Virus record (IMG/VR): IMGVR_UViG_3300010885_019931
Location: 1-48,554 of that record
DNA length: 48,554 nt
Strand: one strand, 5' to 3'
Source: a virus
Shown here: one piece after another, positions 1 through 48,554 of the stretch
Layout of the letters: every line of letters starts with the position of its first letter
How positions within the stretch are numbered: the stretch's first letter is position 1
The notes under the pieces: model-generated
Told to the model about the DNA's origin: nothing
Database searches by the model: none
The model's input: only the letters and a program-made list of their open reading frames with translations
Made by a program: the position numbers and the translations under genes

Positions 1-1
1 A

Positions 2-157
2 CCTTCAGTTCAGCCTACTGAAAGAAGTAGAAAATCAATTGATGCTGTTAAAGTAGAACAAAAGTGTGAAGTGTGCGGCAAGGCTGAAAAGGTTCTGCCT
101 CTATACGCAAGAGAATTTTATCGTTGTGAATCTTGTCTATTGAAAGGAAAATCATGA
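2..157 (+). CDS. C-terminal end of a zinc-binding protein (partial)
   Basis: The frame is open from the window edge and ends in a TGA that overlaps the dUTPase start (ATGA). Only about 51 residues are visible. They contain two Cys-x2-Cys pairs separated by 16 residues (CEVC and CESC), the usual layout of a small zinc ribbon or treble-clef knuckle, followed by a short basic tail (LLKGKS). The part before the first pair is polar and probably a linker. The four-base overlap suggests that it is translationally coupled to dUTPase and belongs to the same operon. The function cannot be told because the rest of the protein lies outside the window; phage transcription factors and small nucleic-acid-binding proteins often end like this. 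Confidence 0.6.
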   Translation, partial: PSVQPTERSRKSIDAVKVEQKCEVCGKAEKVLPLYAREFYRCESCLLKGKS

Positions 158-600
158 GTGCATATTTAAGTTATCAATTACCAGTTAAGCGTCTTACAGG
201 GACTGCAAAATTGCCAGACAAGGCCAATCTGTTTGATGCAGGGTTGGACCTATATTCTGACGAGCAGGAAGTCGTAAGGCTAGCTCCGGGCGAACGCAAG
301 CTCTTTTCTACGGGCATCTCTGTAGCTATTCCCAAGGGCTTTGTTGGTCTTATCTGGCCACGATCAGGCCACGCCGTAAAGAAGGGGCTAGATACAATGG
401 CAGGAGTTATTGACGCTCCATATCGAGGAGAGGTTAAGGTATTGCTAGTAAATCACAGTGATGAATATCAATATTATTCTACGGGAGATAAAGTTGCACA
501 AATGTTAATTCAAGTAATTCCTGATTTTACCGCAGTAGAAGTAGAAACTCTTGACGAGACTTCTCGCGGGGATAATGGATTTGGGAGTTCTGGACAATGA
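154..600 (+). CDS. dut: trimeric dUTPase
   Basis: dUTP diphosphatase: hydrolyses dUTP to dUMP and pyrophosphate, keeping uracil out of DNA and feeding dTMP synthesis. All five motifs of the trimeric family are visible: AGLDLYS (residues 29-35), PRSGHAVKKGL, GVIDAPYRGEV with the catalytic Asp in GVID, GDKVAQMLI, and the flexible C-terminal arm RGDNGFGSSG. At 148 residues it has the normal family length. The frame can be extended to a TTG at 133, but ATG 154 is preferred: it is preceded by GAAAGGAAAA and overlaps the upstream stop as ATGA, and the residues after it match the family N-terminus. Its stop overlaps the next small gene. Confidence in the function is high; the role in nucleotide supply for phage replication is inferred from the neighbours. 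Confidence 0.95.
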   Translation: MSAYLSYQLPVKRLTGTAKLPDKANLFDAGLDLYSDEQEVVRLAPGERKLFSTGISVAIPKGFVGLIWPRSGHAVKKGLDTMAGVIDAPYRGEVKVLLVNHSDEYQYYSTGDKVAQMLIQVIPDFTAVEVETLDETSRGDNGFGSSGQ

Positions 601-719
601 CTTGGAGTGATTTCTTCGTAGGCGGATTTATCATTTTTATGGGGTTTTACTTTTGTGTTGTGTTCTATTATTTATCTGGGACTAAGATAGGAGATGTGAA
701 TGACAGAACTAATATTTAG
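597..719 (+). CDS. small single-pass membrane protein
   Basis: A 40-residue frame starting with the ATG that overlaps the dUTPase stop (ATGA) and ending in TAG inside the start of the next gene. Residues about 6-26 form one strongly hydrophobic, Phe/Tyr-rich segment (FFVGGFIIFMGFYF), enough for one membrane helix, followed by a short polar tail. There is no recognisable family. Support comes from its fit into an unbroken chain of overlapping starts and stops and from its membrane-like composition, shared with the following gene. A role in the host membrane is inference only. Confidence 0.5.
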   Translation: MTWSDFFVGGFIIFMGFYFCVVFYYLSGTKIGDVNDRTNI

Positions 720-924
720 CCTTACATTTATATGGCTAGTAGGCTTGTTCTTTTTCTTGGTTGCATATGATATTTATGCTGTAACTAAAGGCAAACCTAC
801 TGTTAGCTGGGTCGTTTTTGATACGAGTCGAAGATGGCCCGTTGTTCCATTTTTCTTTGGTTTTATTGTGGGCTTTTTGGCAGGACATTTCTTTTTTGGC
901 ATACCTGTGCCAGTAGGACAATAA
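700..924 (+). CDS. small two-helix membrane protein
   Basis: A 74-residue protein with two hydrophobic segments: residues about 3-27 (LIFSLTFIWLVGLFFFLVAY) and about 49-70 (VPFFFGFIVGFLAGHFFFG). They are joined by a short polar loop with KGK and TSRRW. It begins 20 bases inside the preceding small gene, behind a GGAG about 7 bases from the ATG. I do not recognise a family. Holins have this general shape, but no lysin gene is adjacent and such small membrane proteins are common in early phage operons, so I do not call it a holin. An antisense frame over the same bases is a shadow. Confidence 0.6.
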   Translation: MTELIFSLTFIWLVGLFFFLVAYDIYAVTKGKPTVSWVVFDTSRRWPVVPFFFGFIVGFLAGHFFFGIPVPVGQ

Positions 925-925
925 G

Positions 926-1189
926 ATGGAAAAGCAGTCAATAGCCGTTCAGACTTTTCGCATAGAAAATAAAAAAATAGTACTTGACAACTTGCCAACA
1001 GACTTGTATGATAAGATAGGTGCGGAAGCTCCTGATTACTACGAACGAATAGATGAGAAAGCATGGGTCATGGAAGCAACATCCCCAGAAGATCAAATCA
1101 AATACTATATCGTAGTATCGCGGAGCAAAGAAGCAATACAAGAGTTTATGAACACAGTTCTTTTTACAGAGGAGATCTTAAATGCTTAA
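926..1189 (+). CDS. small hypothetical protein
   Basis: An 87-residue, acidic, soluble-looking protein with no Cys and no membrane segment. It starts one base after the previous stop and its own TAA overlaps the following ATG (ATGCTTAA). The sequence alternates short hydrophobic strands and charged helices (for example KKIVLDNLPTDLYDKIG and IKYYIVVSRSKEAIQEFM), which suggests a small folded alpha/beta protein. No family or catalytic motif is recognised. Position in the operon and coding-like composition are the only support. Confidence 0.6.
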   Translation: MEKQSIAVQTFRIENKKIVLDNLPTDLYDKIGAEAPDYYERIDEKAWVMEATSPEDQIKYYIVVSRSKEAIQEFMNTVLFTEEILNA

Positions 1190-1439
1190 CACATTAGTAT
1201 TTTTGGCAGCATCAACTGTTAGCCAGTTTTTTGTTGTTAACCCCCAAATTCAAGTGCCAGTTATTCAAACGCAAACAATAGCAGTTACAACTACAACAGT
1301 TCCGATCATTAGACCATATGTATATCCATATTATTATGGGCCTCCTGCTGTGCTGTACACTACCCCATATTACACGTATCCAAATTACCCCGTATACTCA
1401 GTATATCCAGTATATCCAAACTATAGAATCTATCCTTAA
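1182..1439 (+). CDS. Tyr/Pro-rich protein with signal-like N-terminus
   Basis: 85 residues. The first 20 or so (MLNTLVFLAASTVSQFFVV) look like a signal peptide or membrane anchor without positive charges. The middle is Val/Thr/Gln-rich. The last 40 residues are low complexity, dominated by Tyr and Pro with repeated VYP and PYY units. An AGGAGAT precedes the ATG, so translation is well supported. The composition resembles surface or coat-like sticky proteins rather than an enzyme. No family is recognised. It could act at the cell envelope of the infected host, but that is inference. Short near-repeats of GTATATCCA in the DNA underlie the C-terminal repeats. Confidence 0.55.
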   Translation: MLNTLVFLAASTVSQFFVVNPQIQVPVIQTQTIAVTTTTVPIIRPYVYPYYYGPPAVLYTTPYYTYPNYPVYSVYPVYPNYRIYP

Positions 1440-1449
1440 GGAGAATAAA

Positions 1450-1830
1450 ATGAACGAAGAAAAGAACCCATTAAATGTTTACAATCAGCTTGAAGTAATT
1501 AAAAATGCACTGGCTCAAATTGAAACAATTCACGTTTATGAGCTTGCTAATCGTCAATTTGGGACTTCAGCAGAAGAAGAGCTAAAGAAGCGAATCGACG
1601 AGTTAGATAAGCAAATTCTTGAATATGAGCTACAACTTGCAGACTCTCAATCTTATATTGATAGCGTATTAGATTCAAACAAGAAATTACTTGAAGCGAA
1701 TAATCAATTGATTGGTGAAAAAAATCTAGCTGTAGAAAATCGTCAATTGACAGAAGATCAAGCTGAACAAATTATTGCGGCCTATAATAAATTGCCACGA
1801 ATTGTAAAGAAATTATACGGAGTGAAGTAA
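1450..1830 (+). CDS. coiled-coil protein
   Basis: 126 residues from the ATG at 1450, which has AAGGAGAATAAA directly before it. A longer frame opens at 1318, but it would overlap the previous gene in an unlikely way and lacks a ribosome binding site. Residues about 35-110 are highly charged with heptad-like spacing of Leu/Ile (ELKKRIDELDKQILEYELQL), indicating one long coiled coil; the C-terminus is basic (PRIVKKLYGVK). It ends two bases before the DnaB-like helicase gene. No family is recognised. A helicase or primase accessory role is possible from position alone. Confidence 0.65.
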   Translation: MNEEKNPLNVYNQLEVIKNALAQIETIHVYELANRQFGTSAEEELKKRIDELDKQILEYELQLADSQSYIDSVLDSNKKLLEANNQLIGEKNLAVENRQLTEDQAEQIIAAYNKLPRIVKKLYGVK

Positions 1831-1831
1831 C

Positions 1832-3289
1832 ATGAGCCAAGCTGTACTAGAAAATTTACCAGTTGAACGAGCAGTTTTGGCTGGCATTTGCCAGTACGGT
1901 TTAGAGGTGTATGTAGAATTAGACTTCATTGAACCTGATTATTTTTCGCATGAGCTTAATCAGGTCATCTTTGGATGTTTGCAAGATATTGTAAGTAGTA
2001 ATCAAAATATTGAATATCTTACAATTTTCTCCACTGCCCAGAAATTGGGAGTTTATGAATTAATCAATAAGACAACAGAGATGGGATTTATCCGATCTCT
2101 GTTTAATTTTCCCATTAACAAAGACAACATCCCTAAATTTGCTGCAAAACTAGCAAAGTTAAAACTTGCCAGAGATATTAAAAAAGCTCTAGTTGGTTGT
2201 GATAAAGCTCTTAATAAAATAACTGGCGATGAAAGCGTTGAAGATATCATTGGACTCGTAGAGAATCCAATTATCGACATTACTTCTGCTGCCTATAAAG
2301 AGCATACAAATAAAACCATGCTTGTTGGAGAAAATATAGATGAGTACGTTCAATATCTTATCGACAATCCTGTTGATTACCTTGGTATCCCCACTGGATT
2401 CAACCGTTTTGACGAAGCTATAGGCGGCGGGATTAGAAGAAAATCCATTTGCTTGATTGGTGCTAGAACTGGTGTTGGTAAAAGTGTTATTTCAACAAAT
2501 GTTGCATTACACGTAGCAAGCAAACTAAATATCCCCGTGCTTTATCTTGATACAGAAATGGATATTGGAGATCAAAGAAATCGTATGCTTGCAAACTTAA
2601 GTAATATTAAGATTAATGATATTGCTAAAGGTAAATTTGCTACAAATTTTATGTCTAAAGAAAGCGTCATTCGATCAGCAAAACTCTTAAAAGATATTCC
2701 ATATCACTATATATCAATTGCTGGTCAGCCATTTGACAACATCCTTAACATTATGAAAAAATGGATTCATCAATACGTAGGAGTTGATGATAATGGCAAG
2801 ACTAAAGACTGCTTAATTATCTATGACTATTTCAAATTAATGAGTTCTGCTGGACTTGGTGCAGCAATGCAAGAATATCAAGCTCTTGGTTTTCAAATTA
2901 CTAAAATGAATGATTTTTGTATTCAGTACGATATTCCATGCTTATCATTTGTGCAGCTTAATAGAGAGGAAGAGATTGCTCAATCAGATCGTTTGCAATG
3001 GCTTGCGACTACAGTTGCAAAATTCCAAGTAAAAAGCGATGAAGAGATAGCAGATGATGGTGATCAGAATGGTAATCGTAAGCTGGTTCCTATAAAAACA
3101 CGTCACGGTTCAGGACTGGAACAGGGTGATTATATCAATATTAAAATGAATGGTGCAACTGCTAAATTATCAGAATGGTATACTAGGAATGAATTGAAAG
3201 CTGGAGCAAATAATAATGGCAATCAAGACAACCAACCCCCTTTCGAAGAACGGGAAGATCAGTCGGGAGAAAGTTTATTCGATATGTGA
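1832..3289 (+). CDS. replicative DNA helicase, DnaB family
   Basis: Hexameric 5'-3' helicase that unwinds DNA at the phage fork. The 485 residues match the family length. The N-terminal helical domain starts LPVERAVLAGI and a linker follows at about 150-190. The RecA-like motor has Walker A GARTGVGKS (residues 210-218, Lys217), an LDTEMD strand typical of DnaB, Walker B LIIYDY (Asp332), and SFVQLNRE, where DnaB proteins carry the sensor Gln and LNR. The late TRHGSG sits where the DnaB family has its arginine finger loop (usually KxRxG). The acidic, Asn/Gln-rich C-terminal tail is encoded in the 74 bases shared with the primase gene, so it is under coding constraint in two frames. The next gene supplies the partner primase. 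Confidence 0.93.
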   Translation: MSQAVLENLPVERAVLAGICQYGLEVYVELDFIEPDYFSHELNQVIFGCLQDIVSSNQNIEYLTIFSTAQKLGVYELINKTTEMGFIRSLFNFPINKDNIPKFAAKLAKLKLARDIKKALVGCDKALNKITGDESVEDIIGLVENPIIDITSAAYKEHTNKTMLVGENIDEYVQYLIDNPVDYLGIPTGFNRFDEAIGGGIRRKSICLIGARTGVGKSVISTNVALHVASKLNIPVLYLDTEMDIGDQRNRMLANLSNIKINDIAKGKFATNFMSKESVIRSAKLLKDIPYHYISIAGQPFDNILNIMKKWIHQYVGVDDNGKTKDCLIIYDYFKLMSSAGLGAAMQEYQALGFQITKMNDFCIQYDIPCLSFVQLNREEEIAQSDRLQWLATTVAKFQVKSDEEIADDGDQNGNRKLVPIKTRHGSGLEQGDYINIKMNGATAKLSEWYTRNELKAGANNNGNQDNQPPFEEREDQSGESLFDM

Positions 3290-4298
3290 AGAGCTATCGG
3301 ATAAAATTCCCGGACTTCTCGATTCTTTAAAAGTTGATTATACTGAGTTTGAAAATAGGATTGCGTTTGCTTGTCCAGTTCATGGTGGCGATAATTCAGA
3401 AGGAGCGTGCATCTTTACTGATGGCACTAGCTCAAAAGGTAATTGGGTATGCTGGACTCATGGATGCGAAAGAGATCATGGTAAAAATATTATAGGTTTC
3501 GTAAAGGGTGTTTTATCTATTAGACAGAATAAAGAAGCAACTTTTTACTCTGCTATTAATTATTGTCTATCTTTTTTAAATAAAAAATTGATAGACATAA
3601 AAGAAGAAAAGATATCTGAGAGTATTTATAATAATAATAAACTCATGGAAGTTTTAGTCCGTGAACCTGAGAAAGTAATATTAAATATATCGAGAGATCA
3701 GGTAATCTCCTCTCTGGAAATACCATCAAAATATTACATTGAAAGAGGTTTTCAGCCTGAGACTCTCGTTGTCTTTGATGTTGGAGAATGTTATAATCCT
3801 AATAGACAGATGCACAATAGAGCAGTCGTTCCTGTTTATGACGAAGACAATAATTATATTGGATGCGTAGGAAGGACACTTGACGAGAACAACAAAAAAT
3901 ATAAATGGATGAACAGTAAAGGCTTTAAAAAGTCTTTCTATTTATATGGCATATGGATTGCAAAACCTCATGTACAAAAGACTTCCAGCATTATTCTTGT
4001 CGAAGGACAAGGAGATGTGTGGAGGCTTTATGAGTCTGGTATAAAGAACGCAGTTGGTATATTTGGTGCAGATTTAAGTGAAGATCAATTGATAGCTCTT
4101 GAGAAATTAGGAGTGATGAATGTTGTAATTCTAACCGATACCGATGAAGCGGGGCAAAAGGCGGCACAGGGGATAATGGAAAGAGGCGGACGAAGATTTA
4201 ATTATTTCCATCCTGCAATATCTAAAAAAGACGTTGGAGATATGTCGATTGCAGAAATTGAAGAAGAGTTAAAACCACAAATTAAGGGGCTTTTTTAA
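3216..4298 (+). CDS. DNA primase, DnaG type (zinc finger plus TOPRIM)
   Basis: Makes RNA primers at the fork with the DnaB-like helicase encoded just upstream. In its 360 residues a CHC2-type zinc motif is visible near the N-terminus (CPVHGG with Cys53 and His56, then CWTHGC at residues 79-84). The TOPRIM core has VEGQGD (Glu263) and LTDTDEAG (Asp308, Asp310), the acidic residues that bind catalytic metal. It is shorter than cellular DnaG (about 580 residues) and lacks room for the C-terminal helicase-binding domain, as is usual for phage primases. The start at 3216 lies inside the helicase gene, with GGAG about 9 bases upstream. Its last base is the first base of the next start (TAATG). Confidence 0.9.
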   Translation: MAIKTTNPLSKNGKISREKVYSICEELSDKIPGLLDSLKVDYTEFENRIAFACPVHGGDNSEGACIFTDGTSSKGNWVCWTHGCERDHGKNIIGFVKGVLSIRQNKEATFYSAINYCLSFLNKKLIDIKEEKISESIYNNNKLMEVLVREPEKVILNISRDQVISSLEIPSKYYIERGFQPETLVVFDVGECYNPNRQMHNRAVVPVYDEDNNYIGCVGRTLDENNKKYKWMNSKGFKKSFYLYGIWIAKPHVQKTSSIILVEGQGDVWRLYESGIKNAVGIFGADLSEDQLIALEKLGVMNVVILTDTDEAGQKAAQGIMERGGRRFNYFHPAISKKDVGDMSIAEIEEELKPQIKGLF

Positions 4299-5116
4299 TG
4301 GGTCAAATTTTAGCATTTTCTGGTAAAAAACAAGCTGGTAAAAATACACTCTGTAACTTTATACATGGATATCAACTTAAGTCGTATAACTTAATTGAAT
4401 CTTTTGAAATTGCTGATACGGGTGATCTTGTCATTGAAACAAATACGAGAGAAGAAAGCGGCAAGATTGTTAAGGGGAAAGGTAAAATTGATGTTACCAG
4501 ACTTGATATTGAATATGTAGTTTGGGCCATGGATAATGTATGGCCTTTTGTTAAGCATTACGCATTTGCAACCGCATTAAAAGAAATGCTTATTGGCCTT
4601 TTTGATATTCCAAAAGAAATGGTATATGGCACTGATGAGCAAAAGAATCAACCTACGCAATATAAATGGGAGAATATGCCAATCAAAGTTAAAGGCAAAT
4701 CTGGATTTATGACTGGTCGAGAATTTATGCAGTATTTTGGAAGTGATATCTGTAGAGAAATCTATCCAGACATTTGGACAGATAGATTAATGAAAGACAT
4801 TAATGCAGAGCAATCAAATTTAGCAGTTATATCCGATGCAAGATATGAAAATGAAATTGAAGCAGTTCAAAAATCTGGCGGAAAAGTAATCCGCTTAACA
4901 CGAACTGTTAAAGGGACAGATAATCATAATAGCGAACTTGCTCTTGATAACTATACTGGATTTGATGCAATAATTGATAATCAAAATATGTCAATTGAAG
5001 AATCGTGTCAGCATTTAGTTCAACTTATTGATAGTTGGGGATGGTTTGATAACAAGGTCATTATACCTCCGCCAGAAAAACCCATAAGAAAGAGTAGCAC
5101 GATGTCAATCAAATGA
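4298..5116 (+). CDS. deoxynucleoside monophosphate kinase (T4 gp1-like)
   Basis: Phosphorylates deoxynucleoside monophosphates to diphosphates with ATP. The N-terminus carries the P-loop SGKKQAGKNT (residues 8-17, Lys15), in the same place as in the T4 gene 1 kinase. Later segments FGSDICREIYPDIWTDRL and VISDARYENEIEAV are typical of this dNMP kinase family: an Arg-rich lid region and the DxRxxNE motif that contacts substrate. 272 residues, slightly longer than T4 gp1 (241). It has a charged insertion at about residues 38-68. Together with dUTPase it forms the nucleotide-supply part of the operon. Members of this family in T4 also act on hydroxymethyl-dCMP; nothing in this window shows whether this one handles a modified base. 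Confidence 0.85.
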   Translation: MGQILAFSGKKQAGKNTLCNFIHGYQLKSYNLIESFEIADTGDLVIETNTREESGKIVKGKGKIDVTRLDIEYVVWAMDNVWPFVKHYAFATALKEMLIGLFDIPKEMVYGTDEQKNQPTQYKWENMPIKVKGKSGFMTGREFMQYFGSDICREIYPDIWTDRLMKDINAEQSNLAVISDARYENEIEAVQKSGGKVIRLTRTVKGTDNHNSELALDNYTGFDAIIDNQNMSIEESCQHLVQLIDSWGWFDNKVIIPPPEKPIRKSSTMSIK

Positions 5117-5123
5117 TTAAAAG

Positions 5124-5179
5124 TTCCTATGTATTGTGTATAGTATTTAGTATTTAGGTACTATAACACAACATAGGAG
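5124..5179 (+). promoter_or_regulatory. hairpin covering the Shine-Dalgarno of the HNH gene
   Basis: In the 69-base gap before the endonuclease gene, 5126-5145 pairs with 5159-5177. Read by eye it gives 7 bp, a 2-base bulge on the left, 5 bp, a 1-base bulge on the right, then 6 bp and a 13-base loop (5146-5158). T5125-A5178 and a T5124-G5179 wobble can extend it. The AGGAG Shine-Dalgarno (5175-5179) for the ATG at 5186 lies entirely in the right arm and would be hidden when folded. Free-standing homing endonuclease genes of T4-like phages are known to be silenced this way on read-through transcripts. There is no T-tract, so it is not a normal terminator. Confidence 0.65.
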
Positions 5180-5185
5180 ACTGCC

Positions 5186-5881
5186 ATGAATCCAAAAGAT
5201 ATTTTAACTAAAGAATTGCTTGAAATAGAGTACATCGATAATAAACTAAGCACAAAAAAAATAGCTGAGAAATATGACATAAAGTCAGATAATTCTGTAT
5301 TTCAAGCTATTAAAAGATATGGCTTATCAAGAGATAGCTTAAAAAATATAACTAATAAAATAACCAAAGATTGGCTATATCAAAAATATATAATAGAAGA
5401 CTTGTCAGCAATAGATATTGCAAAAGAGCTAGGTATGAAAAGAAAATCTAGTATTCTAGATAAATTGCATGAGTTCAATATACCTATAAGAAAAACTACA
5501 AAAACTAAAAAATATATCGTATCTAATAATAAACGTAAAATGCTATACAAAGATATTAGAATTGATTATTGGAACTCATTAATTTTTGGAGCAAAAAGAA
5601 GAAAAATAAGTTTTGAAATATCTATTGAATATGCTTGGAGTGTATTAATTAAGCAAGATAATAAATGCGCATTGTCTGGCATCAGCTTGTCATTTTGCAC
5701 TTCAAGGCTAGATAGAACTTCAGTTCAGACAGCATCTCTGGATAGAATAGACTCCAGTAAAGGATACGTCGAAGGAAATATACAATGGATTCATAAAACT
5801 ATAAATAAAATGAAGATGGATATTTTAGAAAAAGATTTTTTAGATTTTTGCGAAATAATTACTAAATATAGGAGAAAATAA
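5186..5881 (+). CDS. HNH-like free-standing (homing) endonuclease
   Basis: 231 residues. The N-terminal half holds two tandem helix-turn-helix-like repeats of about 50 residues (each of the form W/LLxxxYI...S...IAxxxxI/GM... then a second helix ending in xFN/YGL and a basic stretch), likely DNA reading heads. The C-terminal half has CALSGISL (Cys161) and SLDRIDSSKGYVEGN (184-198) followed by IQWIHK, a block typical of HNH-type nucleases in phages. A second metal-binding Cys pair is not obvious. It interrupts the replication operon between the kinase and the Cas4-like nuclease, has its own leader hairpin, and is more AT-rich than its neighbours, all as expected for a mobile gene. Exact subfamily uncertain. 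Confidence 0.7.
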   Translation: MNPKDILTKELLEIEYIDNKLSTKKIAEKYDIKSDNSVFQAIKRYGLSRDSLKNITNKITKDWLYQKYIIEDLSAIDIAKELGMKRKSSILDKLHEFNIPIRKTTKTKKYIVSNNKRKMLYKDIRIDYWNSLIFGAKRRKISFEISIEYAWSVLIKQDNKCALSGISLSFCTSRLDRTSVQTASLDRIDSSKGYVEGNIQWIHKTINKMKMDILEKDFLDFCEIITKYRRK

Positions 5882-6913
5882 TTGCTCACCACATACTTTC
5901 GGAGTTCTTCATTAGGTCAATATAAGTATTGTCAAATGTCATATTTTTTGAATTACGTTTTGGGGTGGCCATCTCCAAGCAATCTCAAAGCAGATTTGGG
6001 AACAATAACGCACGCAGTATTTGAAACATTAGCAATATGTAAAAAGAGGACTCAATTTAATAAAAGATCTAAAATGAAAATCACTCAGGAACCCTTGGGT
6101 GATTTTTATTTTTCAGAAGATGAATTATTTACTGATGACTTTGTAAATAAAATCTTAGATAGAAGTTTTGAATTTTACAAATCTAATTCTAAGCATAATC
6201 AATTTAACGAGAAAGATTATCAATTTTGCTATAAAATGGTTTGGGATACATTGCCCTACAACAAAGGACAGTTTGATCCACGTAATCGTAAGATTATTGA
6301 TACTGAGCCTCACTTTGATATTCCAATTAATGAGCCTTGGGCAAAATTTACTTTTGATGGGCCAGATGGACCAATTTCTGGAAATCTTGCGATAAAAGGA
6401 ACAATAGATCTTGTCACCGAGCTACCAGATGGTACAATAGAAGTAATCGACTGGAAGACTGGCCAGAGGCTCGATTGGGCCACTGGAGAACGCAAGGACT
6501 ATGATAAACTGATGAAAGATACTCAGCTTTTACTATATCACTATGCTATTGGTAAACTATACCCTATGTATAGATATACATTAATGACTATCTTTTTCTG
6601 TAGAGATGGTGGACCGTTTACGCTCGCTTTTGACAAAGACGATGATGAGTATTTCCTTAATAATACTCTGAAATCAATGTTCGAAGAGATCAAAGCAAAC
6701 CAAAAGCCTAAACCAGTATCACAAGATCGAAATAATTTTAAATGCCAAAAACTCTGCCACTATTTCAAGACAACATGGCCCGGAACAGATAAAACTATGT
6801 GTCATCACGTTGAAGAACAATTGCATACTATTGGAATGACAAAAACCGTTGCCGAATGTTCTAGGCCGGGTTTTGTTATCGGAACATATAAAGATCCCGG
6901 AGCAGTTGAATGA
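5882..6913 (+). CDS. PD-(D/E)XK exonuclease, Cas4/RecB-like with Fe-S cysteines
   Basis: Likely single-strand-specific or recombination exonuclease of the RecB/Cas4 clan. Visible signature: GTIDLV (Asp176), EVIDWKTG (Asp190, Lys192) and a later Gln (Gln215 in DTQLLLYHYA), the D...DxK...QxxxY pattern. One Cys near the N-terminus (Cys17 in QYKYCQMSYF) and three near the C-terminus (Cys288, Cys292, Cys307) match the split four-Cys set that binds an iron-sulfur cluster in Cas4 and AddB. The start is TTG at 5882: GGAG lies 7 bases upstream, and any later ATG would remove Cys17 and the conserved SSSLGQYKYC block. 343 residues. Its stop overlaps the polymerase start (ATGA). It would fit recombination-dependent replication with the annealing protein at 18408. 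Confidence 0.8.
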   Translation: MLTTYFRSSSLGQYKYCQMSYFLNYVLGWPSPSNLKADLGTITHAVFETLAICKKRTQFNKRSKMKITQEPLGDFYFSEDELFTDDFVNKILDRSFEFYKSNSKHNQFNEKDYQFCYKMVWDTLPYNKGQFDPRNRKIIDTEPHFDIPINEPWAKFTFDGPDGPISGNLAIKGTIDLVTELPDGTIEVIDWKTGQRLDWATGERKDYDKLMKDTQLLLYHYAIGKLYPMYRYTLMTIFFCRDGGPFTLAFDKDDDEYFLNNTLKSMFEEIKANQKPKPVSQDRNNFKCQKLCHYFKTTWPGTDKTMCHHVEEQLHTIGMTKTVAECSRPGFVIGTYKDPGAVE

Positions 6914-8406
6914 TAATACCAGCTATTACGACTCACTATTCACTATTGAAAGGCTTCATCAAGCCAGATGAGGCAGCTAAAAAGTGCAAAGAGCTTGGCT
7001 ACACTCATTGTTTGCTTGCTGATAACTCATTGAGTGGAGTTGTAGAGTTCTTTAGCTGTATGAAAAAAGAAGGCGTAGTCCCCATCATTGGTTGGAAAGC
7101 TGATGATGGTTACTACATTGCTAAATCATTAGCTGGATATAAATTTCTTATAAAATTAGTATCTGGCGAGAATGTACTTTATCAAGATAAAGATTTGCAA
7201 TTCTATAAAGATAGCGATCTTGCTTTGATGGAAGTATATTATGCAGAACAAAAGGATGTTATTCTCCATAGGATATCATTATGTTCTGGTTTTAAGACAA
7301 CACTTAAAAGAGCTAAAGATATAGACATGGGAGAATATAAAAAGTTCTTTGATTCTGATCATTATTTCTTTCATCCTGTGCATAGAATTATACCTCATCA
7401 AAAACAATACTTTGGAACTAAGCAACTAATCTCTGAGCTTGAAGATTATACTATTTTCTGTAAACCTAAACTTCCTAAAGTAGATTGCGAAGGTCAAACA
7501 GAAGAAGAGTATATCACTCAATTATGTAGAAATGGATGGAGATCAAAATTATCACATCTCAAAGGTGACAAGCGTAATGAGTATGCAGATCGTATAAAAT
7601 ATGAATTATCTATTATTAATGGCTTTGGGCTTGCTGGGTATTTTTTAATCGTTCAAGATATTATTACTCACGTAAGAAATAATGGATGGTTGCCGGGACC
7701 GGGAAGAGGTTCGGCTGGAGGATGCTTAGTGTCATATTTACTGTCAATTACTGAAATTGACCCTATTAAATATGATCTTCTATTCTCTAGATTTCTAAAT
7801 GCTGGACGCTTTAGTAAAGATAATATATCACTGCCAGATATTGATATGGATGTGCCATCACAATATCGAGATCAAATTATTGATTATCTTAAAGATAAAT
7901 ATGGTCACAGTAGAGTGTTTCAAATGATTACTTTTGGTCGTCTTCAGGGGCGATCAGTGATTAAAGAAGTCGCTCGTATTTACGCCGACCTGTCTTTCTC
8001 AGAACTAAACGAGATTACAGAAAGTTTACCACAAGAGGCAAGCATTTCGGACGAGCTTGAAGAGATGGACATAAAGTCTGTTATTCTTTGGACTCTTGAA
8101 AATAAACCAGATAAATTAGAAAAGTGGTGCAAGCGAGATAAAGAGGGAAATTTAACTGGTGAGTTGTCAGATATGTTTGATCTTGCTATAAGAATAGAAG
8201 GAACTTTTAAAAGTCAAGGCAAACACCCTGCTGGAGTCATCATTTCTAACGATGATCTTATTAACGATGCTCCATTAATTAAGGATAAGGATGGAAATCC
8301 AATTGTGGGATTTGAAATGCATGACTTAGATAAAGTAGGACTAACAAAGTTTGATGTCCTTGGCGTTAACCTATTGGATAAAATTATGGAAATTACACAT
8401 GAATAA
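6910..8406 (+). CDS. DNA polymerase III alpha, N-terminal half (PHP remnant and palm)
   Basis: Carries the complete catalytic centre of a C-family polymerase but stops soon after it. Residues 1-100 resemble a PHP domain (THYSLLKG; GVVPIIGWKA), yet the metal-binding His/Asp of active PHP domains are gone (LLADNS replaces the usual LTDHG). The palm has PGPGRGSAGG (262-271), LLFSRFLN, PDIDMD (Asp310 and Asp312 catalytic) and TKFDVLG, whose Asp482 is the third carboxylate, equivalent to Asp555 of E. coli DnaE. The frame ends at residue 498, 16 residues after it. Fingers, tail and OB domains are in the gene at 9355. No intein motif is seen at the end. It must assemble with that second protein to work. 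Confidence 0.9.
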   Translation: MIIPAITTHYSLLKGFIKPDEAAKKCKELGYTHCLLADNSLSGVVEFFSCMKKEGVVPIIGWKADDGYYIAKSLAGYKFLIKLVSGENVLYQDKDLQFYKDSDLALMEVYYAEQKDVILHRISLCSGFKTTLKRAKDIDMGEYKKFFDSDHYFFHPVHRIIPHQKQYFGTKQLISELEDYTIFCKPKLPKVDCEGQTEEEYITQLCRNGWRSKLSHLKGDKRNEYADRIKYELSIINGFGLAGYFLIVQDIITHVRNNGWLPGPGRGSAGGCLVSYLLSITEIDPIKYDLLFSRFLNAGRFSKDNISLPDIDMDVPSQYRDQIIDYLKDKYGHSRVFQMITFGRLQGRSVIKEVARIYADLSFSELNEITESLPQEASISDELEEMDIKSVILWTLENKPDKLEKWCKRDKEGNLTGELSDMFDLAIRIEGTFKSQGKHPAGVIISNDDLINDAPLIKDKDGNPIVGFEMHDLDKVGLTKFDVLGVNLLDKIMEITHE

Positions 8407-8608
8407 TAGATTTTTAGACTATGCAACAGTTATCAGAGATGGTAATGATATTGACTATAAAGATGTTTCGCTTTGTGATCTTAGGAATCATGTTCCTTGG
8501 TATCGCGGAAAAAAGAATGGCATCTATCAAGTCCATAGCAATTCATACTCACAAATATTTTACGATCTAAATGAAGCAATTGATAAATTTATAGAATTGA
8601 GAAAATAA
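8399..8608 (+). CDS. small protein inside the split polymerase locus
   Basis: 69 residues from ATG 8399, which overlaps the end of the polymerase N-half by 8 bases. The frame could be opened earlier at 8351, but that would only extend into the polymerase gene without a ribosome site. The stop shares a base with the exonuclease start (TAATG). The sequence is soluble, with a central DLRNHVPWYRGKKNGIY and a C-terminal amphipathic helix (DLNEAIDKFIELRK). No family is recognised. Being sandwiched between polymerase and proofreading exonuclease, a replisome linker role is possible but is only inference. Confidence 0.6.
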   Translation: MNNRFLDYATVIRDGNDIDYKDVSLCDLRNHVPWYRGKKNGIYQVHSNSYSQIFYDLNEAIDKFIELRK

Positions 8609-9315
8609 TGGCATTGAACACATATCGCGACTATATTGTTTTTGATTTTGAGACCACTGGTATCAACCCTTATGGTTGTCAATTGACGCAGATTGCCGCT
8701 GTAGTGGTCCACGGGAAGAAGTTGACTCTTCAGCCCGGCGGAACCTTCAACATCGAAGTAAGGCCAGAATTTGACGACGAGAAGGCTATCGCCGCTGGCT
8801 TTGATCCGGTTGAAGCGAAAGCTCTTGAAGTCACTCGCAAAACCCGCGAAGAACTTGAAAAAGCCGTTGGGCCTAAAGTAGCATGGCAGCAATTCATTAA
8901 CTTTGTAAATAAGTATAATCCTAAAGGCAGTCCTTACTATGCTCCAATTCCGGTTGGATATAATATTAATAATTATGACTTGCCAATTGTACAGCGATAT
9001 TGTAAGCTATATGGGCCTTGTGAAGAGAAGACAGGTCGTCAGAAATTATTCAACCAAGTGTTTAAGGTTGATATGATGGATAACCTGTTTATGTGGTTTG
9101 AAGATCATGAGACCGTACAAAAGTTGAATATGAATTATATGCGAGAGTATCTTGGCTTTTCAGAAGAATCAAAAGCAAATGCTCACGATGCGTTGTCTGA
9201 CGTTATTGACACTGCTAATATCTTCATCAGGTTCTTAAAATACCATAGACGACATAGTAGCAATACTAAATTTGAAAAATCGTTTGCAAATGTACAAATG
9301 GATATTACATTATGA
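8608..9315 (+). CDS. DnaQ-like DEDDh 3'-5' exonuclease
   Basis: Proofreading-type exonuclease. All acidic motifs are visible: FDFETTG (Asp13, Glu15), NNYDLPIVQRY (Asp124) and AHDALSD (His193, Asp198), which makes it the DEDDh subclass like E. coli epsilon. 235 residues; the segment between the first two motifs contains a charged insertion (about residues 45-100) longer than in DnaQ. It lies between the two polymerase halves, so the replicative polymerase and its editing nuclease are one locus; the polymerase's own PHP domain appears inactive. Bases 8701-8880 are about 52% G+C by hand count (93 of 180), clearly above neighbouring polymerase sequence, which may reflect separate origin or codon selection. 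The stop overlaps a micro-frame (ATGA). Confidence 0.9.
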   Translation: MALNTYRDYIVFDFETTGINPYGCQLTQIAAVVVHGKKLTLQPGGTFNIEVRPEFDDEKAIAAGFDPVEAKALEVTRKTREELEKAVGPKVAWQQFINFVNKYNPKGSPYYAPIPVGYNINNYDLPIVQRYCKLYGPCEEKTGRQKLFNQVFKVDMMDNLFMWFEDHETVQKLNMNYMREYLGFSEESKANAHDALSDVIDTANIFIRFLKYHRRHSSNTKFEKSFANVQMDITL

Positions 9316-9368
9316 AAATAACATCAGTCAACGATTGTGTTGAAAGGACGTTTAATGGGTGTTTTTAA
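9312..9368 (+). CDS. possible 18-residue leader frame
   Basis: An ATG overlapping the exonuclease stop (ATGA) opens a frame of 18 codons (MKITSVNDC...) that ends at 9368, just past the ATG chosen for the polymerase C-half at 9355. The Shine-Dalgarno AAAGGA of that gene lies inside the frame. It may be a coupling leader that keeps ribosomes moving from the exonuclease to the polymerase fragment, or it may be chance. No protein-level evidence exists. Confidence 0.2.
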   Translation: MKITSVNDCVERTFNGCF

Positions 9369-10932
9369 TATTGATGATTACACAGACGAAGCAACTTGGG
9401 ATTTGATTAGCGATGGTAAGACTAAAGGCGTATTCCAGCTAGAATCTAAATTAGGTTCTAGTTGGGCAAAGCGAGTTAAGCCGCGAAATATTGAAGAATT
9501 GGCAGACTTGATCTCTATCATTCGTCCCGGAACATTAGAAGCTATGTTAGATGGTAAATCTATGACAAAGCACTATGTTGATCGTAAGTGGAAGATAGAC
9601 GAAGTGAGGTATGTAGATAATGCTCTTGAGCCATTATTATCAAATACATATGGTATTATTGTATATCAAGAGCAAGCCATGAAAATTGCTACAGCTTTGG
9701 GTGGATTTACGCCTGAAGAAGCCGATTCATTACGTAAAGCTATGGGTAAAAAAGATTCCGCACTTATGAAAGAAGTCCGAGAAAAATTTATTAATGGGTG
9801 TAAGAATCAGAAGATAGTGAGTGATACATCTGCCGCACAAATATTTGACTGGATTCAAGCGTCTGCAAGATACTCATTCAACAAGAGTCACGCAGTTGCT
9901 TATGCTATCAACTCTTTTCGATCTGCTTACTGTAAAACTCATCTACCTTTAAAGTTTTACGAGGCATATCTTAATCATGCCCATAATAAACCAGACAAAC
10001 AAAGAGAATTAAAAGAACTAATCATGGATGCAAAACTGTCAAACATTGACGTATTGCCTCCTAGATTAGATTTTTTATATAGAACATTCACTCGCGATGA
10101 GCCAAAGAATATTATATATTTTGGATATAGCAATGTTAAAAGCGTAGGTGAGGGAGAACAGGATAAGATTGAGAAAATCCTTAAGGACGCTATCATTTCT
10201 TCAGATAAAATGCTGAAAGATTTTAACTGGCTTGACTGCCTCTTTCTAATTGGTCATCACGTAAAGAAAAATGCCTTCGCATCATTAGTGAGCGTAGGAG
10301 CTTTCACTGGTAGAAATAATAAACTTACTAGAAATGGAATGCTTTTTGAATACGATATTTGGAATAAGCTAACTGCTAAAGAGCAGGGATGGATTCTAGA
10401 AAGATGGAAGACTTTAAAGAATGTCACTTTTAAAGATCTATTCAAAGTCATGATTAATGAGAATGATAAAATCAACTCCAAGCGCATTACTGCTGTTATT
10501 GATCTATATCAAGCATTAGATAATCCACCATATTCTATAGAAGACGACTACACTTGGATTGCTGATGTGGAACAAAAGTTAATGGGTTGTGCCTTAACTT
10601 GTTCTAAGGTAGATATGTCATCAGATGATGTAAATATTACCTGTGCAGAGATAGCAAAAGGTGAAGTTACATCAATGAAAGATGCTTGCTTGGCGATAAG
10701 AATTAATGAAGTGAAGGAGTATACCCTTAAAAAAGGGCAAAACATAGGAAGGGCGATGGGGTTTGTATGCGGAGAAGATAATACTGGTCAATTAGATTCA
10801 ATTACTTTGTTTTGTGATGAATTTGAAAGGTTTAAAAAGTTGCTTTTTATAGGCAACACGGTATTATTATATGGAGAAGTCCAAGAGAAAAAGGACAAAT
10901 CTCTAGTTGTTAAAAACATGTTACAAATTTAG
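9355..10932 (+). CDS. DNA polymerase III alpha, C-terminal half (fingers to OB domain)
   Basis: Continues the C-family polymerase from shortly after the point where the 6910 gene stops. Start chosen at ATG 9355, which has GAAAGGACG just upstream; a GTG at 9337 in the same frame is less likely. Landmarks in order: KGVFQLES (24-31), RPGTLEAM, GIIVYQEQAM (about 100-108), LRKAMGKK (126-133), YSFNKSHAVAYA (173-184), the DNA-binding helix-hairpin-helix region ending LVSVGAF, and a C-terminal OB domain (about 430-525). All are recognisable against E. coli DnaE. 525 residues, so the two halves total about 1020, within the normal DnaE range. About a dozen residues of a normal DnaE are missing at the junction. 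No intein C-terminal motif is present. Confidence 0.9.
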   Translation: MGVFNIDDYTDEATWDLISDGKTKGVFQLESKLGSSWAKRVKPRNIEELADLISIIRPGTLEAMLDGKSMTKHYVDRKWKIDEVRYVDNALEPLLSNTYGIIVYQEQAMKIATALGGFTPEEADSLRKAMGKKDSALMKEVREKFINGCKNQKIVSDTSAAQIFDWIQASARYSFNKSHAVAYAINSFRSAYCKTHLPLKFYEAYLNHAHNKPDKQRELKELIMDAKLSNIDVLPPRLDFLYRTFTRDEPKNIIYFGYSNVKSVGEGEQDKIEKILKDAIISSDKMLKDFNWLDCLFLIGHHVKKNAFASLVSVGAFTGRNNKLTRNGMLFEYDIWNKLTAKEQGWILERWKTLKNVTFKDLFKVMINENDKINSKRITAVIDLYQALDNPPYSIEDDYTWIADVEQKLMGCALTCSKVDMSSDDVNITCAEIAKGEVTSMKDACLAIRINEVKEYTLKKGQNIGRAMGFVCGEDNTGQLDSITLFCDEFERFKKLLFIGNTVLLYGEVQEKKDKSLVVKNMLQI

Positions 10933-10945
10933 GAGTTTTGAGGTT

Positions 10946-11290
10946 ATGAATATTTGCTGTTTTGTAGGTAAGTTAGCCAATGATCCCGATCTCAGGGAAA
11001 TCAATGGTACGCATGTTGTGAATTTTTCTCTTGCAGTTGAGGACTATCGCAAAGATAAGAGTGGGGAAAAACATAGAAGAATAGATTTTCTTGATTTTGA
11101 AGCATGGGATAGTGGAGCCACTACTATTGCAAAACATTTCAAGAAAGGCGATCTACTTATTATTGAAGCAGAAGCTCGCCAACATAAGTGGATGTCAAAT
11201 GATCAAAAACGCCAGAAAATTATTTTTAGAGTTAAGACGTTTAAATCATCGGGATGTAATTCAATTAAACAAGACTATGAGATGGAATAA
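10946..11290 (+). CDS. ssb: single-stranded DNA-binding protein (OB fold)
   Basis: 114 residues from ATG 10946 (AGGAG and GAGG upstream; a longer frame from 10907 runs back into the polymerase gene and is rejected). The pattern MNxCxFVGKLANDPDLR, then VVNFSLAVEDY and IDFLDFEAWDSGATTIAKHFKKGDLLIIEAEA, is that of bacterial SSB: glycine turn, LAV strand, W in the DFxxxxxW strand, and the KGDxxxIEA beta-strand. The C-terminus ends in DYEME, acidic but without the usual DDDIPF peptide, so protein recruitment may differ from the host SSB. It follows the polymerase directly and would coat the lagging-strand template. Confidence 0.82.
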   Translation: MNICCFVGKLANDPDLREINGTHVVNFSLAVEDYRKDKSGEKHRRIDFLDFEAWDSGATTIAKHFKKGDLLIIEAEARQHKWMSNDQKRQKIIFRVKTFKSSGCNSIKQDYEME

Positions 11291-11293
11291 AAT

Positions 11294-12946
11294 ATGTCAA
11301 GAAAAAAAGTTTTATTTGTAACTGAAGCGTCCTTTCATCCAACTGGATATTCAGTATATACCAAAGAAGTATTGAGCAGATTGTCAAAACATCCAGAACT
11401 TGAAGTGGCTGAGCTTGGATGCTATGCAACATCTGAATCTGAAGAGATAAAGTCACTAACTTGGAGATTCTATCCGAATACTCCCTCTCCAAGCGACCAA
11501 GAAGCAACTAATATTTATAACTCATCAATGTCAAATAAATTTGGTGAGTTTGCATTTAATAATGTGCTAATTGATTTTCAGCCAGATTTTGTAATGGATA
11601 TTCGCGACTGGTGGATGTTAGAATTTGAAGAAAGATCTCCTTTTAGAAATTTCTTTAATTGGGCGATTATGCCAACAGTTGATGCAGAACCTCAGAATCA
11701 AACATGGATGGATACGTATTCTGATGCAGATGGATTATTTGCTTATTCTGAATTTGGTAGAGATACCATGAAGAAGCAAGCTAAGAATTTAAACTTTGTA
11801 GATGTTGCTTCGCCTTGTGCTAGCGATACATTTTATCCTATACAAGATAAAGTAAAGTTTAGAGAAGAAATGGGTGTTGATCAAGACGCAATTATCTTTG
11901 GTACTGTGATGAGAAACCAAAGAAGAAAATTATATCCTGATCTTTTTAAAGCTTTTAAGTTATTTTTAGATCAGAATCCTAGCATGAACAATGTATATTT
12001 ATATTGCCATACTGGGTATCCTGATGTTGGATGGGACATTCCAGATCTCATTAAGGACAATGGACTTTCTAACAGGGTACTATTTACATACAAGTGTAAA
12101 AAGTGCGGAAAGATTAAGCCGATGTTCTTTAATGATGCGTTAGCATTTTGTAATGATTGTCAAATGTTTGCATCAACATTAGTTGGTATCTCTAATAAAA
12201 TGGATGATACTGACTTAAATAAAGTATACAATATTTTTGATGCTTATATTCAATGGGCAAATAGTGAAGGCTGGGGAATGCCTCAACTAGAAGCTGCATA
12301 CGCAGGATCACCAGTGATATCTGTTCATTACTCTGCAATGGAATCGCTGATTGATAATATCAAGGGGATTGGTGTCAAGCCTGTCGGTTTCTACAAAGAG
12401 TTAGAAACAGGATGTAATAGAGCAGTCCCAGACAATCAAGGATTAGCAGACATAATTAAAACTCTAGCTTATGATTCTACTAAAAGAAAATATGCAGCAA
12501 CTAAATGCCATGAAAATGCTAAGAAGATTTATAATTGGGACTACACTGCTGCCAAGTGGTTAAAGTACTTCTTAAGTACCCCAACTAAAGATCCTAAGCA
12601 AACATGGTATTCGCCAAGTCGTATTTTTAATCCTGCAACACAGATTCCAAACGACCTATTGAATATGCCAGCGGTCGAACAGGCCAACTGGCTGTTTATC
12701 AATGTTTTAGGAAGAGTGGATTTATTAAATAAGAGCATGTGGAAGAGAATAGTAAGAGATCTTTCTCATAGAATTTCAATGACATCTATGATTCCGGGAT
12801 ATTATTATAATGACTTTGCCCATCCAGACATGGAGAGAAGGGCTGAAGATTTTGATTTTAATAAAGCATATCAAATGTGTCAACAAATCGCGCATAACTT
12901 TAATCAATGGGAACAATTGAGAATTGAAAGATTGGGTGTTAAATGA
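11294..12946 (+). CDS. GT-B glycosyltransferase with inserted zinc ribbon
   Basis: 550 residues. N-terminal Rossmann-like domain begins KKVLFVTEASFHPTGYSVYTKEVL, the glycine-bearing acceptor loop typical of GT4-like enzymes. The C-terminal donor domain has GTVMRNQRRK and the EX7E signature SEGWGMPQLE (Glu325 and Glu333). An unusual insertion lies between the RVLFTY strand and the IFDAYIQWANS segment: CKKC (268, 271) and CNDC (286, 289) form a zinc-ribbon-like knuckle. A C-terminal extension of about 100 residues follows the catalytic core (after about 440) and is not typical. First gene of the sugar cassette; its stop overlaps the next glycosyltransferase (ATGA). Donor and acceptor cannot be told. 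Confidence 0.82.
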   Translation: MSRKKVLFVTEASFHPTGYSVYTKEVLSRLSKHPELEVAELGCYATSESEEIKSLTWRFYPNTPSPSDQEATNIYNSSMSNKFGEFAFNNVLIDFQPDFVMDIRDWWMLEFEERSPFRNFFNWAIMPTVDAEPQNQTWMDTYSDADGLFAYSEFGRDTMKKQAKNLNFVDVASPCASDTFYPIQDKVKFREEMGVDQDAIIFGTVMRNQRRKLYPDLFKAFKLFLDQNPSMNNVYLYCHTGYPDVGWDIPDLIKDNGLSNRVLFTYKCKKCGKIKPMFFNDALAFCNDCQMFASTLVGISNKMDDTDLNKVYNIFDAYIQWANSEGWGMPQLEAAYAGSPVISVHYSAMESLIDNIKGIGVKPVGFYKELETGCNRAVPDNQGLADIIKTLAYDSTKRKYAATKCHENAKKIYNWDYTAAKWLKYFLSTPTKDPKQTWYSPSRIFNPATQIPNDLLNMPAVEQANWLFINVLGRVDLLNKSMWKRIVRDLSHRISMTSMIPGYYYNDFAHPDMERRAEDFDFNKAYQMCQQIAHNFNQWEQLRIERLGVK

Positions 12947-14028
12947 AAATAAAGTATATTGGTAATTTTACCGATGGCACAGGGTGGGCGAAAGCGTCCA
13001 CCTATAATGCCTTAGCCTTGCATCATGCGGGATATGACGTTTATTGCTCTGAGAATAAGTACAACACATTAAGTAATACTCTAGAGCCTGAGATCACAGG
13101 ACTGCTAGAAAAGGCATCAGACTCATATGATGTTATAATTCAGCATGTTCTTCCTGTAGATTACAAGTATTATGGGGGTGTCAAGAATATTGGTTTTGTA
13201 GTATTGGAAAATACTCATTTTACAAATGTTCCTTGGCTGAAAAATATTAAGATGATGGATGAGATTTTAGTTCCCGATAAAGGAACTCAGCGATGTCTAA
13301 AATTTCATAATATTGAATCAAGAATTTTTCCACACACATTTAATTTTGAAAAAGTAAGGAATACTCCTAATAGCGCCTCAATATCAGAACTGGCAAACAC
13401 CTTTAACTTTATGTTTATTGGTGATTTTTGTCATAGAAAAAATATTGAAGCACTGCTAAGGGCATTTCATACAGAATTTGATTATATAGAACCCGTTAAT
13501 CTGTATATCAAAACTTACGGAAGACCATTTCCAGAAGTTCAAAATTATTGCAATGAAGTAAGGGCAAAAATTAAGAAGCAGTCGCTATACAAGAAAGAAA
13601 TTATTGTATGCGACTATATACAAGAAGAAGCAATGCTTTCAATTGCAAAACAATGTCATGCTTTTGTAATGCCAAGTAGAGGAGAGGCTTGGTGCTATCC
13701 AGCGATGGAAGCGATGGCTCTCGGCATCACTCCTATATATACCTCTGGCATTGGAATTGGTGAATATGCTTTACCTAATTTCTCTGGACTTGAAGTTGAG
13801 TCGCATGAAACTTCTTGTTTTGGTGCAGTAGATGCAATACCAGATATCTATACTTGCGAAGATAGGTGGCTTGAAATTGATGTCTTGGACTTGCAGGACA
13901 AAATGAGATTACTGTATAACACCTTTTTGCAAGACAAAGAATCGTATGCACAGATTTCTAAAAATTGTACTGATAGCGTTCGTAAATTTAACTATAGCAA
14001 TTGTGAATTAATTAAGGATTTAATTTAA
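12943..14028 (+). CDS. GT-B glycosyltransferase
   Basis: 361 residues. The start KIKYIGNFTDGTGWAKAS has the N-terminal glycine-rich loop of GT-B enzymes. FMFIGDFCHRKNIEALLRAF is the usual start of the donor domain, and RGEAWCYPAMEAMALG supplies EX7E (Glu248, Glu256). Length is normal for GT4-like enzymes. ATGA overlap with the previous gene suggests coupled expression. It probably adds a sugar in the same pathway as its neighbour. Whether the acceptor is DNA, a virion protein or host envelope glycan is not shown by the sequence. Confidence 0.85.
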   Translation: MKIKYIGNFTDGTGWAKASTYNALALHHAGYDVYCSENKYNTLSNTLEPEITGLLEKASDSYDVIIQHVLPVDYKYYGGVKNIGFVVLENTHFTNVPWLKNIKMMDEILVPDKGTQRCLKFHNIESRIFPHTFNFEKVRNTPNSASISELANTFNFMFIGDFCHRKNIEALLRAFHTEFDYIEPVNLYIKTYGRPFPEVQNYCNEVRAKIKKQSLYKKEIIVCDYIQEEAMLSIAKQCHAFVMPSRGEAWCYPAMEAMALGITPIYTSGIGIGEYALPNFSGLEVESHETSCFGAVDAIPDIYTCEDRWLEIDVLDLQDKMRLLYNTFLQDKESYAQISKNCTDSVRKFNYSNCELIKDLI

Positions 14029-14029
14029 T

Positions 14030-14449
14030 ATGAAAATTTATATTGGCGATAAAGATATCAATGATGAATCATACAAAAAGATTACAGAAATTCAGATCTT
14101 AAACTTTGTTGCGGAAGACTCGGAATGCACCTCTATTGTATTAGATAATATTCTCAGGAAATTTCAACTAAATGAACTAGTTGGAGCAATGCAATTAGTA
14201 GCAAAGAAAACACGACTAGGAGGAACTATTTCAATTGTTGATATAGATTTTGACTTGCTTTGCTATGTGTACAGGAAAAATTCAGATATAGTGTCTCTCA
14301 ATCAAGCTGTGGCAAATGCGGGTGGATTTAAATCGCTGCTAACTAATTCTTTAGTTCTTGAATTATTAAAGAGCTTTCCGGGTTTTAAATTAGTTTCGGC
14401 TCAAGCAAACAATATTGAATTTAGAATGGAGATCCAAAGAGTATCATGA
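14030..14449 (+). CDS. methyltransferase-like remnant protein
   Basis: 139 residues. The central stretch IVLDNILRKFQLNELVGAMQ...KKTRLGGTISIVDIDFDLL resembles the second half of a class I SAM-dependent methyltransferase: the segment where DxxEHL is followed by a helix, then LKPGGxxxIxxPD. The N-terminal glycine loop that binds SAM (VLDxGxGxG) is absent: the protein begins only about 25 residues before this block. It is therefore probably not an active methyltransferase by itself. Such shortened members occur inside phage sugar-transfer clusters and may serve as a partner or structural subunit. Starts two bases after the previous stop; its own stop overlaps the next gene. Confidence 0.5.
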   Translation: MKIYIGDKDINDESYKKITEIQILNFVAEDSECTSIVLDNILRKFQLNELVGAMQLVAKKTRLGGTISIVDIDFDLLCYVYRKNSDIVSLNQAVANAGGFKSLLTNSLVLELLKSFPGFKLVSAQANNIEFRMEIQRVS

Positions 14450-15135
14450 GTATTTTTTCATGTGAAGATTGTCCAAATGCAATTATTCAAAACGACAAGC
14501 AAATTGGATGTGCAATTAACCTAGCCGACTCTTTGGGCATTGAAGAATCTGATGGCAAATTTTTTGAACTTGGTAGAGTATGTTTATCTAAAAATGATAA
14601 GCCCGATGTAAAATTGGGCTACATCTTTATCTTAAAAGATAAGATTGAATATGAAAGTCTATTAAGTAATTTGCTTGCAATCAAATCTAAAAATCCAATC
14701 TGGATTGGAATTAGTAATGGCGCTGAAGAATTATCAAAACAGATAATTGACTTTATTAATACAAATATTCCAAATGTTAAATTTAACATCATTACAAACT
14801 ATGATAATATTTTAGACACTGAATGTATTGACAAGTTTACAAAGAGCTTAGCTAATGGCTGGACTTACGTTAACATAGTTGGTCAATATTTTAATCCATC
14901 TGTAAAAGATCTGCTTCAAAAGTTCATCATACAAGATTCCCAAGTTGCATGTCTTATCAAAGATAGTGATACTGATTCGCTAAACAATACTTGCTTTTTT
15001 AACTTTATTTATAAATATTTAAAAGGTAGCAAGCCAAAAGTATTAGAAGATGACACTATAGAGTTAAAAACCTTTTTTGAAAAGGTGCAAGAGCAACAAG
15101 AGTCTATGATCTTTGATTGGAGTGCATTATCATGA
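14446..15135 (+). CDS. Cys-cluster protein of the sugar cassette
   Basis: 229 residues. The N-terminus carries CEDC (6, 9), GCAI (Cys22) and RVC (Cys46), a likely metal-binding knuckle. The rest alternates hydrophobic strands and helices (IWIGISNGAEEL; YVNIVGQYFNPSVKDLLQKF) in a way compatible with a degenerate GT-A nucleotide-binding fold, but no DxD motif is found. I do not assign an activity. The four-base ATGA overlaps at both ends tie it to the adjacent methyltransferase-like and glycosyltransferase-like genes. Confidence 0.5.
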   Translation: MSIFSCEDCPNAIIQNDKQIGCAINLADSLGIEESDGKFFELGRVCLSKNDKPDVKLGYIFILKDKIEYESLLSNLLAIKSKNPIWIGISNGAEELSKQIIDFINTNIPNVKFNIITNYDNILDTECIDKFTKSLANGWTYVNIVGQYFNPSVKDLLQKFIIQDSQVACLIKDSDTDSLNNTCFFNFIYKYLKGSKPKVLEDDTIELKTFFEKVQEQQESMIFDWSALS

Positions 15136-15749
15136 TAAAATCAGTTATTTTAACAGTTTCAAATAATCAAAAAAATATTGTGCAGTCCGTAGTGAGTGTA
15201 TTGGAAAGCACAATTAGACCAGACAATCTATGTTTGGTTTTCAACTCTGCATCCGACACTCAATGGGAAACATCAAAAGCATTTTTCAAATCGTGCTGCG
15301 GAGGTGGATATGACGAAGAGTATACCAATGATGCCACAATTATCAGTAAAAAAGATCATGGGCTAAATTTAATTGGCATTAAATTAAATAAACTTTTTGA
15401 TCAAGAGTTGAAGAATTATGGTGTGAGCTATCTCTATAGTACAACAGATATATTCTTCACTCTCACAGCAGGAACTGAATATAAGTCAAGTTTTATAGAA
15501 AAGTGCATGGAATACCTAGAAGGGGATATGGTTGGAGCTTGCTATTCTGATTATATAGAAAATAATAAGTACAACTATTTGTCTTCTATGAAAATTGGTC
15601 TAGATCATCAAATTCCAGTAAAAGAAATTGCATTTAAAAAATCAGTCTCGGCAAACACCCCATTCAAAACTGATAATTTTAATGCACTGGCTGAATTCTA
15701 TGCAAGATCTGTAGTACAACATATTCCGGAAGCGTTGTTTGTAATATGA
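15132..15749 (+). CDS. GT-A (family 2-like) glycosyltransferase, possibly inactive
   Basis: 205 residues from ATG 15132, which overlaps the previous stop; a TTG 15 bases earlier is in frame but lacks better support. The opening IKSVILTVSNNQKNIVQSVVSVLEST is the family 2 nucleotide-binding strand and helix. FFTLTAGTEYKSSFIEKCMEYL...VGACYSDYIE matches the region after the catalytic metal site. However, the expected DxD is replaced by AGTE, so metal-dependent catalysis is doubtful. Shorter than usual (250 or more). It may be a structural partner for the neighbours. Confidence 0.55.
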   Translation: MIKSVILTVSNNQKNIVQSVVSVLESTIRPDNLCLVFNSASDTQWETSKAFFKSCCGGGYDEEYTNDATIISKKDHGLNLIGIKLNKLFDQELKNYGVSYLYSTTDIFFTLTAGTEYKSSFIEKCMEYLEGDMVGACYSDYIENNKYNYLSSMKIGLDHQIPVKEIAFKKSVSANTPFKTDNFNALAEFYARSVVQHIPEALFVI

Positions 15750-16441
15750 GTAGATTTACCAGAAAAATTAAAGGAAAAAGTCTTGCTCCAGTACAGGTAG
15801 TGATCCTATCTGCTGGAGTAGGATCTCGCACTAGATCTTATGAGCCAAGATGCTTATTGAAGTATAATAATAAAACAATACTTGACAATCAAATAGAGGT
15901 GATGTATAATTGTTTTCACAATCCTCAAATTACAATAGTTTGTGGATTTGATAGTGGTCGTATAATAAAAAAGATTGGCAAGCAAGCACGCATTGTTGAG
16001 AATACATCTTATGATATAACTAATAATGGAGAAAGTCTTAGACTTGGGGTCAACAATTCTTTATTAGATAATATCATATTCATGCATGGGGATTTAATTA
16101 TTTCCGAAGGGATTTTTGAAAAGATAAACTATGACAAGTCTTTCTTATTAACTGACTCTTTGAATAAGTTTGACGAAAAAGAAGTCGGGGTCACGGTAGT
16201 AAATGGCAAAGCAACAATTTTATCATATAGTTTACCAACCAAGTGGTGTCAAATCGCCTATCTTAATGAGAACGAAACAAATATACTACGTAAATTATTT
16301 CTAAAGCCCGAATTTAACTCAAAAGTATTGTTGACCTTTGAGATTATAAATAAGATAATAGAGAATGGTGGATCATTCAACTGCTATGACATAGGAAATA
16401 ATTTTATAAAAGAAGTAGATAGCTTAAAGGATATAAATTAA
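15746..16441 (+). CDS. sugar/alcohol-phosphate nucleotidyltransferase
   Basis: 231 residues. Signature ILSAGVGSR (20-28), then EPRCLLKYNNKTILDNQIE, corresponds to the LAAGxGxR...PKxLLxxxGKxxL pattern of the NTP-transferase family (GlmU, IspD, LicC type). The lysine normally following the proline is Arg35 here. MHGDLI (Asp116) supplies the metal Asp. These enzymes make activated donors such as NDP-sugars or CDP-alcohols from a phosphate and NTP. Its place among glycosyltransferases suggests that it makes or recharges their donor. The stop shares a base with the next start (TAATG). Confidence 0.75.
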   Translation: MSRFTRKIKGKSLAPVQVVILSAGVGSRTRSYEPRCLLKYNNKTILDNQIEVMYNCFHNPQITIVCGFDSGRIIKKIGKQARIVENTSYDITNNGESLRLGVNNSLLDNIIFMHGDLIISEGIFEKINYDKSFLLTDSLNKFDEKEVGVTVVNGKATILSYSLPTKWCQIAYLNENETNILRKLFLKPEFNSKVLLTFEIINKIIENGGSFNCYDIGNNFIKEVDSLKDIN

Positions 16442-17205
16442 TGAAAATATTAGTAGACCATACACTTACTTCATATGCAAGTCCAGCTATATATTCTGGA
16501 TTTGAAGCATATCAACACAATTCGCAGCTAGTGTCAACATTTGATACTTTTGATAAGGCAAATCCAGATTTATATATTGCGGATAGTGAGCTTTTAACTG
16601 ACTCGGTACTGAAGAATATATCTGAAAGACCCTCATTACAAGTGTGTGTTATCATAAAAAATGATGGTGACAACACTAGAAAATATAAAGACAAGTTTAA
16701 AGAATATTTTGGAAATCTACATCAATGGTTTTCACATTATGATTTTGCAGATCTGTTAGAGTTTAGCAATTCGCAATACGATGCGAAATATAAATCTGAT
16801 CTAGTGTGCATAGATGACCATCTAAATAATATGATTAATGAGATTGTAATTCCGGAAAAGTATATATATAGAATCATCTCCCCAAATTTTGTAAAACATA
16901 ACAATTATTGCGGAGCGGCAAGATCGCAAATAAAGAAGAATGTTTTAAAGTCTTCTAAAATATGCTTAACGTCAGGAGAGAATTTTTATAACGCTATTCT
17001 ATGCGACTGCTATCCAATTATTCCAAAGAGTGCAGAAGATGTTTTAAATCAGATTGACAAAGATCATACCAAGGAAATAAAACAAGTTAAAGAATTTATC
17101 CACGCCGGACATCATAATTTTGATGCTTTGTATAATATTTTAATGTCTGCGAATAGAGAATCAGAAGCAAAGATTGTTAAAGAAAAACTAAAGGAGATTT
17201 TATGA
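16441..17205 (+). CDS. putative glycosyltransferase-related protein
   Basis: 254 residues, no firm family. The C-terminal half contains LKSSKICLTSGENFYNAILC followed by DCYPIIP, which resembles the GT-B donor-domain segment where a helix with acidic residues precedes a conserved CxPI. The EX7E glutamates are not clear. The N-terminal part (MKILVDHTLTSYASP; NPDLYIADSELL) looks like a Rossmann-type strand-helix alternation. Probably a degenerate GT-B member. Coupled to both neighbours by overlapping start and stop codons. Confidence 0.45.
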   Translation: MKILVDHTLTSYASPAIYSGFEAYQHNSQLVSTFDTFDKANPDLYIADSELLTDSVLKNISERPSLQVCVIIKNDGDNTRKYKDKFKEYFGNLHQWFSHYDFADLLEFSNSQYDAKYKSDLVCIDDHLNNMINEIVIPEKYIYRIISPNFVKHNNYCGAARSQIKKNVLKSSKICLTSGENFYNAILCDCYPIIPKSAEDVLNQIDKDHTKEIKQVKEFIHAGHHNFDALYNILMSANRESEAKIVKEKLKEIL

Positions 17206-17651
17206 ATATAGGTTTTGTAGTTAATAATGTTGGAAATTCTGACATGTCATATGATTTAATAAAAACCATTAACAGGCTTGGAGATGATTCTAACGCTTAT
17301 AGCCCATGCATCTTCTTTTCAACCTATGTTCCTCCAGTTATGAACCCGATGTGTTTGTCCATGAATATTTCTGGCTTATCAAGCTTTACTGGAATTGCAG
17401 TGGCGACTAGTTTAGAAACTGCTGATATACTATACAGAAATAGCTCCAATACTAAAAATTATCTTTATCTCTGGGATTTACAATGGTTGTATAATGCAGT
17501 TAACTATGAGATGTGTGTTACTATTCTTGACTCTTTTGAAAAGATATTTGTGAGAAGCGAATCACATCAAAAGATTGTTAACAACTACATCAATAAAAAT
17601 AATATTTCTATAGCGAAGAACATGGATGAATTACTTAAATGCTTGACTTAA
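17202..17651 (+). CDS. short GT-B N-domain-like protein
   Basis: 149 residues, preceded by AAGGAGATTTT. It starts MNIGFVVNNVGNSDMSYDLIKTINRL and includes strands and a SSNTKNYLYLWDLQWL stretch, as in the acceptor-binding N-domain of GT-B enzymes. A donor domain is missing. It ends where the next gene, a homing-type endonuclease, begins (13-base overlap). It could be a whole small protein or a glycosyltransferase shortened by insertion of that endonuclease. A homologue from a related phage without the endonuclease would tell. Confidence 0.45.
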   Translation: MNIGFVVNNVGNSDMSYDLIKTINRLGDDSNAYSPCIFFSTYVPPVMNPMCLSMNISGLSSFTGIAVATSLETADILYRNSSNTKNYLYLWDLQWLYNAVNYEMCVTILDSFEKIFVRSESHQKIVNNYINKNNISIAKNMDELLKCLT

Positions 17652-18415
17652 AAAAAATATGTGAGTTGTATGACAATGGTAGTAGCATAAGAGAAATTGC
17701 TATGCTATACGAAACTTATCCCAATAAAATATCTAGAGCTTTAAAAAAATCTGGCAAAGAACTGCGATCCAGAGAAGAGGCGGCCAAAGTAGCAGTAGAC
17801 GCTGGCAAAATAAAGCCACCTATGCTTGGGAAAAAGCGAACTCAAGAAGAGAAAGATAATATCAGCGTTAAGAGATCCAAAAAATGGAGAGAAATGGCTG
17901 ATAAAGATTTAGAAATTTTTCGTCAAGCTGCAAAAGAAAGATGGGATTCTTTGAGTGTCCAAGATAGAATAGATAACCAAAGAAAAGCTGGCGAAGCACT
18001 CAGGCGAGCTAGCGTTGAGGGATCAAAAGCAGAAAAATTTCTATACGAGAGATTGACAAAAGAGGGGTATGACGTTATAATACATAAGACAGGACTGATC
18101 CCCGGACAGAAATATGAGGTGGACCTTTTTATGCCTTCAATGCTAATAGCAATTGAAATAGATGGCCCACAACACTTTTTACCTGTATACGGGGAAGAAA
18201 ATCTAAGAAGAAATATCAAATACGACTCAATTAAAAACGGAGCATTGCTTGGACGTGGAATGTGTGTTATAAGGGTAAAGTATATGCTTAGACATAATTC
18301 CCAAAGTTCAAATGTAAAGCTGTTCGAGCTTGTATTAAATACAGTTAAGCAAATTGAAGCTAAATTTCCAGAACCACAAGATAGATTTATTGAATTGGAG
18401 ATATCAAATGATTGA
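17639..18415 (+). CDS. homing-type endonuclease: HTH, NUMOD3-like and DUF559/Vsr-like nuclease
   Basis: 258 residues. Order of parts: helix-turn-helix (LKKICELYDNGSSIREIAML, residues 3-22 and on), a NUMOD3-like basic repeat (GKKRTQEEKDNISVKRSKKW, about 64-83), a charged helical spacer, then a PD-(D/E)XK nuclease of the DUF559/Vsr type with YEVDLF (Asp162), IAIEIDGPQHF (Glu173, Asp175, His179) and VIRVKY. This domain combination is typical of free-standing homing endonucleases in phages. It sits between the sugar cassette and the annealing-protein gene, overlapping both. No good ribosome site precedes the ATG at 17639, so translation may depend on coupling. Confidence 0.75.
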   Translation: MLDLKKICELYDNGSSIREIAMLYETYPNKISRALKKSGKELRSREEAAKVAVDAGKIKPPMLGKKRTQEEKDNISVKRSKKWREMADKDLEIFRQAAKERWDSLSVQDRIDNQRKAGEALRRASVEGSKAEKFLYERLTKEGYDVIIHKTGLIPGQKYEVDLFMPSMLIAIEIDGPQHFLPVYGEENLRRNIKYDSIKNGALLGRGMCVIRVKYMLRHNSQSSNVKLFELVLNTVKQIEAKFPEPQDRFIELEISND

Positions 18416-19211
18416 CGAAACATCAGATTTATATAATTCAGAAGTTGGAAGAGACGATAATATTTTTGATCTAGACGTTCCAACAACAAATAAGATTGAA
18501 GCTGCGAATGATACGCCTAGCCAATTAGATCCCGAATGGCATGATTATGTCATGTCAAAGTTTCAGGATTATGAATTAGTTGAAATCAATGGAGATAAGT
18601 ATCCTAACTGTTATGGATTGAGAAGAGTTGTTGAGTTGCTAATTGGTGATATCATTGAGAGTAGACCAACTAGTTTAATTGTATCTGCGGACTCAACTAG
18701 TAATAATCCGGGGCGAGTAACCTGTATTTATGAAGTTACTGTTCGCGATCATGACACTGGGGCATTAAAGAAGTATGGCGATGTCGCAGAAGTGTTTGCC
18801 CTAAACTGTGACGACTTATTCCTTGCTTATCCGGCAGCAACTGCTGTGACCCGTGCAGAGGGTCGCTGCTTGCGTAAATTGCTCAAGGTTCGTTGTGTGG
18901 CAGCAGAAGAGCTTACTCGCAATAAGAACGTAGGAGACGCTGTTAGAGCCGTTATAAAGAGCGCTCCAACCGATGGCTCATATCAAAACAGCAGTGAAGA
19001 TCCAATTACTGGCGCTCAAATTCGAGCGATTCAAAGTAGGTGTAATACTTTGAAGATTAATGTTAGTAAGTTTATTAATAGTATGAAGAGTGGCAAGACA
19101 TACGCTAAGATTGAAGACATTAATAAATCTGATGCAAGCGACATGATTAAGTTGCTTAACGTATATCAGAATAATAGTGAACCAATTCCGATAAATATCT
19201 TAGGAGAATAG
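18408..19211 (+). CDS. probable single-strand annealing recombinase-like protein
   Basis: 267 residues from ATG 18408 (TTGGAG upstream; a longer frame from 18354 overlaps the endonuclease). The core YPNCYGLRRVVELLIGDI, then strands and AYPAATAVTRAEGRCLRKLLKVR, resembles phage recombination mediators of the Rad52/ERF-like group, in which a conserved helix with TxAEGRALRK follows a short beta-sheet. The C-terminal SSEDPITGAQIRAIQSRC is the small helical tail often seen on such proteins. The N-terminal 40 residues are acidic and disordered. Working with the Cas4-like nuclease and SSB would give a recombination system, but the family assignment is from resemblance only. The segment around 18690-18930 is richer in G+C than its surroundings. 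Confidence 0.5.
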   Translation: MIDETSDLYNSEVGRDDNIFDLDVPTTNKIEAANDTPSQLDPEWHDYVMSKFQDYELVEINGDKYPNCYGLRRVVELLIGDIIESRPTSLIVSADSTSNNPGRVTCIYEVTVRDHDTGALKKYGDVAEVFALNCDDLFLAYPAATAVTRAEGRCLRKLLKVRCVAAEELTRNKNVGDAVRAVIKSAPTDGSYQNSSEDPITGAQIRAIQSRCNTLKINVSKFINSMKSGKTYAKIEDINKSDASDMIKLLNVYQNNSEPIPINILGE

Positions 19212-19212
19212 A

Positions 19213-19557
19213 ATGAGTTTTACAGTTTCGCAAACAGTTGGCAATGTAACTATTGGTGTTGAAGCAGATAAGATGACAGACGCCTTCAAAGATCTGTCTA
19301 ATCTTGAAGAAGTATTTGCCATTCCCGCATGTGGCAAGTGCGGTAATGAGAATCTGTCGCACGTAGTGAGAAAAGATACCGAAGAAAATGAATACTATGA
19401 ATTGCGATGCACTAATCGTAATTGCAGAGCTAGACTTTCCTTTGGTGTTCATAAAAAGGGAGGTGGCCTATTTCCGAAACGAAAAGATAAAGATGATAAA
19501 TGGTTACCAGATGGCGGATGGATGAGATGGGATAAAGAGCAAAATAAAGAAGTTTAA
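19213..19557 (+). CDS. zinc-ribbon protein
   Basis: 114 residues, last gene of the rightward arm. CGKC (Cys40, Cys43) and RCTNRNC (Cys66, Cys71) form a single zinc ribbon. The C-terminal end has GGGLFPKRKD and LPDGGWMRWD, a basic patch followed by a Trp-rich motif. It begins two bases after the previous stop and ends just before the terminator. The role is unknown; nucleic-acid binding is plausible because of the ribbon and the preceding recombination gene. Confidence 0.65.
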   Translation: MSFTVSQTVGNVTIGVEADKMTDAFKDLSNLEEVFAIPACGKCGNENLSHVVRKDTEENEYYELRCTNRNCRARLSFGVHKKGGGLFPKRKDKDDKWLPDGGWMRWDKEQNKEV

Positions 19558-19558
19558 A

Positions 19559-19590
19559 CAAAAAACCCCGGTTTGATCCGGGGTTTTTTT
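19559..19590. terminator. bidirectional rho-independent terminator
   Basis: A 6-bp all-G+C stem, CCCCGG (19566-19571) with CCGGGG (19578-19583), and a 6-base loop. An A-tract lies to the left and a run of seven T to the right, so both strands read as stem plus U-tract. It lies exactly between the two converging gene blocks and should end the rightward early operon and the leftward tail operon. Confidence 0.92.
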
Positions 19591-19594
19591 ATTG

Positions 19595-19655
19595 CCATAG
19601 TTTGACGCTGCTCGTCTTCAACTATGGAACGAGAATGAGTCGCGGTTCGAAGCAG
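19595..19655. other. non-coding inverted-repeat region next to the terminator
   Basis: An 8-bp perfect inverted repeat, CCATAGTT (19595-19602) with AACTATGG (19620-19627), overlaps an alternative stem GCTGC-TCGT (from 19607) with ACGA (19629-19632) and GCAGC (19651-19655). A GGTTCGAA (19644-19651) resembles a tRNA T-loop, but no cloverleaf can be drawn. It could be a short structured RNA, a recombination site or the processed 3' tail of the leftward transcript. I see no frame here. Confidence 0.3.
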
Positions 19656-19684
19656 CAAAAAGACCGCCATCTATTCTCTCAATA

Positions 19685-20653
19685 TTATAAATATTCTAAA
19701 CTAACGTACATGCCATATTGAGTCTTTGATCCGATACTCGTTGGAGCAGCAGAGATAGCAACTCTCCATGTGTGATATGAATCAGCGCCAGTTCCACCAT
19801 ACATCTTAGACATATTTGTTGAAGTGCCACTTGCGGCAGCAGTTCCAGCGCCAAAATATGGTGCAACCTGATATGTTGCATTTACATATTGGAAAAATTT
19901 TGGATAAAAGTTTCCAGTAGACAAACCAGAGCCACCACTTCCCGGCGAATCTAATAGAGGAACAATAATTCCAGTCCCACCTACTGTTTGCTTGCCCGGA
20001 TACGAAAAAGAAGAAAGATTGATATGGGGGTTTCCGCTATTGGCAGTATCCATTGCTTTGGTAAAGTTAAAAAATCGAACACCAACAGAGTTCTGATAAT
20101 ATGGACTTACATCTGCGCCACCATATGTATAAACATCTTCCCAAGGCGCACCCCACCAAAAGGCATCACCAGATCCACAAACATTAGGAAAATCTACGCC
20201 CGGACTTGATACCCAATTAGCGTATGTAGCACCTCCAAAATTCACAATCTCGGCTACTTTAGTTAAAACTCCACTAGCAGGATTGTCAATATTATCACGG
20301 TCATAAATACGCAGTTGGCAATTTTGAACTCTAACTGCCGTATCAGTAGAAAAGTTAATAGCTAATGTAGCTTCTGTACTATTCATATGAGTTAAAACGC
20401 CAGTGCTTGTTGCTGTGTTATATAACTGCACACCCGACGAACCCCATGTAGCAGGAATATACTTATTATTCCTAATTTGTCCGCCATTGGCTGTGCCAGC
20501 GGCATTTGTTAAAAATGTAGTTCCTTGATAAGATAATAGAGGTACACTTGTACCAAAACCATTAGCTCCATAGAACCCTACTCCCGACCCACCCGTCCCA
20601 GAACCGACAACTTTACTGTTGTCTAGAACTGAAAATGTAATCTGTGTTGCCAT
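19685..20653 (-). CDS. virion structural protein, last gene of the tail operon
   Basis: 322 residues, rich in Gly, Ser, Thr, Asn and aromatic residues with almost no charge clusters, the composition of beta-rich virion proteins. It starts MATQITFSVLDNSKVVGSG and ends GMYVSLEYL. TAGGAGATTTTTTA precedes the ATG. It contains VQNCQLRIYDRDN, a jelly-roll-like strand, and several short Gly-rich loops. No named family is recognised. Its position at the end of the tail gene block suggests a head decoration, tail tip or fibre component. Only 54 bases separate it from the gene before it. Confidence 0.6.
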   Translation of the reverse strand: MATQITFSVLDNSKVVGSGTGGSGVGFYGANGFGTSVPLLSYQGTTFLTNAAGTANGGQIRNNKYIPATWGSSGVQLYNTATSTGVLTHMNSTEATLAINFSTDTAVRVQNCQLRIYDRDNIDNPASGVLTKVAEIVNFGGATYANWVSSPGVDFPNVCGSGDAFWWGAPWEDVYTYGGADVSPYYQNSVGVRFFNFTKAMDTANSGNPHINLSSFSYPGKQTVGGTGIIVPLLDSPGSGGSGLSTGNFYPKFFQYVNATYQVAPYFGAGTAAASGTSTNMSKMYGGTGADSYHTWRVAISAAPTSIGSKTQYGMYVSLEYL

Positions 20654-20662
20654 TAAAAAATC

Positions 20663-20674
20663 TCCTACGTAGGA
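20663..20674. promoter_or_regulatory. 12-bp perfect palindrome over a Shine-Dalgarno
   Basis: TCCTACGTAGGA is fully self-complementary. On the minus strand its right half contains TAGGAG, the ribosome binding site of the 322-residue gene. It may be an operator-like dyad or weak translational control, or chance. No promoter boxes were convincing nearby. Confidence 0.3.
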
Positions 20675-20707
20675 AAATAACTTGGTATACCTATTATTAA
20701 ATACACA

Positions 20708-20932
20708 TTACCACTTGTTTAGTGGACATTTTTCTGAGTTCCATGTGGCTTTTATATTTAGATAGCACCCGCAATTATTACATTGAGTAGTTTCTTTATT
20801 AAAATGCTCACACCCTTTACATATATTTATCCTGCTATTAAAGGTCTCATCGTCTACTTTTTTAAATCCATCCATAGCATGGCCAAAGGCAGCTTTCCCA
20901 AATTTAGCAGCAAGGTTAAAAACATCGCTCAT
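20708..20932 (-). CDS. small Cys-rich (zinc-binding) protein
   Basis: 74 residues. A helical N-terminus (FNLAAKFGKAAFGHAMDGFKK) is followed by a Cys cluster: INICKGCEHF, TTQCNNCGCYL and SEKCPLNKW, six cysteines able to bind one zinc with extra sulfurs. Short proteins with CxxCxxF and CxxCGC are widespread in phages next to structural genes, but their role is not known to me. Its start overlaps the end of the upstream gene (ATGA). Confidence 0.65.
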   Translation of the reverse strand: MSDVFNLAAKFGKAAFGHAMDGFKKVDDETFNSRINICKGCEHFNKETTQCNNCGCYLNIKATWNSEKCPLNKW

Positions 20933-21273
20933 ATGATTAGCTCCGTTATTTCTGCACCTTCAAATTCTGTGTACAATACTGAAATTTGAAAATCTTCTTC
21001 TATATTTTTAAAAGACTTAACAAATAATTTAAATTTATCCAACGCTTCTTTGCCGCAGTCTAAATACATATTTACAGTGTGACTCATAAAAGCTGCCACC
21101 GTAGGCTTAATTAAATTATTTTCAGTACATGCTGTGCATCCACCATCCCTAGACATCGCTTCAACTATTTGTGATCCAGCTTCTTTTAAAAAGAAATACT
21201 CTGGAACCTTGTTGTAAAAATCTTCTAAAGATAATATTTGCTTTATAAACTCCACATCAATTGAAATTTTCAT
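20929..21273 (-). CDS. small hypothetical protein
   Basis: 114 residues, acidic and largely helical. One GGCTACTEN pair of cysteines lies in the middle (residues about 46-49), and DCGKEALDKFKLFVKSF follows. No family is recognised. Preceded by AAAGGAAATTTGT. Coupled by a four-base overlap to the zinc-binding protein after it. Possibly a tail assembly or chaperone-like factor because of its place in the structural operon; this is a guess. Confidence 0.55.
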   Translation of the reverse strand: MKISIDVEFIKQILSLEDFYNKVPEYFFLKEAGSQIVEAMSRDGGCTACTENNLIKPTVAAFMSHTVNMYLDCGKEALDKFKLFVKSFKNIEEDFQISVLYTEFEGAEITELII

Positions 21274-21290
21274 ACAAATTTCCTTTCCTA

Positions 21291-22973
21291 TTAACTAATA
21301 TCATTACAATTAAGTACTACCTCTTGACCACATCCAACATCCCTGACTTCACCGCTGTCCCCAATTTCCAATTTTGTTCCATTACTAAATCGGTAAGATG
21401 GATTTGTTAAAGTTGAAACATACATTTTATTATTTAAACCATAGCCTTTAATCTCAAGTTCATCATTCCATATGCAGCTACAAATTGCTTTTGGGCTACT
21501 GACTTTAGGATCAAGACATTTTTCAACATACATACTTTTTTCTATATTTGGTCCGCCCCCAACAGGGGGAGGAATGATCCCACCCGGAGGAGTGGGAGGA
21601 CTAGATGGGGGTTTAGCAGGAAGACTGACTTTATAAGAGCAATGGCGGCAATCTATAGAACCAGTATAAGTTACCCATCCTTTTGCGGTACAGGCGCAGT
21701 CTGTATTACCCCCAGCTTGATAAGTCCTAGTGTACCAGCCACCATAGCGATGTACATATTGCATTATATCATCATAATCGTTTGCTAAATCGCCTAATTG
21801 TTTTTTAACTTCACTAAGCTCTGGTTTTTCTGGGCATGGCGATTCTTCAGTGCCATAGAATTGCTTTAACCATCCAAAAGAGCAATTATCCCCAGTAATC
21901 CATTGTCCATCAACTTTAGTAGATTTGCATTCCATTTTTAACATTTCAGCACTAAGTGGAAAACCCGAATTCCTCTCAGGCGGAGGATTTAATAATGTAT
22001 TACAGGAAAATCCCATAAAATCAGTTGAGCCACCTCCATAGGGATCGTGACATATTGGCTTGAATTGAGGAGGACCATATGGAAATGTTCCAACTCCCGG
22101 CTCAACATATACAGCTTGATCAACTATAAAGTGATTTAGATTGCGTATCATGCAACTGCCAAAAGTATCGCAACAAGGAGCTTGCGTTGGTTGATATCCT
22201 TCTGATCTATCATTAGGATTTACGCCGCCAGAGTTCATTAAATTCTTTTTTAAGCAATCATAATTATCTTCATTTGCAAATCCTGCCGCTCTTGGATGAC
22301 TGCTGCAAGAGGGCTGATAAGTGGGAAGATACATAAAATTAGGCTTGTGCCGTCTTCCGGACTCAAATGTCCAAGTGGTATCTTTAGGGCAATCGGCAGA
22401 TCCGGCCTTAGTAATTCCCACCATTATCGGCTCTTTTGATCCCGGTAAAGGAGGAAGAAACTTAACGCATCGACCCCCATACTTTAAAAAGTACGACTGA
22501 TTTGCTAGTTTTGCATCGCATCCATTTTCAGTCCATTCCGGATTAAGTCCACATTGACAAGGATATGGCTGTATATCATTAGGAGACAAATTTAAAGTCT
22601 TAAAGGATTGCAGCTTTGCTCCCTTGCCCTTATTTAAGGAGCATACAACTGGTTTAATTGGAGATCCATCAGCATTTGTGGCTGTACTCCCAAAACTCGC
22701 GGACTCAACCATATCCGATGGAATATTTCCTCCGGCTATAGAATTTAATCCATCACTAGTTGCTAATTTTCTCCTAAAATATTGTTTTGAATAATTAAAA
22801 ACAGCAACCTTTTTTCCCAATCCGCTAGCTTGCATGTCATAAGGATTTAATTCATCCGATGACCCAAATGCAAATTGGTACTTAGCTCTTTTTGCATTAA
22901 TGCCTTGGCTTCTTAATATTTTTTGTTCATCTGTTACTTCTGGTGGTTTATTTGTAGGTGCTGGATCAGGCAT
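21291..22973 (-). CDS. Cys-rich virion protein A
   Basis: 560 residues with about 25 cysteines counted by eye (for example PYPCQCGLN, APCCDTFGSC, TDCACTAK, DCRHCSY, AICSCIW), many in CxC or CxxC pairs. This is unusual for a phage structural protein made in the reducing cytoplasm, and suggests metal binding or disulfides after release. A Pro/Gly-rich linker (residues about 460-485, PPSSPPTPP then GGIIPPPVGGG) separates the main part from a C-terminal beta-rich domain. No signal peptide or known family is recognised. The upstream neighbour is also 560 residues and Cys-rich with a Pro linker, so the two may be related in architecture though the sequences differ. Confidence 0.6.
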   Translation of the reverse strand: MPDPAPTNKPPEVTDEQKILRSQGINAKRAKYQFAFGSSDELNPYDMQASGLGKKVAVFNYSKQYFRRKLATSDGLNSIAGGNIPSDMVESASFGSTATNADGSPIKPVVCSLNKGKGAKLQSFKTLNLSPNDIQPYPCQCGLNPEWTENGCDAKLANQSYFLKYGGRCVKFLPPLPGSKEPIMVGITKAGSADCPKDTTWTFESGRRHKPNFMYLPTYQPSCSSHPRAAGFANEDNYDCLKKNLMNSGGVNPNDRSEGYQPTQAPCCDTFGSCMIRNLNHFIVDQAVYVEPGVGTFPYGPPQFKPICHDPYGGGSTDFMGFSCNTLLNPPPERNSGFPLSAEMLKMECKSTKVDGQWITGDNCSFGWLKQFYGTEESPCPEKPELSEVKKQLGDLANDYDDIMQYVHRYGGWYTRTYQAGGNTDCACTAKGWVTYTGSIDCRHCSYKVSLPAKPPSSPPTPPGGIIPPPVGGGPNIEKSMYVEKCLDPKVSSPKAICSCIWNDELEIKGYGLNNKMYVSTLTNPSYRFSNGTKLEIGDSGEVRDVGCGQEVVLNCNDIS

Positions 22974-23012
22974 TTTTTCTCCTTTTCTATATTATAGCAA
23001 ATAATAAAATAT

Positions 23013-24695
23013 TTACCACGTTTTCTTGCCTGTTTGTTTGTAGTATTCTTGTCCGCCGTTTGCTGTATACGCAACATAATCAAAAGTTGTGGAATTATTG
23101 CCAACTTGAAAATTGGAGTTGGTTGGTGGAGTAGGTGGTGGGCTGGCAGTGCCATTACATGTTTTTTCACATGTAAACTCATTAGGGCAATAATTAAAAT
23201 CATTATATGGCCTAATTGGATATGCGCTATCTTCACCAGTAGATCCTTTACAGCTACAGCCTTTTTTACCAGTAGGACCATCTGCAATTTTTCCACCTGT
23301 TAAATACTTTTTAGTCATCCAATTATTTTGGCCGAATTCAGTATTTTGTAATTTTTCAGCACCACCCTCTAAATATTTTTCTAATATTGATTTTTTATGA
23401 GACAATATTCTAATTTTAAATTTTACCTCTGGAAGATCATATGTTTCATCTAATATTTTATAACATCCATCGTCCGCCCTGTCCCATCTATCAAAATGTT
23501 CTTCATATGCTTTAAAATGGAATCTTCTAGATGTTCCTCCATATTTGCCGCACGTTCCCCATCCTAAATTAGACCAGCAATACCCCGCAAACCTTAATGC
23601 CGCCCGTTCGCATCTAATTCTATTATTGCCTGTTCCACCCGTTATTGACGACCCCGTTACACTACTGCCACCATGACCATCGGGCATTGGAATTCCATTT
23701 GCATCGGTATTAATATTAGACGGATCTGGCGGATCTGGAAGATCATTAAATTTAAATAATTTATCAAAATGATTACATGCTGGCAAACTGGTTAATTTTA
23801 CTAAAACTCCCTGTTCTACGTGATATGGGAGTAAAGGAGCATATCCACTATAATTCTTTGTTTGACCATCTTTTTCATCAACTGCTACGTGTTCCACTGT
23901 TCCAATAATATCATTAGATGTAAACACAGCTTCATTTGCATGTAAACAAACTGCATTCTCTGCTGCTGGTTGTATTCCAACTGGAGTAACTGCTTCGCAA
24001 GTTCTAATCGTCATTCTTTTTCCACCACCTAAATATAGCCAGCTAAAAAATCGTCCGGGCAATCTTGAATTTTGAGATAAGCAAATTTCCATGCATTCTT
24101 GATCGCCTTTACACTTTTTCCCACAATCAACATCTGGAGTATAAATCATATATGTTTGTTTATATGGCTCATTAAGTTTTTTCTTGGTAAAAGGATCAAT
24201 AGTAATTGTTTCTTCTACGAACACAGCAACATGCCAATCGGGGTTATAGGGGCATTGACAAAATAATTGACCCTGATACAATCCCCAGTCTCTATAGAAT
24301 GGAGTTGAATTTTGATCTTCTAATTCCCAAGCTGTGGGTTTAATATGCATTTGCACATCGCTATATACGCCCGGTGATTGACAATGGCCCATGATACCGT
24401 ATGTAGCACTCTTGCCTTCAGGATCATCAGACTTAGCTCTAAGATACCAAGCTCCACGACCAATCAATTGATTGTTTTGATTAATTTCTTCTATGGGCTT
24501 GCAACCGGACGCAATACCCATTAAGTGGCCACTAGCATCTTGAGTAATTTTACCAAACACAAAATCATGCGATGCTTGCATTCCAATCATTTTCCACTTA
24601 TGGTATAATTTTCTATTTGGATATTCAAATGCAGATAGCGTATAATCTATAGGTATTATTGTATCGACATAATCACAATTTTCGCACTTAGCCAT
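23013..24695 (-). CDS. Cys-rich virion protein B
   Basis: 560 residues with about 22 cysteines: an N-terminal MAKCENCDY, LFCQCPYN, CGKKCKGDQECMEIC, GCSCKG and a C-terminal NYCPNEFTCEKTC. A Pro/Thr linker (PPPTPPTNS) precedes a short C-terminal beta segment. The central region is aromatic-rich and includes RMTIRTCEAVTPVG. No family is recognised. AGGAGTTATTT precedes the ATG and the gene is 9 bases from its upstream neighbour. Probably part of the tail tip or a fibre; this rests on position. Confidence 0.6.
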   Translation of the reverse strand: MAKCENCDYVDTIIPIDYTLSAFEYPNRKLYHKWKMIGMQASHDFVFGKITQDASGHLMGIASGCKPIEEINQNNQLIGRGAWYLRAKSDDPEGKSATYGIMGHCQSPGVYSDVQMHIKPTAWELEDQNSTPFYRDWGLYQGQLFCQCPYNPDWHVAVFVEETITIDPFTKKKLNEPYKQTYMIYTPDVDCGKKCKGDQECMEICLSQNSRLPGRFFSWLYLGGGKRMTIRTCEAVTPVGIQPAAENAVCLHANEAVFTSNDIIGTVEHVAVDEKDGQTKNYSGYAPLLPYHVEQGVLVKLTSLPACNHFDKLFKFNDLPDPPDPSNINTDANGIPMPDGHGGSSVTGSSITGGTGNNRIRCERAALRFAGYCWSNLGWGTCGKYGGTSRRFHFKAYEEHFDRWDRADDGCYKILDETYDLPEVKFKIRILSHKKSILEKYLEGGAEKLQNTEFGQNNWMTKKYLTGGKIADGPTGKKGCSCKGSTGEDSAYPIRPYNDFNYCPNEFTCEKTCNGTASPPPTPPTNSNFQVGNNSTTFDYVAYTANGGQEYYKQTGKKTW

Positions 24696-24704
24696 AAATA
24701 ACTC

Positions 24705-26459
24705 CTAAAAACCAGTAAAGTTTCCGCCACCACCACCAGTGCCACCTCCGGGAACGCCTGCGCCGCCACTTAAGCCGCCTCCAGTTGGACTACCCCCTCC
24801 TGTAAGTCCACCACCACCTGAATATGCGCCTCCGCCAGTAGAAGTGCCTCCACCACCTAATCCACCAGCAAGAACAGATGTGAACACGCCTCCATTCCCA
24901 GCATCGCCACCTCCATTACTGCTGCCCGGTTTTGGACACGGGTCATCATATACTGCATAAGACTTGCCTTCACATTCCGGATCTAGCGCAGAGCAATAAA
25001 CATTATTAGTAAAAGTAATATTACCATCTTCGTCGGCGGATTTGCAATACTTACAACAGTCTGCTCCAGCACCTAAATAGTCTTGCGCCTTGCCAAAATT
25101 TTCTCCACTTTTAGTTCGATAATATATTCTTCTTGTTGGCCCATCGCAAACATTGTAGGGTTTTCTTACTGGTTTGTTGTCAACTTTTTCATGATAATAA
25201 TCTGCTCCCGTTACTACCCTAAATTTTCCATCCTTTGTCGGCATGGTGTCAAAATCAGAACCATCTCTCTCTTGAGCATAATCGTCAATAGGAGCGTCAG
25301 TTTGTAAAATTTCCTCTCCCTTTAAATCAGTTCCATCTAGTGTGATTTTTGCAAGAATTTGTATTGGTCCACTTGCAGTTTCTCCAGTAGCTGGATTCTG
25401 ATATAGAAATACGTTTTCATTAATTCTACATGAATGAAATGGTGATATCAGTTTCTTTACACTATTTCCACCTTTAGACTTATTATCTTTATCGACACAT
25501 TTATATCCTGTTTTTATTACAAGTTTGCATGTCCCATTACATAATACCGGAAATACCTCTAAAGCCACCATTACTTTTTGAGAAGATTTATCACATCCTG
25601 AATCAGCAGCTTCTCGGTCAGATATAGTTTTTGGATCTCCGGGATTATCCGCAGTCGCTTTAGCAAATTCCACTTCTTTGTAAAATGATCCATTCATAGC
25701 GATACTGTCAGGGGCAGATGCGATTGGCATAGTATCTATTTTACCATTGCCACTGGACCCTGTTATATCAGATCCATATGTATCTGACCCAATTTTAAAT
25801 ACTGGTTCTTGGTAAGTTTTATTTATTTGACCACCCTCTGATTCGACAGAAAGCTCTGCTGTAAAAACAGGCACGAGTTTGTTTGCAATCATATAATTTT
25901 TAATTCTAGTTAGCTCTGCATCAGCATTATCAGAAGGGTTAGTTGTAGTAATGCCGGGTACTGCTTCCCAGTCGCCATTTATGTCCTGCTTATATATGGA
26001 ATATATTTTTTTCTTAGTTCCGTCTTTTTCTTTTTTTCCAGAAATATCTATAGTCCATCGCCTACAACTCCAAGGCCAACATTCTGGTAATCTTTGATAA
26101 AAATTAGAAGATGAAACCATTAATAATACGCATCTATTATCAGTAGTCTCAATTCTTTTATCTACTTCGTTCATAGCTTCGCCAATTGGAATGGGTGCAG
26201 TTCTAGAAAATCCCCCAATCTTATAAGCAAGGTGAGTAGATTTACATACCATGTCCTCATATCTATTATTGCCGATTTCGTGAAGAGGTACGCTAGGATT
26301 TTTATTATCCTTTGGTTTCTGGTATCTAACATTATCATTAGTGGGCAAGGATGCCATTTGGTAATAATCCCAAGAATAGATTACTCCATTCACGCCGCCA
26401 CCATTTGTGCGTCTTACATATACCAATACCTCAGATCCTGTTATATCGTCGCAACTCAT
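24705..26459 (-). CDS. virion protein with Gly-rich C-terminal tail
   Basis: 584 residues from the ATG at 26459 (MSCDDITGSEVLVYVRR), which overlaps the upstream stop as ATGA and has GGAG 8 bases before it; a start 33 bases earlier is rejected. The body contains paired Cys sites (CSALDPEC, CCKYC). The last 70 residues are almost pure Gly with Ser, Thr and Pro in short GGGS, GGGT and GGGL units, forming an extended flexible or polyglycine-II-like segment such as some phage adhesins use. No named family is recognised. Part of the run of four tail-associated proteins of 513-584 residues. Confidence 0.6.
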   Translation of the reverse strand: MSCDDITGSEVLVYVRRTNGGGVNGVIYSWDYYQMASLPTNDNVRYQKPKDNKNPSVPLHEIGNNRYEDMVCKSTHLAYKIGGFSRTAPIPIGEAMNEVDKRIETTDNRCVLLMVSSSNFYQRLPECWPWSCRRWTIDISGKKEKDGTKKKIYSIYKQDINGDWEAVPGITTTNPSDNADAELTRIKNYMIANKLVPVFTAELSVESEGGQINKTYQEPVFKIGSDTYGSDITGSSGNGKIDTMPIASAPDSIAMNGSFYKEVEFAKATADNPGDPKTISDREAADSGCDKSSQKVMVALEVFPVLCNGTCKLVIKTGYKCVDKDNKSKGGNSVKKLISPFHSCRINENVFLYQNPATGETASGPIQILAKITLDGTDLKGEEILQTDAPIDDYAQERDGSDFDTMPTKDGKFRVVTGADYYHEKVDNKPVRKPYNVCDGPTRRIYYRTKSGENFGKAQDYLGAGADCCKYCKSADEDGNITFTNNVYCSALDPECEGKSYAVYDDPCPKPGSSNGGGDAGNGGVFTSVLAGGLGGGGTSTGGGAYSGGGGLTGGGSPTGGGLSGGAGVPGGGTGGGGGNFTGF

Positions 26460-27997
26460 TCGCGTGATTCTCCAGTGCCAGCATTGGCGCAATCATCCAC
26501 CTCTGTAATAACATATGCCGAATATTTTTTCTTTTGACAGGTAATAGAAAGATTTGATTTACATGCTACAACTCTAACATCGTGCTTAATAAATTTAAAT
26601 GGATGAGTTGCATATACAGAATTTCCATTCACGTCATCAGTTACTGTGCCAAAACAATCAGTACTAGTTGGACAATCAAATAATTTTTCAAGTTTTCTTT
26701 CGTTGTACTGCTCAAAACTAGTATCTGGAAGCACTTTAAATGTAATTACACTACTGCTATATTTACAATTTTCAAATGCTACAACACTAATAAAATATGA
26801 GAATCCTTCTTTTGGTTCAGGTATTTCTTGTTTACCTGCGCTAGTCACTAATTTACCACCAACAGATTCCATAGGTATTAAATCTATAAAATTATCCATC
26901 TTAAAAAAGTATACAAATTTATCTTTAAGTGGTCCAAAATCCATATAAAATTTATTTGCTTCTTTGTAAAATTTAGGTTTTGGAATGGAAGATTTTTCAA
27001 CAGCGTCACTGCAATTGACTCTTTTGAATTTACCAACAACGCATGATCCACCACCACCAGCACTAACTATTCTCCACTCATAATTAATTTTTGTAGCAGC
27101 AAAATAATCACCAGCACTTAGTGTCATGTTAGGATTTCTATTGTAAATTCTAACAATTTCTTTTAATTCTTTAGATGCTTTACCATCAAGAAAAGAACCT
27201 TTAGCCGGGACTCCAAAAGGATCAGGTTTTATTTTTGCATCTTTATTTGCGGTCATAGTGAATGTTTTAAATTTCCAATCTTCCCCGCGAACAATCTGCC
27301 CAGATCCCCATGTAGGAGACTCTAAATCACCAGTCGGCAAATCGCTTGTCATCATGCCTTCTATAAACTCAGCACCACCAGTCCACACCTTTCTTTGGTC
27401 GTCCCATCTTAAATCGACGGGGCCAGTTTTCCATCGTCTTCTATCAATCGGAGTATAATAATCAAAATTTCTATCATCTGAATTGACTGCATTAGTTGCA
27501 ACACTTTTTCCCCCAGCGTCAGAACCCCCTCTGCTTCTAGGAACAGGCAACCCTGCTATATCATAGCCCCATCCAGAAAGAATCATTGGACCCCTTACAA
27601 CTGCTGCTCTAACACTCGTTGGATATGGTAATGGCTTTCCATCCTTGTCCACTCTTTTCTTAAGATTAAGATCTTTAGAAGAAGTTGGCCCATTGTTGAC
27701 TACGCAATTAAAATCATTAACAAGTCTTGGATCTTTTGTTCTATCTCCATCAGCAAAAAAGAAATATGGATCTAAGTCAAAAGATGTTGGAGACACATTA
27801 AATTGATAAAAAATACCGCTACAATGATGATATTTAGCTCCCGGAGGATCTCCAGCTTTTGGTTCCGAAGTGCTAGAAATTTCAAATGCTGCAAAAACCC
27901 GATCCTCTCCTTCGTGGGGATTAACTTCTTCCTTTTGCTTTGCCATAGGCTCAACATCATTAGTATATCTTGATTCATATTCATTGTTATATGCCAT
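26456..27997 (-). CDS. tail-associated structural protein
   Basis: 513 residues. A conserved-looking segment RGPMILSGWGYDIAGLPVPR is followed by VDLRWDDQRKVWTGG, a pattern I associate with tail or fibre-base proteins of large environmental phages, although I cannot name the family. The N-terminus is charged and the middle is beta-rich. The C-terminal 180 residues contain a fibronectin-like or hub-like domain with KFVYFFKMDN and FSYFISVVAF strands, and three Cys near the end (DCFG, VACKS, ITCQK). It lies 20 bases from the hub-like gene. Confidence 0.55.
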   Translation of the reverse strand: MAYNNEYESRYTNDVEPMAKQKEEVNPHEGEDRVFAAFEISSTSEPKAGDPPGAKYHHCSGIFYQFNVSPTSFDLDPYFFFADGDRTKDPRLVNDFNCVVNNGPTSSKDLNLKKRVDKDGKPLPYPTSVRAAVVRGPMILSGWGYDIAGLPVPRSRGGSDAGGKSVATNAVNSDDRNFDYYTPIDRRRWKTGPVDLRWDDQRKVWTGGAEFIEGMMTSDLPTGDLESPTWGSGQIVRGEDWKFKTFTMTANKDAKIKPDPFGVPAKGSFLDGKASKELKEIVRIYNRNPNMTLSAGDYFAATKINYEWRIVSAGGGGSCVVGKFKRVNCSDAVEKSSIPKPKFYKEANKFYMDFGPLKDKFVYFFKMDNFIDLIPMESVGGKLVTSAGKQEIPEPKEGFSYFISVVAFENCKYSSSVITFKVLPDTSFEQYNERKLEKLFDCPTSTDCFGTVTDDVNGNSVYATHPFKFIKHDVRVVACKSNLSITCQKKKYSAYVITEVDDCANAGTGESRE

Positions 27998-28017
27998 GTC
28001 TTGTCCTTGTCCTTGTA

Positions 28018-30780
28018 TTATGTATTATAATCTGTTTTAACTTGGTCTCGCATCCCATCACGTTGATTAAAAATAAAACCTAATGAGTGCTGCTGTTCCA
28101 TTGATCCACCAAATGACTGCTTATATGCTAATCCAAATCCCTCTTTAGCCCCACCTAGAGGAAGTCCTTGAACATTCACTCCCGGAAATTGACCAGTAGC
28201 AGGATCATAACCATCTACAGATCTTGCCCCCGCATTCATGAAATTACCAAATACGCCATTAACCGCAGTGGTATTTCTAGCTATGGTTCTCTGTCCTCTT
28301 CTTTCCATTAGCCCAAACAAAGGGCCAATAGGTTTAGGAATTGGATTTCTATATAAATTTCTAATTTTTTGATTGTAGTCAAACCCCTGTCTTTGAGTTC
28401 TAGCAATCCTATCAATATTATATTTTGCTAAGTTTGCACCTCTTTTTGTCCAAGTAGCAAATTGATAAGTTGTAGTAATTCCACCAGTGGATACCTCCAT
28501 AGATAATCCCGTAATATATGGTCCACCACCCAAGAATCTTTGCGCTAAATTAAACTGGGGTTTTTCAGCTAATCTCACAAATCCAGACTCTTGTTCAAAC
28601 ACTTGAGCAAGATCTGAATTAACATATGTTTGCGCTTGTTCATTCATGGCTTTAATGCCGCCTAAATTTTCAGGAGCAAATTCTGGATCAGACCAGACTA
28701 ATGCTTTACCCTTTGTATCTCCTACTCCATACCACGGCCCCCAGCAATATCTTCTACTTTCTTGAGGAACTCCAATATACCAAGGGACAAGCGGAGCAGG
28801 AGGAATTGGGCAGTCAACAGCATTAAACCCAAACATATTATGATACGATAGTGCGCCAACCCCAAGTATCAATTTCCCCAATATATTAAACCCATTAAAA
28901 TCTGTAGTAATTTCATCATATATGGGAATTGGAGTATCTATGTTAACCAAAGAAAATACTAATTCATTTGCCTTGTCTGTAATTGGTTTTATTGGTTTGC
29001 CGCTACTATCTTTTTGATTTTGTATATTTGTTTGTATGAAATTTTTATCAATAAATTTCATATCAAAAGTAGGATCGGCTTGCGCCATGGCTATTACACC
29101 ATCAAATGGATCATTTATTCTTCCATAGTCATATCCTAAGCCAGAGTAATCAGCATTATCGTAATTAGGATAAACTGCAACACCTCTTAATTTACCGGGT
29201 GCTGCGTAGAATTTGGAGTCTGGAATCTGTTTTTGTCCCTTTTCACTGCACCATGCTGAATCACAAAGCGCCCAAGAAAATTGCTTTTGACTATTTATAT
29301 CATTTTCTTTAATCCATCGAAAATTATTCTCTTGTCCACCATTTTCTAATGGCATGGCTACTAAATATTTTTTACCATAAAAAGTTTGAGCCGCTTGCTT
29401 AACTGCCATATACCGAGCATTAACTACTCTTTGAAGGTGTACCGTTTGAACATCTTGCCAATCTCCATATAGATAAGAAGCTAACACCTCTGCATTACTA
29501 ATACTCGTATCTTGCAAATCATTAGGACACAATAATCCTAAGTATAACTGTTTGAGTAGCTCTACATCAAATCCATAATTACTAATAAAATTATTAGTTT
29601 TTGCTTCTGGATCTTTTAGCTTTGCTTTTAATGCAGTAAGTAAACTATATACCGCCCAAGTATTTCTATCTTCTGACATGGCACATCTTAACTCTAGCAA
29701 ATTAGTATCTACTGTAGTAAAATTACCTTCATATCCACCATCAATAGTAATTTTAATTTTAGCAAATGGATCAAAATAATCCTTAATAGAATTACCATAA
29801 TAATATACAGTATTTTCTCCAATCCCGGTTGATCCCCAAACTGGAAAAATATATGAATTAGCTGGAGCAAACCAGTATCTACTAGCTGGCGCGCCCAATA
29901 ATACTTTTTGAGTCACGCAATCTGATAATTCTTTACCAATAGAATATGAGGCTAAAACCCCACTCTTTTTAAAACCTGCAATGCTACTCTGGACAGCACC
30001 CGGTTTGGGGGTTTCTTTTCTTAATATGGTGCTTATATAAATTGTAGGCTTGGCAATAACCCCACTGTCATCAGCATCTCCTCGTAATTCAACAATGTAT
30101 TCGGCTAATCCAATATCTGTTATATTTCTAATTAATGAATTCATATCCATAAATGGACCACCTTGAATTCTATAATCTGGAATACCATCAATTACTTGCT
30201 GTAGTCCTGACAAATCTAAATCAAATACGCTTTTACTATAAGTTATTTTTCCTCCAAACTTACCCTTTTTAATAGTAGCTGCTATATCTGCTATAATATT
30301 TTTTACAGGATAGCCCTGTTGATTAACATCCGCGCCTCCAAAGTGTCCGCCATATTGATAGTTTTCTTTTTGTGCAAAAATGTTAATAACATTTGTAGGA
30401 AAAGCTCCACCATAAGTCATCGTTTTACCAGTGTAAGGCTTGTCTTGATTGGCATCATCTAGATACATAGTGCCTTGAAATGCATCCAAGATAACATAAA
30501 CCCCGTCAAGAATTTTAGACGGGCTTTCTAAAACGACATCATAAGTGCGTCCCTGTTCAACACTTTCTTGGTATGTCCATCTTTGTAAAATTCCACCAAA
30601 AGAAAATGCCCCGTATGAAAATTGACAGGATGTTCCAAGAGGAGGGGGCTTGAATAAAACTCCATTATCTGGATCTTCTACAAGACTAATTTGACACATG
30701 CTAGCGTCTGCGCCCCAAGCAACTTGGGAATTTGCGTTAATTACATACGCACCTAAAAACATTAACGGTGATTCTGCCAT
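28018..30780 (-). CDS. putative tail hub / baseplate protein
   Basis: 920 residues, AAGGAAATATGAA before the ATG. Beta-rich, with an N-terminal domain resembling tail-hub proteins that bind the tube (SPLMFLGAYVINANSQVAWG, a CQISLVEDPDNG strand and SFGGILQRWTYQESVEQG). The C-terminal part has GPYITGLSMEVSTGGITTTYQF, then a charged helix ANLAKYNIDRIAR, which I associate with the final domain of hub-like proteins in other large phages; the assignment is by resemblance. A helix-rich insert at about residues 380-470 is unusual. It would sit at the tip of the tube formed on the tape measure. Confidence 0.5.
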   Translation of the reverse strand: MAESPLMFLGAYVINANSQVAWGADASMCQISLVEDPDNGVLFKPPPLGTSCQFSYGAFSFGGILQRWTYQESVEQGRTYDVVLESPSKILDGVYVILDAFQGTMYLDDANQDKPYTGKTMTYGGAFPTNVINIFAQKENYQYGGHFGGADVNQQGYPVKNIIADIAATIKKGKFGGKITYSKSVFDLDLSGLQQVIDGIPDYRIQGGPFMDMNSLIRNITDIGLAEYIVELRGDADDSGVIAKPTIYISTILRKETPKPGAVQSSIAGFKKSGVLASYSIGKELSDCVTQKVLLGAPASRYWFAPANSYIFPVWGSTGIGENTVYYYGNSIKDYFDPFAKIKITIDGGYEGNFTTVDTNLLELRCAMSEDRNTWAVYSLLTALKAKLKDPEAKTNNFISNYGFDVELLKQLYLGLLCPNDLQDTSISNAEVLASYLYGDWQDVQTVHLQRVVNARYMAVKQAAQTFYGKKYLVAMPLENGGQENNFRWIKENDINSQKQFSWALCDSAWCSEKGQKQIPDSKFYAAPGKLRGVAVYPNYDNADYSGLGYDYGRINDPFDGVIAMAQADPTFDMKFIDKNFIQTNIQNQKDSSGKPIKPITDKANELVFSLVNIDTPIPIYDEITTDFNGFNILGKLILGVGALSYHNMFGFNAVDCPIPPAPLVPWYIGVPQESRRYCWGPWYGVGDTKGKALVWSDPEFAPENLGGIKAMNEQAQTYVNSDLAQVFEQESGFVRLAEKPQFNLAQRFLGGGPYITGLSMEVSTGGITTTYQFATWTKRGANLAKYNIDRIARTQRQGFDYNQKIRNLYRNPIPKPIGPLFGLMERRGQRTIARNTTAVNGVFGNFMNAGARSVDGYDPATGQFPGVNVQGLPLGGAKEGFGLAYKQSFGGSMEQQHSLGFIFNQRDGMRDQVKTDYNT

Positions 30781-30797
30781 TTCATATTTCCTTTATA

Positions 30798-32513
30798 TTA
30801 TTCGAATGTCCACTCTACCTGTGCTGTCAAATGTCCAGTTGCAGCATCCCACGAACCTGTAGATCCAGATCTATACGCAGTGCCGCCCGGAGCATAACCC
30901 AGACAAATTCCTATTGCCGCATCTACCATCGCAGTATTGTCTAACGGGCGATTTGTAGGCTTAGTTACTGCTTCAATTTGGACTATTTTTCTCTTTTCCT
31001 TTGTTGTTCCCATATCTTGAATAACCGGGCCAGCCGCTCTACCAATTACAGGAATTATAGCAATTGTTTGAATTAAAGCTGTATTTTTATTTTCATAAGA
31101 TATATTTAAAGAAGCTGTTAGGGCATCAAATATTGCTTTTAAAGCTGTGACTGCTGATGTATACGCTTTATAAGTTACGCTAAATGATATAGTTCCTTTT
31201 GGTGGATTATGCCCAACAGTATATGCAATTGGATAGTTAACATCTAATACCATACCGTCTGTTGGTCCTTTGCCCCACATCGCAATAGCCGCTGCGCCCA
31301 TTTTAGATCCTGCGCCGAAAGCCGTGCTAGACGCATTACCAGTAGTACCCGCTGTTCCAGTGCCAGTTCCGGGTTTTTTAAATAAATCTGCTGCGGCAGC
31401 TTGAGCATTCTTAACCGTGTCCGGATTGGTACTATTTAAACCAGTTGCAATATCTAGCGACCGAAGAGGTGCAACCGGAACAGTTTTATCAGATCCTCCA
31501 GTACCAGTAGCAAAAGTTGCGTCTCCAGAGATAGCTCCATATGCAGCTTGAGCATTTGCAAATCTATTATCTGTTGTTGAGTCAGGACCACCGGAGCTAA
31601 GCCCCTGAATTGTACCTTGACAAGAAACGCTCATTTCGCCACTCTCATCTCTTTGAATTTGAGATGTGACATCGATAAATGCCGAACCCGCTGATTTAAA
31701 ATAACTCGTTGTAACAGTATATGATCCATTTGCTATATCAGCCGATGTAGACTTCATGGCATTATATTGACCATACCCAGTTAAGTCTGGGCCTAGTGAA
31801 CTAGGTGTGACCGCACCAGTAGTTGATATGACCTTGCCATTGCCATCTTTAGCTTGCACAACTCCATTTAAAGTTCCACCAGAGGCATTTAAAGCTAAAG
31901 AAGTTTCGCCAGCACGACCCTCTACCCATCCTTTGGCTTGTTGATAGCCATCACTACCGTTCCCCGTGTTAATACCCTGCGCCGATACTGTATGAGTGAC
32001 TGTATAGCCGTAAGTCAATCCCCCTCCACTTAAATCTCCAGCAGCAGAAGTGCTTTTATCTTCTTCTTTTTTAACTTCAAGAGTGTCACTAGCAGATTGT
32101 AAAGCATATCCTTCATCGCCAGCGCCATATATTTCCCATGTGGCAGTTACTTCTACATATTGAATACCAGCAGTGTCTTCTGGAGGCTCTCCCACAGAAG
32201 CGCTCACTAGTCTAGCTCCAGACAAAGTTCCGCCCAACATATCAACTGGTGTGCCGCCAGTATCACTAGTAATTTTTAAATCGGCAATTTGTCTTCCTGT
32301 AGGATCACTTGGGGCTGAAATAGCATCAACTAATGACAATGCCCCTGCCGCGCTCCCTGTAGAGCCAGCATCAACCGCTCCTTTAATCGTAATACTACGT
32401 TTTACAGCTAAAGCACTACCTTCTGTATTACGTATATATTCTTTTTGAGAGGTTATAATAAATCCATATGGAAATGATCCGGGTGAATTACCCCATTTTA
32501 CTGTTGCGGCCAT
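30798..32513 (-). CDS. Thr/Ser/Gly-rich tail structural protein
   Basis: 571 residues, opening MAATVKWGNSPGSFPYGFIITSQKEY. It is rich in small residues, with beta-rich N- and C-terminal thirds and a central Gly/Thr linker (GTGTGTAGTTGNASST). A strand-helix unit near residues 430-470 (GTISFSVTYKAYTSAVTALKAIFDAL) looks like a packed tail-tube-like or distal tail domain. No named family. The first base of its start codon is shared with the stop of the 1681-residue gene (TAATG), so they are coupled. Confidence 0.5.
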   Translation of the reverse strand: MAATVKWGNSPGSFPYGFIITSQKEYIRNTEGSALAVKRSITIKGAVDAGSTGSAAGALSLVDAISAPSDPTGRQIADLKITSDTGGTPVDMLGGTLSGARLVSASVGEPPEDTAGIQYVEVTATWEIYGAGDEGYALQSASDTLEVKKEEDKSTSAAGDLSGGGLTYGYTVTHTVSAQGINTGNGSDGYQQAKGWVEGRAGETSLALNASGGTLNGVVQAKDGNGKVISTTGAVTPSSLGPDLTGYGQYNAMKSTSADIANGSYTVTTSYFKSAGSAFIDVTSQIQRDESGEMSVSCQGTIQGLSSGGPDSTTDNRFANAQAAYGAISGDATFATGTGGSDKTVPVAPLRSLDIATGLNSTNPDTVKNAQAAAADLFKKPGTGTGTAGTTGNASSTAFGAGSKMGAAAIAMWGKGPTDGMVLDVNYPIAYTVGHNPPKGTISFSVTYKAYTSAVTALKAIFDALTASLNISYENKNTALIQTIAIIPVIGRAAGPVIQDMGTTKEKRKIVQIEAVTKPTNRPLDNTAMVDAAIGICLGYAPGGTAYRSGSTGSWDAATGHLTAQVEWTFE

Positions 32514-35500
32514 TAGTTTATTGATCCTCTATTAAACATAGTTACATTTTTATTAATTTTACCGTAACCGCTGCCTATCGCCAAATTTATATTACCACTC
32601 TTTAGTATTCCACCGGAAATATAGATCGGTAATCCTGTTGCACTTACAGTATTATACACAATCAGAGGTACAATTCCAATAATTGGACGATTAATAAATA
32701 AAGGCATGTATGTAGCTGATTTGTAGGTTTCTCCAGATATGGAAAGTGGCACAGTGGCATATCCGCTAGGCTTACCGCTGGACATAATATACGCACTCAT
32801 ATTGCCGGAAGATTCGTATGGCAATATAGGATTGACGTTCATGCCCATTATCATTGAGGATGCATAATCATCATATTCAATAGTTTTTAAATATATAGGC
32901 ATGTTTGAAGAACCATTAGGAATGCCCGTATGGTGAGATTCAAGATGTAAGGATATGACATTTTCATAAATAATATTTGTCACAGGATTTCCAAACTGAT
33001 CCGTTTCATCCAATCTTCCCACAACCACAGGAAGAGCAACCGATAAAGGCATATAACCGCTAAATCTTGGATCATAATATGTGTGCAAAGGAAGACCAGA
33101 GTTCCATGTATTTTGCCACATAGTAAGATTAATATTTGAATTGAATCCAATATGTCCCTTGGCAATCAAATCATTGCTTTGTCTCTTTACAGGCAGTTCG
33201 ACGTGTAAACTCATTAATCCGCTTGATAATTCCGGCACTTTAATAAACATAGGTTTATTGCCGCTTGAATAACTAAGACCATGCGTAAATAAATTTTGCA
33301 TTTTGGATTTAGGTTTTGCGGTCTGCAAGAAAAGCGGAACATAATCTAAATTCTGCACATTGAAAGTAGAAAGATAATTGGAATAAACGCCATCAAAATA
33401 CTGTGACCCATCAACAATTTCTAAAGCTTTTGCAAAATGTCCATCATCAATTATATTTGTGCTATCAAAAGTAGCTGGAGAACTTATTTCTTTTACTCTT
33501 AATATTGTATTTGAAGTATTTAATAACACCCCCGAAGAATAAGCTAATTTATGAAAATCATTACGAAAAGTTTCTGTGCCAGAATTAAATCTAAATCTGG
33601 AAATTTCATACCAATCTCTAATAAAAAGCTCGTCTTTATATAATTGGAATTTACCTGATAAATCCATTATGTATGTAGCGCTATTATTGGATGTATTATC
33701 ATATGATAAATTAGTCGTTACTTCATATTCATCAAGATTTATATTTTTATATTGAAGATTTGAAGTGTCTATAGTTGGACTTAATCTTGACACTGGGAAA
33801 TACTTATCCACACTGCTATAATACTTATAAGCAATTAAATAGTCTAATGGATTTGTAGTTAAATAATTATTATCATCATAGTAGCTCCGCTGATTAGCAA
33901 CCATATAATCATCATTGACTGATAGATATCTGCCTAATCCTTGTGCGCCTTCCCCAGTAATAATTTGTTTTAACGCATATTGATTGCCGGATTTTTGATA
34001 GTAATAAATATTATCATATTCTCTAGTTATTGCGGGCCATCCAAAATACAATTTTTGAGAATCTGTAAGTCTTACGCATTCGCCAAAACCAAGGAATTCA
34101 TTTTGCTGGTTTAAATAACTCGCGGTTGGATTAACAGAAGAGGCGACTATAGTTGAAAAACCATTTGAAGTAATTCCATTTGTAGATAAATCAAATGTAA
34201 AAGCCTGTAAGGTTGCATCTGGATAATTGATTCTGTTATTCACAGTCGCTAAAAAATTTGCATCTTTAACATTTGTAGATGTCACACAGTGTAAAGCATT
34301 AGCTGTTTTATCAATTATAAAATCCGCAGACTTTCCAAAATAATCAATATATGAATATTCAGCAGGGTTCCCAACATTATTGGGCATGTCATAACTGTAA
34401 GCCGTGTCATATACAACATCTTTACTCCATGAAGAAAATTTAGCCCCATTCCAATAATTTGAATTATTGCCTACTGGAGTTAAATATTGAACATTTTTTC
34501 CATTGGAATCGATGGTGGGAGTGTTAGAATAAGATACAGCAGTAATATTACTCCTATATGATAGGATAGCAATTTCAAGATTGGCCCAAGGATTGGTATC
34601 TTTATTCACAGTTGATAAATATTCAATAGAATATCCAGATGCATGTTTTATGAGTTTATAAAAATGTATTCTACCGTATGGTAAATGACTAGGTAGCACT
34701 TTTTTATTTTGTTTGGTGCTATCAATATCAAGAGCTTCAAAAGATTCCGCAGCGCCCGGTTCAGTAATCATTAAAATGTAAGAACTTGAATTATTACTTG
34801 CAACGAGTTGTTTTATTTTTACCGTATCTCCAAATCTATTTCCATTAATTATATCCAATATAAATTTAGAATCATCTGAATATCTTTTATATGGATAGAA
34901 ATTATTAAAAGATCTTATACCATTAAAAAAACCCTGTGGATATTTATGGTCATCTGGCCAATAGTTATCAATTTGATTGTATTTTCCAATTTTGGAATCG
35001 TCAATATAAATAGTGCGTTCATATATATTGGATTTTGAGTTTTCATTATATGATATAACTTTAGGATAAAGACTATTAGAATATCCATTTTTACCAATCG
35101 GTGAATATAATGTCGTATTATATTTCCATGCATTACCATCTATTGCAGTCCACGATGCGCCCGAAAAATTTCTAAAATTAACCGGAGTTACAATATTAAG
35201 AAGGCTTTGGTCGCTATATAGATTAAACGTATCTTTACTAATAACGCCAACATAGAATGTTCCGTTTAAATTTGTTTGTGAGGCGTTACTCAAAACACCA
35301 ACTATTTTTATTCTATCTCCTGTATTCAATCCATGCGAATAAGAAGCAACTTGGTTTGAATTAATTCCGTCAATCCCACCTACATTTTTACTATATAAAT
35401 CAACTTTACCACAATTAGGAAAAGTAACATCTTTATACATTCTAATAGAGTCAACTTTAATATCTCTTTGTTGTACCAAGCCGTATTCTGATTGATATCC

Positions 35501-37558
35501 AATATTATATCTTGACGGTTCTGGATAAATATTACTTAAGGTATTGGCAATAGAAGGATCAAAACTATAAATTGAAGGAATTGTAGATGGCGATTGAAAA
35601 TAAAATTTTCTTTTGTCAATTAAATTTGGATTGAGACTGACTGAAGATTTATAATCTATATCATAAATCGTTGTAGGCCTAAATATATCCGCAGGTTTCC
35701 AATCAATATAACTACTTAGTAATATTCCAACTATATATCCCGTATTATCTGCAATGAGTATTTTCCACGTGGGGTCTGTATCATCTGCTACATAAATATC
35801 TTGTTGAAAATTATTAGTATCATTAACTAATTTACTAACTGTTGTATATCCATCAAATTTATATTTTTTAATTTTGCTGTCTACTGTGACATCTGTATAA
35901 AAATATGTGTCTTCATAAGCAACTGCCCTTACAGATCTTGAATTATTAATATTTTTACATTTAGGAACAATTGGAGGTTTGGCGCTATATGAAACCTCTA
36001 GCGTAATATCACTATAGTCAAAATACTCTATTACTTTTTGATTTTGATTAATCTTATTATCTAGGATTGCGCTTAAATTAGTAATGATAAAATTAGATAC
36101 ATTACTTGCACTGGGTTTTGTAACAATACTATATGGAGAATTATACTGTAATCCATGAAGTAAAGTTCCCGCAGGAAGCCCTTTTAAATAATAATCGCCA
36201 TCTCCAAATCCGATACCGTCCTGATTATATAATGCTGGTCCAGATGTAACCCAATAAGGACTCGTTGGTCCAGTTATAATTTCGGCGCAATCATCAAAAT
36301 TATATTGTATATCATCAATCCAGATTTCTGGTTTTGTATCAAATCCTACAGGCGAAACATTGTAATGTTGGAATGTCACATTAAATATTTTTTTGTTATA
36401 TCCCTTAAGAGGATGTAGATTAGATATAACTCCAGAGATAATATTTCCAGAACTTGGATTACACATTTCAAATGAAAGAGTTGTTGATGTATGTTTTTCA
36501 TTTTTAGCTGTAAACTGAGGGAGAAAACCGGGGATGTACGTAGTATTTTGATTTCCATACAAATTCCACATTTTACTTTTAAATACTACTGACTTTGGAT
36601 TTGCTGCACATGGACATGTGCCACTAGGATTAAATTTTATTGCAGACCTATATATCTGCATATTGTATTCTTGATAAGCAGTATTGGAATCAGCGATTTC
36701 TGTTGGATAATCATAAACAGGGAAATAGTAATAACTACCATATCGTATCGCCCCATCTGGAATCGGATTTTCCACTTGGGTTGTAGTCATTGTATAAGGA
36801 GGAGGCCATGATCCTATTGGATCATAATTAGTTCCTCCGCCCTGCCAAGCCCATGTATAGTGAGGAGGTGGATATGTTAATGATGTTAAATATAAAGTAT
36901 CAGCATCCCCATCTGGAATGATAAAATTATAAGGATCTCCTTCTATAAATCCTCCAAAGGTTAAAATTCCGGCTCTATTACCAGCGCCATTAGAATCCCA
37001 TGCGATAGCACAACGATACGCTGATTGTGTTGAATAAGTAATCGGGTACATCTTAGCAGTACCCGGATCTGTATATTTAGTATACTTAGCAACTGCAATA
37101 GATTTAACTGTCGCCCTTCTTGTATCTGGTGTATCAAGCACAATCCTCTCTTGACTAATCCAATCGCTTGTTCCAACCACCATAATATCATCAGTTAAAT
37201 CAATATCGCTAATCTGCCAATTAGAATCAACGTAATAATCAACACCAATCTGTCCTTGGTGAGTAGTGTAAAAAGTATCATTTACGCTAGAAGAAAAATC
37301 CCTTAGAGAAACACTCATTTGTCCACTAGATACATTATCATTAATCAAAGTAGAATTTAAATCTATTGAATTTAATTTAGAATTCCAATTAGTATTGAAG
37401 GGGATTTGAACCCCGGTTGGTTTAGTTCTGGTAAAGAGAGCAATGTCCTGCGACTTAGTATCGCTTTTCAGAAATAAATTATCGGTATTGAAGTAGCTAG
37501 TATTACCACTTGATCCTATGATCGAAAATCCTATTGTCGATGTTTTTTTTGTTGCCAT
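32513..37558 (-). CDS. giant tail fibre/adhesin-like protein
   Basis: 1681 residues, extremely rich in Tyr, Asn, Ser and Asp with very few Cys. Around 33800-34870 are units with FGDTVKI...YILMITEP...GRIHFYKL and FGECVRL...LYFGWP...YYYQ followed by GLGRYLSVNDDYMVAN, the pattern of FG-GAP (integrin-like) beta-propeller blades. The C-terminal 280 residues (32560-33350) are a string of short degenerate repeats of the form SGxMPLxI / TGLPIYISG, suggesting a stacked beta structure. Such combinations are used in receptor-binding or tail side proteins. Directly downstream of the tape measure, AGGAAATAAA before the ATG. The role is inferred from architecture. Confidence 0.6.
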   Translation of the reverse strand: MATKKTSTIGFSIIGSSGNTSYFNTDNLFLKSDTKSQDIALFTRTKPTGVQIPFNTNWNSKLNSIDLNSTLINDNVSSGQMSVSLRDFSSSVNDTFYTTHQGQIGVDYYVDSNWQISDIDLTDDIMVVGTSDWISQERIVLDTPDTRRATVKSIAVAKYTKYTDPGTAKMYPITYSTQSAYRCAIAWDSNGAGNRAGILTFGGFIEGDPYNFIIPDGDADTLYLTSLTYPPPHYTWAWQGGGTNYDPIGSWPPPYTMTTTQVENPIPDGAIRYGSYYYFPVYDYPTEIADSNTAYQEYNMQIYRSAIKFNPSGTCPCAANPKSVVFKSKMWNLYGNQNTTYIPGFLPQFTAKNEKHTSTTLSFEMCNPSSGNIISGVISNLHPLKGYNKKIFNVTFQHYNVSPVGFDTKPEIWIDDIQYNFDDCAEIITGPTSPYWVTSGPALYNQDGIGFGDGDYYLKGLPAGTLLHGLQYNSPYSIVTKPSASNVSNFIITNLSAILDNKINQNQKVIEYFDYSDITLEVSYSAKPPIVPKCKNINNSRSVRAVAYEDTYFYTDVTVDSKIKKYKFDGYTTVSKLVNDTNNFQQDIYVADDTDPTWKILIADNTGYIVGILLSSYIDWKPADIFRPTTIYDIDYKSSVSLNPNLIDKRKFYFQSPSTIPSIYSFDPSIANTLSNIYPEPSRYNIGYQSEYGLVQQRDIKVDSIRMYKDVTFPNCGKVDLYSKNVGGIDGINSNQVASYSHGLNTGDRIKIVGVLSNASQTNLNGTFYVGVISKDTFNLYSDQSLLNIVTPVNFRNFSGASWTAIDGNAWKYNTTLYSPIGKNGYSNSLYPKVISYNENSKSNIYERTIYIDDSKIGKYNQIDNYWPDDHKYPQGFFNGIRSFNNFYPYKRYSDDSKFILDIINGNRFGDTVKIKQLVASNNSSSYILMITEPGAAESFEALDIDSTKQNKKVLPSHLPYGRIHFYKLIKHASGYSIEYLSTVNKDTNPWANLEIAILSYRSNITAVSYSNTPTIDSNGKNVQYLTPVGNNSNYWNGAKFSSWSKDVVYDTAYSYDMPNNVGNPAEYSYIDYFGKSADFIIDKTANALHCVTSTNVKDANFLATVNNRINYPDATLQAFTFDLSTNGITSNGFSTIVASSVNPTASYLNQQNEFLGFGECVRLTDSQKLYFGWPAITREYDNIYYYQKSGNQYALKQIITGEGAQGLGRYLSVNDDYMVANQRSYYDDNNYLTTNPLDYLIAYKYYSSVDKYFPVSRLSPTIDTSNLQYKNINLDEYEVTTNLSYDNTSNNSATYIMDLSGKFQLYKDELFIRDWYEISRFRFNSGTETFRNDFHKLAYSSGVLLNTSNTILRVKEISSPATFDSTNIIDDGHFAKALEIVDGSQYFDGVYSNYLSTFNVQNLDYVPLFLQTAKPKSKMQNLFTHGLSYSSGNKPMFIKVPELSSGLMSLHVELPVKRQSNDLIAKGHIGFNSNINLTMWQNTWNSGLPLHTYYDPRFSGYMPLSVALPVVVGRLDETDQFGNPVTNIIYENVISLHLESHHTGIPNGSSNMPIYLKTIEYDDYASSMIMGMNVNPILPYESSGNMSAYIMSSGKPSGYATVPLSISGETYKSATYMPLFINRPIIGIVPLIVYNTVSATGLPIYISGGILKSGNINLAIGSGYGKINKNVTMFNRGSIN

Positions 37559-37569
37559 TTTATTTCCTA

Positions 37570-40500
37570 TTAAGACATTGTGTCCATATTTGAAGCATTA
37601 TTCTTAATGCCGCGAGACCCTGTGACTTGTTTAACGGTATCTATAATCAATTGAGTTACTTCGTCCTTAATTGCCCCAGCTATCTTCTGTACATTGTTAA
37701 GTCCAGCAACACTGACTGTACCTGTTACATTTACATTGTGTGTCATTTGCATATTACTTAAAGCGCCAGCTAATCCATCAAACTTATTTGCTAGATTGCT
37801 AAATGTGCCAGCAAGATTATTTAATGCATCTACATTTATTATAGTAGGAATAGAACTAAAAGCTCCCTTAATTGCTGAAGTAATAGCATTTGATATAGAA
37901 GAAAGATCAATATTAACATCTACAGTTGATGTTGTTGAACCACCCCCACCACCACCACCACCTGATGACCCGCCACTCCCTCTGTAAACAACTCCGCCAG
38001 TAGCATATCCCTTGACCTTGCCGCCTTGGTTTAGCTTGTTCATAAACCCTATACCATGTTTATCCACTGATTGTTTTGTCATAACAAATTCGCCCGGAGT
38101 TAACATAGCAGGAATTGAATCAACACCACCACCATTTGCATACCCGTTTATCGCCTGTGCGCCCTGACCGAGTAAACCGTTAAATGCTGAGGCTCCACCC
38201 TGTTGTTGTTTCGCAAATATTGAACGGAAAGAGTTTAGTTTTAATAAATTATTAGAGTCTGGGCCTCTGCCAAATCCAAGCATATTTTTAAGAAAGTTCC
38301 CACTATCGCCCTTGAACAAATTATTTTGCCCCATTAAGAATGGATCTGACATTGTGCTATTTGAACCTTTAGGCTTATTTGCCCCCGGAATCATTGAGTT
38401 AATATTGCCAAATCCGCCAACACCAAAAGAGCCTGACATTGGAGGAACAGGATTTGATTTACTAATTGTTACTTTATTTGCAGCGGGAATGCCACCACCA
38501 CGCAGATAAGAAACCAACCCTCCACTGGCAAACATACCACCACCAGCATTGCCACCCATGCCGCCGCCCGCACCACCCATCATTCCGCCACCCTGATTTT
38601 GGTTTCCACCATTACCCTGCCCCTGTCCTTGATTACCATTACCCATTCGATTGTTCCAGAAATTAAACATTTTACTAAAATGTCTTTTTAATAACATTTG
38701 CTGCATGTTGCTACTTGATTGGCGCATTCTATTACTAGGATCATACATATACTTCTGCATCATAGCATTGCCGACTTCAGATGGTGATTGTCCCGGCGCA
38801 TAGTTTACGACATTACCCATTGAAGTGTAGCTATTGTCACCAGTCATTAGTTTATAGTTGGCCATATTTTGATACATTTGCTCTAATGATACTTCACCCG
38901 TTTGAATACCATTATTGCCATACATGCTACCTAATAACTTGTCGTATGTTGTTTCATTCTTATATAAGTTTGGATTTAAATTTCCACCCTTAGCAAGATA
39001 AACAAGTCCTCCAGTGGCTTTCTTTTCTGGTTCTTTTTCTTCAGGCTGCTGGGGATTCCAAAAATTAAACATGTTATTCATGTATCTCTGCGAGAGAGAA
39101 TTGGACATCATGTCAGCATATCTTCTCATACGGGCTTCAGGACCATACATGTATTGCTGCATCATCGAATTGCCAACTTCAGATGGAGATTGGCCCGGAG
39201 TGTAATTTATAAGATTGCCCATAGGGGTATAGCTATTATCGCCAGTCATTAACTTTTGATTTGCCATATTCTGATACATCTGATCTAATGAAACTTCTCC
39301 AGTTTGGATACCGTTTCCATATCCATTATTTTGCATACCATATGGATTTAAGAATTTAGATATATCACTATAGTCATTATTATAACTTAATCCAGATCCA
39401 CCTTGTGGTCCAATTCCAACTCCAAATGCATAGTCTGCTGCTGGCGCTGCTACTGTTCCCATGTTATATGGATTGCTTGATGGAAGTCCTCCCATTGCTG
39501 TTGCTGGATCTTCTTTTTTTCTATTGTCGATAGATCCGGGAAGCGATCTTTGTAATCCACCTTTAGCATTATATTTTACTGATGTTAAATCGCCCAGTGG
39601 CGACATTCCCTGTCCAAACGGCGAGCCTCCAAAAGCTGTAGATCTGCCAAAGTAAGAATCATCACTCATCATATCATAGAATGGATTTGTTGCCTTGGCG
39701 TAGAAAGATTTATCAAATCCTGTAAGGCCACCCATTCCGCCAAGATTATTTGAGTTGGTTCCAAGCTGCCCGAAGAATGATTTATCTTTCTTTCCTTCTT
39801 TGAAATTTTGAGGATTGTATGTCCAGTAGCCTTTGCCGCCCGGAGCAGATAAACCAATTCCCGGAATTCCCCCATCAGCAAGATAAGAAACATATCCACC
39901 AACACCCCTATTTATGGCATGTAGTTGATCTGTGCCAATTTTATCTACAGCACTTTTTCTTATAACAAATTCGCCCGGTGAAAGCATTGCTGGAACAGTA
40001 TCTGTTCCCTTTGGTTTGAAGATATTTCCAACGTCACCACCACCCGCAAACCCTCTAACAACACCACCAACAGCAAATCCATTTCCTCCTCCGCCACCAT
40101 TCATCATAATTTCAAGCATTTGAGAAAGTATATTTACTTCTCTTTGCAATAAAGGTATGGGATTATTCATGCCCCCTTGCATTTGATTTTGTCCATTGCC
40201 GATACCCATTTGTTGCAAGGCATTGCCTTGAGGTACTTTGGTAATAGTCGTAGTTTTCATACCCTGTACCATGCGACCCATATGATCCATAAAAGGACCA
40301 AACTCTTGAGTAACTGTAACAAATTCGCCACCAAGATTGCCTATAGCTTGCTCAAGCGTGTTAAGAATTTGAGCAAATTTTTCCATTTGGGCAACTGGCA
40401 AAGCTTTCTTAAACTCATCAAATTGGGCCTTTAAATCACCCGCACCATTATCTTGATTTTGATTTTGATTTTGGTTATTTTGATTAAGCATTCCCATTGC

Positions 40501-43500
40501 AGCTTGAGCCGGATTCATTCCATTTTGAACATTCTGATTCATTTGCAATCTTCGTTGCATTAATGCCCGATTAGCTGCAATAATTTGCGCGCTATTGCCG
40601 CCGCCGCCACCAGCGCGATACTCTACTGGTCCTCCGCTATTTAATTGATTCATTAAATCAAGCCCATGCTTATCCACGGCGCTTTTCTTCATTACGAATT
40701 CGCCCGGAGTGAGCATGGCTGGCACTGTATCTGTACCTTTAGGTTGGAAGATAGAACCCCCGCCAGCACGATAAATCATTCCTCCAGCGGCATGGAGGTA
40801 AGCTGGACGACCACCCCCTTGTTCTTCTAACATTCGCTGTCTTAATGCCAATAGCTGTTCCGCGCTGTACGCTCCTGTTTCTCTAGCGATTTTATAATCT
40901 CTTTCATTGGCTTCATCTAGCCCTCTAACCGTTGTATCTCCCGCATTTCTTGGATTATTATCGCGATCTTGTGCATATTTTCCACGAACCCATTTTCCAG
41001 AGGCAGAATCATAAACATATCCTGCATTTCTATCTGTTTGATTATTTGGAAAATAAAAAGGTTTGCCACCTTGATTTTGCCATAGTCTTTTTAATTGGTC
41101 GGCAGTGTCTTTATATCTTGGCGTTTGATCACCAAAATCTTGCATCCGAGGATTGTAAAAATCAAATGATGGGTCTTCTTTTTGAGCCGCTCTTATCATT
41201 CTATCTATAGAATTATATTCGCGTTGAGTAATTTTATAATCATCAATAGCAGAAAAAGCATTTGCATATGCATTTTTCTTAAATGAAGCTCCCTTTTTTG
41301 CAGTGTCGTTTTGTTGAGATCTAAACAATTCTTCAATCATTTTTTTAAATGCAGAGTGTGTATCTTTCGTAACAGGATCTGAACTAAGTTTAAAATTAGG
41401 CTCAGTCTGTCTAATTTCATCTGCAACTTGTTGGATGGCGTTCGCCTGATTTTGAGTTATAACGCCATTATCCCTGCCATTTTGCATAGCAATATCCATT
41501 AGATAATTTGCACGGGCTTTTAAATCCTTACTAGTGTTAGCATTGGCATTGGCATTACCATTAGCAGGATTATTAAGAGCTTCAAGATATTTTTGATACG
41601 CCGCTTCTGTTATACTGTCTTTGCTTAATTTAAAATTAGGCTCTACTTTTCTAAGACCATCGGCCATTTTTTTAAGTTTTGCATTTTCGCCATTTGTAAT
41701 TTTTTTATCTTCAGAAATACTAAGCAAATAATCGCGAATACTATTCTTGTATTCATCGGTTGTTCCACCTAAATTACCCCCAGTGTCATTTGGTTTTGCT
41801 CGTCTATTATTTGGCTTTGCTTGATTGGCGTTACCGCCTTGTCCAGCCGCAATTCTATCGCTAATAGCTGCTATATCTACCACAGTACCGTCAGGCGATG
41901 GTAATTCAAGATACTGTTGTTGTAATTTTTCAAATATTGCTTTTGCGGCTTTCACAGGTCCAGTAAATCCTAGGACGCCATTTTTATTTGATCTAGTTGT
42001 AGCATATGCACTGAATCCTTGAAATTCGCCTATATCAAAACCAGCCTGTTTTAACTCATCATATAGCCATGTATCAAGATCTAAATGGTCACGTTTTAAG
42101 ATCCCCATTTCATCCCATGTAATAGCCTCAGTCTCCTTGGTTTTTTCGACAGATTGATTTGTCAAAAAGTTTTGCATTTTATTAATTATCATCCCTCTTA
42201 ACCGAGCTTTATCTTGATCCGCTTGCGTTCCTTTCGCTGGAATGCCTATGGTGCTATTATCTACTTGTCCGCCGATTTGATAATATCCTACACGTCCACC
42301 ATCTGCATGATATTCAGCTTCACCATTTAAATTACCTGAATTAATCTTCTCAAGTAGGCTGCGATTCTTTTTAGTCTGCTTAGCGTTAATTACAAATTCG
42401 CCTTCGGTTAGCCATGCAGGAACCGTATCTGTACCTCTAGGTTTTCCGGGATGAGAATTGATATCTCCACCGCTGGCGCGATAGATTACGCCACCTGTAC
42501 TTTTAGTTTTAGGTTTAGTTTCTGATACTGCTGGTTTTATATAATCATCAAAATTAACATCAACATCTCTCGCCAATCCTTTTATAAAATTTAAAGATTT
42601 TTCACCCATTACTTCATCTACAAATTTATACATATCATCATACGGACTCATCATTTTAGATAAATTTGTGAATACCGAATTAGGCTTTGATGTAGCATAA
42701 TAGCTTTTGCCTCTTAATTCAGCAACACTTGTAAAAAATTCCTGAAGGTTTAAAAATTCGTCTGTTCCATATACTCCTCCAGAAGTTTTAGTACCAAGTA
42801 TATCTTTAGAATTGTAAGAAACTTTACCAGTCTTTTTTAATCTATTCAAATATCCAAGCATTTTTTGAGCGTCTTTATCTGTAGTTATAAACTCTTTCAT
42901 TTGATTATTGACGTATTTGGATGCGCCTTCCAAATCATTTTTTTTCATAATAATATTATACATTAAGCCTTTAATGATATCATGTGTGAATTCATGCTCA
43001 ATAGTTGTGCCTCTAAACATAGGTTTCTTTGAAGCAATTACAGAACCTTTAGCGTCACTAAATCCTGATTCGCCTCCTAGTAATGTTTTAATAGGATCAA
43101 ACGTGGCTCTTTTCATAATCGGATCTTCTAAGTATTGACCATATCCAGATCTAAATTTAATTAGATCATACAGATCTGGATCTGTATTCTTAACATGATC
43201 TATACTTTTTAATGTTAAAGGATCTACGGGATTTCCCGTTTTCTTGGATTGATTTAACCTCCATATTATCTCAACCACATCATTCGATTGGGCTTTATCA
43301 TATAGTCCTTCAGTGACATATGTGATGTCTTTATCAAATCCTTTATCTTTCATTGATATATTCGCATGACGCACTAATTCTGAATCATTATTATATGTTT
43401 TAGTACTGGTATATATTATATTTTGTATATCTTCTGGTATTGCATTTAGAGATATACCTTCTTTATTAATTTTTCGTAATTGTTTAATGTGTTTAATATT

Positions 43501-46500
43501 TTTATATAAAGATGTTAAATTAATACCCATTAAACCTAAATCAAACATATTAGCAAGTTTATCATATTGACCTGATCTAAGAGAATCTGACACAGCAGAC
43601 GTTCCGGCTTCGAATATAAAGCCCTTTGCCGCCGCCCCCTTAGTGCCTGCACCAGCAGTACCCTGCAATCCATACCCAACAGCTTTACCAAAAATATGTG
43701 CGGATTGATTTTGAGGATTACTTCCAAAGGTATTTTTTACAAGCATGTCAACAAGCTGCCCTCCGTAGTTTCCTTCAACGCCAAATTGTCTAGCGGTTAA
43801 ATCTGCCGCCATAGCGGGTATATCTGCTATCCATCTTGTAGAATCGCCAAGTCCAATTCCCGCAGATCTAACCATCTCTGAGATGTCATTTGATGACCCA
43901 AGATCACCCGATCTAGCGGACCAAAATCCTTGTATAAAATCGCCCCGTGATTCTGGAACATAACCAGCGAGACCAACGCCTTGATCTACATCCTTTTTAT
44001 TGTCTTTAGCAATCTTACTAGAATTTGTTTTTTCTTTTGCTATAGTGCCTAGTATATTGCGAATTTGAATATTCGTTGCGCTATCTGTCCCTGATGACAT
44101 TAAAGCTTTAGATAATTCTGAACTATTTAAAGATCCAAACTTTTCCCATATTTCTTGTCTGGTCATTCCAGCGGCAACGATTCTAGCTCCGGAATCTGCT
44201 GGCATTCCTCCAACTGGTCCACCTTCAACACGATAAATTGCCCCGCCATACGCGCGATGCATAGCATTAGTATTGCCTGAATTTATAGCTTCTAGTAATC
44301 CACGATTCTTTTTAGTATCTTTGGCATTGACTACAAATTCACCTTCAGTTAACCATGCAGGAACTGTATCTGTCCCCATTGGTCCGCCCGGATGCGAGTT
44401 GATATCTCCACCTCTGGCACGATAAATGATGCCACCAGTAGACTCTGCTTTCGGCTTAACTGGCGGATTAGCTGCATTTGCCCCCGGCTTAACTGGCGGA
44501 TTAGCTGCATTTGCCCCCTGACCTCCGCCTCCGCCTCCTCCAAATACAAAATTTAAAAATTTATCTATGTTAGTTCCAAGAGTGTCTAATTTACCAGTAA
44601 CAAAATTTACAGCACCTGCGAAATCTCCCATTATACCATCTAAAATTCCCGGAGGCGGCACGGGAAAAGCCAAGATAACTGCATTAATTTGCTTTTGTAA
44701 AGCCGTGGCCGCAGTTGATATTGCAGCAGTGTAAGCATTTAATCTTTCTGTAGCCTTTTTAATTGCATCGTCAATATCAGTTATGTTAATTGGTTTAAAT
44801 CCACCCTTGCCTTGATTAGCTTTCATATTTGCAAATTCATTTTGCAATGTAGCAGTAAGCTGCTGAGTAGCTAATACATTTTCTTGCAAGGCACTTATTA
44901 ATGCATCTTGTCGTACATTTTCCTGTGCAGATAGATATTCTCTAGCCTTGCTCTCTTCTTCATATATTCTTCTAAGTTCATCAATTAGTTTTTCTTCTGG
45001 AGAAGAAGTGTCTTGCTCAATCATCTTAGCGACTTGTTCATTGCCACCAGCCGCGCGAATTGATCCGGCAATAGATTTGTTCTGGGCCTGTCTTCCGGTC
45101 ATTCCATTGAATATCGGAAGGTCTTTAAATTTTTCAAATACTGAATCAGCAGACTTTCTTTGATCTTGAGGAACAGCTTCAAAAGATCCGGCAGAGGCAA
45201 CTTTCATAGCAGATTGAATACTCTTCTCTATATTTTGCCTATCTTCATTGGTCCCTGTGGCAAATTCTTTTGCAAAATCTCTAATTCCTTCTCGCTGCGC
45301 CTTGATTTTATTAATCTCAGACAAGACATCCGAAGTTCTATCGGCTTGATTGGCAAGCATTTTTAAAGCTTGTTCACTACGATTAGCAGCTTCTGTAAAG
45401 CCCCTTTGCGCCATTGGGTCGCTAGATTTTAATTGTCCAGCCCTTGCGCTTAGAAGTTTTTGACCAATTGCATCTACATCACCTGCGAGATTGCCAATTA
45501 ATCTGGCTTGTTTTTCAAATCTAAAAGCGTTCTTTTCTGCTAAACTTAATTCTTTTCCTCTAGCAGTGGCAACTGCTGCAATATATCTTTCGTATGAACT
45601 AACTTCTTCTAATTGTAATTCAAGTTGCTTTTGACGAGATTCATTAATTTTATCTAGGATTGCCCTTTGTTGCTGTTCTTGCTCTGTGAGGGCTTGGATA
45701 ATAGCTTTGCTTTTCTCGGTTAATTCTGAAGCAAATTTTTCAAATGCCTCAATTATTTTCTTACGGCCCGCCTCGGTGTTTAAACTAGTTTGTTCAGTAT
45801 TTACATCGCCGCCAGTAGGTTTAATAGTTTCATTAATAATATCTTCTAAAGCCCGTCCAACCACTCCGCTAGCATTGGTTCCAAGCAAGGCTTGTACCAT
45901 TTTATTTGGGTCAAGCTCTTTGCCTATACTGGCTCTTTCAAGCATAGATTTTAATCCTAACGAAACTGTCTTCGTGTCGATTAAATTATTCGCCATCAAT
46001 GCGCCTATATTATTACCTTTACCCACATTTGCTGGAGTTAATGCTCTTATTTTTTCCAATCCTTGGTTGAATGCAATTAAATTTGGACCAACTGGCTTAA
46101 GAAGATCAAACACTTTAATATTTGGAATAGATGATTTTAACCCAGATACAGTATTGTTAAATGCGGCATCAATAGCTGTAACTTTATCTGCTACGCGAGT
46201 AAGGGACGCTGTAAAATTTTCAATACCAATTTGCAGAGCAAGCTGTTTCTGGAGTGAACCAATTATTTCTTCTCTGGCTCTCATTTCTTCTTCCATTGAT
46301 CTAGCTTGTTTTAATGCTTGCAGTTCTATCTCTGTTAAGCTTTTTTGAAAATTTAAAACATCTAGAGTTTGCTGTTTGCCAACTACGCTATTTTCTTTCT
46401 TTATATTTCCTCCGCCAAAAATTGAATTTGACAAAGCATTATTATCATAATTTTGTTTCTCATGTGGCTTTCTGTTGAGATCTGCCTGCAATTCTGCTGT

Positions 46501-48554
46501 AATTTCTGCTTCACTTGGTTCAGTCAAACGACCATTTTGCCCCAGCTTTGTCTTAGCCAAATCTCTTTTTGCTTTAACCAACATAGGTTCATATTTAGCG
46601 CGGGCCTGAGCTTCCACCATAGCATCGTTTCCAAATTTGCCCTTTTCGCCTCGAAATTTTTCCGCAGCGGTTTCTTCAATAATTTTTTCAGAACCTGTGC
46701 CAACCGCTGCACGATTGCTAATTTCTTTCGCTGTCCTAGAAAATAAATTAGCATTTAATTGAATTATGGCTTTGCCAAGATCGTCAATTGAATTTCTAGC
46801 TATATTTAATTGATCTTTAAAAGCTTCTGATTGTGTACTAGAATCTCCCAAACTATTAATAAGTTTAACTTGCGCATCTATTAAATTTTTATTAGAATTT
46901 ACATATGCTTCAATTATATTGCTAGTAAAAGTTTCAACTTCTTTTGTAGATTTTTTATCTATATCGCCAATAAATTTATTAAATTTACCTAAAGCAACAA
47001 TACTTGTATATATTGAAGTAGAGAACGATTTGCTCACACCAGCTATAACACCCTTTATATTTTCAAAATTAGACGTACCTTGAGCTACAGCTTGACCAAG
47101 ACCAGTCATGCCGCCGACTAAACCACCAATCGCTGCGCCGAGGGGTCCAAAAGCCAACCCTCCAGCCAAAGCACCACTTCCAGCTTTAGTGGCAATACTA
47201 GTCATACCCTTTTGACCATTAATTGCATTGCTTAATGTACTTGCTTTTGCACTACTAGTAAAGACATTGCTATATTGCTTTTCAAGCATTTCAGGGGTAA
47301 CTGATTTGCTATCTTCTTTTAGTTTATCAATAGTGGTTTTTAATTGATCGCCAGCGATTTTTGCCTTTTCTGCAAAGTATTGAACTTGAGCATTTCCTAA
47401 TGCCATAGCAGTAGAGAACCCTAAAATTGCCCCATCAGCTATTGAAACTTGTTTAGCGAATCGATTCATCGCTTTTGATTCTTGGCCTTCAATTACACTT
47501 ATCGCTGCTGCTTTTTGCTTGTCGTTTAAGTTTTTGTTATCTTGAACTTCTTGCTTTTGTTTGGTAAATTTTTGACTTAGAGCGTCACCTTTAATATTTT
47601 TAGGAATAGAGGCTAATTGTTCTGAAAGTACTTGGAATGTAGCGAAGGATGCGCCAAAGCCACTTACAAATGCCGCTGCCGCTTTATCACTTTCTAATAA
47701 CTGCCCAGCAAAAGAAGTCAAAGCTCCCCCAACTATTGCAAAACTTTGAGAAATCATTCCGCCCTTGTTAGCGATATTTTCAAATGATTGACTAGTTTTT
47801 GCAACATCATTAGTCATTTGATTTGTAGCTTTAGATAATCCATTAGCAGATTGTGCTACATTACCTACAGCTTGATTGGCTGCTGAAGATGATGGTATGT
47901 TTCCAGCCGCGCCTACTTTGCTTCCATAATTCAATCTACCGCCCGACGATAAATGCTGAACACCAACTGGTCCACCATCGGCATATTTACCCACACTATT
48001 CATTCTACTTAAATTAGAATATCCAATTGCATCAGCAGACTTTTTATTAATTACGAATTCGCCCGGCGTGAGCATAGCGGGAACAGTATCTTGATTTCCT
48101 TCTCCGAAAACATTGCCACCAGAAGCGAAACGAGTAAATGCACTCTTTACAGCTTCTTTTCCTTCATACGATGGATCAAGTTTTTTCTTTGATCGAATAA
48201 TATTTTTATCATTAGCTTCAAGTGATGTTTTTCTATAGCTATGTTGCAATGCCCAGTCTAAATCTGTTTTTGGTGGCCAAGTTGATTTAAGCTGTTCTAT
48301 GTCTTTTGCCGGAGTAGTTTTAAACTTACCTGTTTTATTATTCCAATCCTTGTAATCTAATAATTTTTTATCAACATCAGATCTTGAATAATAACCTTTC
48401 CAAAGGTTAGTAGCAGCGCTTGAAATAGTACTGTCGGGAGCAAGCCGAGATCCAGCTTTTGTCACTTCATTTAGCAGAGTCTCATATAATTTAAGACCGT
48501 ATCCTGAAGTAGCATATGAAAGCTTTGTTCTATAAAAATCACCCTTTTTAACAG
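37570..48554 (-). CDS. tail tape measure protein, giant, 5'-truncated by the window
   Basis: The frame is open from the right edge (last full codon at 48552) to TAA at 37570: at least 3660 residues. A GTG at 48465 is not the true start, since coding sequence continues beyond it. Evidence for tape measure: extreme length, Gly/Ala-rich hydrophobic stretches near the N-terminus (GALAGGLAFGPLGAAIGGLVGG), long helical regions, and six copies of the GTDTVPAMLTPGEFVI module, which I know from tape measure proteins. Other parts: an HEFTH...QEFF metallopeptidase-like region (about 42520-43540), three helical repeats (41060-41770), a duplicated unit of about 90 residues (38650-39325), a Gly/Met/Asn low-complexity stretch (38520-38640), and polyglycine near the end. 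It sets tail length and may act at DNA entry. Confidence 0.88.
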   Translation of the reverse strand, partial: VKKGDFYRTKLSYATSGYGLKLYETLLNEVTKAGSRLAPDSTISSAATNLWKGYYSRSDVDKKLLDYKDWNNKTGKFKTTPAKDIEQLKSTWPPKTDLDWALQHSYRKTSLEANDKNIIRSKKKLDPSYEGKEAVKSAFTRFASGGNVFGEGNQDTVPAMLTPGEFVINKKSADAIGYSNLSRMNSVGKYADGGPVGVQHLSSGGRLNYGSKVGAAGNIPSSSAANQAVGNVAQSANGLSKATNQMTNDVAKTSQSFENIANKGGMISQSFAIVGGALTSFAGQLLESDKAAAAFVSGFGASFATFQVLSEQLASIPKNIKGDALSQKFTKQKQEVQDNKNLNDKQKAAAISVIEGQESKAMNRFAKQVSIADGAILGFSTAMALGNAQVQYFAEKAKIAGDQLKTTIDKLKEDSKSVTPEMLEKQYSNVFTSSAKASTLSNAINGQKGMTSIATKAGSGALAGGLAFGPLGAAIGGLVGGMTGLGQAVAQGTSNFENIKGVIAGVSKSFSTSIYTSIVALGKFNKFIGDIDKKSTKEVETFTSNIIEAYVNSNKNLIDAQVKLINSLGDSSTQSEAFKDQLNIARNSIDDLGKAIIQLNANLFSRTAKEISNRAAVGTGSEKIIEETAAEKFRGEKGKFGNDAMVEAQARAKYEPMLVKAKRDLAKTKLGQNGRLTEPSEAEITAELQADLNRKPHEKQNYDNNALSNSIFGGGNIKKENSVVGKQQTLDVLNFQKSLTEIELQALKQARSMEEEMRAREEIIGSLQKQLALQIGIENFTASLTRVADKVTAIDAAFNNTVSGLKSSIPNIKVFDLLKPVGPNLIAFNQGLEKIRALTPANVGKGNNIGALMANNLIDTKTVSLGLKSMLERASIGKELDPNKMVQALLGTNASGVVGRALEDIINETIKPTGGDVNTEQTSLNTEAGRKKIIEAFEKFASELTEKSKAIIQALTEQEQQQRAILDKINESRQKQLELQLEEVSSYERYIAAVATARGKELSLAEKNAFRFEKQARLIGNLAGDVDAIGQKLLSARAGQLKSSDPMAQRGFTEAANRSEQALKMLANQADRTSDVLSEINKIKAQREGIRDFAKEFATGTNEDRQNIEKSIQSAMKVASAGSFEAVPQDQRKSADSVFEKFKDLPIFNGMTGRQAQNKSIAGSIRAAGGNEQVAKMIEQDTSSPEEKLIDELRRIYEEESKAREYLSAQENVRQDALISALQENVLATQQLTATLQNEFANMKANQGKGGFKPINITDIDDAIKKATERLNAYTAAISTAATALQKQINAVILAFPVPPPGILDGIMGDFAGAVNFVTGKLDTLGTNIDKFLNFVFGGGGGGGQGANAANPPVKPGANAANPPVKPKAESTGGIIYRARGGDINSHPGGPMGTDTVPAWLTEGEFVVNAKDTKKNRGLLEAINSGNTNAMHRAYGGAIYRVEGGPVGGMPADSGARIVAAGMTRQEIWEKFGSLNSSELSKALMSSGTDSATNIQIRNILGTIAKEKTNSSKIAKDNKKDVDQGVGLAGYVPESRGDFIQGFWSARSGDLGSSNDISEMVRSAGIGLGDSTRWIADIPAMAADLTARQFGVEGNYGGQLVDMLVKNTFGSNPQNQSAHIFGKAVGYGLQGTAGAGTKGAAAKGFIFEAGTSAVSDSLRSGQYDKLANMFDLGLMGINLTSLYKNIKHIKQLRKINKEGISLNAIPEDIQNIIYTSTKTYNNDSELVRHANISMKDKGFDKDITYVTEGLYDKAQSNDVVEIIWRLNQSKKTGNPVDPLTLKSIDHVKNTDPDLYDLIKFRSGYGQYLEDPIMKRATFDPIKTLLGGESGFSDAKGSVIASKKPMFRGTTIEHEFTHDIIKGLMYNIIMKKNDLEGASKYVNNQMKEFITTDKDAQKMLGYLNRLKKTGKVSYNSKDILGTKTSGGVYGTDEFLNLQEFFTSVAELRGKSYYATSKPNSVFTNLSKMMSPYDDMYKFVDEVMGEKSLNFIKGLARDVDVNFDDYIKPAVSETKPKTKSTGGVIYRASGGDINSHPGKPRGTDTVPAWLTEGEFVINAKQTKKNRSLLEKINSGNLNGEAEYHADGGRVGYYQIGGQVDNSTIGIPAKGTQADQDKARLRGMIINKMQNFLTNQSVEKTKETEAITWDEMGILKRDHLDLDTWLYDELKQAGFDIGEFQGFSAYATTRSNKNGVLGFTGPVKAAKAIFEKLQQQYLELPSPDGTVVDIAAISDRIAAGQGGNANQAKPNNRRAKPNDTGGNLGGTTDEYKNSIRDYLLSISEDKKITNGENAKLKKMADGLRKVEPNFKLSKDSITEAAYQKYLEALNNPANGNANANANTSKDLKARANYLMDIAMQNGRDNGVITQNQANAIQQVADEIRQTEPNFKLSSDPVTKDTHSAFKKMIEELFRSQQNDTAKKGASFKKNAYANAFSAIDDYKITQREYNSIDRMIRAAQKEDPSFDFYNPRMQDFGDQTPRYKDTADQLKRLWQNQGGKPFYFPNNQTDRNAGYVYDSASGKWVRGKYAQDRDNNPRNAGDTTVRGLDEANERDYKIARETGAYSAEQLLALRQRMLEEQGGGRPAYLHAAGGMIYRAGGGSIFQPKGTDTVPAMLTPGEFVMKKSAVDKHGLDLMNQLNSGGPVEYRAGGGGGNSAQIIAANRALMQRRLQMNQNVQNGMNPAQAAMGMLNQNNQNQNQNQDNGAGDLKAQFDEFKKALPVAQMEKFAQILNTLEQAIGNLGGEFVTVTQEFGPFMDHMGRMVQGMKTTTITKVPQGNALQQMGIGNGQNQMQGGMNNPIPLLQREVNILSQMLEIMMNGGGGGNGFAVGGVVRGFAGGGDVGNIFKPKGTDTVPAMLSPGEFVIRKSAVDKIGTDQLHAINRGVGGYVSYLADGGIPGIGLSAPGGKGYWTYNPQNFKEGKKDKSFFGQLGTNSNNLGGMGGLTGFDKSFYAKATNPFYDMMSDDSYFGRSTAFGGSPFGQGMSPLGDLTSVKYNAKGGLQRSLPGSIDNRKKEDPATAMGGLPSSNPYNMGTVAAPAADYAFGVGIGPQGGSGLSYNNDYSDISKFLNPYGMQNNGYGNGIQTGEVSLDQMYQNMANQKLMTGDNSYTPMGNLINYTPGQSPSEVGNSMMQQYMYGPEARMRRYADMMSNSLSQRYMNNMFNFWNPQQPEEKEPEKKATGGLVYLAKGGNLNPNLYKNETTYDKLLGSMYGNNGIQTGEVSLEQMYQNMANYKLMTGDNSYTSMGNVVNYAPGQSPSEVGNAMMQKYMYDPSNRMRQSSSNMQQMLLKRHFSKMFNFWNNRMGNGNQGQGQGNGGNQNQGGGMMGGAGGGMGGNAGGGMFASGGLVSYLRGGGIPAANKVTISKSNPVPPMSGSFGVGGFGNINSMIPGANKPKGSNSTMSDPFLMGQNNLFKGDSGNFLKNMLGFGRGPDSNNLLKLNSFRSIFAKQQQGGASAFNGLLGQGAQAINGYANGGGVDSIPAMLTPGEFVMTKQSVDKHGIGFMNKLNQGGKVKGYATGGVVYRGSGGSSGGGGGGGGSTTSTVDVNIDLSSISNAITSAIKGAFSSIPTIINVDALNNLAGTFSNLANKFDGLAGALSNMQMTHNVNVTGTVSVAGLNNVQKIAGAIKDEVTQLIIDTVKQVTGSRGIKNNASNMDTMS
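38027..38127 (-). repeat. GEFV module copy 6 in the tape measure
   Basis: Encodes GVDSIPAMLTPGEFVMTKQS and then VDKHGIGFMNKLNQGG, the copy nearest the C-terminus, where tape measure proteins usually carry their only one. Confidence 0.85.
38650..39325 (-). repeat. internal duplication of about 90 residues in the tape measure
   Basis: Two copies, 39050-39325 and 38650-38920, separated by a linker with GGLVYLAKGGN. Both read NGIQTGEVSL(D/E)QMYQNMAN, then KLMTGDNSYT, YxPGQSPSEVGN, a Met-rich helix, and end MFNFWN. High similarity points to a fairly recent duplication. Confidence 0.85.
39910..40012 (-). repeat. GEFV module copy 5 in the tape measure
   Basis: Encodes GTDTVPAMLSPGEFVIRKSA and then VDKIGTDQLHAINRG, preceded by GFAGGGDVGNIFKPK. 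Confidence 0.85.
40636..40738 (-). repeat. GEFV module copy 4 in the tape measure
   Basis: Encodes GTDTVPAMLTPGEFVMKKSA and then VDKHGLDLMNQLNSGG, preceded by GGMIYRAGGGSIFQPK. Confidence 0.85.
41060..41770 (-). repeat. three helical repeats of about 70-75 residues in the tape measure
   Basis: Each unit has a helix with a Tyr or Ala start, a charged turn (KKITNGEN, NGVITQNQ, YKITQREY), a helix ending at EPNFKLS or DPSFDFY, and a final helix. The first two are clearly related (EPNFKLSxDxxT in both); the third is more divergent. They are linked by Asn/Ala low-complexity stretches. Confidence 0.6.
42345..42436 (-). repeat. GEFV module copy 3 in the tape measure
   Basis: Encodes GTDTVPAWLTEGEFVINAKQ and then KKNRSLLEKINSG. 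It follows the metallopeptidase-like region. Confidence 0.85.
42982..42996 (-). other. HExxH zinc-site motif (HEFTH) in the tape measure
   Basis: EHEFTHD is encoded here. About 85 residues after the first His comes LQEFFTSVAEL (42715-42751), matching the place and form of the EFFAE glutamate that is the third zinc ligand in gluzincins such as anthrax lethal factor. The surrounding 300 residues are charged and globular-looking, unlike the rest of the protein. Confidence 0.6.
44290..44376 (-). repeat. GEFV module copy 2 in the tape measure
   Basis: Encodes GTDTVPAWLTEGEFVVNAKD and then KKNRGLLEAINSG. The preceding GGIIYRARGGDINSHPG is shared with copy 3, making these two the closest pair. Confidence 0.85.
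44453..44518 (-). repeat. perfect tandem repeat of 33 bp
   Basis: Two identical 33-base units (44453-44485 and 44486-44518) encode two copies of the 11-residue unit GANAANPPVKP, a flexible Pro/Ala linker before GEFV module 2. Being identical at DNA level, the copy number probably varies by slippage. Confidence 0.9.
48031..48090 (-). repeat. GEFV module copy 1 in the tape measure
   Basis: Encodes DTVPAMLTPGEFVINKKSAD, the first of six copies in reading order, preceded by FASGGN and followed by YADGGPVG. Confidence 0.85.

Follow-up and report, generated by a model that had tools for sequence, protein, structure and literature searches.

The active site of a replicative DNA polymerase is normally formed by one chain. 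Split family B replicative polymerases are known from T4-like phages (gp43A/B) and from Methanothermobacter (PolB), and fractured genes that carry split inteins, with endonucleases encoded between the pieces, were reportedly described by Dassa and colleagues in 2009 (cited in PMC6892783). Within the C family, the Pol III core of Escherichia coli combines a one-chain alpha subunit of the DnaE fold with a separate DEDDh exonuclease of the epsilon type, while cyanobacteria encode DnaE in two genes (NCBIfam PRK09532 and PRK07373) that are rejoined by an intein. Among phages, Bacillus phage Jayan (PQ299153) carries DnaE as a pair of ORFs separated by a small one, and a break of the same type is represented by PHROG 13169/7513 plus 12219. 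A split Pol III alpha has already been published for the group 2.2 jumbo phages (Iyer et al., 2021; PMC7824862). The jumbo-phage enzyme is minimal, its two genes lie far apart, the Mg-binding part is in the C-terminal protein, a family B polymerase is present alongside, and the two proteins are proposed to make up a single enzyme together.

Pol III alpha is encoded by two separate genes

In the window (the whole stretch of viral DNA that was analysed, 48,554 nucleotides) Pol III alpha is encoded by two separate genes and is broken at the palm/fingers boundary (Table 1). The N-half consists of a degenerate, shortened PHP domain followed by the palm and thumb, the DNA_pol3_alpha profile being matched completely from 1 to 260 and the PHP profile partially. 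Alignment with E. coli alpha paired D310, D312 and D482 of the N-half with D401, D403 and D555, and the GPGRGS nucleotide-binding motif was located in the same half as these three catalytic carboxylates. The C-half aligned to positions 589–1055 of NCBIfam PRK05673, that is through the OB region, and contains the fingers domain and the OB fold C-terminal to the palm that characterize DnaE-type (C family) polymerases. No single polypeptide represents the enzyme; against the TIGR00594 cut-off of 434 bits the N-half and C-half scored 317 and 256 bits, each below it.

In the E. coli alignment the N-half extends to about residue 571, and homology is picked up again by the C-half at 592, after about 10 extra residues, which leaves only a short linker unaccounted for. 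The break site lies between the equivalents of about 571 and 585–590, which is the palm/fingers boundary of the E. coli alpha structure. The ORF of the C-half is listed from a GTG at 9337, its frame being closed upstream by a TAA at 9319; the in-frame ATG at 9355, with AAAGGA ahead of it, is probably the better start. The 18-codon ORF at the exonuclease/C-half junction is apparently the remnant, after an internal deletion, of a 71-aa ORF that occupies the same interval in the relative L017.

The first-pass annotation of this DNA had placed the end of the N-half 16 residues beyond the third catalytic Asp, D482, and this agrees with both the ORF and the E. coli alignment. Its assignment of all three carboxylates to one polypeptide and of the fingers, DNA-binding and OB parts to the other was matched by Pfam, by PRK05673 and by the alignment. 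Between the halves it had described an interval of about 0.95 kb encoding a 69-residue protein and a complete DEDDh exonuclease; the gap measures 948 nt, and the five exonuclease residues are present.

Table 1. Features of the polymerase region of the window
Feature	Coordinates	Strand	Description
DnaB-type helicase	1832-3289	+	Pfam; upstream cassette gene
DnaG-type primase	3216-4298	+	Pfam; upstream cassette gene
dNMP kinase	4298-5116	+	Pfam; upstream cassette gene
PD-(D/E)XK nuclease	5882-6913	+	Pfam PDDEXK_1; directly upstream of N-half, conserved operon
dnaE N-half	6910-8406	+	498 aa; Pfam DNA_pol3_alpha 2e-73 and PHP 1.7e-12
Protein S	8399-8608	+	Orphan protein, 69 aa; overlaps N-half stop by 8 nt
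Exonuclease (exo)	8608-9315	+	DEDDh 3'-5' exonuclease, epsilon/PolC-exo like, 235 aa; Pfam RNase_T 3e-13; PHROG DNA polymerase exonuclease subunit 8e-26
18-codon ORF	9312-9368	+	MKITSV...VERTFNG matches both ends of L017 ORF 8420-8635 (by eye)
dnaE C-half	9355-10932	+	525 aa; Pfam DNA_pol3_finger 3e-44; fingers, DNA/clamp-binding region, OB
SSB	10943-11290	+	Pfam SSB 4e-19; directly downstream of C-half, conserved operon

Conservation of the break and of the intervening genes

Scans of viral contigs, supplemented by a small number of phage records and by the corresponding region of the window, gave 239 numbered loci, some contigs having been fetched repeatedly; profile searches detected the order N-half, exonuclease, C-half in 181 of them. 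These contained 104 distinct N-half sequences, and identity among the N-half relatives fell to about 40%. All of the N-halves end soon after KFDxLGxxLLxKIM and all of the C-halves start just upstream of TKGVFQLES. Neither the catalytic Asp residues nor the fingers motifs vary within the family, and both halves are kept together throughout. The extended cassette of helicase, primase, dNMP kinase, PD-(D/E)XK nuclease, N-half, S, exo, C-half, SSB and two glycosyltransferases was exact in 90 loci.

The dN/dS ratios of close pairs were 0.026–0.045 for the N-half, 0–0.12 for S, 0.024–0.030 for the exonuclease and 0.037–0.066 for the C-half, and N-half values were 0.03–0.08 where computable. Such low ratios indicate selection on the protein product of each piece, with strong purifying selection acting on all four genes. 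The content of the interval between the halves varied from S and exo alone to HNH genes (L004, L010 and L060) or other genes (L033 and L071), and the distance ranged from less than 1 kb to more than 6 kb. In L137 S is separated from exo by about 6 kb of metabolic genes, and the halves of L150 are a similar distance apart. The variable inserts imply that the halves act as independent genes.

Several other features were recorded in these genomes. An HNH-like endonuclease ORF at 5186-5878 of the window, between the dNMP kinase and the PD-(D/E)XK nuclease, is related to the HNH ORFs between the polymerase pieces of relatives. Inspection of L137 by eye (2305-8230) identified aldehyde dehydrogenase, aminotransferase-like and saccharopine dehydrogenase-like ORFs in the polymerase cassette, possibly a phage-borne set for amino-acid catabolism. 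Six large proteins encoded on the minus strand at 21291-32513 of the window had no PHROG match, nor did the window's virion proteins. A host or prophage origin was considered and rejected, the scan of genome contigs having returned only cellular-type DnaE with identities of up to 46%.

For protein S, 89 distinct homologues were identified in the equivalent genomic position, and YQV (residues 43–45) and A60 are invariant in the 52 members aligned. The AlphaFold2 model (pLDDT 92) is a small alpha-beta fold in which four strands are flanked by two helices. Neither sequence profiles nor Foldseek gave a convincing match to S in Pfam, PHROGs, NCBIfam, the PDB or BFVD; the best PDB profile match was gpW (E 1.3), and the best Foldseek matches had E values of 0.98 in the PDB and 0.017, to an unnamed protein, in BFVD. 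The contigs of L058, L060, L061, L063, L142 and L165 yielded no S, and those of L075 and L076 yielded neither S nor a clear exonuclease. This means that S is not strictly required. It probably serves the polymerase machine as an accessory factor, with losses in some lineages. A more specific role, as a new polymerase subunit that is translated from the end of the N-half gene and aids the meeting of palm and fingers or keeps the exonuclease at the seam between them, is unlikely; if it did apply, alpha would be assembled, not synthesised whole, within a four-protein replicase core.

Assembly of the halves and the question of rejoining

The exonuclease residues D13, E15, D124, H193 and D198 are invariant in 18 homologues, and matches among isolates are remote (Bacteroides phages, about 25%). 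The gene remains linked to dnaE even at the loci with an N+C fusion (L065, L198 and L164). The PHP domain of the window's subgroup is more than 100 residues shorter than that of, for example, L051 and has none of the usual metal-ligand motifs, most of which are retained in L051-like relatives. This makes the separate exonuclease the evident candidate proofreader, which would act on the split alpha as an epsilon-like subunit. Both the exonuclease and S may belong to a polymerase complex, the support being their conserved linkage. Contigs of 91–173 kb from 12 relatives, whose completeness is uncertain, each contained one DnaE fingers domain and no family A or B polymerase, suggesting that the split enzyme is probably the only replicative polymerase of the phage. 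A search of the relatives gave no beta clamp.

The natural fusion of L065 (854 aa, comprising N and the part of C before the OB) was modelled with 76 family sequences to a pLDDT of 92.2 and a pTM of 0.89, and its N and C parts pack together as one DnaE. The best Foldseek match in the PDB was DnaE with an E value of 1e-42, and query-normalised TM scores to the E. coli, Thermus and Mtb enzymes were 0.71–0.77. The window break maps onto a loop near residues 499–504 of this model that joins two helices. The predicted structure supports, without proving it, docking of the separate halves in the standard DnaE way.

In the mechanism proposed here, one transcript would give rise to N- and C-halves that are translated independently, the start/stop overlaps and close starts being suggestive of translational coupling. 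The halves would then dock via the normal palm-fingers interface to form a single active site, the peptide bond never being made. To this site the N-half would contribute the three metal-binding Asp and GPGRGS, and the C-half the fingers, the DNA/clamp-binding region and the OB. A two-gene alpha assembled non-covalently, with the exonuclease as proofreader, a likely role as sole replicase and an origin by duplication, is considered highly probable as a joint explanation.

One alternative to independent polypeptides is a continuous chain restored through an intron that escaped recognition, through protein trans-splicing, or through frameshifting or bypassing by the ribosome, and rejoining systems do occur in the clade. 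In the dnaE of L198 (9500-10900) an intein starts after NRYSFNR and DnaE resumes after IAVSN, and in that of L164 (7000-8200) a split intein is located at TPGRG/SAAGC; each has an endonuclease-like ORF between the parts, and the two sites are different conserved DnaE motifs. L075 (5809-8361), and likewise L076, contains a cis intein in the C-half just before CFNKAH, near the cyanobacterial DnaE intein site; in both, the N and C genes overlap and exo is not between them. Because inteins can be recognised in these sister genomes, their absence from the window type is informative. Inspection of the inner ends of the window genes gave no intein motifs, the N-half ending in LLDKIMEITHE, within DnaE homology, and the C-half starting with MGVFNIDDYTDE, within about 10 residues of DnaE homology. 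Group I and II introns at the break were rejected on the Rfam searches, which gave no match at the gathering score in the whole window and none at E≤1 in 8250-9500. A frameshift or bypass was rejected, as the offset from the N-half stop to the S start varies among relatives (-1, -5, -8, +2, +4, +5 and others), as does the distance; a conserved frameshift site is thus lacking. The interval also encodes conserved genes under selection and can extend over the metabolic genes noted above, and joining of the halves into one chain is extremely unlikely. Decay or repurposing of a split gene, for example with another role for the N-half while the host replicase is used, would fit the degenerate PHP of the window's subgroup but is contradicted by the invariant catalytic and fingers motifs, by the low dN/dS of both halves, by their joint retention everywhere and by the adjoining helicase, primase and SSB; it is very unlikely. 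The split has been retained in many diverged lineages of a large family of uncultured phages. The chance of a sequencing or assembly artefact is negligible: although one relative, L014, ends in DnaE sequence that resembles a chimera, the arrangement recurs in all the distinct N-half sequences counted above, from many separate metagenome assemblies, which also exceeds what chance would give. The L014 fragment (12012-12734), a glycosyltransferase start that continues in frame into bacterial-type DnaE sequence at the end of the contig, is probably an assembly chimera and was left out of consideration.

The first-pass annotation had likewise seen no intein motifs at either inner end. It had named a frameshift, intein or intron restoring a continuous polymerase as the finding that would overturn its reading, and none was detected; the gene order that it proposed to look for in related phages proved widespread. 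Its suggestion of a non-covalent assembly holds as far as the intein-free, two-gene organization and the DnaE-like packing of the L065 fusion are concerned, the assembly itself being what we infer. The split inteins at other sites in sister lineages and the published jumbo-phage case had escaped it.

Origin of the split and relation to known systems

In the tree of N+C, all split forms together with L065, L198, L164 and L075 formed one fully supported clade. The gene order is N-S-exo-C in the window, (N+C1)-S-exo-C2 in L065, where the OB part of the C-half is a separate ORF (9674-10234), and S-exo-(N+C) in L198. All three orders can be derived from dnaE-S-exo-dnaE, which favours duplication: if dnaE-S-exo was duplicated in tandem and the two dnaE copies then underwent complementary (reciprocal) losses, N-S-exo-C would result. 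This appears to be the simplest origin and is favoured over insertion or re-fusion; no full duplicated intermediate was present among the loci examined. In L074 (5977-7550) an additional break is located within the C-half near profile position 275, the genes overlapping, which indicates that fragmentation is continuing.

A split ancestral to the clade that was re-fused twice, once in L065 and once in L198/L164, is a serious possibility, though short of an even chance. The fused forms are nested inside the split clade, and the split forms were monophyletic in 0 of 200 bootstrap trees, but the branches are long and the split forms as one clade were not rejected by the AU test (p=0.158). Fusion of N and C together with movement of S-exo upstream would also require extra rearrangements. 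If re-fusion did occur, it would itself demonstrate assembly of the halves in the normal geometry. Rather less probable is insertion of a homing endonuclease or fractured split intein into the linker, with S-exo accompanying or replacing it and the splicing element later lost. The HNH genes between the halves of L004, L010 and L060 and the split-intein fractures of L198 and L164 are consistent with such an event, but the break lies in a poorly conserved linker and not at a conserved motif of the kind favoured by intein insertion, and insertion leaves unexplained why S-exo lies between other pieces in L065 and ahead of the fused gene in L198. Reciprocal loss after duplication remains the preferred origin.

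The clade provides a natural two-piece Pol III alpha in which palm and fingers have been kept separate by selection in widely diverged phages, sister genomes in which a single enzyme occurs fused, split or interrupted by inteins, and in S a conserved orphan partner protein available for testing. Annotation of phage polymerases with full-length models will miss or misname split enzymes of this type. In the open-access literature, subscription papers being outside the scope, no report of the N-S-exo-C arrangement was found.

When the locus is compared with the systems described at the outset, the split family B polymerases likewise consist of two polypeptides, but their fold is unrelated to that of the window polymerase. 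The window shares with the E. coli core a DnaE-fold alpha and a separate epsilon-type exonuclease, but differs in its divided alpha, its shortened PHP, the additional protein S and a tau-binding tail that is not recognised. L198 and L164 fit the fractured-gene type, in which gene pieces are parted by other genes; the window differs in having an intein-free break between palm and fingers and, as intervening genes, a proofreading exonuclease and S. The cyanobacterial DnaE is split elsewhere, as the early reading of the sequence had stated: its break corresponds to about residue 172 of the window C-half (position 35 of PRK07373), so that the window break is farther upstream. The break of the Jayan and PHROG type precedes the DxD carboxylates, near residue 302–310, whereas that of the window follows the third Asp. 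Like the jumbo phages, the window has a phage C-family polymerase in two proteins; in contrast to them it encodes a near full-length DnaE in adjacent genes with exo and S between, the three carboxylates are in the N protein, and family A and B polymerases were not found in the 12 large relatives. A phage split Pol III alpha as such is already known; the break site, the content and the gene arrangement are different here.
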